A DNA stretch of 37,401 nucleotides, taken from assembly GCA_947388185.1 (NCBI GenBank), contig CANDQP010000017.1:1-37401 (forward strand), in the 5' to 3' direction. Source of the DNA: an uncultured Dorea sp. (GTDB lineage: Bacteria > Bacillota > Clostridia > Lachnospirales > Lachnospiraceae). The position numbers were made by a program, and so were the translations under genes. Below, piece after piece: positions 1-37,401 of this stretch (positions are counted from its first letter, which is position 1; the number at the start of each line of letters is the position of its first letter). A model generated the notes under the pieces. The model was not told the origin of the DNA. It worked only from the letters and a program-made list of their open reading frames with translations, and did not search any database.

Positions 1-1518
1 AGGACGATTCCGGCGAAAGCCCAGGATATTGTGAATGCTCATGCAGATAAGTCCGATTATGAGAAGCTGCTTGCTTATAAGAATGCGATCTGTGATCTGG
101 TAGTCTACGATGAGGCTGCCGTTGGTCCGAATTATCAGCTTTCTAACGAGCCGTGGCAGTTGATATCTGTATTTGACGGAGATCCGAACACCAATGTTGT
201 CTGTGAGGGATATTCCAAAGCATTTCAGTATCTCTGCGACCTGTCAGAGTTTGATAATGCAAGATGCCACACGGTCTCCGGCGGGATGGCAGGCGGAACG
301 GGATCAGGATTCCATATGTGGAATATTGTTACCATTGACGGTGCGAATTATATGACGGATGTGACTAACTGTGACGCCGGTACTGTCGGCGCTCCGAACC
401 TGTTATTCCTGGCGGCTCCTTCTGAAGGAAGCTGGGATACACAGTATAATTTCTCTGCGGGGATTAACTACAAGTACGATAATGTTATGCATGGATTGTT
501 CGGCGAGGATATCTTGAAGCTGGCAGACAAGAGCTATGAAGCGCCGGATCATTCGGGGGCTTCCGAAGCACCGGCTCCTTCCGGAGATGAGACTTCTTCC
601 GGACAGCCGGATCATTCGGGCAATCCGGGCGGTTCCGGGAATCAGGCTCCTTCCGGACAGCAGAATAATGCCGGGGATGAGACTTCTTCCGGACAGCCGG
701 ATCATTCGGCCGGTTCCGATACCTCCGACAAGAAAGAGCAGTCAGAGAAAACCGATGATACCAAGAAGAAAAAGAAGCCAAAGAAGACAGGAAACGTTAA
801 GAAACAGGATACATCCGAGACAGACAACATAGAGAATTCAAGACTTGGCGTGGAAATCCTTGATCCTGCCGATCAGGGGGAATATCAGGTTGTAGAAGAG
901 GGTATCCGGGCAACATATGTGAAGAATGGTGATGAGTTGGAATTCGTTGACGCATCTAAGATCGAAGATGTGGTGAGGGGCAAGTTAACACAGAAGCATA
1001 AGCTTGCTGCAACGGATGTCCAGGTTCATGAGATCGCTCTCAAGGTCAAGAATGACAAGGGCGAGTGGGAGAATGCCGCGGCAGAGAAGTTCCCTAAGAG
1101 CGGAATCAAGATTACCATGCCTTATCCAACTGGAACGAATAAGAACTTCCAGTTCTATGGGCAGCATCTGTTTACAGAAGACGTGAACGGATATAAGGCA
1201 GGAACGATAGAAAATCTTGAGATCACGAAAGAGGACGGCGGAATATCCTTCGTTGTACATGGACTGTCACCGGTGTCTATTGGATGGAGTGATCAAGAGA
1301 TAAAAGAGGATACACAGGATTCCCAGGAAGCTGTGTCCGATCAGACGGACAGGAATACTTCCCAGCGATCAGATACCGGAAGCGGTCAGCAGGAATTCCG
1401 CACGAAGAGTCCGAAGACAGCGGATGACAGTGCCGTTATGCTCTATGCAGTTCTGATGCTGTTGGCAGTGGGGACTGGAATCGTCTATAGGAAGAGAATC
1501 TTGTTGGAAGACAGATAA
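1..1518 (+). CDS. Sortase-anchored surface protein with transglutaminase-like domain (5' partial)
   Basis: The reading frame is open from base 1, so the N-terminus and any signal peptide lie outside the window; the GTG at 31 is internal. The first ~150 residues look like a transglutaminase-like cysteine-protease fold: Cys in VVCEGYSKAF (codon 202-204), His in GFHMWNIV and Asp in YMTDVTNCD form the expected Cys-His-Asp triad in order. A low-complexity Gly/Ser/Pro/Gln linker with a duplicated DETSSGQPDHS segment follows, then a Lys-rich patch, then a second globular region of about 150 residues that I do not recognise. The C-terminus is a cell-wall sorting signal: SPKTA, a hydrophobic segment (VMLYAVLMLLAVGTGIVY) and a short basic tail, so the protein is probably attached to peptidoglycan by a sortase accepting an SPKTx variant of LPxTG. 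Substrate unknown; a role in wall or host-protein interaction is inference. Confidence 0.85.
   Translation, partial: RTIPAKAQDIVNAHADKSDYEKLLAYKNAICDLVVYDEAAVGPNYQLSNEPWQLISVFDGDPNTNVVCEGYSKAFQYLCDLSEFDNARCHTVSGGMAGGTGSGFHMWNIVTIDGANYMTDVTNCDAGTVGAPNLLFLAAPSEGSWDTQYNFSAGINYKYDNVMHGLFGEDILKLADKSYEAPDHSGASEAPAPSGDETSSGQPDHSGNPGGSGNQAPSGQQNNAGDETSSGQPDHSAGSDTSDKKEQSEKTDDTKKKKKPKKTGNVKKQDTSETDNIENSRLGVEILDPADQGEYQVVEEGIRATYVKNGDELEFVDASKIEDVVRGKLTQKHKLAATDVQVHEIALKVKNDKGEWENAAAEKFPKSGIKITMPYPTGTNKNFQFYGQHLFTEDVNGYKAGTIENLEITKEDGGISFVVHGLSPVSIGWSDQEIKEDTQDSQEAVSDQTDRNTSQRSDTGSGQQEFRTKSPKTADDSAVMLYAVLMLLAVGTGIVYRKRILLEDR
586..709 (+). repeat. Direct repeat pair in the linker of the surface protein
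   Basis: A 34-bp stretch at 586-619 is repeated exactly at 676-709 (period 90 bp), encoding DETSSGQPDHS twice. The sequence between is a shorter variant of the same Ser/Gly/Gln/Pro-rich theme. An in-frame repeat in a linker can change copy number without breaking the reading frame. Confidence 0.9.
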
Positions 1519-1522
1519 TATT

Positions 1523-1558
1523 AAGAACCGCCTCTGTGTGAACAGAGGCGGTTCTTTT
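1523..1558 (+). terminator. Intrinsic terminator after the surface protein
   Basis: A 14-bp perfect GC-rich stem (1523-1536 with 1543-1556), 6-nt loop, ending in a short T run, 5 nt after the stop codon. It lies between convergent genes and may also end minus-strand transcription of the FAD dehydrogenase, although the T tract on that side is weak. Confidence 0.9.
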
Positions 1559-1598
1559 GCATTAATCTTCTCCCTGCACTGTCTTGCAGAGAGATTTA

Positions 1599-2969
1599 CT
1601 AAATGGATTCCACAATATGCCGCGCTACATACACGCCGCTCGCCGAAGCGTGGGAGAGAGAATGTGTTACTCCGCTTCCGTCCCCTATGATATAGAGTCC
1701 TTTATACCGGCTCTCCAGGTTCTCGTCGATATCTACTTCCATGTTGTAGAACTTCACCTCTACACCGTAGAGCAGGGTATCGTCATTGGCAGTTCCCGGT
1801 GCGATCTTATCCAGGGCATAGATCATCTCCATAATGCCGTCCAGGATCCTCTTAGGCAGCACAAGGCTCAAATCCCCGGGCGTGGCGGCAAGGGTTGGAG
1901 TTACCAGTCCTTCCTGGATCCGGTTGGCGGTGCTCCGCCGTCCTCTTACCAGATCGCCGAACCGCTGTACGATTACGCCTCCGCCTAGCATATTCGAAAG
2001 CCTGGCAATACTCTCACCGTAGCCGTTGCTGTCTTTGAAAGGCTCGGAGAAATGCTTGGCAACCAGCAGGGCGAAGTTCGTATTCTCCGTCTGGTGCTCG
2101 GTGTCCTCATAGCTGTGGCCGTTGACGGTGACGATGCCGTTGGTGTTCTCGTTCACCACAATACCGTAAGGATTCATACAGAAGGTACGGACGTTGTCTT
2201 CGAACTTCTCCGTGCGGTAGACGATCTTGCTCTCATATAATTCATCGGTCAGATGTGAGAAGATAACGGCAGGAAGCTCCACGCGTACCCCGATATCCAC
2301 ACGGTTGGACTTGGTAGGGATGTCAAGCTCGTGGCAGATCTTCTCCATCCACTTGCTTCCGCTTCTTCCAACGGAGATGATGCATTTCTTACAATCCGCA
2401 GACTGTTCTCCATAATGAACACGGTAGCCGTCTTCCAGACATTCCACGTTATCTATCGCAGTGTTAAAACGAAAATCAACCTGATCCTTCAACTCGTCAT
2501 ATAATTTCTCCAAGACCACATAATTGATATCCGTTCCCAGATGGCGGACGGAAGCATCCAGAAGCTTGAGCTTATTCTGCAGGCAGACCTTCTTAAACTG
2601 GGTACCGGCGGTGGAATACATCTTCGTCTGTTCGCCGCCGTGGCTGGTGTTGATGTCGTCCACATAACGCATCAGGTCAAGGGCCTGTTCCTTCCCGATA
2701 TACTCGTAGAGAGTGCCGCCGAAGTCGTTGGTGATGTTATATTTCCCGTCTGAAAATGCCCCTGCGCCGCCGAATCCGTTCATGATCGCGCAGGTCTTGC
2801 ATTTGATGCAGGACTTCACCTTCTTGCCGTCGATGGGGCAATGCCTGTCCTTAAGCGGAACACCTGCTTCGAAGACGGCGATCCTAAGGCTGCTGCTTTT
2901 CTTAACCAACTCGTAGGCAGAGAAGATCCCGCCGGGACCCGCGCCTACTATAATTACATCATAATTCAT
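1599..2969 (-). CDS. FAD-dependent dehydrogenase (COG2509-like)
   Basis: Predicted flavoprotein of 456 residues. The N-terminus has a Rossmann dinucleotide motif (VIIVGAGPGG, residues 6-14) followed by an acidic FAD-ribose contact (VFEAG). Four cysteines follow in a CX9CX2CX2C pattern (about residues 44-60, CPIDGKKVKSCIKCKTC), then NGFGGAGAFSDGK, which is typical of the uncharacterised COG2509 FAD-dependent dehydrogenases. The C-terminal GLYIIGDGSGVTHSLSHA is the second flavin-contacting motif. The start at 2969 is chosen over an upstream in-frame codon at 3005 because AGAAAGGAG lies 9 nt before it and the Rossmann strand then begins at residue 4. The substrate of this family is not established; the cysteine cluster may be redox-active or metal-binding (inference). 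Confidence 0.88.
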   Translation of the reverse strand: MNYDVIIVGAGPGGIFSAYELVKKSSSLRIAVFEAGVPLKDRHCPIDGKKVKSCIKCKTCAIMNGFGGAGAFSDGKYNITNDFGGTLYEYIGKEQALDLMRYVDDINTSHGGEQTKMYSTAGTQFKKVCLQNKLKLLDASVRHLGTDINYVVLEKLYDELKDQVDFRFNTAIDNVECLEDGYRVHYGEQSADCKKCIISVGRSGSKWMEKICHELDIPTKSNRVDIGVRVELPAVIFSHLTDELYESKIVYRTEKFEDNVRTFCMNPYGIVVNENTNGIVTVNGHSYEDTEHQTENTNFALLVAKHFSEPFKDSNGYGESIARLSNMLGGGVIVQRFGDLVRGRRSTANRIQEGLVTPTLAATPGDLSLVLPKRILDGIMEMIYALDKIAPGTANDDTLLYGVEVKFYNMEVDIDENLESRYKGLYIIGDGSGVTHSLSHASASGVYVARHIVESI

Positions 2970-3024
2970 AGTGTGTGACTCCTTTCTAAAAAACTGCCAT
3001 GACACTCAACCGTAAGTATCTCCC

Positions 3025-3053
3025 ATTATAGAGTGAGGGCCAGATTCAGTCAA
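3025..3053 (-). promoter_or_regulatory. Promoter of the FAD dehydrogenase
   Basis: On the minus strand, TTGACT (3048-3053) and TATAAT (3025-3030) are separated by 17 nt. The -35 box overlaps the 3' end of the MATE gene. The leader to the ATG at 2969 is about 50 nt. Confidence 0.75.
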
Positions 3054-4369
3054 GACTCTTTTCGACTATAATACAGGAAGAGAGCAGCGGTAAGCAGCAG
3101 ACACAGTCCTTCTGCCATAGTGGCCGCCCACCAGATTCCGCTTCCGCCAAAGAGCGCCGTCAGGATCTGAAGACTTAAGGCGACAAAAAGAAAGCCTCTG
3201 CCAAGGGAAATCGCCATGGCAGACTTAGGGGATTCGATGGCTGTAAAATACCCTCCGATGATAACGTTAAATCCGCAGAGCAGAAAGGAGTACGAGACGG
3301 TGTCAAATATCCTCACGGAGGCGCTGCGAAGTTCTGACAGCTCTGGCGAGATAAACAGGTTCACCAGAGGCGCTGCGCTGCCCCGGGATATGAGGAAGGC
3401 TGCAATAGAGAAAACCGTACCGAACGTTAAGGCATATTTCAGCAGCCTGTGGTATTTGCCGGGTATTCCTTTGCCGTAATAGTAGCTGACCAGCGGTTGT
3501 ATCCCTTGTGCGATACCCGCCATGGACATGACGATGATGGTGCTGACATAGGTGACGATGGTGTAGCTTACGATGAATTCTTCACCCAGGTATGTCAGGA
3601 TCGCATGGTTGAACAGGAAGATCACGATTCCGGCGGAGAATTCTGTGATGCCGGAGGACAGCCCGATCTTCATCGTCCGCCAGGTGAGAGACAGGGACGG
3701 AGAGAACCGTACCAGCTTCATATGGGTCCTTTTGCTGCAGAAATGCGTCAGGTACAGCAGGACCACGATGAATTGTGAAAGCCCTGTTGCGAATGCGGCT
3801 CCCCAGACGCCTTTGTGAAATGCGATCACGAACAGGTAATCAAGGATGCAGTTTAGTACGGCTCCGGCTGTGACGATGATCGTAGCCAGCATGGGATAGC
3901 CGTCGGTCTTGATCAGTATCTCCAAGGAGTAGGAGCTGATAAAGAACACGCTGAAACAGGCGATCGTGGTAATATAAGTCCTGACGTATTCTATTGTAAG
4001 CCTGGTGGCGCCAAGGAACAGGGCGATCTCTTCGGCTTTCCATAGTACGATAACGGTGATCAGCGCGGACACCAGGATTACCGTCAGGATATTCTGGGTA
4101 AATACTTCCTTCGCCTGTGTCTCTTCTTTCTTGCCAAGCAGGATCGCGATGACGGTGGATGAACCGACTGCGAACATCAGCGCAACGGAGAAGAGCAGGG
4201 TGACGAAAGGCATGGCGATATTGACGCCGGACAGCGCAAGCTCTGATACGCCCCTTGCCACAAACAGCCCGTCGATCATGGTATAGAGGGTGAAGACCCA
4301 CTGTGCGATCAGCGACGGAATGATAAAACGGAAAAAATCATGTTTTAATGATTTGCCTTCTAATTTCAT
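3050..4369 (-). CDS. MATE family multidrug efflux transporter
   Basis: Polytopic membrane protein of 439 residues, the usual MATE length, with about 12 hydrophobic segments in two related halves. The N-terminal signature PSLIAQWVFTLYTMIDGLFVARGVSELALSG is typical of the DinF/NorM-type MATE fold, and a short loop GKKEETQAKEVF sits where these proteins have a conserved cytosolic loop. It should export cationic or amphipathic compounds using Na+ or H+. AGGAGG precedes the ATG by 9 nt. The promoter (4397-4427) has the architecture of a MerR-activated promoter, and a MerR regulator with an effector domain is encoded divergently at 5815, which suggests drug-inducible expression. Substrate not predictable. 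Confidence 0.92.
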   Translation of the reverse strand: MKLEGKSLKHDFFRFIIPSLIAQWVFTLYTMIDGLFVARGVSELALSGVNIAMPFVTLLFSVALMFAVGSSTVIAILLGKKEETQAKEVFTQNILTVILVSALITVIVLWKAEEIALFLGATRLTIEYVRTYITTIACFSVFFISSYSLEILIKTDGYPMLATIIVTAGAVLNCILDYLFVIAFHKGVWGAAFATGLSQFIVVLLYLTHFCSKRTHMKLVRFSPSLSLTWRTMKIGLSSGITEFSAGIVIFLFNHAILTYLGEEFIVSYTIVTYVSTIIVMSMAGIAQGIQPLVSYYYGKGIPGKYHRLLKYALTFGTVFSIAAFLISRGSAAPLVNLFISPELSELRSASVRIFDTVSYSFLLCGFNVIIGGYFTAIESPKSAMAISLGRGFLFVALSLQILTALFGGSGIWWAATMAEGLCLLLTAALFLYYSRKES

Positions 4370-4396
4370 AGATATAGACCTCCTGAATCTGTATTC

Positions 4397-4427
4397 ATAT
4401 TAAACCTTGGTATTATACTAAGGTCAA
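4397..4427 (-). promoter_or_regulatory. MerR-type operator/promoter of the MATE gene
   Basis: Read on the minus strand: -35 TTGACC (4422-4427), a 19-nt spacer, and -10 TAATAT (4397-4402). The spacer is almost filled by a 21-bp dyad (4404-4424) with half-sites ACCTT...AAGGT; 9 of 10 base pairs are symmetric. An over-long 19-nt spacer with a central dyad is the defining architecture of MerR-family promoters, where the regulator untwists DNA to align the two boxes. The likely regulator is the MerR protein at 5815-6615. Confidence 0.8.
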
Positions 4428-4441
4428 GAGGGTTTTTAAGA

Positions 4442-4470
4442 TTGTATTCAGAATGGTTTTCCTCTATAAT
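4442..4470 (+). promoter_or_regulatory. Promoter of the PBP-MerR operon
   Basis: TTGTAT (4442-4447), 17-nt spacer, TATAAT (4465-4470), about 58 nt before the chosen ATG at 4529. It is a normal sigma-A spacing and lies just outside the MerR dyad, so the regulator could also affect this promoter. Confidence 0.65.
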
Positions 4471-4528
4471 GAAAATATATCAAATATACGGGTTTCGCGG
4501 ATGGATGATTCAGTTGGAGGAGGAGAAG

Positions 4529-5806
4529 ATGTTAATATTTTTATTATTTTTGTGGGTGCATCTGGGGATGCTGTTAGGAGGAATATTCCTGATCAAGCGG
4601 GGGAAACGGACGCTGGGGAGGAGTATCCTGACGGTCTGGCTGCTGGTCTTGGCGGTGCCGGCGGCATATCTTAGTCTGGCAGTCGCGGCGCTGACGGTAC
4701 AGGCGGTGCTTGGAGTGTCACCGGACCGGTATGTGGCAGTGCTGGCAGGTATCGCCGCATTGGTGATTGCCATATTCCTCTGCATCATATGGGGTGTCCT
4801 TAAGAAGAAGAAGGTCTATGTTCCCATCTGTGTTATAAGCGGGATTCTGGCGCTTGCCCTGGGAGGAAATGCGGCATATGACATTTACCAGAGGAGCATC
4901 CCCAAGATCAGCGAGAAGGACAACCTGCTGTATACCTATGCGCCTTACGGCAGCGGCAGCAAGGTCTATATCCCGGATGAGGAACCGGAGATCCGGTTCA
5001 CGGAGGATATTCCAAGGATGGACGGCGCGACGGCGCTGTATCCGATCTACTCGTCATTTGCAAGGATGGTGTATCCAAAGGAAGTTCTGGAGAGAGAAGA
5101 GTATGAGATCTATAATAATGAGTATCTGCAGTGTACCAAGACGCCGCAGGCGTATGAGAATCTTGCGAATGGAGAGGTGGATGTGATCTTTGCCGCGGCT
5201 CCGTCGGATGAACAGGTGAAGTATGCGAAGGATCTGGGAGTAGAATTCGAACTGACGCCCATCGGCAGGGAAGCGTTCGTATTCTTCGTCAACGCGAAGA
5301 ACCCGATTGAGGAGATCACGGTGGAGCAGATTCAGCAGATCTATTCCGGAGAGCTCACGCAGTGGGAGGAGCTTGGAGTGGAAGGATTTGGAGAGATCCG
5401 GGCATTTCAGAGGAGCGAGGGCAGCGGGAGCCAGAGCACCCTTGAGAAGCTGATGGAAGGCAAAGATCTCATGGAAGCGCCCAAGGAAGACGTGGTGGAT
5501 ATGATGGCGGGAATCATAGAACGGACGGCGGATTATAAGAACTACAGGAATGCGCTGGGTTTTTCGTTCCGTTTTTACTCTATGGAAATGATTCAGAATA
5601 AGCAGATCAAGCTGCTTGAAGTGGACGGTGTCTCCCCGACGGAAGAGAATATTGAGAACGGGACCTATCCTCTGGCATCAGAATTCTACGCGGTGACCAG
5701 ACCGGATGCCAGCGAGAACACGAAGAAGCTGGTAGAATGGATACAAGGAGAGCAGGGGCAGGATATCATCAAGGGGACGGGGTATACGCCGCTGGAAATG
5801 GAATAG
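4529..5806 (+). CDS. Membrane-anchored PstS-like substrate-binding protein
   Basis: 425 residues from the ATG at 4529, chosen for the GGAGGAGGAG just upstream. The N-terminal ~120 residues contain four predicted membrane helices (about 1-22, 32-60, 68-91, 97-117). They are followed by a type-2 periplasmic-binding domain: DGATALYPIYSSFA (165-178) matches the phosphate-contacting N-terminal motif of PstS-like proteins, and QRSEGSGSQSTLEKLM matches their RSDGSGTT loop. The ligand is probably phosphate or another oxyanion. Unlike PstS it is held by several helices rather than one signal or lipid anchor, and no pstCAB genes adjoin it. It forms an operon with the MerR gene 8 nt downstream, so a sensing role is possible (inference). 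Confidence 0.8.
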   Translation: MLIFLLFLWVHLGMLLGGIFLIKRGKRTLGRSILTVWLLVLAVPAAYLSLAVAALTVQAVLGVSPDRYVAVLAGIAALVIAIFLCIIWGVLKKKKVYVPICVISGILALALGGNAAYDIYQRSIPKISEKDNLLYTYAPYGSGSKVYIPDEEPEIRFTEDIPRMDGATALYPIYSSFARMVYPKEVLEREEYEIYNNEYLQCTKTPQAYENLANGEVDVIFAAAPSDEQVKYAKDLGVEFELTPIGREAFVFFVNAKNPIEEITVEQIQQIYSGELTQWEELGVEGFGEIRAFQRSEGSGSQSTLEKLMEGKDLMEAPKEDVVDMMAGIIERTADYKNYRNALGFSFRFYSMEMIQNKQIKLLEVDGVSPTEENIENGTYPLASEFYAVTRPDASENTKKLVEWIQGEQGQDIIKGTGYTPLEME

Positions 5807-5814
5807 GGCTGATT

Positions 5815-6615
5815 ATGAAAAAGTATTTTAAGATAGGCGAGATATCGAAGCTGTATCATATCGGCGCAGATTCCCTGCGGTATTATGAGAAGATTGGAAT
5901 CTTAAAGCCCAGGCGGGGAGAGAACCAGTACCGGCTCTACCGCACGGAGGATATCTGGAGGCTGAATGTGATACGGGAGCTCAGGGAGCTGGGATTCTCT
6001 ATGGAGCAGATCGGGGATTACCTGAAGGATCATACGGTGGACACGGCCAGGGCGATGTTGGAAGACGAGCTCCGTATGATCGAAGCGAAGCAGGAGAAGT
6101 TAAGGCAGCTCCAAAGGAATGTAGAAGAGCGGGTCCGGATGCTGACCGAATGCGGGAATAAGGAGATGGGGAAGGCCAGGCTTATCCGTCTGCCGGACAG
6201 GCGTTGTCATTATATTGACGAAGGATACCAGAAGGACGAGGAGATGGACGTGCTGATCAAGCGGCTGCTGAACAGGAATCCGGAGACGTTATACATTATA
6301 GGAAGCAACCGGATCGGGTCTGTTATATTAGCAGAGAATGCCGGAAGAGGCCGTTGCAGGGAGTATTCCGGGGTGTTCATGATCGATGAGGAAGGTGATA
6401 CAGTGATCCCCGGCGGAGATTATCTGACCGTCAGCTATCGCGGGGATTGCAGGCAGAATTATGAGTTCCTGCCGCAGCTTCTAAGATATGCTAAGGAGAA
6501 GGGGTATCGGATGGTGAGCGACGTGTATGAGATCTTGTGGGTGGATATTCATGTGTCGGAGAAGGTGGAAGAGCATATCACGGAGCTGCAGTTCCGGGTG
6601 GAGATTTTTCTATAA
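5815..6615 (+). CDS. MerR family regulator with GyrI-like effector domain
   Basis: 266 residues. The N-terminal winged helix FKIGEISKLYHIGADSLRYYEKIGIL (about 5-31) is a clear MerR DNA-binding domain, with QYRLYRTEDIWRL as the wing. A dimerisation coiled coil (about 75-115) follows, then a C-terminal domain of about 145 residues resembling the GyrI/BmrR multidrug-binding fold, ending ELQFRVEIFL. Family members bind amphipathic drugs and activate efflux genes. The start at 5815 is 8 nt after the stop of the binding protein, so translation is probably coupled. The MerR-type operator on the MATE gene 1.4 kb away is its most likely target; it may also control its own operon. Confidence 0.88.
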   Translation: MKKYFKIGEISKLYHIGADSLRYYEKIGILKPRRGENQYRLYRTEDIWRLNVIRELRELGFSMEQIGDYLKDHTVDTARAMLEDELRMIEAKQEKLRQLQRNVEERVRMLTECGNKEMGKARLIRLPDRRCHYIDEGYQKDEEMDVLIKRLLNRNPETLYIIGSNRIGSVILAENAGRGRCREYSGVFMIDEEGDTVIPGGDYLTVSYRGDCRQNYEFLPQLLRYAKEKGYRMVSDVYEILWVDIHVSEKVEEHITELQFRVEIFL

Positions 6616-6622
6616 GTTATTA

Positions 6623-6651
6623 TTGTAAATTTCTATATGGAATGCTAGAAT
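6623..6651 (+). promoter_or_regulatory. Promoter of the YitT gene
   Basis: TTGTAA (6623-6628), 17-nt spacer, TAGAAT (6646-6651), in the gap after the MerR gene. Confidence 0.6.
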
Positions 6652-6729
6652 GAACGAAAGATAGTAATGGTACAGACGAGCTGCCCTGTTACGAAGAATA
6701 TTCAAGAGATACAATTGAGAGGTACAGTG

Positions 6730-7617
6730 ATGTTGAAGGGGATAAATGATAAGAAAAAAGAGGAGATCATTCAGACGGCATCTATCGTCGCGGGATGTCT
6801 GATCTATGCGATAGGCCTGAATATGCTGATCACGCCGCTCGCATTATATAATGGGGGATTCATGGGTATTGCGCAGTTGATCCGTACCTTTATGGTCAGT
6901 GTCCTGCATATCCGGATACCGCAGGGGATGGATATTGCGGGTGCGATCTACTATGTCATGAATGTTCCGCTGTTCTATATGGGATGGCGTATCATGGGGA
7001 AAGCATTCTTCATGAAGTCATTGTTCGGTACGACTGTGATCAGTATCTTCCTGGTGCTGGTTCCGGTGCCGGGAACGCCGATCATCGAAGATTATCTGAC
7101 TGCTTGTATTATCGGCGGTATCATCGCAGGGTTTGGGAGCGGTCTGATCCTGCGGGGAAGAGGATCGGCAGGCGGTCCGGACATCATCGGTGTGTGCTGC
7201 CTGAAGAAACGGATTAACCTGAGTGTGGGACAGGTCAATATTCTGCTGAATATGGTGGTATACGGAATCTGTCTGTTCATGTTTAATATTGAGATTGTGG
7301 TGTATTCTTTGATTTATGCGACGGTATTTGCATTGACAGTTGACAAGATACATATTCAGAATATTAATACGAGTGTGATGATATTTACTAAGAAGCTTGG
7401 GATATCCAAAGCTATTATGGAACAGACCGGACGCGGGGTTACTACCTGGGATGGTGAAGGAGCGTATACACATATGCGGTCTTATATTCTATTTGTGATG
7501 ATTTCCAAATATGAGGTGAACCAGATTAAGCAGATTGTGCATAGCATTGATCCGGATGCGTTTATGATCCTGACGGAAGGGTCTGCTGTGGTTGGGAATT
7601 TTGAGAAGCGGTTATAA
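6730..7617 (+). CDS. YitT family membrane protein
   Basis: 295 residues from the ATG at 6730, preceded by GAGAGG at suitable distance; an in-frame ATG at 6667 has no evident ribosome site. The protein has five or six hydrophobic segments and the family-typical GLNMLITPLALYNGGFMGIAQL near the start and GSGLILRGRGSAGGPDII in the middle (YitT/DUF161), then a soluble C-terminal DUF2179 domain (about 210-295) ending DAFMILTEGSAVVGNFEKR. Paralogs are numerous in Firmicutes and their transport role is not established. It is a single gene between its own promoter and a terminator. Confidence 0.9.
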   Translation: MLKGINDKKKEEIIQTASIVAGCLIYAIGLNMLITPLALYNGGFMGIAQLIRTFMVSVLHIRIPQGMDIAGAIYYVMNVPLFYMGWRIMGKAFFMKSLFGTTVISIFLVLVPVPGTPIIEDYLTACIIGGIIAGFGSGLILRGRGSAGGPDIIGVCCLKKRINLSVGQVNILLNMVVYGICLFMFNIEIVVYSLIYATVFALTVDKIHIQNINTSVMIFTKKLGISKAIMEQTGRGVTTWDGEGAYTHMRSYILFVMISKYEVNQIKQIVHSIDPDAFMILTEGSAVVGNFEKRL

Positions 7618-7637
7618 TGATCTCCTTTTTGGAATAG

Positions 7638-7663
7638 AAAGAGCGGCTATTCGGCCACTCTTT
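7638..7663. terminator. Probable bidirectional terminator between convergent genes
   Basis: Stem AAAGAG-x-GGC / GCC-x-CTCTTT (10 positions, one mismatch) with a 6-nt loop between the convergent YitT gene and the minus-strand gene at 7667. The T tract is short, so efficiency is uncertain. Confidence 0.55.
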
Positions 7664-7666
7664 GTG

Positions 7667-8005
7667 TTAATATTTCCCGCAATCCTCTTCAAAATCCTGA
7701 ACCTGCGTCTTAAGAGAAGCAAGCTCTGCATCAGAAAGACTGCCGATTAAGGCAGTTATATCGGCTTTGGTTCCGGCAGGATCGCAGGGAACCTCTAATG
7801 CAAAGTCGCTGTAAGCACGGAGTTTGTTGAAATACATAGCTGTGTCCGGTTCTTCTTTGCCGCTGCGGCACATATGATACATCATGACGCAGTCTGTTGC
7901 GTCAGTTTCCGTACATTCTTTACAGATCCATTTGCCGAGGTAGTAATATTTGTTCCCGATCTGGTATAAAAAACCAGGGGATTTAAGTAACTGTTCGGAT
8001 ATCAT
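7667..8005 (-). CDS. Small cytosolic protein of unknown function
   Basis: 112 residues, no recognised family. It lacks a signal peptide and membrane segment. An N-terminal CKEC pair lies in a short Cys-containing segment (WICKECTETDATDCVMMYHMC), and a final Cys is near the C-terminus, so metal binding is possible but unproven. GGGAGG stands 8 nt before the ATG, which makes translation credible. It lies just downstream of the YwaF-like gene on the same strand, with a 31-nt gap, and is probably co-transcribed. Confidence 0.72.
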   Translation of the reverse strand: MISEQLLKSPGFLYQIGNKYYYLGKWICKECTETDATDCVMMYHMCRSGKEEPDTAMYFNKLRAYSDFALEVPCDPAGTKADITALIGSLSDAELASLKTQVQDFEEDCGKY

Positions 8006-8036
8006 GAAAAAGCGCCTCCCTTAGATTTTATCTTAC

Positions 8037-8696
8037 TTAAAAAGTATCAGAAACAGGAGAAAAAAGCAAGCGTTTCCAGATTAGATGCAAGATCCCGCCC
8101 CCCATAATGATAGAAAGAATATAGATCAGTATTCCGGCTTCATTGCCAAGAGCCCTTGCGATATCGCGGAAAACAATCTGCCCCATGAAATGATAAGGAC
8201 TGATATAGAACATATTGATCTGCCCGTAAGGATGTACAGCGATATTGATCAGGGTTGCGGTCATGCAGCAGGCAAGGAAGATGCAGGAGCATTTGGCAAA
8301 TCCTGCTGAGGAATGATCGGAAGCGCGGCTTACTCCGGCGCGGATCCCGATCCCGATCAGCAGGATATGCCAGGCGAAGGAGTGGACGGTAAGCGGAGTA
8401 TAGCTGTAATGCATGCCGGTAGTATCGAAGAAGGTGAAGATGCCGCCAAGCAGCCCGTAATCCATGAGAAATGCAAGCAATATGCCGCGGATGCGGGGGG
8501 AGGTAATCCATGGGAGGATCAGGCAGATGTACATAGGGATGCTGCATAACTGGAAGGGGAAATACCACCAGTTATAGTTTCCGTTATTTACGATATAAGT
8601 AAGACAATATTGTTTCCAGATCTCGCTTATAAGCATCAGGATTCCGCAGGACAGGAAAAAGCGGCCGGATACTTGTTTGAAATTATGTTTTAGCAT
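8037..8696 (-). CDS. YwaF-like integral membrane protein (TIGR02206/TMEM164 type)
   Basis: 218 or more residues with about six membrane segments. NWWYFPFQLCSIPMYICLILPW and the following FLMDYGLLGGIFTFFDTTGMHYSYTPLTVHSFAWHILLI match the bacterial YwaF / TIGR02206 membrane family, which carries conserved polar residues (Q, C, H) in membrane helices. Function is not established. The start at 8696 is preferred to a GTG at 8747 because GGGAG lies 10 nt upstream and the longer form would begin inside the probable -10 box at 8739-8744. Confidence 0.78.
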   Translation of the reverse strand: MLKHNFKQVSGRFFLSCGILMLISEIWKQYCLTYIVNNGNYNWWYFPFQLCSIPMYICLILPWITSPRIRGILLAFLMDYGLLGGIFTFFDTTGMHYSYTPLTVHSFAWHILLIGIGIRAGVSRASDHSSAGFAKCSCIFLACCMTATLINIAVHPYGQINMFYISPYHFMGQIVFRDIARALGNEAGILIYILSIIMGGGILHLIWKRLLFSPVSDTF

Positions 8697-8738
8697 ATGG
8701 TTTCGTCTCCCGTAATAGTTTCCCTTGAAAACATATTT

Positions 8739-8744
8739 ATTATA
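8739..8744 (-). promoter_or_regulatory. -10 element for the YwaF-like gene
   Basis: Perfect TATAAT on the minus strand, 42 nt before the ATG at 8696. The -35 region is poor (no TTGACA-like hexamer at 17 nt), so this is a tentative call. Confidence 0.4.
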
Positions 8745-8762
8745 CACCTGATTGAATAAATA

Positions 8763-8771
8763 TGCTATAAT
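8763..8771 (+). promoter_or_regulatory. Extended -10 promoter of the EamA gene
   Basis: TGC-TATAAT (8763-8771) is a full extended -10 element; the -35 is poor. It gives a leader of about 85 nt, which contains a short perfect hairpin (ATTATG/CATAAT, 8826-8841). No known riboswitch was recognised. Confidence 0.6.
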
Positions 8772-8862
8772 TGAAACCGTGCGCCAGGTTCATTGCCGTG
8801 AGTGCAAACAGTAACTTGTGCGCGTATTATGACGGCATAATGATACGAGGAGATAAGAGAGT

Positions 8863-9744
8863 ATGAAGACAAAGAATGCATTTATATTGGCATTGACAGC
8901 ATTTATCTGGGGGACGGCATTCGTTGCCCAGAGTGTGGGAATGGATTATCTGGGCCCATTTACGTTCAATGGAGTCAGGAGTATGATAGGAGGTATTGCG
9001 CTGCTTCCCTGTATTGCGCTGCTTCAAGTGATTAATGGGAAGAGCAGAGCAGAAGAGGGAGAAGGGAGCAGGAAGGATCTGGTGACCGGGGGGATTGCAT
9101 GCGGGCTGCTGCTGTTCGCGGCAAGCAGCCTTCAGCAGATAGGAATCCAGTATACGACGGCAGGTAAAGCAGGATTTATCACGGCGTTCTATATCGTGAT
9201 TGTCCCGGTGTTTGGAATATTCCTAAAAAAGAAGATCGGATGGAAGGTGTGGCTTGCCGTTGTGATCGCCCTTGCAGGTCTGTATTTCCTGTGCATAACG
9301 GAGCATTTTACTGTAGGAAAGGGGGATGCACTGATCTTTCTGTGTGCACTGGTATTCTCCCTGCACATTCTTGTGATCGATTATTTCTCGCCGAAGGTGG
9401 ATGGGGTGAAGATGTCCTGTATCCAGTTCTTCGTCTGCGGGCTTGCGTCTATGCCATTTATGTTTGCAATGGAAACGCCGGAGATCGGGGCGATGATTGC
9501 TGGGTGGATGCCGCTTCTCTACGCAGGAGTGCTGTCCTGCGGTGTCGCATATACACTGCAGATCATCGGACAGAAGAATGTGAATCCTGCGGTGGCGTCG
9601 CTGATCTTAAGCCTGGAATCCTGTTTCTCCGTGCTTGCGGGATGGGCTGTTCTTGGCGAAAGGCTCTCGGTGAGGGAGTCTGCCGGCTGCGTGTTGATGT
9701 TTGCTGCGATCATACTGGCTCAGTTGCCGGAGAAAGAAAAATAA
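8863..9744 (+). CDS. EamA/DMT family permease
   Basis: 293 residues with ten predicted membrane helices in two repeated halves, the usual DMT superfamily size. FIWGTAFVAQSVGMDYLGPFTFNGVRSMIGG starts the first EamA unit, and VASLILSLESCFSVLAGWAVLGERLSVRESAGCVLMFAAIILAQL closes the second (the conserved P/S-x-x-L-E-x-V-F-x-x-x-x-G-E region). These proteins export or import metabolites and amino acids; substrate not predictable. GAGGAG precedes the ATG. Confidence 0.9.
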   Translation: MKTKNAFILALTAFIWGTAFVAQSVGMDYLGPFTFNGVRSMIGGIALLPCIALLQVINGKSRAEEGEGSRKDLVTGGIACGLLLFAASSLQQIGIQYTTAGKAGFITAFYIVIVPVFGIFLKKKIGWKVWLAVVIALAGLYFLCITEHFTVGKGDALIFLCALVFSLHILVIDYFSPKVDGVKMSCIQFFVCGLASMPFMFAMETPEIGAMIAGWMPLLYAGVLSCGVAYTLQIIGQKNVNPAVASLILSLESCFSVLAGWAVLGERLSVRESAGCVLMFAAIILAQLPEKEK

Positions 9745-9747
9745 ATC

Positions 9748-9776
9748 TTGCAAATAGAAAATGCGTAGTGTATAAT
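9748..9776 (+). promoter_or_regulatory. Promoter of the hemerythrin-receiver gene
   Basis: TTGCAA (9748-9753), 17-nt spacer, TATAAT (9771-9776). The -10 box is the first part of a large dyad (9771-9814), so the initiation region is itself inside a probable operator. Confidence 0.75.
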
Positions 9777-9814
9777 TTCAATGAGTAAACATTTGTTTAC
9801 TCATTGAAATTATA
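9771..9814. promoter_or_regulatory. Perfect 20-bp-arm inverted repeat (probable operator or hairpin)
   Basis: The arms 9771-9790 and 9795-9814 are perfectly complementary with an ATTT centre. The core TGAGTAAAC-ATTT-GTTTACTCA has the size and style of a TetR-family operator, and it covers the -10 box and start point of the downstream gene. As RNA it would form a very stable, mostly A-U hairpin; it could also end transcription of the EamA gene, although no T tract follows. No TetR gene is within the window. Confidence 0.8.
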
Positions 9815-9846
9815 AAACAGAGTTGAGCCGTTGAGGAGGATGAAGG

Positions 9847-11196
9847 ATGGAGAGTCAATTGGTATGGAAGGACGAGTATAATATTGGTGTGGATATAATT
9901 GACAGAGAACACCAAAGACTTTTTAGAATTATCAATAAATTATTTGCGTTCAGTGACGAGAAGAATAAGAGCCAGTGGGCATGTCAGGAAGGAATCAAGT
10001 ATTTTAAGGATCATGCGGCGAAGCATTTTGTAGATGAAGAGAAGTATATGGCTTCTATTGGTTATGAGGGGTTGGAATCCCATGGGCGGCTTCATCGGGA
10101 ATTCCGTGAGAAGACATTGCCGCTACTTGAAAAGGAACTTGAACAGACAGAGTATTGTGCCGACTCGGTAGAACATTTCCTTGGGGTCTGTGTCGGGTGG
10201 CTGATCGGGCATACCATGATGGAGGACCGCGCGATCATGGGGGCAGGCGTGAGCAGATGGGATGAGCTTCTGCCGGAGGACAGGCAGGAGGCTGTGAAGA
10301 AGATCATCATCCAGTTGGTGTATGATCTGTTCCATTTGGAATCGCATGTGATCAGCGATACATATGGCGGGGAGAAGTTCGGAAGAGGAGTATATTATCG
10401 GCTGGTCTATGGTACGGATCAGAGTGAAGAGAAGTGTGAGGTTTTCCTGGTATTTGAGGAAAGACTTCTGATCAATACGGTCGGCAAGGTGATGGGAATC
10501 GAGACGAACAAGCTGGAGACTATGCTGATCAATGCGGCAAGATATACGGCGCGCCAGTTCGTAGAGCGGGTTGTAGAGCAGATGCCGGATATGGAAGGAT
10601 ATAGGCTGAAGGAAGAGAATCTTCTTACTTATGAGGAATTCCAGAGTATATTTGAGAATGAAAAGCTGCAGGTAAGCCTGCTGGTTGATACGGGCAAGGG
10701 ATATTTCGCATATTGTACGGTGGCTCCGCATCTTCTTAAGAAGGGAGATGTTACGCCGATCGGTGCGGATAATGCCATGGCCGAGGTTGAGAGATATCTC
10801 AAGAAGCGTGAGGAGAGTCCGAAGCCAAAGGTACTTGTGGTGGATGATTCAATCACTATCCGCGAGGGGATTAAGAATCTGTTAGAAGAGGATTATGATG
10901 TGTCAGTTGCCGCGTCCGGAACTGCCGCGATCCGGTGCCTCATCTTAGATAAGCCGGATCTGGTTCTGTTGGATTATGAGATGCCGGTCTGCGACGGCAA
11001 GCAGGTATTGGAGATGATCCGCTCGGAGAATGCATTTGCAGGTATCTCGGTCATGTTCCTGACCGGAAGGACAGATCCGGAGACTGTTCGGAAATTAGTA
11101 TCCCTGAAACCGGACGGATATCTGGCCAAGTATCTAAAGCCTGCGGAGATCAAGCAGAAGATAGACGATTATTTCGAGAAGAAGAAGCAGGGGTAA
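9847..11196 (+). CDS. Hemerythrin / CheX-like / receiver fusion protein
   Basis: 449 residues in three parts. Residues 1-135 are a bacteriohemerythrin with all seven di-iron ligands: H22, H60, E64, H79, H83, H122, D127. Residues ~145-320 resemble a CheX/CheC-like chemotaxis-phosphatase domain in length and strand/helix pattern (GKVMGIET...MLINAARYTARQFVERV), but the catalytic ExxN is not clearly present. Residues 327-449 are a CheY-like receiver: acidic pair D333/D334, phospho-acceptor D376 (LVLLDYEMP), T406, and Lys at 428 or 431. There is no DNA-binding or enzymatic output domain. A soluble oxygen- or redox-responsive signalling protein is the likely role (inference). GGAGG precedes the ATG; dtd follows 6 nt downstream. 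Confidence 0.88.
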   Translation: MESQLVWKDEYNIGVDIIDREHQRLFRIINKLFAFSDEKNKSQWACQEGIKYFKDHAAKHFVDEEKYMASIGYEGLESHGRLHREFREKTLPLLEKELEQTEYCADSVEHFLGVCVGWLIGHTMMEDRAIMGAGVSRWDELLPEDRQEAVKKIIIQLVYDLFHLESHVISDTYGGEKFGRGVYYRLVYGTDQSEEKCEVFLVFEERLLINTVGKVMGIETNKLETMLINAARYTARQFVERVVEQMPDMEGYRLKEENLLTYEEFQSIFENEKLQVSLLVDTGKGYFAYCTVAPHLLKKGDVTPIGADNAMAEVERYLKKREESPKPKVLVVDDSITIREGIKNLLEEDYDVSVAASGTAAIRCLILDKPDLVLLDYEMPVCDGKQVLEMIRSENAFAGISVMFLTGRTDPETVRKLVSLKPDGYLAKYLKPAEIKQKIDDYFEKKKQG

Positions 11197-11202
11197 GAGA
11201 AG

Positions 11203-11649
11203 ATGCGGTTTGTGATCCAGAGAGTGACAGAGAGTGAAGTGCAGGTAGACGGCGAGGTCCTTGGCAGAATCGGGAAGGGTTTCATGGTGCTGATTGGGGT
11301 CAGTGATTCCGATACGAAGGAGATCGCGGATAAGATGGTGAAGAAGATGCTTGGCCTTCGGATCTTCGAGGATGAGCAGGGGAAGACGAACCTGTCCCTT
11401 GATACGGTCGGCGGAGAATTGCTGCTGATCTCACAGTTTACATTGTATGCGAATTGTAAGAAGGGGAACCGCCCAAGTTTCATAGAAGCTGGTGCGCCGG
11501 ATATGGCGGAAGAGATGTATGAGTATATTATCGGGAAATGCAAGGAGCAGGTTCCGGTCGTAGAGCGGGGGCAGTTTGGAGCAGATATGAAGGTAAGCCT
11601 GGTCAATGACGGGCCGTTTACGATTATTTTAGATTCGGATACATTATAG
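11203..11649 (+). CDS. dtd: D-aminoacyl-tRNA deacylase
   Basis: 148 residues, the full family length. Hydrolyses the ester bond of D-aminoacyl-tRNAs (and mischarged Gly-tRNAAla), a proofreading step in translation. Recognised by [13 protein letters not shown] at the N-terminus, the SQFTLYA motif (around 77-83) and the C-terminal NDGPFTI, the Gly-Pro motif that forms the chirality-selecting pocket (NxGPVT in most homologs; here NDGPFT). It starts 6 nt after the hemerythrin fusion and is probably co-transcribed. Confidence 0.96.
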
Positions 11650-11689
11650 TGAGATATATTTCCAATGTATGGATGCGGAAATGTTCAGG

Positions 11690-11717
11690 AAATCCCTGCC
11701 AGGCGGCGGGGATTTTT
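11690..11717 (+). terminator. Intrinsic terminator after dtd
   Basis: 11-bp stem (11690-11700 with 11705-11715, one T.G wobble), 4-nt loop, followed by TTGCTT; 40 nt after the dtd stop codon. Confidence 0.85.
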
Positions 11718-12004
11718 GCTTGGTGTGCCCGGTGGGCAAATACATGTAAAGCATTATAGATGCAAGCGGCTACAAACGGATGCCCCCTTTATGGCGACAG
11801 TTTTTATAGATTGCTGTATGGTGGGGAATATCATGTGTATTCAAGAGATGTTTCGCCGTGGTATGGGAAAAAATAACTGTAAAATGTCCTGTGGGTAATG
11901 TATAATGATAATATAAGATGTGAACAAGAGAAAAGTCGAGTAAAAATCAGGTGTTCTGTGCAGTGTTGGTGTTGGTTTTAGTTTATAGAAAGGGTGGTGT
12001 GTTA
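11718..12004. other. Intergenic region before the AT-rich patch
   Basis: No credible gene. An open frame at 11665-11898 crosses the dtd terminator and has no ribosome site. The right half becomes AT-rich and holds a tentative promoter with a perfect TATAAT at 11901-11906, giving a leader of about 95 nt for the JAB-domain gene. Confidence 0.6.
11901..11906 (+). promoter_or_regulatory. -10 element for the JAB-domain gene
   Basis: Perfect TATAAT; the hexamer at the 17-nt position (TGTAAA) is a weak -35. Confidence 0.45.
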
Positions 12005-12640
12005 GTGGAGAATTATGATGATAAGGATGAATTGAGAGACTTGGAAATGGCAAAGAAAAGAAATCATAAAGTTATGATTACAGATGAAGCTATTAGAAAG
12101 GTTCCAAGAATACAGTATAAAAATATACCGGAAAGTGAATATAGTATAATTCGAGAGTTGGCAAAGAATGTGTTGCAGATTTCCAAAGATGAAAACAATT
12201 CTAACGAAGTTGCAATAACATACAGCATGGAGAGTAAAAAGTATATTCAAAGAGGAGAAGAGTATATTGGGGTAGCATTGGGTGGTGAACATGAGGTTGA
12301 TCCAATGAGCAGTACAATTGCATATCACCTTGTAGCATCCGCTAAGGAATGTATTATTATTGTGTTGCATAATCATCCCTCATTGTCTGATTTTTCATTA
12401 TCAGATGTAAAGTTCCTGCTGCAATATGCTAGTGTTAAGATGATGGTGGTTATTACTAATTTGGGGAGTATATCATATCTTGTAAAGGGGAAAGGGTATA
12501 TGTATGAAACAGCAGTGGAATTATTTAATGAAGCTGTCAGTATGAATAATGAGGCAAAAAATCTAAAAGACTTGCAAAGAGCAGCGAATTACTTTTTAAG
12601 GAACTGCTGTAGGGCGGGTGTTGATTATGATAACCGATAG
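12005..12640 (+). CDS. RadC-like JAB/MPN domain protein
   Basis: 211 residues from a GTG at 12005, which has AGGGTGG 7 nt upstream; a longer frame from 11951 lacks a ribosome site. The region around residues 100-155 carries a JAMM metal motif: HNHPSLSDFSLSD (HxHP then SxxD) preceded by a conserved strand IIIVLHNHP, as in RadC-type JAB proteins, with Glu residues in GGEHEVDP upstream as candidate fourth ligand. RadC-like proteins are frequent on mobile elements; their biochemical role is unsettled. The N-terminal ~70 residues are not recognised. Base composition is clearly more AT-rich than the genes on either side, suggesting acquisition. Confidence 0.78.
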   Translation: MENYDDKDELRDLEMAKKRNHKVMITDEAIRKVPRIQYKNIPESEYSIIRELAKNVLQISKDENNSNEVAITYSMESKKYIQRGEEYIGVALGGEHEVDPMSSTIAYHLVASAKECIIIVLHNHPSLSDFSLSDVKFLLQYASVKMMVVITNLGSISYLVKGKGYMYETAVELFNEAVSMNNEAKNLKDLQRAANYFLRNCCRAGVDYDNR

Positions 12641-12653
12641 AAAGGAGAAAATA

Positions 12654-12809
12654 ATGGAAGAACATGCTGTTTTAAGTGAACGTTTAGAAGACCAGTTGAA
12701 AGCTGTAGAATGGGCGAAAATGGAGCAGAAGAGACTTTTGAAGGAGAAAGGGGAGCGTTTATCTAAGGAGCTTATGAAAAAAATGACTCCATTTATTTTG
12801 AAGCAGTAA
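12654..12809 (+). CDS. Small charged coiled-coil protein
   Basis: 51 residues, almost entirely charged helix (MEEHAVLSERLEDQLKAVEW..., heptad-like). AGAAAGGAG lies 6 nt before the ATG at 12654 and 13 nt after the stop of the JAB gene, so translation is credible. Close to its end is a run of seven A (12777-12783); reading in the -1 frame from there adds 26 residues (NDSIYFEAVKGNDRRMPNG...) up to a TGA at 12860-12862. Either a short protein, a frameshifted longer one, or a slippage product. No family recognised. Confidence 0.6.
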   Translation: MEEHAVLSERLEDQLKAVEWAKMEQKRLLKEKGERLSKELMKKMTPFILKQ

Positions 12810-12963
12810 AAGGTAATGATCGCCGTATGCCGAACGGTCTGACATTGACGATATTCATATGACGTCATTTATTGTTGATCATTCTACATTGGATGCTTAT
12901 GTAAAGTGTGCGGAAAACAATCTAACGCTATTCATCGCAGTAGTAACTAAGAGGAGAATTATA

Positions 12964-13386
12964 GTGAAAACAAATAACAAGAAAAATTATCTGTCTCATA
13001 TCACGATCTATTTCATTATGCTTCTTTTTGCTGTTTGCTTAACTGTGAATGCAGTTGTTTGCTGCAATTATAATCTTTATGAACAGTCAGATCAGGCGGT
13101 TATAATTGAGACACAGACAACTTCAAAAAGAATTGACGCAGGTTCGGCTGCAAAGGGAGACGGTGATGATACTACTTGTATTCAGTCATCATTTTTGAAA
13201 CGTAATTCTCATACTGAGATTATAATGAGGAATAAATGTCCAATCCCTATGAGCGTGGTATTTTCAAAAGGATTTGGCCAATTTATTTTTCTTGTTATAG
13301 CTTTTCTGTTTTTCTATGAGATTTTATCTATATTATTGTCTGAGGGATGGACATTAATTGATCAGAAGGTTCGTCTGGATAATTGA
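12964..13386 (+). CDS. Small membrane protein of unknown function
   Basis: 140 residues from a GTG at 12964 with GAGGAG 7 nt upstream; the frame is open upstream to an ATG at 12859 without a ribosome site. Two membrane segments (about 11-33, YFIMLLFAVCLTVNAVVCC, and 100-122, FGQFIFLVIAFLFFYEILSILL) flank a ~65-residue polar domain that contains two Cys and is probably extracytoplasmic. AT-rich like its neighbours. No family recognised. Confidence 0.62.
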   Translation: MKTNNKKNYLSHITIYFIMLLFAVCLTVNAVVCCNYNLYEQSDQAVIIETQTTSKRIDAGSAAKGDGDDTTCIQSSFLKRNSHTEIIMRNKCPIPMSVVFSKGFGQFIFLVIAFLFFYEILSILLSEGWTLIDQKVRLDN

Positions 13387-13428
13387 ATCAGATCCATTTT
13401 ATATCATTGCAAGTGTGACAACAAGTAT

Positions 13429-13463
13429 AAGCCATTTTCAGGATCAGACATGGCTTTCTTTTT
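13429..13463 (+). terminator. Probable terminator after the small membrane protein
   Basis: 7-bp stem (AAGCCAT/ATGGCTT) with a 14-nt loop, followed by TCTTTTT. The long loop lowers confidence. Confidence 0.5.
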
Positions 13464-13506
13464 GTATGCATAAATAATGAAGCAAAGATTGAATTGGAGG
13501 ATATGA

Positions 13507-13680
13507 ATGAAAAAAAGAATATATAAATTATTTCTCACTCTTATAGTGAGTCTGTCCCTGAGTTCAGGTCCCATAGTCCAAAATGAGATACGTAAGATGC
13601 TTGAAGCTCTTTCGCGAACAAGTTATGAGCAGATTAAAGAGTTTGATGAGGAAGAAAATGAAGATTTACCATACTTATAA
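13507..13680 (+). CDS. 57-residue peptide with signal-peptide-like N-terminus
   Basis: The ATG at 13507 has GGAGG 6 nt upstream and opens a 57-codon frame to a TAA at 13678-13680. The product starts MKKRIYKLFLTLIVSLSLSSG: a basic n-region, hydrophobic core and small residues as in a secretory leader. A polar remainder follows, with an acidic end (EFDEEENEDLPYL). It contains no Cys, so a thiolactone AgrD-type peptide is unlikely. It could be a secreted signal or toxin-like peptide; this is inference. It stands alone after a probable terminator and before the convergent NAD-kinase-like gene. Confidence 0.55.
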   Translation: MKKRIYKLFLTLIVSLSLSSGPIVQNEIRKMLEALSRTSYEQIKEFDEEENEDLPYL

Positions 13681-13718
13681 GTGCTCTTTCCCCAATATTA
13701 AAATGGAGTTTTCAGATA

Positions 13719-13743
13719 GTCTAAGGGGGGATGCCCCCTAGAC
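13719..13743. terminator. Inverted repeat at the end of the gcv-like operon
   Basis: Stem GTCTA-GGGGG / CCCCC-TAGAC with one bulged A and a short centre; it overlaps the TAG stop codon of the minus-strand gene at 13738. It lacks a T tract, so it may act as an RNA 3'-end stabiliser or a weak terminator. Confidence 0.5.
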
Positions 13744-14850
13744 CATATCAACCCGATATAATACAGTTTCATAACTGTTTACCCCGATCTTGTAGTAACC
13801 GCACAGATATCTGTCCGTATCTCTGTCGCCGGTGTCCACAAGCATAGGATTGCCCTTTAGAGTTGCAAGCTTTTCCTTTGTGACGGCCAGGATCAGCTTC
13901 TCTTTTGACACCATCCGGATGATCCGGGGGCTGATCTGCTGATTTCCCCGCCCGAAGATAAATCCATTGCCGCCGATACAGGTTACGACGATCCATGCAG
14001 GTATGCCCTTTCCTAACAGTTTACAGAGAGATTGTTCGTCCGCATCCCTTAAAATGATTTTTTTCCCTCTCGCTACATCCACGCCCCGAAGCGTCCCCTT
14101 GCCTTCTAATTGCTCCTTAAGGCAATAGGTAGTGCTTCCGGGGCCGATGATATATAAGGCGTGTTCGTCCATAGCAGAAATGATATAATCTGTGAGCAAT
14201 TCTCTGCCCGATGAATCTCCCGGGCAGATCTCCTTTGCTTTTTGCAGTCGGCTCTTATCATGGATGCTTTGCAGGAATCCATATAAAGCGGGGGTTGCCA
14301 AGGGATCGTTAAGCTGCGCTTCATCAATATCCATAATTTCCCGGTATTCCAAGGACAGCCGCTCTCCCCGGACGAAGCTTTCAAGCAGCTCGCCTGCCTG
14401 ATAGGGGCTTACGGCGTAACAGGCAGAATACATCTTCACCCCGGCCGGGACAGCCAGAACCGGGAATTGTTCGCCCACCGCTTCGCAGATGTCCCGCGCC
14501 GTACCGTCTCCGCCGCAGAAGACGAGCAGATCCATGCCCCTGTCTTTTAATAAGCGCGCGTAATACAGGGTATCCTCCTTTGAAGTGATCTCTCCATGTT
14601 TCCCGAGACTTTCATATGGAATCTGAGCTTTTTCTAATATATTTCCGCCCATTTCCCCTTCGGGGGCAATCATATGAAAGCCTGCGTCTTCTCTGATTCT
14701 GGCTATGCACTCGTATGCCCTTGCTCCGGCCGTTTTACTATAACCAAGCCCCAGGGCAGCCATGCGTCCGTCCAGGCTGTCGCTTCCTTTCATTCCCGCC
14801 TGACCGCCGAGCCCGGCAATCGGATTAACGAGAAAACCTATTCTCTTCAT
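13738..14850 (-). CDS. AcoX-type ATP-NAD kinase-like protein
   Basis: 370 residues. KRIGFLVNPIAGLGG at the N-terminus and LLVFCGGDGTARDICEAVG (about 108-126) with the GGDGT motif place it in the NAD-kinase/diacylglycerol-kinase fold, COG3199 (AcoX). A second conserved block lies around IIGPGSTTYCLKEQL and CIGGNGFIFGRGNQQISPRII. Family members are predicted to phosphorylate NAD or a related small molecule, but the substrate of AcoX-type proteins is not established. It is the last gene of the gcv-like operon, 6 nt after the dehydrogenase; an NADP(H)-supplying role for that pathway is inference. Confidence 0.85.
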   Translation of the reverse strand: MKRIGFLVNPIAGLGGQAGMKGSDSLDGRMAALGLGYSKTAGARAYECIARIREDAGFHMIAPEGEMGGNILEKAQIPYESLGKHGEITSKEDTLYYARLLKDRGMDLLVFCGGDGTARDICEAVGEQFPVLAVPAGVKMYSACYAVSPYQAGELLESFVRGERLSLEYREIMDIDEAQLNDPLATPALYGFLQSIHDKSRLQKAKEICPGDSSGRELLTDYIISAMDEHALYIIGPGSTTYCLKEQLEGKGTLRGVDVARGKKIILRDADEQSLCKLLGKGIPAWIVVTCIGGNGFIFGRGNQQISPRIIRMVSKEKLILAVTKEKLATLKGNPMLVDTGDRDTDRYLCGYYKIGVNSYETVLYRVDMV

Positions 14851-14856
14851 GCCGTT

Positions 14857-15885
14857 CTACATTCCTTCCGGGTGGAGCATGATCTTGACGGCCTGTCTGG
14901 ACATGAATACTTCGAAAGCCTTTTCCATATCTGAAAGCGCATAATGATGTGTGATCATCGGTGTTACGTCTATGCGGCCGTCCTCGATTAGCTGCAGGCA
15001 TTCCTTGAACTCTTCACGAGTATAGCAGATGGTGCCATGTATGTCGATTTCGCTGCGCACAACCTTGCCAAGATCCGTAGGCGCCAACTGATGGAACAGG
15101 CCTGTGATATAGTAGTGGCCCGTTTTCTTCAGGGAATTCATGGCAATCTCCACTAACGGAACGGCTCCTGCGCAGTCATGAACGAAATCCAGCATCTCGC
15201 CGTCCGTGATCTCGCGTATCCGCTCGATGGGGTCTTCGATGGAATTATTGATCACATGATCAGCCCCAAGAGTTTTGGCCAGTTCAAGACGGTCTCTGTC
15301 GCAATCAGCCCCGAGAACGATGATCTTGCGTGCGCCGCGAAGCCGTAGAAGCTGTGTGGCATACAGGCCGATGGGACCGGGGCCTAAGACCATAACGGTG
15401 TCCTTGGACGTGAGGGGCATACGCTTGACTGTGCGGTATGCGGAAGCCACCGGGTCTGCTGCCGCCCCGAAGTCGTAGCTTGTGGTATCGCGAAGCTTCA
15501 CCAGTACCTTCGCCGGAACGCGGACATACTCTGCAAAAGCGCCGTCTACGTGGATACCGGTCTCGATCAGGTTTTCGCAGAGCGGCTCATTTCCCTCGAT
15601 ACAGTATTTACAATTACCGCAGCCGATCACGATGCATGCGCTGACACGGTCGCCCACCTTCCAGCCCATTACCTTCGTCCCGACTTCCACAATGTCGCCT
15701 GCGAATTCGTGTCCGGGAATCAATGGATAAGGGACCTCCCTGGTTCCTGCTAGGATCGGTCCGTCAGAGCCGCAGAAGCCGACGGATTTCACCTTCACTA
15801 TGACATCATCCTCCCGGCATACCGGCATTGGCACATCTTTTATCGCAAAGCCTGGTCCTGTATGTTCTTTTACTACTGCTAGCAT
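14857..15885 (-). CDS. Zinc-dependent medium-chain alcohol dehydrogenase
   Basis: 342 residues, full MDR length. Catalytic zinc ligands C38 and the GHE motif (H59-E60); structural zinc cysteines C89, C92, C95 and C103; Rossmann motif GPGPIG (168-173). The sequence is of the Tdh / GatD / sorbitol-dehydrogenase branch that oxidises secondary alcohols or polyols, but the substrate cannot be read from sequence. AAAGGAG stands 7 nt before the ATG. Position between GcvPB-like and AcoX-like genes, with 15-nt and 6-nt gaps, suggests it works on the product or precursor handled by the GcvP-like pair. Confidence 0.9.
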   Translation of the reverse strand: MLAVVKEHTGPGFAIKDVPMPVCREDDVIVKVKSVGFCGSDGPILAGTREVPYPLIPGHEFAGDIVEVGTKVMGWKVGDRVSACIVIGCGNCKYCIEGNEPLCENLIETGIHVDGAFAEYVRVPAKVLVKLRDTTSYDFGAAADPVASAYRTVKRMPLTSKDTVMVLGPGPIGLYATQLLRLRGARKIIVLGADCDRDRLELAKTLGADHVINNSIEDPIERIREITDGEMLDFVHDCAGAVPLVEIAMNSLKKTGHYYITGLFHQLAPTDLGKVVRSEIDIHGTICYTREEFKECLQLIEDGRIDVTPMITHHYALSDMEKAFEVFMSRQAVKIMLHPEGM

Positions 15886-15900
15886 TTTTGTCTCCTTTCA

Positions 15901-17469
15901 TCATTCGGCGGCACAATTCAGGTTCATTTTCTTGTACGCCCGCCATGTAGTTGCGAATTTATCCCAGTCTGTCAGACCGGCCTCGTCGATCTGTGATGCC
16001 AGCGCTGCCTTGTGCGGGGCGCTCTTGACCAGCTCCGGGTTCTCGTAGGCTTCCTTTGCAATGGAACGGAACGCTTCCACGAATTCATCGATATCGTCTT
16101 TGGAATAGGTTTCCACCGGTTCTGGTGTAAATGGCTCCGGAATCACCCTTGGATGGTGGCTGGCAAAATAATCCTGGAATCCATAATCGACAATCCGCCT
16201 GCAGATGTCGTCGGTCGTGACTCCCGTATCCTCTGTGAGCTGCTCCCAGCTAAGCCTGGCCTGTTCCATACGGAATCTTCCTTCCGCCATAGGCATGCTA
16301 AGTCCTGGGATTGTCAGCAGCTTTTTCAGCATATAGTTATTGTTCAGGATAGACAGTTCGGCGATCTGCTTCATTCCGTCCGGACCAAGAGAGCGGATAT
16401 AAGCGTAGGCGCGTACCAGAACCGCAGGCACGCCGTAGAACTTCCTTAATTTCCCGATACTGTCCGGATGGTTGTAGTCTAGGTAATATTTTTCTCCGTC
16501 GAATTCTACCGTCGGAACCGCTGTGAATCTTCTAAGCTTCTCGGAGACGCACTGAGCGCCTGCCGCCGGTCCCTGGCAGCCGTGAGGTGAGGAGAAGGAT
16601 TTGTGCAGGTTATAGTGGCACATGTCGAATCCTGCGTCCCTCGCCCGGGTAATCCCGAATACGCCGTTTAGGTTGGCCTGATCATAGACACAGAGACCGC
16701 CTGCTTCATGCACGGTATCCACAAACTGGCGGATACGGTCATTGTAGATCCCGGTGTCCTCAGGATTGGTGATCATCAGAGCCGCCGTATGCTCAGATAC
16801 CGATGCTTTCAGAGCTTCCAGGTCCGGCAGCCCGTCCTTGTCCGGATAGAGCGTGATCAGTTTATAGCCTAAGGTTGCAGCCGTGCCGGGGTTGGCGGGG
16901 TGTGAGAGGATGGTGGTTATGATCTCGTTGCGTTGTTCTCCCTCGCCGTTGGCTTCATGATAGGCCCGGATGGTCTGCACATTGGCGAAAATCGCCTGGG
17001 AACCTCCGGACGGCTGAAGGCTTACGCAGTCCATCCCGGATATTGCCTTCAGGTATTCCTGGTCACGGTACATGATCTCAAGGATTCCCTGCAGGGTGCT
17101 TTCATCCTGGTAAGGATGAAGTTCAGTAAGCTTGGGGGATCGTACCATTTGCTCGTTGATCTTGGGGCTGTACTTCATGGTACAGGTTCCAAGACCGATG
17201 TCAATATTGATATCCGTTCCGATTGTCTCCTGGGAGAGCCGCATATAATGCCGTAGCACCTGCATCTGGGACATCTCCGGCAGCGCCGGCTTCTTCTTCC
17301 TTAGAAGTCCCTGGGGGACTAAGGATTCTCCGCTGCCCACACATTCGATGATATGCTCGGATGCAAGGGGGATCATCACGCCCCGTTCCCCCGGATTCCC
17401 CAGTTCCATGATAATTGGTTCGTCCCATCTCGCTTCGTGGAAATCACGGTCTGTTCTTATATATCCCAT
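15901..17469 (-). CDS. GcvPB-like PLP protein, divergent glycine-dehydrogenase subunit 2
   Basis: 522 residues, homologous along its length to subunit 2 of the split glycine decarboxylase (P-protein). The Schiff-base lysine is kept: NLHK, K290. However, several signatures are changed. The Gly-rich loop after it reads PHGCQGPAAG (295-304) instead of PHGGGGPGxGP. LQPxAGAxGE reads LQPSGGSQAI (151-160), AHGTNPASA reads SHPANPGTA (189-197), and NPNTxGxFE reads NPEDTGIYND. The C-terminal half (DYNHPDSIGKLRKFYGVPAVLVRAYAYIRSLGPDGM) remains typical. A PLP-dependent decarboxylase-fold enzyme acting on something other than, or in addition to, glycine is the inference. GGGAGG precedes the ATG, 1 nt after the upstream stop codon. 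Confidence 0.85.
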   Translation of the reverse strand: MGYIRTDRDFHEARWDEPIIMELGNPGERGVMIPLASEHIIECVGSGESLVPQGLLRKKKPALPEMSQMQVLRHYMRLSQETIGTDINIDIGLGTCTMKYSPKINEQMVRSPKLTELHPYQDESTLQGILEIMYRDQEYLKAISGMDCVSLQPSGGSQAIFANVQTIRAYHEANGEGEQRNEIITTILSHPANPGTAATLGYKLITLYPDKDGLPDLEALKASVSEHTAALMITNPEDTGIYNDRIRQFVDTVHEAGGLCVYDQANLNGVFGITRARDAGFDMCHYNLHKSFSSPHGCQGPAAGAQCVSEKLRRFTAVPTVEFDGEKYYLDYNHPDSIGKLRKFYGVPAVLVRAYAYIRSLGPDGMKQIAELSILNNNYMLKKLLTIPGLSMPMAEGRFRMEQARLSWEQLTEDTGVTTDDICRRIVDYGFQDYFASHHPRVIPEPFTPEPVETYSKDDIDEFVEAFRSIAKEAYENPELVKSAPHKAALASQIDEAGLTDWDKFATTWRAYKKMNLNCAAE

Positions 17470-17470
17470 A

Positions 17471-18907
17471 TCACTGCCTCCCTTCTGTGATCGCCGTCAA
17501 CGCGGTTCTTAGATTCTCGATCTCTTCTTCTGTTGTCAGCTCTGAGATACAGTACAGCGCGCTCTGTCCGTATTGCGGGAAATCCCGGCTTATGTCCTTG
17601 CCGCCGAAGATCCTGCGGGCAAGAAGTTCCTGGTTGATCTCCTTGACCGTCTTTCCTGTCTGATCAAAATTGATCACGAATTCCTGGAAATTCGCTCCGC
17701 CGAACAGATTCACCGTGATGTTCTTGATTTCAGATAGTCTTCGGATGGCGTAGCTTGTCTTCTGCAGGATGGTCTCGCCCAGCTCATACATCCCTTGAGG
17801 TCCCATGCTTGCAAGATAGATGCCGGCGGTGATTCCCCAGAGGCCTGTCTCTGTCCCGAAATACTCATTGGCATTCTCGCGGCTTCCGTGGGAACAGCGG
17901 TAGTTCATCGCGCGGCCCCATCCGTAACGCCCGTCTTGCCCGGTCTTGGTAATGCCATACATATAGGTGGGGAATTGTTCGGCAAGGCCAAGATCCTGAC
18001 TGCACGCAATGAATCCCGCCTGCCCGCCGCCAAACTGCATGTGCATCCCAAGCGGCTGGATATCTCCGCATACCAGATCCGCACCCAGGTTCAGCGGGCT
18101 CTCTACGATGCCGAGAGATGCAGCCTCCGGCTGCGCGATGCAAAGAGCCTGGTAACGATGTGCAAGTGCGGCGATCTGTTCTGCCTGTGTCTCAAAGAAT
18201 CCCAGATAAGACGGATTCTCATAGAATACAGCCGCCGCGCCGCCGTCCTTTAACTTCTCTTCCAGATCTTGCAAGTCCATAAGGCCTGTCTGGGGATCGC
18301 TGCCAACCGTGATAATCTCACCTGCATTCCTGCAGTATGCGAGAGCCTGTGATCGGATCTCCGGGTTCATGGTAGACGGAACTAGGATCCGTCGGTTATC
18401 GTGCCCCTTCGCCGCCTGTGCCCGAAGTGCGATGCGGAAAGCAGAAGATACCGATTGCCCTGCATCGTAAGTCGTATAGCTTACAATATCCGCATCCAGA
18501 AGTTCGCCCATCATGCTGGTGTATTCGAATATGGCCTGCATCTTTCCGTGATCGGAGTATGTATCCCCGCAATAAGCGGTCAGAAATTCCCCGCGCATGT
18601 TCAGCTCATCACAGATGGCAGGGACCTGATGGCGGTAACAGCCTGCCCCGAGAAAACTTACATAGTCTTCCGTGGTAATGTTTTGGTTCAAGATCCCCAT
18701 CACATGCCGCTTCAATTCGTATTCGTTAACGATTGGCTCCGGAAGATCCAGCCGCTCCTTGTACAGCAGGTCGTCCGGGATCAGGCTTTTGTAGATCTCA
18801 TCAATACTCTCTACGCCCAGCTCATCCAGCATCTGCTGCTTGATCTCTGGAACACTGTTCGGCATATAAGGGTGGACAAATGCCTTGTCCTTTCCTATAA
18901 CTCCCAT
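17471..18907 (-). CDS. GcvPA-like protein, divergent glycine-dehydrogenase subunit 1
   Basis: 478 residues from the ATG at 18907. This start has AAGGAG 12 nt upstream and fits a promoter whose start point falls near 18948; a longer form from 18946 has no ribosome site. Similar throughout to subunit 1 of split glycine decarboxylase (HPYMPNSVPEIKQQML, FLGAGCYRHQVPA, QAIFEYTSMMGELL). The near-invariant TAYTPYQPEISQG is replaced by TAYCGDTYSDHGK (110-122), and NASMYDG by SYTTYDAG. The RREKATSNICTNQ region is not recognisable, the aligned part reading YRCSHGSRENANEYFG. It should form the heterodimer with the GcvPB-like protein, but the canonical substrate site is altered. No H-, T- or L-protein gene is nearby. 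Confidence 0.83.
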   Translation of the reverse strand: MGVIGKDKAFVHPYMPNSVPEIKQQMLDELGVESIDEIYKSLIPDDLLYKERLDLPEPIVNEYELKRHVMGILNQNITTEDYVSFLGAGCYRHQVPAICDELNMRGEFLTAYCGDTYSDHGKMQAIFEYTSMMGELLDADIVSYTTYDAGQSVSSAFRIALRAQAAKGHDNRRILVPSTMNPEIRSQALAYCRNAGEIITVGSDPQTGLMDLQDLEEKLKDGGAAAVFYENPSYLGFFETQAEQIAALAHRYQALCIAQPEAASLGIVESPLNLGADLVCGDIQPLGMHMQFGGGQAGFIACSQDLGLAEQFPTYMYGITKTGQDGRYGWGRAMNYRCSHGSRENANEYFGTETGLWGITAGIYLASMGPQGMYELGETILQKTSYAIRRLSEIKNITVNLFGGANFQEFVINFDQTGKTVKEINQELLARRIFGGKDISRDFPQYGQSALYCISELTTEEEIENLRTALTAITEGRQ

Positions 18908-18954
18908 TTGTTTTTTCATCTCCTTTTCGTTCAATAATTTCATCATATATGAAT

Positions 18955-18983
18955 ATAGTAATCCTAAAAAACGGATTTGTAAA
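18955..18983 (-). promoter_or_regulatory. Promoter of the gcv-like operon
   Basis: On the minus strand TTTACA (18978-18983), 17-nt spacer, TACTAT (18955-18960). Transcription would start near 18948, which supports translation from 18907 rather than 18946. Confidence 0.55.
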
Positions 18984-19062
18984 TAAGAAGAGTGAGACAG
19001 TGTTTTTTATCGTTTTGTTATCTAATTAATTTTCTATAAATATTTCCACAATAATTTATAAA

Positions 19063-19092
19063 TTACCAGAAATACATTGACATTTCTGGTAA
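19063..19092. promoter_or_regulatory. Inverted repeat over the -35 box of the MarR-ABC promoter
   Basis: Perfect 11-bp arms TTACCAGAAAT (19063-19073) and ATTTCTGGTAA (19082-19092) with an 8-nt centre; the right arm covers the end of the -35 box. Probable operator in a divergent control region shared with the gcv-like operon. Confidence 0.7.
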
Positions 19093-19105
19093 AAATATCT
19101 AGTAT
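19077..19105 (+). promoter_or_regulatory. Promoter of the marR-ABC operon
   Basis: TTGACA (19077-19082), 17-nt spacer, TAGTAT (19100-19105); start point near 19112, about 60 nt before the chosen GTG. Confidence 0.7.
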
Positions 19106-19110
19106 AACCG

Positions 19111-19122
19111 TTAGACATCTAA
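19111..19122. promoter_or_regulatory. Probable MarR operator
   Basis: TTAGACATCTAA is a dyad with perfect TTAGA/TCTAA halves, close to the TTAGATATCTAA-type sites used by MarR-family repressors, and it lies on the start point of the marR-ABC promoter. A related ATCTAATTAAT sequence also occurs at 19019-19029. Confidence 0.65.
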
Positions 19123-19170
19123 TTAATATTGAAGCGTGTGCTTCGAAAAGACAGGAAGGAAGACGGGAAA

Positions 19171-19668
19171 GTGAAGAATATAGAAGAAGCGTCTATATTT
19201 ATCGTACTGCATCATTTGCTGCATCTGAGTAAATATCAGGCGATGAAGCGGATGGAGACGTTAGGATTAAAGCCGAGCCAGGCGGGGATACTTTTTATAC
19301 TGAACTGTGAGGGAGGGATCTCTCAGCGGCAGTTGGCGGATAAGATCGGGATCAGGCCTCCGTCGATGACGGTAGCGCTCAGGAAATTAGAAGAGCAAGG
19401 ATATATCAGGAAGGAACCGGATGCGAAGGATCAACGGATCATCCGTATAGAGCTGTCCGGGCGGGGGAAGGAGTGTATCGAAGAACTGGAGTGTATCATG
19501 AAGGATATGGAGGAAATGCTGTATCAGGGGATTACACCCGAGGAGAGAATGCTGTTACGGAGACTGATTCTTGAGATGAGGGAGAATCTGCTGAATTCCA
19601 AAGATTTTAAGGGAATGGACTTCAAAGATATAATAGAGAAGACGATAGAAGGGAAAGGTGAGATATGA
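19171..19668 (+). CDS. MarR family transcriptional regulator
   Basis: 165 residues from a GTG at 19171 that has GGAAGGA upstream; an in-frame TTG at 19129 lacks a ribosome site. The winged-helix domain is clear: LKPSQAGILFILNCEGGISQRQLADKIGIRPPSMTVALRKLEEQGYI (about 35-80) followed by the wing EPDAKDQRIIRIELSGRGKE. It overlaps the first ABC gene by 4 nt (ATGA) and very likely autoregulates the exporter operon, being released by a drug or metabolite. Confidence 0.92.
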   Translation: MKNIEEASIFIVLHHLLHLSKYQAMKRMETLGLKPSQAGILFILNCEGGISQRQLADKIGIRPPSMTVALRKLEEQGYIRKEPDAKDQRIIRIELSGRGKECIEELECIMKDMEEMLYQGITPEERMLLRRLILEMRENLLNSKDFKGMDFKDIIEKTIEGKGEI

Positions 19669-21818
19669 TAAAATTATTCAAGTTCTTAAAACCATATGGA
19701 GGTGCGGTCCTCGCGATCCTGTGTGTATTGGTCGTACAGGCCTACTGCGACTTGTCTCTGCCGACCTACACATCAGATATCGTCAATGTAGGGCTGCAGC
19801 AGAAGGGGATTGATGAGAAGGTACCGGAGATGATCGGTGAGGAAGATCTGGATCATCTCCTGCTGTTTGTACCGTCTGAAAAGCAGGAGATAGTAAAGGA
19901 AGCTTATGTTGCCAAAGAGTCAGTTTCTGAGAACTATGAAGGGAACGTGCTGGAGCTTGCGGAGGATGTGAAGGAAGATGAGGACAGGATGGCAGAGCTC
20001 TCTGAGATCTTAGGCAAACCGATGCTCCTGTGCAGCGGATTCGATTCCGGCAGTGATTTCGGGATGATGGAGGAGTCTCAGCGGGACGCGGCCATAGAGT
20101 CGATCGAGGAGCAGCTTGCCGTGATGCCGGAGACCATGGTGGAGCAGTCCGCCGCTGTCTATATCGCCGGCGCCTATGAGAAGCTTGGAGTCGACCTGGA
20201 CCGCAGGGAGACGAGATATATTCTTGCGACCGGGGCGAAGATGCTGGCGCTGGCAGCCCTTGGTATGCTGGCAAGTATTCTGGTAGGGCTTCTGGCATCC
20301 CGCGTGGGAGCAAGGATCGGCCAGACACTCAGGAAAGATGTATTCCGCAAGGTGGTTGGTTTCTCTAACGGTGAGTTCGATAAGTTCTCGTCAGCGTCTC
20401 TGATCACCAGGAGTACGAATGATATCCAGCAGATTCAGCTTCTTACGGTGATGATCCTTCGGATGGTAATGTATGCGCCGATCATGGCGGCAGGCGGGAT
20501 CTTCAAGGTATTCCGTACGAATGTGGATATGTCATGGATCATAGCGTTAGCGGTCGCATTGATCGTGATGGTAGTCGCGGTGCTCTTTATCGTAGTGATG
20601 CCGAAGTTCAAGGTGGTCCAGAGCATGGTGGACAGGCTGAATCTGGTGAGCCGTGAGATCCTGACGGGACTGCAGGTGATCCGGGCATTCAGCACGGAAC
20701 GGTATGAGGAGAAGCGTTTTGACGGCGCCAACAGGGATCTGACGAAGACGAATCTGTTCGTGAACCGTGCGATGACCTTCATGATGCCGATGATGATGCT
20801 GATCATGAACGGGATCGCTGTGCTGATCGTATGGATCGGAGGGCACAGCATCAACGACGGCAGTATGCAGGTCGGGGATATGATGGCATTCATCCAGTAC
20901 ACGATGCAGATTATTATGTCCTTCCTTATGATCTGTATGATCTCGGTCATGCTGCCAAGGGCGGCAGTTTCCGCCGATCGTGTAGATGAGATCCTCACAA
21001 GCAGTACGCTGATCCATGACCCTGAGAATCCGAAGGATTTTGCGGGAAATGGAACCGGCGAGGTGGTGTTTGACCATGTATCCTTCCGTTATCCGGGCGC
21101 TGAGGAGGATGTGCTGCAGGATCTGTCATTTACCGCAAGGCCGGGGGAGACGACCGCGTTCATTGGAAGTACGGGAAGCGGCAAGTCGACGCTGGTGAAC
21201 CTGATCCCTAGGTTCTATGATGTGACGGACGGAAGGATCCTGATTGACGGTATGGATATCAGGGAGGTTTCTCAGCATGATCTGCGTGACAGGCTTGGGT
21301 ATGTGCCGCAGAAAGGAGTCCTGTTCTCCGGCGATATCGCTTCGAATATTCTGTACGGCAATCCTGACGGCAGTGAAGAGGAGATGACCGAGGCGGCAAA
21401 TATCGCTCAGGCGGAGGAATTTATCGTGCAGAAACAAAAGGGATATCACAGCCCGATCGCCCAGGGAGGCTCGAATGTGTCGGGCGGGCAGAAGCAGAGA
21501 CTGTCTATTGCAAGGGCGGTCGCGAAGCATCCGGATATCTATATCTTCGACGACAGCTTTTCGGCGCTGGATTATAAGACGGACGTGAAGCTTCGTAATG
21601 CCCTGAAGGCCAAGACGAAGGACAGTACGGTGATGATCGTTGCGCAGAGGATCAGCACGATCCTCCATGCGGAGCAGATCATCGTGCTGGATGACGGGAA
21701 GATCGTGGGCAAGGGAACGCATAAGGAACTGCTTCAAAACTGTGAGGAATATTATCAGATTGCGTCTTCTCAGTTGTCGGAGAAGGAACTGGAAGACGAT
21801 ATGAAGGAGGTGGGATAA
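19665..21818 (+). CDS. Heterodimeric ABC exporter subunit with degenerate Walker B
   Basis: 717 residues: six-helix exporter domain, then an ATPase domain. Between helices 1 and 2 there is an unusually long, mostly acidic extracytoplasmic segment (about residues 40-185), which explains the length. The ATPase domain has Walker A GSTGSGKST (501-509) and a consensus signature VSGGQ (605-609), but Walker B ends IFDDSFSALD with Asp630 where the catalytic Glu should be. This is the degenerate-site subunit of LmrC/BmrC-like pairs. It pairs with the downstream gene. Export of drugs, lipids or peptides is expected; substrate unknown. Confidence 0.93.
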   Translation: MIKLFKFLKPYGGAVLAILCVLVVQAYCDLSLPTYTSDIVNVGLQQKGIDEKVPEMIGEEDLDHLLLFVPSEKQEIVKEAYVAKESVSENYEGNVLELAEDVKEDEDRMAELSEILGKPMLLCSGFDSGSDFGMMEESQRDAAIESIEEQLAVMPETMVEQSAAVYIAGAYEKLGVDLDRRETRYILATGAKMLALAALGMLASILVGLLASRVGARIGQTLRKDVFRKVVGFSNGEFDKFSSASLITRSTNDIQQIQLLTVMILRMVMYAPIMAAGGIFKVFRTNVDMSWIIALAVALIVMVVAVLFIVVMPKFKVVQSMVDRLNLVSREILTGLQVIRAFSTERYEEKRFDGANRDLTKTNLFVNRAMTFMMPMMMLIMNGIAVLIVWIGGHSINDGSMQVGDMMAFIQYTMQIIMSFLMICMISVMLPRAAVSADRVDEILTSSTLIHDPENPKDFAGNGTGEVVFDHVSFRYPGAEEDVLQDLSFTARPGETTAFIGSTGSGKSTLVNLIPRFYDVTDGRILIDGMDIREVSQHDLRDRLGYVPQKGVLFSGDIASNILYGNPDGSEEEMTEAANIAQAEEFIVQKQKGYHSPIAQGGSNVSGGQKQRLSIARAVAKHPDIYIFDDSFSALDYKTDVKLRNALKAKTKDSTVMIVAQRISTILHAEQIIVLDDGKIVGKGTHKELLQNCEEYYQIASSQLSEKELEDDMKEVG

Positions 21819-21819
21819 T

Positions 21820-23649
21820 ATGAGCGGAAGAAGACGCGGGCCTATGGGTCACGGAGGGCATGGGATGCCGGGAGAGAAGGCGAAGGATTTCAGAGGCACT
21901 ATGAAGAAATTAATGGTGTATCTCGGCGCCTATAAGCTCCAATTACTCCTGGTGGGAATATTTGCGATCGGGAGCACCATTTTCAATATCGTAGGACCTA
22001 AGATCCTGGGAAGGGCGACGACGGAGATATTCAACGGGCTGGTCGGTAAGATCTCCGGCGGCGCGGGGATTGACTTCGAGAAGATCGGCAAGATACTGCT
22101 GCTTTTGTTAGCCTTGTATGCATGCAGCGCGCTGTTCTCATTCGTCCAAGGATACATTATGACCGGCGTATCCCAGAAGCTGACGTACCGGATGCGCAAG
22201 GAGATCTCAGAGAAGATCAACCGCCTGCCTATGAACTACTTTGACAAGATGCCCCATGGCGAGATCCTGTCAAGGATCACCAATGATGTGGACACCTTAA
22301 GCCAGAGTCTGAACCAGAGCGCGACGCAGATGATCACGTCTGTTGCCACCATCATCGGTGTGCTGGTCATGATGCTCAGTATCAGCCCGCTGATGACGCT
22401 GATCGCGCTTCTGATACTGCCGGTCTCTGTGGGGATGATCTCGGTGATCGTGAAGAATTCCCAGAGATACTTCAAGAGCCAGCAGGAATATCTGGGGCAT
22501 GTGAACGGTCAGGTGGAAGAGATCTACGGAGGTCACATTATTGTGAAGGCATTTAACAAAGAAGAGGATGTGATTGCGTCATTTGACCGGGATAATGATA
22601 TCCTGTACGAATCTGCATGGAAATCCCAGTTCCTGTCGGGAATGATGATGCCGATCATGCAGTTCGTGGGGAATCTGGGTTATGTCGCGGTTGTGATCCT
22701 TGGCGGATGGCTTGCCATGAAGGATGCGATCGAGGTCGGCGATATCCAGTCATTTATCCAGTATGTAAGGAACTTCACACAGCCGATCCAGCAGGCGGCG
22801 CAGGTAGCGAATATGCTCCAGTCTACGGCTGCGGCCTCTGAGCGGGTGTTTGAATTCCTGGAGGAGGATGAGGAGGATCAGACAGCGGAGCATCCGGTAT
22901 CCATAGAAGGCCTGGAAGGACGTGTGGAATTTGATCACGTGAAGTTCGGCTATCATGCGGACCACACGATTATCCATGATTTCAGCGCGAAGGTAGAGCC
23001 GGGACAGAAGATTGCCATCGTAGGGCCTACCGGAGCGGGCAAGACCACCATGGTGAAGCTGGTTTTGCGGTTCTATGATGTGAACAGCGGTTCCATCCGG
23101 GTGGACGGGCATGATATCCGGAATTTCAACCGGAGCGAGCTTCGGGAAATGTTCGGGATGGTACTGCAGGATACCTGGCTTTTTAAGGGCAGTATCGAAG
23201 ACAATATCCGTTATGGCAAATTAGACGCGACCAGGGAAGAGGTGGTGGAGGCTGCTAAGGCGGCTTATGTACACCGGTTCGTGCAGACGCTGCCGGGTGG
23301 TTATGATATGGAGCTGAATGAGGAGGCGAGCAATGTATCCCAGGGGCAGAAGCAGCTTCTTACGATCGCGAGGGCAATCCTGGCAGATCCGAAGATCCTG
23401 ATCCTGGATGAGGCGACCAGCTCGGTAGATACGCGTACGGAGGTGAGGATCCAGAAGGCCATGGATAACCTGATGCGCGGAAGGACCAGCTTCATCATCG
23501 CACACCGTCTGTCTACCATCCGGGATGCGGATCTGATCCTGGTAATGAAGGATGGGGATATCGTGGAGCAGGGCAGCCATGAAGAACTGCTGGCACAGAA
23601 GGGCTTCTACGCGGATCTCTATAATTCGCAGTTTGAGCGCAGCGCATAG
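21820..23649 (+). CDS. Heterodimeric ABC exporter subunit with catalytic Walker B
   Basis: 609 residues, a basic Gly/His-rich N-terminal tail, six membrane helices and an ATPase domain with Walker A GPTGAGKTT (402-410), Walker B ILDEATSSVD with catalytic E531, and H-loop IIAHRLST. The signature is VSQGQ (506-510), not SGGQ. Together with the partner this gives one consensus ATP site (this Walker A/B plus the partner's VSGGQ) and one degenerate site, as in LmrCD, BmrCD and TM287/288. AAGGAGG is 9 nt upstream, and the gene begins 1 nt after the partner's stop codon. Confidence 0.94.
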   Translation: MSGRRRGPMGHGGHGMPGEKAKDFRGTMKKLMVYLGAYKLQLLLVGIFAIGSTIFNIVGPKILGRATTEIFNGLVGKISGGAGIDFEKIGKILLLLLALYACSALFSFVQGYIMTGVSQKLTYRMRKEISEKINRLPMNYFDKMPHGEILSRITNDVDTLSQSLNQSATQMITSVATIIGVLVMMLSISPLMTLIALLILPVSVGMISVIVKNSQRYFKSQQEYLGHVNGQVEEIYGGHIIVKAFNKEEDVIASFDRDNDILYESAWKSQFLSGMMMPIMQFVGNLGYVAVVILGGWLAMKDAIEVGDIQSFIQYVRNFTQPIQQAAQVANMLQSTAAASERVFEFLEEDEEDQTAEHPVSIEGLEGRVEFDHVKFGYHADHTIIHDFSAKVEPGQKIAIVGPTGAGKTTMVKLVLRFYDVNSGSIRVDGHDIRNFNRSELREMFGMVLQDTWLFKGSIEDNIRYGKLDATREEVVEAAKAAYVHRFVQTLPGGYDMELNEEASNVSQGQKQLLTIARAILADPKILILDEATSSVDTRTEVRIQKAMDNLMRGRTSFIIAHRLSTIRDADLILVMKDGDIVEQGSHEELLAQKGFYADLYNSQFERSA

Positions 23650-23720
23650 TGCTCTGTCTGGCCATGCAGAACACTTGAGGATGAAAGAAAATTTGCATAG
23701 CATACTATATAATATTAAAA

Positions 23721-23747
23721 ACAGGACCGGGATATTCCCGGTCCTGT
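23721..23747 (-). terminator. Intrinsic terminator of the coat-protein operon
   Basis: 12-bp perfect GC-rich stem with a 3-nt loop. Read on the minus strand it is followed by TTTTTAATATT, a proper T tract, and it lies 16 nt after the stop of the minus-strand gene at 23763. It probably also stops the ABC transcript arriving from the plus strand. Confidence 0.85.
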
Positions 23748-23762
23748 CTGGCAGTTATAGAG

Positions 23763-24023
23763 TTATTTCATGGAGCCTCCGGTCAGGACGGATTTCACAT
23801 GATCGATCTCCTGCTGGGAAGCCTTCGCTGCAGGTACATAATAGCTCTTCTCTCTTGCAACCTGATAGAGCTTCTCCTGGGACATCTCACACTCGTTGCG
23901 CATCTGTTTCAGGCATTGTTTCAGTTCCTTGTTCTCTGTCTGCGGGATCATCTCTCCAAAACGGGTCAGTTCACCGTTGACGCCTGTCAGGGCGTCGCTT
24001 ACCATTGTTTTCTCGTCTAACAT
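23763..24023 (-). CDS. CotF-type spore coat protein
   Basis: 86 residues, helical, resembling the coat F domain: MLDEKTMVSDALTGVNGELTRFGEMIPQTENKELKQCLKQMRNECEMSQEKLYQVAREKSYYVPA with the usual Gln/Glu/Lys-rich two-helix pattern and the YxPA element. Such proteins are deposited in the spore coat of Clostridia and Bacilli. GGAGGT is 8 nt upstream and the preceding coat-type gene ends 13 nt before it, so both are one operon. Sporulation control (sigma E/K) is expected but no such promoter was identified. Confidence 0.8.
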   Translation of the reverse strand: MLDEKTMVSDALTGVNGELTRFGEMIPQTENKELKQCLKQMRNECEMSQEKLYQVAREKSYYVPAAKASQQEIDHVKSVLTGGSMK

Positions 24024-24036
24024 ATCTGCTTACCTC

Positions 24037-24219
24037 CTATAAGAATTTCATTAAGTCCTGCTTGTTCTTCATAGCAGAATTTGCGGCATCCTGGAAAAGT
24101 TTCTTTACCTCAGGGTCTTGTGCCTGGGAGGCATAGTCCTGCATCTTGCAGTGGCAGGTGTCATATCCACCGATCAGGTGGCGCAGGTTTTGTAAATCGA
24201 GTACTGATAATTCGGACAT
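24037..24219 (-). CDS. Small CotF-related coat protein
   Basis: 60 residues, helical, with MSELSVLDLQNLRHLIGGYDTCHCKMQDYASQAQDPEVKKLFQDAANSAMKNKQDLMKFL matching the small coat proteins paired with CotF-like partners in Clostridia: an N-terminal helix with Arg-His-Leu and a C-terminal DAANSAMKNKQ helix. A CHC pair is in the middle. GGAGGA precedes the ATG. Its stop codon overlaps the ribosome site of the next gene. Confidence 0.75.
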   Translation of the reverse strand: MSELSVLDLQNLRHLIGGYDTCHCKMQDYASQAQDPEVKKLFQDAANSAMKNKQDLMKFL

Positions 24220-24249
24220 ATCTGTTTCCTCCTTTAACTAATTTCGGGA

Positions 24250-24993
24250 TTATTGTGTCCGTTGTCTGGGAGAAATATACTGTATATTTTTAGCATTTTT
24301 TGATTTTTCGATAAATTCATAGAAGAGATTCTGCATGGTGGGGAAGGCATGATACATACATTCCGGATGCCACTGTACTCCGATGACGAACGCATGGGAA
24401 TCGGATTCGATCGCTTCTATTATGCCGTCGGAGGCGACGGCGGCAGTCTTAAGCTCCCTGCCCAGATCGCGTATGCATTGGTGATGGAAGCTGTTGACAT
24501 ACTCATTTCTATTGAGAATATTAGATAGTATGCTATCTTCAAGGACCGTAAGCTTGTGACACGGGTCCGAGCGGTCGGCAGATAGCTGCATGTGATTCAG
24601 AGAAGCAGGCCAGCGAAGAGAGAGATCCTGATAGATCGTTCCTCCAAGGGCAATGTTGAGGATCTGCATACCGCGGCAGACGGCGAGGATCGGGAGCTTC
24701 AGGGACAGAGTATATCTCATAAAGGAAATGTGAAATTGATCGGTACGAAAGTCGGTATGCCCGCGGTCGGTCATCAGTTCTTCTCCGAATAACAGCGGGG
24801 TCACGTCATCGCCGCCGCAGAATAAGAAGCCGTCGCACAGCCTTCCATAGCGGGGATAGCTGCCCTCATCATGTGTACAGGGGAGCACAACGGGTATGCC
24901 GCCGGCGTCTTCGACTGTCTGGATATATGTCTGCGGCACGAATTGGCGCTGGTCCATGAATCCGCAGGATACGATTCCGATTACTGGTTCCAT
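24250..24993 (-). CDS. Class I amidotransferase-like gamma-glutamyl hydrolase (peptidase C26)
   Basis: 247 residues of the PuuD / gamma-glutamyl-GABA hydrolase group. The catalytic triad is present: C106 in the nucleophile elbow AVCRGMQ, H209 and E211 in GVQWHPE; the substrate-side SFHHQCI is also typical. It should hydrolyse a gamma-glutamyl amide bond, substrate not known. GGAGG stands 7 nt before the ATG. The coat genes follow 30 nt downstream on the same strand, so co-transcription and a role in sporulation are possible but unproven. Confidence 0.88.
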   Translation of the reverse strand: MEPVIGIVSCGFMDQRQFVPQTYIQTVEDAGGIPVVLPCTHDEGSYPRYGRLCDGFLFCGGDDVTPLLFGEELMTDRGHTDFRTDQFHISFMRYTLSLKLPILAVCRGMQILNIALGGTIYQDLSLRWPASLNHMQLSADRSDPCHKLTVLEDSILSNILNRNEYVNSFHHQCIRDLGRELKTAAVASDGIIEAIESDSHAFVIGVQWHPECMYHAFPTMQNLFYEFIEKSKNAKNIQYISPRQRTQ

Positions 24994-25093
24994 AGATTCC
25001 TCCTTCTGGTCTGGATACGTTGCGATTCACGGCCGGAGAGGTCATGAACTGTAACACAAGATATGAGAGGAAAGCAGGAGATATGAGTAAATC

Positions 25094-25136
25094 AAAAGCA
25101 TGTCTGTTTCAGATAACCTTGAAAAGACATGCTTTT
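25094..25136 (-). terminator. Terminator of argG
   Basis: 12-bp perfect stem AAAAGCATGTCT/AGACATGCTTTT with a 19-nt loop, 5 nt after the argG stop on the minus strand; T-rich sequence follows the 3' arm. Confidence 0.75.
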
Positions 25137-25141
25137 ATATA

Positions 25142-26368
25142 TTATTTCTGGCTGTTATTCACTTCCTGCATCTTCATCGCACGAACCTTGAGCGGCAGCC
25201 CGAACAGATTAATGAACCCGTCCGCATCATGATGGTCATACAGATCGCCGGTCGTGAAGCTTGCAAGGGATTCGCTGTACAGAGAATACGGGGAAGTCGT
25301 TCCGGCTTTGATGATATTGCCCTTATAGAGCTTGAACTTCACTTCACCGGTCACATACTCCTGAGTGCTCTCTACGAATGCCTGAACAGCCTCGCGAAGC
25401 GGTGTGAACCATTTGCCCTCATATACGATCTGGGACAGCTTGTTGCCCATCTCTTCTTTTACTTCGTAAGTGGCGCGGTCTAATACCAGTTCCTCCAACT
25501 GCTGATGTGCCTCGTAGAGGATGGTTCCGCCGGGAGTCTCATATACACCGCGGGACTTCATGCCTACCACACGGTTCTCCACGATATCACAGATGCCGAT
25601 TCCATGCTTGCCGCCAAGCTCGTTGAGCTTGCGGATAATATCGGATACCTTCATTTCTTCGCCGTTGATGCTCTTTGGAACACCCTTTTCAAATGTCATC
25701 GTCACATATTCGCCTTCATCCGGCGCCTTCTCCGGTGTCACGCCAAGGACCAGCAGATGGTCGTAGTTCGGTTCGTTGGCAGGATCCTCAAGTTCCAGGC
25801 CTTCATGGCTGATGTGCCAGAGGTTGCGGTCGCGGCTGTAGCTGTGGCTTGCGTCGAATGGAAGGTCGATGCCGTGCTGCTTGCAGTATTCGATCTCTTC
25901 TTCGCGGGAATTCATGGTCCATACATCCGTCATTCTCCATGGAGCGATGATCTTAAGATCCGGCGCCAGCGCCTTGATGCCAAGCTCGAAACGGATCTGG
26001 TCGTTACCCTTGCCGGTTGCGCCGTGGCAGATTGCAGAAGCGCCTTCCTTTCTTGCAACCTCAACCAGTGTCTTAGCGATCGCCGGACGTGCCATAGAGG
26101 TTCCAAGCAGGTATTTATTCTCGTAGACAGCGTGTGCCTGTATGCACGGTACGATATAGTGATCGCAGAAATCATCGATGATATCCTCGATATAGAGCTT
26201 GGAAGCACCGGACAGTTTCGCCCTCTCTTCTAAACCGTCTAACTCTTCCCCCTGCCCGCAGTTAATGCAGCAGCAGATTACTTCATAGTCGAAATTCTCC
26301 TTAAGCCACGGAATGATGGCTGTGGTGTCAAGACCGCCGGAATATGCCAGTACAACTTTTTCCTTCAT
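25142..26368 (-). CDS. argG: Argininosuccinate synthase
   Basis: 408 residues, full length. Joins citrulline and aspartate with ATP to give argininosuccinate, the penultimate step of arginine synthesis. The PP-loop AYSGGLDTT (8-16) binds [14 protein letters not shown] and [15 protein letters not shown] are the citrulline/aspartate-binding blocks of the family. GGAGG is 11 nt upstream. The promoter at 26485-26513 has ArgR-like boxes. No argH or argF is in the window, so the last and carbamoylation steps are encoded elsewhere. Confidence 0.97.
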
Positions 26369-26484
26369 AATAGAATATCCTCCTTCTGTATCATTACCCT
26401 GCAGCTTTCATCTCTGGACGCTTCACAGGTATCTGTATATGAAAATATGTAATCTTCAATTGCAAGGAATACTATAGCGCATTT

Positions 26485-26513
26485 TTTATAATTATGCAAG
26501 AATAAATTGTAAA
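26485..26513 (-). promoter_or_regulatory. Promoter of argG
   Basis: On the minus strand TTTACA (26508-26513), 17-nt spacer, TATAAA (26485-26490). The ArgR-like box at 26485-26498 covers the -10 box. Confidence 0.6.
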
Positions 26514-26538
26514 AAAGATTAAATATGCAATTTATGCA
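26485..26538. promoter_or_regulatory. Two ArgR-like boxes upstream of argG
   Basis: Box one, 26485-26498, matches the second argC box in 13 of 14 positions on the opposite strand (TGCATAATTATAAA). Box two, 26526-26538 (TGCAATTTATGCA), is a dyad of the TGNAT-like class. Their centres are about 40 nt apart, roughly four helical turns, on one face of the DNA. ArgR binding and arginine repression is inference. Confidence 0.6.
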
Positions 26539-26554
26539 CGAAATATACACAAAC

Positions 26555-27181
26555 TTAATCCTGCAGTTTCTTATAATAAGTATCGGCGGTATAAAGCGCC
26601 GCCGCCGGGTTATGTCCGAGTACACGGTCTTTCGTTATCATCGTAGTGGTGATCGCCTCGGAATATTTATAAAACAGGCTGTCGTGTCCCACACATAATC
26701 CGACGACAACGTTCAGGTCCGTCTTCGCATGGTTCAGCATCTTCGCCTGAAGGATCGGGTTGCACATATTGATTCCGATCTTGTTGCATCGCTCAGGAAT
26801 CCCGACGTCTGATTTGGGCGTGGAGCCGGCCTTGCAGGTAATCCCGAACACCGTAAAGCCGCGCTTGCGGAAGATCGCCGCCAGAGTCCGGCTCTCCTTC
26901 AAGAGCCCCACGCAGGTAGCGATACCGATCTTCTTCGCCCCGATTCTCTCCGCGAAAGCCATGATCTCCTCAACCCGTGTATACTGGCAGTAATGGTCAC
27001 ATTCCACCTCTGCCGCCGCAACCATAATATTATGGTTCTCCTCTTCCTTGTAACAATCCATGGCATCCTTATAAACATCCTGATCCATATTCGTAGTCAG
27101 ACAGAACTCAGGATAAGTCTTGTCCATCTTATCACAGTTTTTCACTGCACAGTCAATACATGACATCTCTTCTAATTTCAT
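26555..27181 (-). CDS. DUF1847 cysteine-rich protein
   Basis: 208 residues of the DUF1847 family, a predicted metal-binding protein of anaerobes. N-terminal cysteines C8, C11, C16 and C27 (SCIDCAVKNC...FC) form a likely zinc or iron-sulfur site. Further conserved elements are CDHYCQYTRVEEIMAFAERIGAKKIGIATC, GITCKAGSTPKSDVG, and CNKIGINMCNPILQA. Function unknown. GGAGG is 9 nt before the ATG. It lies between argG and argCJBD but reads away from argC; the link to arginine is only positional. Confidence 0.88.
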   Translation of the reverse strand: MKLEEMSCIDCAVKNCDKMDKTYPEFCLTTNMDQDVYKDAMDCYKEEENHNIMVAAAEVECDHYCQYTRVEEIMAFAERIGAKKIGIATCVGLLKESRTLAAIFRKRGFTVFGITCKAGSTPKSDVGIPERCNKIGINMCNPILQAKMLNHAKTDLNVVVGLCVGHDSLFYKYSEAITTTMITKDRVLGHNPAAALYTADTYYKKLQD

Positions 27182-27295
27182 CTCTTATTCCTCCAATATT
27201 GAATAAATTATCAATGTAATTATAATGCATAATAACTAAATATGCCATATAAATCTTGTGAAAAACCGACAAGATGCAAGAAAACAAAAAAACTA

Positions 27296-27324
27296 TTGAA
27301 TAATATTCATGAAAGATGTATAAT
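27296..27324 (+). promoter_or_regulatory. Promoter of the argC operon
   Basis: TTGAAT (27296-27301), 17-nt spacer, TATAAT (27319-27324); both boxes lie inside ArgR-like boxes. The leader to the argC ATG at 27424 is about 93 nt and holds a weak 7-bp hairpin (27370-27396). Confidence 0.8.
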
Positions 27325-27330
27325 TATGCA
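27297..27330. promoter_or_regulatory. Tandem ARG boxes over the argC promoter
   Basis: Box one TGAATAATATTCA (27297-27309) and box two TGTATAATTATGCA (27317-27330) are both near-perfect dyads of the ArgR consensus TGAATWWWWATTCA. Their centres are about 20.5 nt apart, the two-turn spacing used by ArgR hexamers. They cover -35 and -10, so binding would block RNA polymerase. Confidence 0.8.
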
Positions 27331-27423
27331 AACGCTGATAACTAATATGTATCTCCCTCTGGACAAAACCCTCAATTTGGTTTATATTGATTGAGGTTAT
27401 TACATAGAAAGGATGCAGAACAG

Positions 27424-28464
27424 ATGATTAATGTAGGAATTATCGGAGCGACCGGTTATGCCGGCAATGAACTGGTGCGTATACTGACAGGCCATAAAGA
27501 TGCGAAGATCGTATGGTATGGTTCGAGAAGCTATATAGATAAGAAATATGCCGAGGTATACCAGAATATGTTTCAGATCGTAGACGACGAATGCCTGGAT
27601 GATAATATGGAAGAACTGGCCGAGCAGGCGGACGTGATCTTCACGGCTACCCCCCAGGGCTTCTGCGCATCCATGATGAATGAGGAGATCTTAAGTAAGA
27701 CGAAGATTATCGACTTAAGTGCGGATTACCGGATCAAGGATGTGGCGGTATATGAGAAATGGTACGGCATCGAACACAAGAGTCCTCAGTTTATCGATGA
27801 GGCGGTCTACGGGCTGTGCGAGGTGAACCGGGAGGCTGTGAAGAAGGCGAGGCTGGTCGCGAATCCGGGCTGCTACACCACCTGTTCGATCCTGACGGCG
27901 TATCCGCTGGCGAAGGAAGGACTGATCGATATGAATACATTGATCATTGACGCCAAGTCCGGGACTTCCGGTGCAGGCAGGGGAGCCAAATTACCGAACC
28001 TCTACTGCGAGGTCAATGAGAATATCAAGGCTTACGGTGTCGCGTCCCACAGACATACGCCGGAGATCGAGGAGCAGTTGGGATATGCGGCGAATGAACC
28101 GGTCGTGATCAATTTTACCCCGCATCTGGTCCCCATGAACCGGGGGATCCTGGCGACAGAATACGCGACCCTGAAGAAGGATGTTACATATAGAGAAGTA
28201 AAAGCGGTCTACGACAATTATTATCAGAACGAGAGATTTGTCCGTGTGCTTGGAGAGGGTGTCTGCCCGGAGACGAAATGGGTGGAAGGCAGCAACTATG
28301 TGGATATTAATTTCAAGATCGACCCAAGGACGAAACGCATCATTATGATGGGAGCGATCGACAATCTGGTAAAGGGGGCGGCAGGGCAGGCGGTACAGAA
28401 TATGAACCTGATGTTCGGGCTGCCGGAGAGTGAAGGACTTGAATTAGTTCCCATATTCCCCTAA
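27424..28464 (+). CDS. argC: N-acetyl-gamma-glutamyl-phosphate reductase
   Basis: 346 residues, full length. Reduces N-acetylglutamyl phosphate with NADPH in arginine synthesis. NADP motif GATGYAG (8-14), catalytic C150 in VANPGCYTT, and the SHRHTPEIEEQ block with the proton-relay His are present. The ATG at 27424 follows AGAAAGG by 10 nt; an upstream in-frame start at 27391 would put 11 residues before the MINVGIIGATG Rossmann strand. First gene of the operon, under tandem ARG boxes. Confidence 0.97.
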   Translation: MINVGIIGATGYAGNELVRILTGHKDAKIVWYGSRSYIDKKYAEVYQNMFQIVDDECLDDNMEELAEQADVIFTATPQGFCASMMNEEILSKTKIIDLSADYRIKDVAVYEKWYGIEHKSPQFIDEAVYGLCEVNREAVKKARLVANPGCYTTCSILTAYPLAKEGLIDMNTLIIDAKSGTSGAGRGAKLPNLYCEVNENIKAYGVASHRHTPEIEEQLGYAANEPVVINFTPHLVPMNRGILATEYATLKKDVTYREVKAVYDNYYQNERFVRVLGEGVCPETKWVEGSNYVDINFKIDPRTKRIIMMGAIDNLVKGAAGQAVQNMNLMFGLPESEGLELVPIFP

Positions 28465-28497
28465 GAACCGGAGAGTGAGCTTAGAAAGAGGCAGATT

Positions 28498-28944
28498 ATG
28501 ATTCGAACGATGACAATGGAAGATTATGACGGGGTCTATGCGCTCTGGACGAAGATCCGGGGATTTGGCTTAAGAAGCGTGGACGATTCAAGGGAAGGGA
28601 TCGAGCGTTTCCTTAGAAGGAATCCGGCCACCAGCGTCGTGGCAGTCGAGGACGGGAAGGTAGTGGGAAGTATCCTGTGCGGTCATGACGGGAGGCGCGG
28701 TTGCCTGTATCATGTGTGTGTGGATGAGGAGTACAGGAGGCGCGGGATCGGCAAGGCCATGGTGGTAAAGGCTATGGAGGAGCTTAAGAAGGAAGAGATC
28801 AACAAGGTCTGCCTGATTGCATTTACGAAGAACGATATCGGCAATGCATTCTGGAATACCATAGGATGGACGAAGAGGCTGGATCTGAATTATTATGATT
28901 TTGTGCTAAATGAGAAGAACATTACCGCATTCAATGAGCAGTAA
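28498..28944 (+). CDS. GNAT family N-acetyltransferase
   Basis: 148 residues. Acetyl-CoA-binding motif A is clear: LYHVCVDEEYRRRGIGKAMVVKAMEEL (R/Q-x-x-G-x-G/A), preceded by VVAVEDGKVVGSILCGHDG and followed by NDIGNAFWNTIGWTKR, the motif-B region. It sits between argC and argJ, with gaps of 33 and 52 nt, in the arginine operon. Substrate not known. It could provide a second route to N-acetylglutamate, but it is not of the classic ArgA length, so this is only a hypothesis. AAAGAGG precedes the ATG. Confidence 0.88.
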   Translation: MIRTMTMEDYDGVYALWTKIRGFGLRSVDDSREGIERFLRRNPATSVVAVEDGKVVGSILCGHDGRRGCLYHVCVDEEYRRRGIGKAMVVKAMEELKKEEINKVCLIAFTKNDIGNAFWNTIGWTKRLDLNYYDFVLNEKNITAFNEQ

Positions 28945-28996
28945 CGAATGTGTTGATCGGTGCAAATGTGAGAATAGAAAAGGAGATAATAGAAGA

Positions 28997-30220
28997 ATGG
29001 AGATTATCAAGGGCGGCGTGACCGCGGCAAAGGGATATGAGGCTGCATCAACGGCAGCAGGGATCAAGTATACAGACAGGACAGATATGGCGATGATCTA
29101 TAGCCAGGCGCCGTGCGCGGCGGCGGGAACATTTACGACGAATGTGGTGAAGGCGGCTCCGGTCAGATGGGATCAGCAGGTGATAGCAGGCGGCGCTTCC
29201 GTTCAGGCTGTGATCGTGAATTCCGGGATCGCCAATGCATGTACGGGAGCAGAGGGCTTCGGATACTGCAAGGATACGGCGAAGGCGGCTTCTGAAGCGC
29301 TTGGAATATCAGAATCCGGCGTGCTGATCGGTTCTACGGGAGTGATCGGGAAGCAGATCCCCATCGATAAGCTGACTGCGGGAATCAAGGCGCTGGCAGA
29401 GAAGAAGAACGATACGATCGCAAACGGCACCGAAGCGGCGAAGGCGATCATGACTACGGATACCTTCGAGAAGGAACTGGCGGTGACCATCGAGGCCGGC
29501 GGCAGGACGGTGACCATCGGCGGCATGGCGAAGGGTTCAGGAATGATCCATCCTAACATGTGCACCATGCTTGCATTTATCACGACGGATGCGGTGATTG
29601 CCAAAGAGACGCTGCAGAAGGCGCTCAGCCAGGATATCAAGGATACTTATAATATGATCTCGGTGGATGGAGACACTTCCACCAATGATACGGTAATCCT
29701 GCTGGCAAATGGTCTGGCGGAGAATGAAGAGATCATGGAGGGAACGGAGGATTATCAGAAGTTTACAGAAGCTCTCCATACGGTCAATGAATATCTGGCG
29801 AAGAAGATCGCCGGTGACGGAGAGGGTGCGACCGCGCTGTTCGAGGTACAGGCAGTGGGATGCGAGAGCGTAGAGCAGGCGAGAACGCTTGCCAAGTCTA
29901 TCGTATGTTCGAACCTTACGAAGACAGCGATCGCCGGGCATGACGCCAACTGGGGGAGGATTCTGTGTGCCATGGGATATTCCGGCGCACAGTTCGACCC
30001 GGAGAAGGTGGATCTGTTCTTCGAGAGCAAGGCAGGAAAGATCCAGATCATCGAGAATGGAACGGCCGTGGACTACAGTGAGGAAGAGGCGACGAAGATC
30101 TTGTCTGAGCCGGAGGTGACGGCGATCGCGGATGTCAAGATGGGAGATCAGGAAGCGACGGCGTGGGGATGCGACCTGACGCATGGCTATATCGAGATCA
30201 ATGCGGACTATAGAAGTTAA
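28997..30220 (+). CDS. argJ: Bifunctional ornithine acetyltransferase / N-acetylglutamate synthase
   Basis: 407 residues. Transfers the acetyl group from N-acetylornithine to glutamate, closing the cyclic pathway; many homologs also use acetyl-CoA. The enzyme cuts itself into two chains before the nucleophile Thr: [15 protein letters not shown]190, here with Cys instead of the common Ala at the position before the cleavage point. The C-terminal [17 protein letters not shown] and the final [19 protein letters not shown] are typical. AAAGGAG lies before the ATG at 28997; the longer frame from 28910 overlaps the acetyltransferase gene. Confidence 0.96.
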
Positions 30221-30240
30221 ATAACAGGAGATGGCAGATC

Positions 30241-31146
30241 ATGAATAAATCAATGCAGAAATATCTGGATAAGGCGGAGGTCCTGATCGAGGCGCTTCCA
30301 TATATCCAGCGGTTCAACCGGAAGATCATCGTGGTAAAATACGGCGGGAGCGCCATGGTGGACGATCAGCTAAAGGAGCAGGTCATCCAGGATGTGACGC
30401 TTCTGAAGCTGGTAGGATTCAAGCCCATTATCGTCCACGGCGGCGGCAAGGAGATCAGCAGATGGGTCGGTAAGGTGGGGATGGAGCCGGAATTCGTCAA
30501 CGGCCTTCGGGTAACGGACGAGGCGACCATGGAGCTTGCTGAGATGGTCCTTGGGAAGGTGAACAAAGGACTGGTTCAGCTGGTGGAGAGCTTGGGCGTC
30601 CGCGCGATCGGGATCAGCGGCAAGGACGGCGCGCTGCTCAAGGTAGAGAAGAAGTACGCGGACGGGGCGGATATCGGATTCGTAGGAGAGGTCCGGGAGG
30701 TTAATGCGGATATTCTGTTTGACCTGTTGGAGAAAGATTTCCTTCCGATCGTATGTCCGGTAGGAATGGATGAGGATTTTCATACATATAATATCAATGC
30801 GGATGATGCCGCGTGTGCGATCGCAAGGGCTGTGAATGCGGAGAAGCTTGCGTTCCTGACGGATATCGAAGGCGTGTACAAGGATCCTTCCGATCCGGAC
30901 ACTCTGATCTCCGAGCTTCGTGTCTCGGATGGACGGGCATTGATGGAGGAAGGTTATATTGAGGGCGGTATGCTGCCGAAGCTTCAGAATTGCATGGACG
31001 CCATCGAGAACGGCGTATCCAGGGTGCATATCCTGGACGGACGGATTCCTCACTGCCTGCTTCTTGAGATATTTACGAATAAGGGGATCGGAACGGCGAT
31101 CTTGAATGACACAGAAGAAAAATATTATCATGGAGAAGAGAAATGA
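30241..31146 (+). CDS. argB: Acetylglutamate kinase
   Basis: 301 residues, full length. Phosphorylates N-acetylglutamate, the controlled step of the cyclic pathway. VKYGGSAM (32-39) and [11 protein letters not shown] are the ATP- and substrate-binding glycine motifs of the amino-acid-kinase fold; [32 protein letters not shown] is the C-lobe signature. The N-terminal extension [28 protein letters not shown] is the helix that mediates arginine-sensitive hexamers, so feedback inhibition by arginine is likely. AGGAG precedes the ATG; argD overlaps by 4 nt. Confidence 0.97.
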
Positions 31147-32324
31147 ACCAATACATAGAAGAGACAAATAACGGACTTGTGCATACTTATAACCGTTTCC
31201 CGGTGGTTCTTGACCGGGGCGAGGGTGTGTATCTCTATGATACGGACGGGAAGAAATATCTGGATTTCGCGGCGGGGATCGCGGTATGCGGCCTTGGCTA
31301 TGGGAATCAGGAGCTGAACCAGACGCTTAAAGACCAGGTGGACCGTCTTTTGCATACCTCCAACCTCTATTATAATACGAGCTGCGGGGAAGCGGCGGCG
31401 GCGCTTAAGCGGGTCTCGGAGATGGACAGGATATTCTTCACCAACAGCGGGACGGAGGCCATCGAAGGAGCGCTCAAGTCGGCGAGGAAATATGCCTGGA
31501 AGAAAGGAACCGGGAGATATGAATTTATCGCGATGGACCATTCCTTCCACGGACGCAGTATCGGGGCGGTGTCCGTGACAGGAAGCGAGGCGTACCGCAC
31601 ACCCTTCGAACCGATGCTTCCGGGGGTGAGCTTCGCGAAGTTCAACGATCTTGACAGTGTGAAGGCCAGGGTTACGGACCGTACCTGTGCTATTATCCTG
31701 GAGCCGCTGCAGGGAGAAGGCGGTATCAACCGGGCAGACAGGGAATTCATGGAAGGGATCCGAAGGCTCTGCGACGAGGAAGGGATCCTGATGATCTGTG
31801 ACGAGATCCAGTGCGGCATGGGCAGGACAGGCGAGATGTTCGCCTGGCAGTCTTACGGCACGAAGCCGGATATCATGGCCATGGCGAAAGCGATCGGGAA
31901 TGGGATCCCGGTAGGAGCATTCGCCATGACAGAGCAGGTGGCTGAGTATTCTCTGGAGCCGGGAGATCACGGGACGACCTATGGAGGCAATCCGCTGGCG
32001 TGCGCGGCCGTGGCCAAGACGGTTGAGATCTTCGAGCGGGAGGATGTTGTATCGCATGTACGGGAAATCGGCGGTTATCTTGCAGAGAGACTTGATGAGC
32101 TTGTATCAGAGTACGATACGGTGCTGGAACGAAGAGGTGTCGGCCTGATCCAGGGAATCAAGGTGGAGAAGCCGGCAGGCGAAGTGATCAACCGGGCGCT
32201 TGAAGCCGGACTTATCGTGATCAGCGCGAGAGATAATGTGATCCGTCTTGTTCCGCCGCTTATCATTGAGAGAAAACATGTTGATGAGATGCTTGAGAAG
32301 CTTAAACGCGCCATAGAGGCATAG
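31143..32324 (+). CDS. argD: Acetylornithine aminotransferase
   Basis: 393 residues, class III PLP aminotransferase. Converts N-acetylglutamate semialdehyde and glutamate to N-acetylornithine. PLP lysine K249 in [16 protein letters not shown]; the [20 protein letters not shown] phosphate-binding block and [13 protein letters not shown] with the PLP-ring Asp are present. Its ATG overlaps the argB stop (ATGA). Last arg gene of the operon; no clear terminator follows. Confidence 0.97.
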
Positions 32325-32398
32325 AAAATCAATCATTGGATATACTATTTCGAAGGAGAGAGTCTGAAATTCCACGGACAGAAACGGAGGTATATTCA

Positions 32399-32830
32399 AT
32401 GGTTGGTTTTTTTATTGCATTGCTCTCGGGCGCGCTGATGAGTGTGCAGGGTGTGTTCAACACACAGGTGACGAAGACGACGGGTATGTGGGTCAGCAAT
32501 GCCTGGGTGCAGCTGACTGCATTTGCAGTGTGTTTTGCGGCATGGCTGATCGCAGGGCGTGATAATGTCATGACGCTTACCAAGGTGGAGCCTAAGTACG
32601 TGCTGCTTGGCGGCGTGATCGGTGCGGGGATCACTCTGACTGTGATCAAGAGTATGGAACAGCTTGGACCGGCGAAGGCCGCGCTCCTTATTGTGATCGC
32701 CCAGCTCATCATCGCATATGTGATAGAGCTTCTGGGGCTTTTTGGAGTGGATAAGGAGCCTTTGGAGTGGAGGAAGATAATCGGGATGGGAATTGCGTTG
32801 ATTGGAGTTGCAATTTTTCAGTGGAAATAG
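32399..32830 (+). CDS. DMT family transporter, YdcZ type (DUF606)
   Basis: 143 residues, half the size of a normal EamA protein, with five membrane segments. GFFIALLSGALMSVQGVFNTQVTKTTGMWVSNAWVQLTAFAVC is the typical N-terminus of the YdcZ/DUF606 family, and GPAKAALLIVIAQLIIAYVIELLGLFGVDKEPLEWRKIIGMGIALIGVAIFQWK the C-terminus. It probably works as a dimer. GGAGG stands 8 nt before the ATG. It may be transcribed through from argD, as no terminator lies between. Substrate unknown. Confidence 0.88.
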   Translation: MVGFFIALLSGALMSVQGVFNTQVTKTTGMWVSNAWVQLTAFAVCFAAWLIAGRDNVMTLTKVEPKYVLLGGVIGAGITLTVIKSMEQLGPAKAALLIVIAQLIIAYVIELLGLFGVDKEPLEWRKIIGMGIALIGVAIFQWK

Positions 32831-32836
32831 TACAAT
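32808..32836 (+). promoter_or_regulatory. Promoter of the comEA-like gene
   Basis: TTGCAA (32808-32813), 17-nt spacer, TACAAT (32831-32836). The -35 box lies in the end of the YdcZ-type gene; the leader is about 52 nt. Confidence 0.7.
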
Positions 32837-32894
32837 AAATAAGTAATGCATATGCGGGGTATTTGCAGTTTCGACAGACTGTAAAGGAGTTTGT

Positions 32895-33617
32895 ATGCAT
32901 AGAAGAATTGTTTATAAGGTTACAGCAGCGTTTGTGATGAGCCTGGTCCTGCTGTCAGGATGTTCCGGTGTCCGGACAGGGCAGGGAGAAGAACTGAAGG
33001 AGCTGACAGATACAGGGGCAGAAGAGGTACAGGAAGATAAGGCTATTGCCGGGGAGACGAAGGAAGAAGAGCTTGAGGAACCCTTACAAGATGAGATGCA
33101 GTGTACGGATGACAGCCAGGAGGTCTATGTCCATGTGTGCGGACAGGTTGCAAGTCCGGGAGTCTATCTACTTCCTGCGGGCAGCCGTTTGTACGAAGCG
33201 ATCGAGGCGGCGGGAGGTCTGTCTGAGAACGCGGCTGGTGAGCTGCTGAACCAGGCGGCGCAGATAGAGGACGGACAGCAGATCTATGTACCGTCCGGGG
33301 AAGAGGCAGCGCAGCTCCAGGCAGGCCAAAGCGTGTCGAATATGGGAGAGGCGGGTCGGAATGTGTCGGCTCCCGGGGTGTCCGGTCAGGATGCGGCGGG
33401 GAACGGTATGGCGTCTGATGACGGGAAGATCGACCTTAACAGGGCGACCAGAGAACAATTGATGACACTTAGCGGTATCGGAGAAGCCAAGGCAGATTCG
33501 ATCATCGCTTACAGAGAAGTACACGGCGGCTTTCGGACGATTGAAGAATTGATGGAAGTTGACGGAATTAAGGAAGGCGTATTTAACAAAGTAAAGGATC
33601 AGATAAAAGTTTCGTAA
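32895..33617 (+). CDS. comEA: ComEA-like DNA-binding protein, predicted lipoprotein
   Basis: 240 residues. In order: signal sequence with lipobox LLSGC (C23), an acidic linker (about 30-72), an SLBB-type domain (VYVHVCGQVASPGVYLLPAGSRLYEAIEAAGG, about 76-135), a Ser/Gly/Ala-rich linker, and a C-terminal double helix-hairpin-helix domain (IDLNRATREQLMTLSGIGEAKADSIIAYREVHGGFRTIEELMEVDGI, about 178-238). ComEA binds incoming DNA at the cell surface for the ComEC channel. The usual form is anchored by a transmembrane helix, so the lipobox is notable. AAGGAG precedes the ATG. Confidence 0.92.
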   Translation: MHRRIVYKVTAAFVMSLVLLSGCSGVRTGQGEELKELTDTGAEEVQEDKAIAGETKEEELEEPLQDEMQCTDDSQEVYVHVCGQVASPGVYLLPAGSRLYEAIEAAGGLSENAAGELLNQAAQIEDGQQIYVPSGEEAAQLQAGQSVSNMGEAGRNVSAPGVSGQDAAGNGMASDDGKIDLNRATREQLMTLSGIGEAKADSIIAYREVHGGFRTIEELMEVDGIKEGVFNKVKDQIKVS

Positions 33618-33645
33618 TCAAGGCAGATATTGAGGGAGAGAGTAG

Positions 33646-34335
33646 ATGAGCAGAAGGGTATTGGTTGTAGATGATGAAAAACTAATCGTGAAAGGAATTC
33701 GTTTCAGCCTGGAGCAGGACGGGATGAAGGTTGACTGTGCTTATGACGGGGAAGAGGCGCTGAAGCTGGCGAAAGAGAATGCCTATGATCTGATCTTGTT
33801 AGATATTATGCTTCCTAAGAATGACGGCTTTGAGGTGTGTCAGCAGATACGGGAATTCTCCGACGTACCGATCGTGATGCTGACGGCCAGGAATGACGAT
33901 ATGGATAAGATCCTTGGTCTGGAATACGGCGCGGATGATTACATAACGAAGCCCTTCAACATCCTGGAGGTAAAGGCGCGGATCAAGGCGATCATGCGGC
34001 GTACCGGCAAGCGGGATCAGAATCAGGTCAACGATAAGATGATCATCAAGGGCAGCATGCGGATCGACTGTGAGAGCAGGCGGGTCGTGATCGATGACAA
34101 AGAGGTGAATCTTACGGCGAAGGAATTCGATCTCTTAGAGCTCCTTGCCATGAATCCGAATAAGGTGTACAGCCGTGAGAATCTGCTGAACATTGTGTGG
34201 GGTTATGAATATCCCGGCGACGCGAGAACGGTAGACGTACATATCCGAAGGCTGAGAGAAAAGGTTGAGACGAATCCAAGCGATCCGAAATACGTCTATA
34301 CTAAATGGGGAGTTGGTTATTATTTCAGGGGTTAA
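33646..34335 (+). CDS. OmpR/PhoB-family response regulator
   Basis: 229 residues. Receiver domain with acidic pair D9/D10, phospho-acceptor D53 (LILLDIMLP), T80 and K102 (DDYITKPF), then a winged-helix DNA-binding domain (about 130-229) with NLTAKEFDLLELLAMNPNKVYSRENLLNIVWGYEYPGDARTVDVHIRRLREK and the wing KYVYTKWGVGYYF. AGGGAGA lies before the ATG. It pairs with the sensor kinase that overlaps its 3' end. It lies between comEA-like and comEC genes. Confidence 0.95.
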   Translation: MSRRVLVVDDEKLIVKGIRFSLEQDGMKVDCAYDGEEALKLAKENAYDLILLDIMLPKNDGFEVCQQIREFSDVPIVMLTARNDDMDKILGLEYGADDYITKPFNILEVKARIKAIMRRTGKRDQNQVNDKMIIKGSMRIDCESRRVVIDDKEVNLTAKEFDLLELLAMNPNKVYSRENLLNIVWGYEYPGDARTVDVHIRRLREKVETNPSDPKYVYTKWGVGYYFRG

Positions 34336-35758
34336 GAGATATCTGAAATGGGGTATATGGAAGAGCCTTCGCGCCCGGATCGTCCTCCTGGTCATACTGG
34401 TGGGGACGATTCCGGCGCTTGTTTTAAGGGGAGTAGTCTTAAGCAGCTTCGAGAAAAGAGAAGTGGAGGTTCGGACTGTAGAGATACAGAATCAATGTAC
34501 AATTCTATGTAACCAGTTAAGTGATGTGAATTATCTTACTGGCGATATGTCTGAGGTGTTAAAATCAGAGCTGGTCCAGATGTCTAATATCTACAACGGA
34601 CGGGTTCTGGTCATAGATCATGATTTTCGCATTCAGGAAGATACGTATGATATGGACAAGGGTAAGACGATCGTATCCGAAGATGTGATCCGGTGCTTTA
34701 AGGGCAAAGGCACCAGTAATTATGATGCAAAGAATCGTTATATCGAAGTTACTTCTCCAATCTATGACAAGGGAACAGAGAAAGCGGTAGGTGTGATGCT
34801 GATCAGCGTATCTACGGATATGATCGCTGACAGTGTGGAGATCCTGGACGACAGGGTGATCGCCGTGTGCCTTACTATCGGGATGGTGGCTGTGATACTG
34901 GCGTTCTCCGCGGGATTCATTATGACGAGGCCGTTCCGCAGGATCAGTGATTCTATAGCGGCCGTGACGGAAGGCTATGAGGACGATTATCTTCATGAGA
35001 AGGCCTATACAGAAACTATGCTGATATCGGATGCATTTAACAAGATGCTTGGCAGGATGAAGGTGCTGAATGATTCGCGTAATGAGTTCGTATCCAACGT
35101 GTCCCATGAGCTTAAGACGCCGCTGACTTCTATGAAGGTGCTGGCGGATTCGCTGTTGATCCAGGAGGATGTGCCGGCTGAGTTATATAAGGAATTCATG
35201 GGAGATCTCTCGGAGGAGATAGAGCGGGAGAATAAGATCATCAACGACCTTCTGTCTCTGGTCAAGATGGACAAGACGGCGAACACGCTGAATATTAAGT
35301 CAGAGAATATGAATACGTTGATCGAGAAGATCTTAAAGAGGCTCCGCCCGATTGCGGCGACACGTAATATTGAATTGGTGTTCGAGAGCTTCCGCCCGGT
35401 AACTGCGGAGGTGGATGAGATGAAGCTGTCTCTTGCCATCACGAATCTGGTAGAGAATGCTATCAAGTATAATAAGGAGAACGGATGGGTTCATGTGTCC
35501 TTGAATGCAGATCATAAGAACTGCCATATTGAGGTGGCAGACTCCGGGATCGGAATTCCGCAGGAGGCGGTGGAACATGTGTTTGAGCGGTTCTATCGTG
35601 TGGACAAGTCACACTCCAGGGAGATCGGCGGGACCGGGCTTGGCCTTGCCATTACAAGGAGCGCGGTGGTCATGCACCGCGGGGCGATCAGGGTATACAG
35701 CCAGGTGGGGGCAGGAACTACATTTACCGTGCGTATTCCTCTGATATACGTTTCATAG
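34313..35758 (+). CDS. Sensor histidine kinase
   Basis: About 481 residues. Two membrane helices (about 23-45 and 182-204) flank an extracytoplasmic sensor of about 135 residues; then HAMP (205-254), HisKA with H265 in SNVSHELKTPLTS, and an ATPase domain with NLVENAIKYN, DSGIGI and GGTGLGLAI. The start is uncertain: the frame has no ATG before the first helix. The TTG at 34313, inside the last codons of the response regulator, is the closest in-frame start but GGGGAG is directly adjacent to it; TTG at 34265 is the alternative. Translation is probably coupled to the regulator. Confidence 0.9.
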   Translation: MVIISGVKRYLKWGIWKSLRARIVLLVILVGTIPALVLRGVVLSSFEKREVEVRTVEIQNQCTILCNQLSDVNYLTGDMSEVLKSELVQMSNIYNGRVLVIDHDFRIQEDTYDMDKGKTIVSEDVIRCFKGKGTSNYDAKNRYIEVTSPIYDKGTEKAVGVMLISVSTDMIADSVEILDDRVIAVCLTIGMVAVILAFSAGFIMTRPFRRISDSIAAVTEGYEDDYLHEKAYTETMLISDAFNKMLGRMKVLNDSRNEFVSNVSHELKTPLTSMKVLADSLLIQEDVPAELYKEFMGDLSEEIERENKIINDLLSLVKMDKTANTLNIKSENMNTLIEKILKRLRPIAATRNIELVFESFRPVTAEVDEMKLSLAITNLVENAIKYNKENGWVHVSLNADHKNCHIEVADSGIGIPQEAVEHVFERFYRVDKSHSREIGGTGLGLAITRSAVVMHRGAIRVYSQVGAGTTFTVRIPLIYVS

Positions 35759-35788
35759 AGGGAACTTTACAGGACTGGGGGAAGGCAA

Positions 35789-36736
35789 ATGCGAAGTATT
35801 CTTAATAGGAGATATGGCCTGATGGTGCGGGGCGCGTGTCTGCTTATGTGTCTGCTGCTCATTGGCGGATGCGGGAGAGGCAAGGGCTCCGGTCCGGGAA
35901 AGGGCGGCACATTCGTTTACTATGTGAATACAGAGGGAACGGATCTGGTGAAGAAGAGTTATCAGATAGAAGATGTTACGATAGAGAAATCCATTGGAGA
36001 TATGCTGAAAACTATGCAGAAGGAGCCGGATTCGATCGATTATAAGAGTGTATTTCCGAAAGGGATCCGGGTTGAGAGCTGGGTGCTGACTGAGGAATCT
36101 ATTCTGGATATCCATTTTAACAGTAAGTATGCAGGCATGAAGCCGGAGGAGGAGCTGCTTCTTCGGGCAGGAGTCGTACAATCGCTGGCACAGATCCATG
36201 GGGTGGATTATATAGATTTTTATATAGAGGATGAGCCGCTCATGGACAGTATGGGAGAGGCGATCGGATATATGAACGCGGAGAATTTCCTTCAGTACAA
36301 AGGATCCTCGTTACATTTGTACCAACTGGGGAATCTGAAGCTGTATTTCGCAAATGACAAGGGCGACAGGCTGGTACAGAGAGAAGTGAGTATCCGGTAC
36401 AACAGCAATATGTCCATCGAGAGACTGATCGTGGACCAGTTGATCAAGGGCCCTTCCGCAGAAGGCATCGGGCCGGTGATGCCGCCGGAGACGAAGGTGA
36501 TCGGGGTGTCGGTGAAGGACAGCGTCTGTTATGTGAATCTGGATGAAGGATTCTTGAACAACACGTATGTCACGGATCCAAGGATTACGGTCTATGCGAT
36601 CGTGAATTCGATCGTCGACGGAGGGGCATCCAGCCAGGTGCAGATCTTGGTGAACGGGGATTCTAATATCAAATATATGGGAAGCGTGGATCTAAGTAAG
36701 CCGCTGTCGAGGGACTTGGATCTGGTAGGAGAGTGA
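35789..36736 (+). CDS. GerMN-domain lipoprotein
   Basis: 315 residues. Signal sequence with lipobox LIGGC (C28), then two GerMN repeats (about 40-160 and 180-310). The second is the clearer: MSIERLIVDQLIKGPSAEGIGPVMPPETKVIGVSVKDSVCYVNLDEGFLNN and RITVYAIVNSIVDG. GerMN domains occur in the sporulation protein GerM and in lipoproteins that accompany two-component systems (LpqB next to MtrAB), which fits its place next to the kinase. It may modulate the sensor at the cell surface (inference). GGGGAAGG precedes the ATG. Confidence 0.9.
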   Translation: MRSILNRRYGLMVRGACLLMCLLLIGGCGRGKGSGPGKGGTFVYYVNTEGTDLVKKSYQIEDVTIEKSIGDMLKTMQKEPDSIDYKSVFPKGIRVESWVLTEESILDIHFNSKYAGMKPEEELLLRAGVVQSLAQIHGVDYIDFYIEDEPLMDSMGEAIGYMNAENFLQYKGSSLHLYQLGNLKLYFANDKGDRLVQREVSIRYNSNMSIERLIVDQLIKGPSAEGIGPVMPPETKVIGVSVKDSVCYVNLDEGFLNNTYVTDPRITVYAIVNSIVDGGASSQVQILVNGDSNIKYMGSVDLSKPLSRDLDLVGE

Positions 36737-36739
36737 AAC

Positions 36740-37401
36740 GTGAAAGACAGACCGTTAATGTATACCTGTCTGGTCATATTGGTGTTGATAATGCTGGCGG
36801 TCACATGCGGGAAGGAGAGGCTTGTCAGGGAGCTTCGTCCTTCGCCGCTTGAGTCGGCGGTGCCGCCGGGAGACTCGATCGTACTGCAGGGTCAGGTGTA
36901 CCAGACAGAACAAAGATCAGATTATCAGAGATTATATCTAAAGGACAATTCTATTCAATATCAGGGACAGACAATTCAAGAATCAAGGATTATCATCTAT
37001 ACAGATTCCAACTTACAGATTCATATGGGGAATAAGATAAAGGTCAGGGGAGAGGTCTCCTTCTTTGAAAACGCAAGGAATCCTGGGAACTTTGACCAGA
37101 AGCGTTATTATCAGATCAGGGATATCCGCGGGATGGTATGGGCAGAGGAGATCTCTCTGTTGGATACTGGCGTGTGGAGATGGCGTTCGAAGCTTGCTGA
37201 ATTTCGCAGACGGTGGCAGGAGACGCTCGTATCGGCTCTGGGAGTAGAGGACGGGACCGCTATGGGGGCAATGATGCTTGGAGAGAGAGCAGAGATGGAC
37301 CAGGAGTTGAAGATGCTTTATCAGGTGAATGGGATCGGGCATATACTGGCGATCTCAGGATTACATCTGTCTTTTATTGGGATTGGGATGTATAAGCTTT
37401 T
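36740..37401 (+). CDS. comEC: ComEC DNA-uptake channel protein (3' partial)
   Basis: Starts at a GTG at 36740 with AGGAGAG upstream, 3 nt after the GerMN stop, and is open to the window end, giving the first 220 residues. An N-terminal membrane helix (MYTCLVILVLIMLAVTCG), then the DUF4131 OB-like region (GDSIVLQGQVYQTE... NKIKVRGEVSFFENARNPGNFDQKRYYQIRDI), then the start of the competence membrane domain: YQVNGIGHILAISGLHLSFIGIG, the conserved ISHLLAVSGLH-type motif. ComEC translocates single-stranded DNA across the membrane. The metallo-hydrolase domain, if present, is beyond the window. Confidence 0.93.
   Translation, partial: MKDRPLMYTCLVILVLIMLAVTCGKERLVRELRPSPLESAVPPGDSIVLQGQVYQTEQRSDYQRLYLKDNSIQYQGQTIQESRIIIYTDSNLQIHMGNKIKVRGEVSFFENARNPGNFDQKRYYQIRDIRGMVWAEEISLLDTGVWRWRSKLAEFRRRWQETLVSALGVEDGTAMGAMMLGERAEMDQELKMLYQVNGIGHILAISGLHLSFIGIGMYKL

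Follow-up and report, generated by a model that had tools for sequence, protein, structure and literature searches.

A four-gene operon with a divergent P-protein pair

The window analysed here comprises 37,401 nucleotides (positions 1 to 37,401 of contig CANDQP010000017.1, from an uncultured Dorea sp.), and its list of open reading frames contains four closely packed minus-strand genes (Table 1). These code for a GcvPA-like protein (A'), a GcvPB-like protein (B'), a zinc MDR dehydrogenase and an NAD-kinase/AcoX-like protein, and are separated by gaps of 1 (A'-B'), 15 (B'-MDR) and 6 bases (MDR-kinase-like). This bears out the preliminary description of the locus as a four-gene operon without an H, T or L gene; of the span given there, the end at 13738 stands, but 18907 is an internal methionine (residue 14 of A'), the gene itself starting at 18946. 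A promoter-like minus-strand match lies upstream at 18983-18955, though such matches are not commoner than in shuffles, and no Rfam match, including to the glycine riboswitch, was found within the window.

Table 1. Coordinates and main matches of the operon and its upstream region
Feature	Position	Strand	Description
GcvPA-like A'	17471..18946	-	491 aa; operon gene 1; Pfam GDC-P 171 bits; NCBIfam NF001696 409 bits (cut-off 364)
GcvPB-like B'	15901..17469	-	522 aa; PLP lysine K290; NF003346 565 bits (cut-off 441)
Zinc MDR dehydrogenase	14857..15885	-	342 aa; ADH_N + ADH_zinc_N; nearest to L-threonine 3-dehydrogenase
NAD-kinase/AcoX-like protein	13738..14850	-	370 aa; Pfam NAD_kinase + NAD_kinase_C; GGDGT motif
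Intergenic stretch between operon and divergent MarR gene	18947..19128	.	presumed promoter region

Both subunits are homologous to P-protein halves, as had been claimed. B' matches Pfam GcvP2_C, class-V aminotransferase and, below the cut-off, GDC-P; its best solved relatives in a PDB sequence comparison are the P-proteins 1wyt, 4lgl and 6i33. An AF2 model of B' (pLDDT 72.5, with stretches below 50 that include 63-105, 295-300 and 434-436) likewise has P-protein structures as its top Foldseek matches, with S1P lyases next. That A' and B' pass the NCBI equivalog cut-offs, and that PGAP names plasmid homologues gcvPA/gcvPB, speaks for one explanation of the pair, namely an ordinary GcvPA/GcvPB with drifted motifs whose H protein is encoded elsewhere.

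A family apart from canonical P-proteins

We refer to the family of the A'/B' pair as prime, as opposed to canonical GcvP. Its members are found in Lachnospiraceae, Actinomycetota, Proteobacteria, Chloroflexota and archaea. A quick GcvP tree, the check proposed in the preliminary description, places prime in a clade apart from 15 canonical GcvPB sequences with an SH-aLRT support of 100, and prime still occupies one side of a branch with support 100 when fused GcvP proteins and A halves are added. Prime sequences do not group with GcvH-linked GcvP.

The motif replacements on which the preliminary description was built read as stated in all four places: LQPxAGAxGE is replaced by LQPSGGSQAI, AHGTNPASA by SHPANPGTA and PHGGGGPG by PHGCQGPA in B', and the A' loop carries TAYCGDTYSDHGK where canonical GcvPA has TAYTPYQPEISQG. 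The replacements extend well beyond one genome. Motifs of the QPxAGAxGE and AHGTNPAS types occur in 0 of 89 prime GcvPB proteins, each being present in 25 of 28 canonical ones; the PHGGGGPG type is found in none of the 89 and in 27 of the 28, and TAYTPYQxE in 0/82 prime against 21/27 canonical A proteins. The short canonical B pattern HEF occurs in three of the 89 prime proteins, elsewhere in the sequence. P-proteins of known structure are canonical or near-canonical at the named motifs, but that of Synechocystis has NAGSQGE, so within the LQP motif the change of GE to AI alone is distinctive. The pattern SHPxx matches only 61/89 prime B sequences, and 0/28 canonical ones. A "prime-like" B pattern was uninformative, matching 85 of 89 prime and all 28 canonical sequences, and our own "prime A loop" patterns matched nothing in either the prime or the canonical A set. 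Altogether 21 columns in A and 36 in B discriminate prime from canonical, C400R, V405R, M437S and Y438H among them. The replacement residues are conserved across phyla and show no drift, which together with the absence of the canonical motifs argues against an ordinary enzyme with drifted motifs.

Compared with the split P-protein known from T. thermophilus (1WYT/1WYU; PDB integrative model 9A73), the prime pair is the same in fold, in its side-by-side paralogous subunit genes and in its PLP lysine, with G94, C96-Y100 and D263/A265/N266 as common invariants. It differs in forming a separate clade and in the replacement of the TPYQxE, GxGE, AHGTNPAS, GGGGPG and HEF sites. K290, which had been singled out as the retained PLP lysine of the B subunit, is a lysine in every one of the 86 prime B' proteins aligned and also in the canonical set. 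Three residues, Arg400, Arg405 and His438, are new in prime and invariant in 31 aligned sequences; the two arginines, as putative pocket residues, hint at a substrate of greater size or more negative charge.

Independence from GcvH, GcvT and lipoate

Does the prime pair nevertheless work with an H protein? In the Dorea genome, which is 91.6% complete, it is the sole GcvP found, while GcvH, GcvT and lipoate ligase all went undetected. The preliminary description had asked after a canonical gcvPA/gcvPB with gcvT and gcvH elsewhere in the same genome, and none was found; the only GcvP found sits in a genome with no sign of a working glycine cleavage system. A lone GCV_H match of 23.9 bits was rejected as an H protein, being by eye a biotin-carrier-like open reading frame with EAMKME that adjoins a decarboxylase-like gene.

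Among 48 prime-bearing genomes, GcvH is present in 33 and absent from 15. The former number lends some weight to the explanation by an ordinary GcvP, as do two GcvH genomes (G161 and G176) in which prime is the only GcvP found. Against it, canonical GcvP is present in 31 of the 33 genomes with GcvH and in none of the 15 without, where prime stands alone. Moreover, a search of 16 distinct prime-only genomes found GcvT in none and a lipoate-ligase domain in three, a further difference from the canonical split P-protein and its H, T and lipoate partners. We consider it hardly credible that the pair is an ordinary GcvPA/GcvPB, and strongly disfavour this explanation. The proposal that the pair works outside the lipoyl-H system is supported by its own clade and by the lack of detectable partners in the Dorea genome.

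A steady kinase-like partner and variable dehydrogenases

The preliminary description raised the possibility that the pair is always linked to both an MDR and an AcoX-like gene. This is largely borne out for the kinase-like gene, the steadiest prime partner, which is present within the flank at 55 of 66 loci and is adjacent at 41. It fails for the MDR, whose cluster occurs in the flanks of only 19 of 81 clustered loci; the main SDR cluster occurs in 22, both in 4 and neither in 44.

With AcoX and ATP-NAD kinases the kinase-like protein shares the NAD-kinase N and C domains and GGDGT, and PGAP names its plasmid homologues 'ATP-NAD kinase family protein' or 'NAD(+)/NADH kinase'. Of the earlier designation as AcoX-type kinase-like, the kinase-like part is therefore sound, but the protein matched no library model named AcoX and no NCBIfam family, and "AcoX" is kept here as an assumed label. 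Linkage to a butanediol/threonine-type dehydrogenase presumably resembles the arrangement of acetoin aco operons, except that the partner of the kinase-like protein is here a PLP pair and not the TPP-dependent AcoAB. PMC3543383 describes acoX as characteristic of acetoin clusters and without known function. A threonine-kinase reading, taken from Peptoclostridium, was rejected, as the adjoining aminotransferase matches HisC better than CobD, both below cut-off.

Kinases acting ahead of a PLP enzyme are found in the pairs aminopropanol kinase/phospholyase and sphingosine kinase/S1P lyase. By analogy, the AcoX-like protein could phosphorylate an amino alcohol or a hydroxy amino acid at its hydroxyl group, after which A'B' could eliminate the phosphate or cleave the phosphorylated product. 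Such priming would suit the constancy of the kinase-like gene with its GGDGT and NAD-kinase domains, the new invariant Arg400, Arg405 and His438, and the second place of S1P lyases in the Foldseek search, but those S1P lyase matches represent ordinary fold-type-I similarity and 11 of the 66 loci have no kinase-like gene in the examined flank. We regard this route as unlikely.

The MDR of the window had been called a zinc secondary-alcohol dehydrogenase. It is a zinc MDR, with C38, H59, E60 and D144, which we take to be catalytic, and C89/C92/C95/C103, taken to be structural zinc ligands, each conserved in 90% or more of the sequences in an alignment of 17. It resembles L-threonine 3-dehydrogenase in these putative ligands and in its best family and PDB matches, but falls short of that equivalog: its best NCBIfam model, NF003808, scores 244.2 bits against a cut-off of 380, and TIGR00692 scores 225 against 458. 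Other lineages have an SDR in its place. Eight SDR partners were considered as clues to the substrate, to no avail: the subfamily model NF005559 (glucose 1-dehydrogenase) is passed by four, of which one passes NF009466 as well, and one of the eight reaches an equivalog cut-off (318.4 against 318), that of a generic SDR oxidoreductase.

Further prime neighbours include CoA ligase, M20 deacylase, amino-acid permease and CoA-transferases, and elsewhere sugar ABC genes with GH42, TRAP, KamA-like and MttB-like genes. This variety may mean that the family acts on several substrates. Ideas involving phospho-hydroxylysine and glycosides, drawn from GH42/MGH1-like neighbours in Actinomycetota, were dropped as no supporting downstream enzymes were seen.

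The pair of this gut bacterium, labelled in databases as a glycine-cleaving enzyme, belongs to a separate, widespread family that has the vitamin B6 site and manages without the usual partner proteins. We hold with high confidence that A'/B' is such a family, derived from P-protein with the PLP lysine kept, usually accompanied by an NAD-kinase/AcoX-like protein and often by an MDR or SDR dehydrogenase, and that it stands outside any lipoate-dependent glycine cleavage system in those host genomes where GcvH, GcvT and lipoate ligase all went undetected.

A probable connection to glycine

Glycine riboswitches usually sit on glycine-consuming or transport genes. One (RF00504) lies immediately upstream of A' in two genomes only (loci L038/L174 and L171). 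In four genomes (L171-L174) A'B' adjoins glycine-reductase (Grd) genes, in two of them under a glycine riboswitch of its own; at L171 an amino-acid permease comes next in the same direction. Across 150 Lachnospiraceae genomes, glycine reductase is present in 4/4 with prime and 12/146 without (one-sided Fisher 9e-5, the genomes being related). It occurs in 13 of the 15 GcvH-less prime genomes, once as a contig-edge fragment; a search for component C came up empty in 27 of the 48 prime genomes. It is very likely that the reaction of the prime pair differs from glycine cleavage yet is connected to glycine.

One way to account for this connection is that A'B' decarboxylates glycine on PLP and that the aminomethyl group goes not to lipoyl-H but to some other acceptor, either a small molecule or a protein, so that glycine would be catabolised without lipoate. 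The riboswitches preceding A', the codirectional permease at L171, and the P-protein ancestry and PLP lysine are all in keeping with it. The active site is less so. PMC7259800 marks Tyr164 and Trp897 of the human P-protein as active site; by hand count (offset 43 from Lys754), Tyr164 maps onto a gap where the A' loop is rewritten and Trp897 onto H438 or H439 of B', so that both positions, as well as the GE of GAxGE, appear to be replaced. Arg400 and Arg405 suggest a substrate larger or more anionic than glycine, and a simple glycine decarboxylation offers no role for the dehydrogenase or the kinase-like partner. On balance we think this explanation rather doubtful.

Alternatively, the prime module could replace glycine C-acetyltransferase (Kbl) in threonine fermentation, with a threonine dehydrogenase step, conversion by A'B' to glycine and an acetyl unit, and then glycine reductase. 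The MDR nearest to threonine dehydrogenase, the co-occurrence with glycine reductase and the lack of a Kbl match in four prime, Grd-bearing genomes (G170, G181, G192 and G193) would agree with this, but Kbl is found above cut-off in 16 of 26 prime genomes examined, including that of the window (650.6 bits), and also in 11 of 12 Grd-bearing Lachnospiraceae without prime. Threonine-derived 2-amino-3-oxobutyrate is therefore no orphan in the Dorea genome and the 15 others. Plain replacement predicts that Kbl is absent from prime-only genomes; this is contradicted in the Dorea genome, for which we reject it, and as a general explanation it is very improbable.

A possible glycine-releasing cleavage

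The preliminary description hypothesised another amino or amino-ketone substrate. We infer that the pair performs PLP carbanion chemistry on a hydroxylated amino acid, at its alpha carbon, within a pathway connected to glycine. Our guess at the steps is as follows. The dehydrogenase would oxidise a beta-hydroxy-alpha-amino acid at its side-chain hydroxyl. A'B' would then cleave the beta-keto amino acid so formed between Calpha and Cbeta, glycine staying on PLP, and the acyl group would be handed to an acceptor other than lipoamide. The kinase-like protein might phosphorylate substrate or product. Glycine would go to glycine reductase where present, and in aerobes the acid part might be CoA-activated. 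If this reading holds, the pair would resemble Kbl in liberating glycine from a beta-keto amino acid; Kbl is a CoA-dependent enzyme of a different PLP subfamily, and a true Kbl coexists with prime in the Dorea genome.

In arriving at this we counted the clade, the motif separation, the independence from H, T and lipoate, the kinase-like partner, the glycine link, the likeness of the MDR to threonine dehydrogenase, and the CoA- and amino-acid-related neighbours. Counted against it are the kinase-like protein, for which the route strictly requires no role, the sub-cut-off score of the MDR, the 44 of 81 loci with neither dehydrogenase cluster, the wide variation among the remaining neighbours, the Kbl of the Dorea genome and 15 other prime genomes, the restriction of the upstream riboswitch to two genomes, the 27 prime genomes in which component C was not detected, and the relatedness of the Lachnospiraceae genomes behind the Grd association. 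Taken as one statement, the separate family together with carbanion chemistry at the alpha carbon and the glycine-releasing route is a tentative proposal, to which we give somewhat less than an even chance. More tentative still is the broader suggestion that a cross-domain, two-subunit PLP family descended from glycine decarboxylase, making or breaking a C-C bond at the glycine alpha carbon without a lipoyl carrier and coupled to a dedicated AcoX-like kinase, could represent a so far overlooked branch of anaerobic glycine fermentation. If true, this would give AcoX-type proteins their first biochemical context, and the conserved kinase-like partner already offers a handle on AcoX. The P-protein is familiar as the enzyme that works with lipoyl-H protein; a large sister family in genomes without detectable lipoate transfer points to reuse of its fold for other chemistry.

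Consequences for annotation

Like A' and B', ten of ten further prime proteins pass the NCBI equivalog cut-offs for GcvPA or GcvPB, so these models do not separate prime from canonical. Because they call prime proteins GcvPA/GcvPB, metabolic reconstructions can err for some genomes when gcvP is their sole ground for inferring glycine cleavage or the reductive glycine pathway. In full-text searches of an open library we recognised no paper describing the prime family. Brockarchaeota JZ-2.136 was considered as a case of a misannotated published pathway, but a canonical GcvPB lies on its GcvH contig in addition to the prime pair, and the published inference stands.

A family of divergent P-protein homologues

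The four genes lie at the place given in the preliminary description, on the minus strand, and since gaps of 1, 15 and 6 bases separate them, they look like a single operon. Profile searches of the window proteins matched both the GcvPA-like (A') and the GcvPB-like (B') protein to P-protein models. The third gene codes for a zinc dehydrogenase (MDR) nearest to the L-threonine 3-dehydrogenases, with a score under the cut-off of those families, and the fourth for an NAD-kinase-domain protein (kinase-like) that matched no NCBIfam family. The motif substitutions claimed for A' and B', and the PLP lysine (Lys290 of B'), are present as described.

Seeded with B' from the window, a search in which each species was represented by one genome returned 162 relatives, of which the best 80 loci were taken further. 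Their record titles, many denoting metagenome genomes, name the archaeal Bathyarchaeota, Brockarchaeota and Thermoplasmata, the bacterial Lachnospiraceae, Synergistota, Syntrophomonadaceae, Desulfovibrio, Chloroflexota, Actinomycetota and Parendozoicomonas, and further groups. A plasmid search added Rhodococcus (RHA1 pRHL1 included), Gemmobacter, Sphingomonas, Paracoccus, Antarctobacter, Roseicitreum and the haloarchaeon Natronosalvus. When 59 chosen GcvPB sequences were placed in a tree, one branch (SH-aLRT 100) separated 44 of this type, hereafter prime, from 15 canonical ones; with five fused GcvP and the paralogous A halves added, the 5 rows of prime A fall into one group and the 25 of prime B into another, each with support 100. 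Both are quick trees without bootstrap. On these sequence relationships, the window's A'B' is a member of a family and not the oddity of a single genome.

Motifs separate the two groups as well, the canonical set here comprising 19 Lachnospiraceae and 9 plasmid loci. The QPxAGAxGE-type and AHGTNPAS-type motifs each occur in 0/89 prime versus 25/28 canonical B proteins, PHGGGGPG in 0/89 versus 27/28, and the short HEF pattern in 3/89 (elsewhere in the protein) versus 25/28; TAYTPYQxE is found in 0/82 prime and 21/27 canonical A proteins. Conversely, RxE[QM]xRxS is present in 82 and SH[HDE]P in 87 of the 89 prime proteins, and neither in the 28 canonical ones. P-proteins of known structure (Thermus, Synechocystis, E. 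coli, human) are canonical or near-canonical at these motifs, Synechocystis reading NAGSQGE at the first. A comparison by alignment column, with Lachnospiraceae alone on the canonical side and a threshold of 85% within each set, yielded 21 discriminating sites in A and 36 in B, two of the latter being gaps in the canonical set. Tyr164 and Trp897 of human GLDC are marked as active site in PMC7259800; by hand count, the former corresponds to a gap in the A' loop and the latter, according to which alignment is used, to H438 or H439 in B'. Tyr161 is kept: of 81 prime A rows, 74 have the tyrosine and seven plasmid rows have lost it.

Two further plasmid loci (table) concern the canonical clade or its annotation. 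The Deinococcus GcvPA/GcvPB pair, on a long branch and with no annotated gcvH or gcvT in its flank, is possibly a second repurposing of P-protein; the Vescimonas gene annotated gcvT is more than twice as long as other gcvT genes seen.

Partners of the glycine cleavage system

A'B' is the sole GcvP found in the genome of the window, a 91.6% complete assembly of 3.6 Mb in 238 contigs, where we found no second, canonical GcvP, no GCV_T and no LplA/LipB-type domain; its single GCV_H match was rejected as an H protein, being biotin-carrier-like. For a wider view, GcvH was sought for 50 of the best 80 loci, covering 48 genomes. A real GcvH is present in 33; of the other 15, 8 gave no match and 7 none that scored above 24.6 bits. 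Canonical GcvP occurs in 31, all among the 33 with GcvH: 22 split forms (at least 671 bits), 7 long fused forms, four of which were upheld by a motif check, and 2 others, also upheld. Prime is the only GcvP kind in all 15 genomes lacking GcvH, and also in two metagenome genomes with GcvH (G161 and G176). GcvH thus goes with canonical GcvP (Fisher 1e-10, uncorrected for relatedness). As a control, 19 of 150 Lachnospiraceae genomes carry canonical GcvPB, all 19 with GcvH, and no GcvH match above 23.9 bits was seen in prime-only G057 or 12 chosen GcvP-less Lachnospiraceae genomes.

The 17 prime-only entries represent 16 distinct genomes (G057 and G159 share coordinates), among them G155, which is very closely related to that of the window. 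None of the 16 has GcvT and three have a lipoate-ligase domain; the same searches found both in three canonical-bearing control genomes. As far as the assemblies go, lipoyl transfer is excluded for most prime-only genomes. A'B' is a P-protein homologue, alike in fold and PLP site, but stands apart from the glycine cleavage system in clade, motifs and partners. We found no paper recognisably describing the family in the open full-text literature, and regard it as a putative P-protein family that is independent of H protein and has an AcoX-like partner.

Gene neighbourhoods

Among 66 loci where the sequence extends 2 kb or more to each side of A'B', the kinase-like gene lies in the examined flank of 55 and is absent from that of 11; in 41 of the 55 it shares the strand of A'B' at a distance of up to 300 bases, before or after the pair, and in four it is on the opposite strand. 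Clustering of neighbour proteins at 81 loci, which is not sensitive, placed MDR in 19 flanks and the main SDR in 22, with four overlaps. Other neighbours, several recognised by eye, vary: amino-acid permeases, Opp, TRAP, the Na+/H+ antiporter family and sugar ABC transporters; M20 deacylases, amidohydrolases, CoA ligase or CoA-transferase and GH42; and lysine 2,3-aminomutase-like and MttB-like proteins. One Lachnospiraceae genome (G019, identical to G164) has three different prime operons (L133, L134, L135) plus a canonical system. One operon adjoins an Opp-like transporter and two have SDR, the kinase-like gene and an amidohydrolase nearby, and these differing neighbours suggest different substrates.

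Several neighbouring features were also recorded (table). The MarR gene beside the window operon recurs in near relatives L005 and L016. The 229-aa window ORF has no match in Pfam or NCBIfam; its HNHPSLSDFSLSD stretch we take to be RadC/JAB-like. In Peptoclostridium acidaminophilum a member of the kinase-like family is paired with another PLP protein, the aminotransferase. In Syntrophomonadaceae (L171, L069, L073, L078, L079, L081), metallophosphoesterase-like and amino-acid permease genes recur after the kinase-like gene.

Coordinates of features noted in the window and at compared loci
Locus	Position	Strand	Feature
Window	11951-12640	+	229-aa ORF containing HNHPSLSDFSLSD
Window	19129-23649	+	MarR-type regulator, then two ABC exporter-like genes; divergent from the four-gene operon
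L035	5310-6785		MttB-like methyltransferase, apparently in two ORF pieces, a few genes upstream of an MDR and prime genes
L124 (Deinococcus plasmid)	3565-8586		Canonical-clade GcvPA/GcvPB adjoining MOSC protein and class-III aminotransferase
L127 (Vescimonas plasmid)	573-3218		Gene annotated gcvT, 2646 bases, adjoining gcvH-gcvPA-gcvPB
L138 (P. acidaminophilum)	8001-10077		Kinase-like homologue overlapping gene for 328-aa HisC/CobD-like aminotransferase

A link to glycine and the possible reaction

According to Rfam matches, A' is directly preceded by a glycine riboswitch in L038/L174 and in L171, where there are five matches in a row. When riboswitch and B' places were compared by hand in 50 genomes, no other riboswitch stood right in front of A'. 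The window has no glycine riboswitch; that of G157 sits between symporter and glycine-reductase-like genes, away from the prime operon. In four genomes (L171-L174) the prime genes adjoin genes of glycine reductase, the markers being GrdX, component C of the reductase, SECIS elements and GrdE-like proteins (below cut-off); several names were given by eye. A formate-THF-ligase-like gene shares this neighbourhood in L172 and L173, and the examined stretch of L172 has no kinase-like gene. Of 150 Lachnospiraceae, 16 have component C, and the four that carry prime are all among these (one-sided Fisher 9e-5). It is also present in 21 of the 48 prime genomes, which include 13 of the 15 without GcvH, once as a contig-edge fragment.

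Such surroundings suggest that glycine is the product or the substrate of the module, and the alcohol dehydrogenase and kinase-fold partners point to a hydroxylated substrate. We favour a reading in which A'B' would cleave a beta-hydroxy or keto amino acid to give glycine, since such a reaction would reconcile the threonine-dehydrogenase-like MDR, the CoA-activating neighbours and the glycine-reductase partners with PLP alpha-carbanion chemistry. Its sharpest testable prediction, that the module stands in for glycine C-acetyltransferase (Kbl), failed for the window's genome, where Kbl is present at 650.6 bits; among 26 prime genomes examined, Kbl is over cut-off in 16 and without a match in nine. 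In these bacteria the substrate is thus probably something other than threonine itself, or else the role of the module is a different one.
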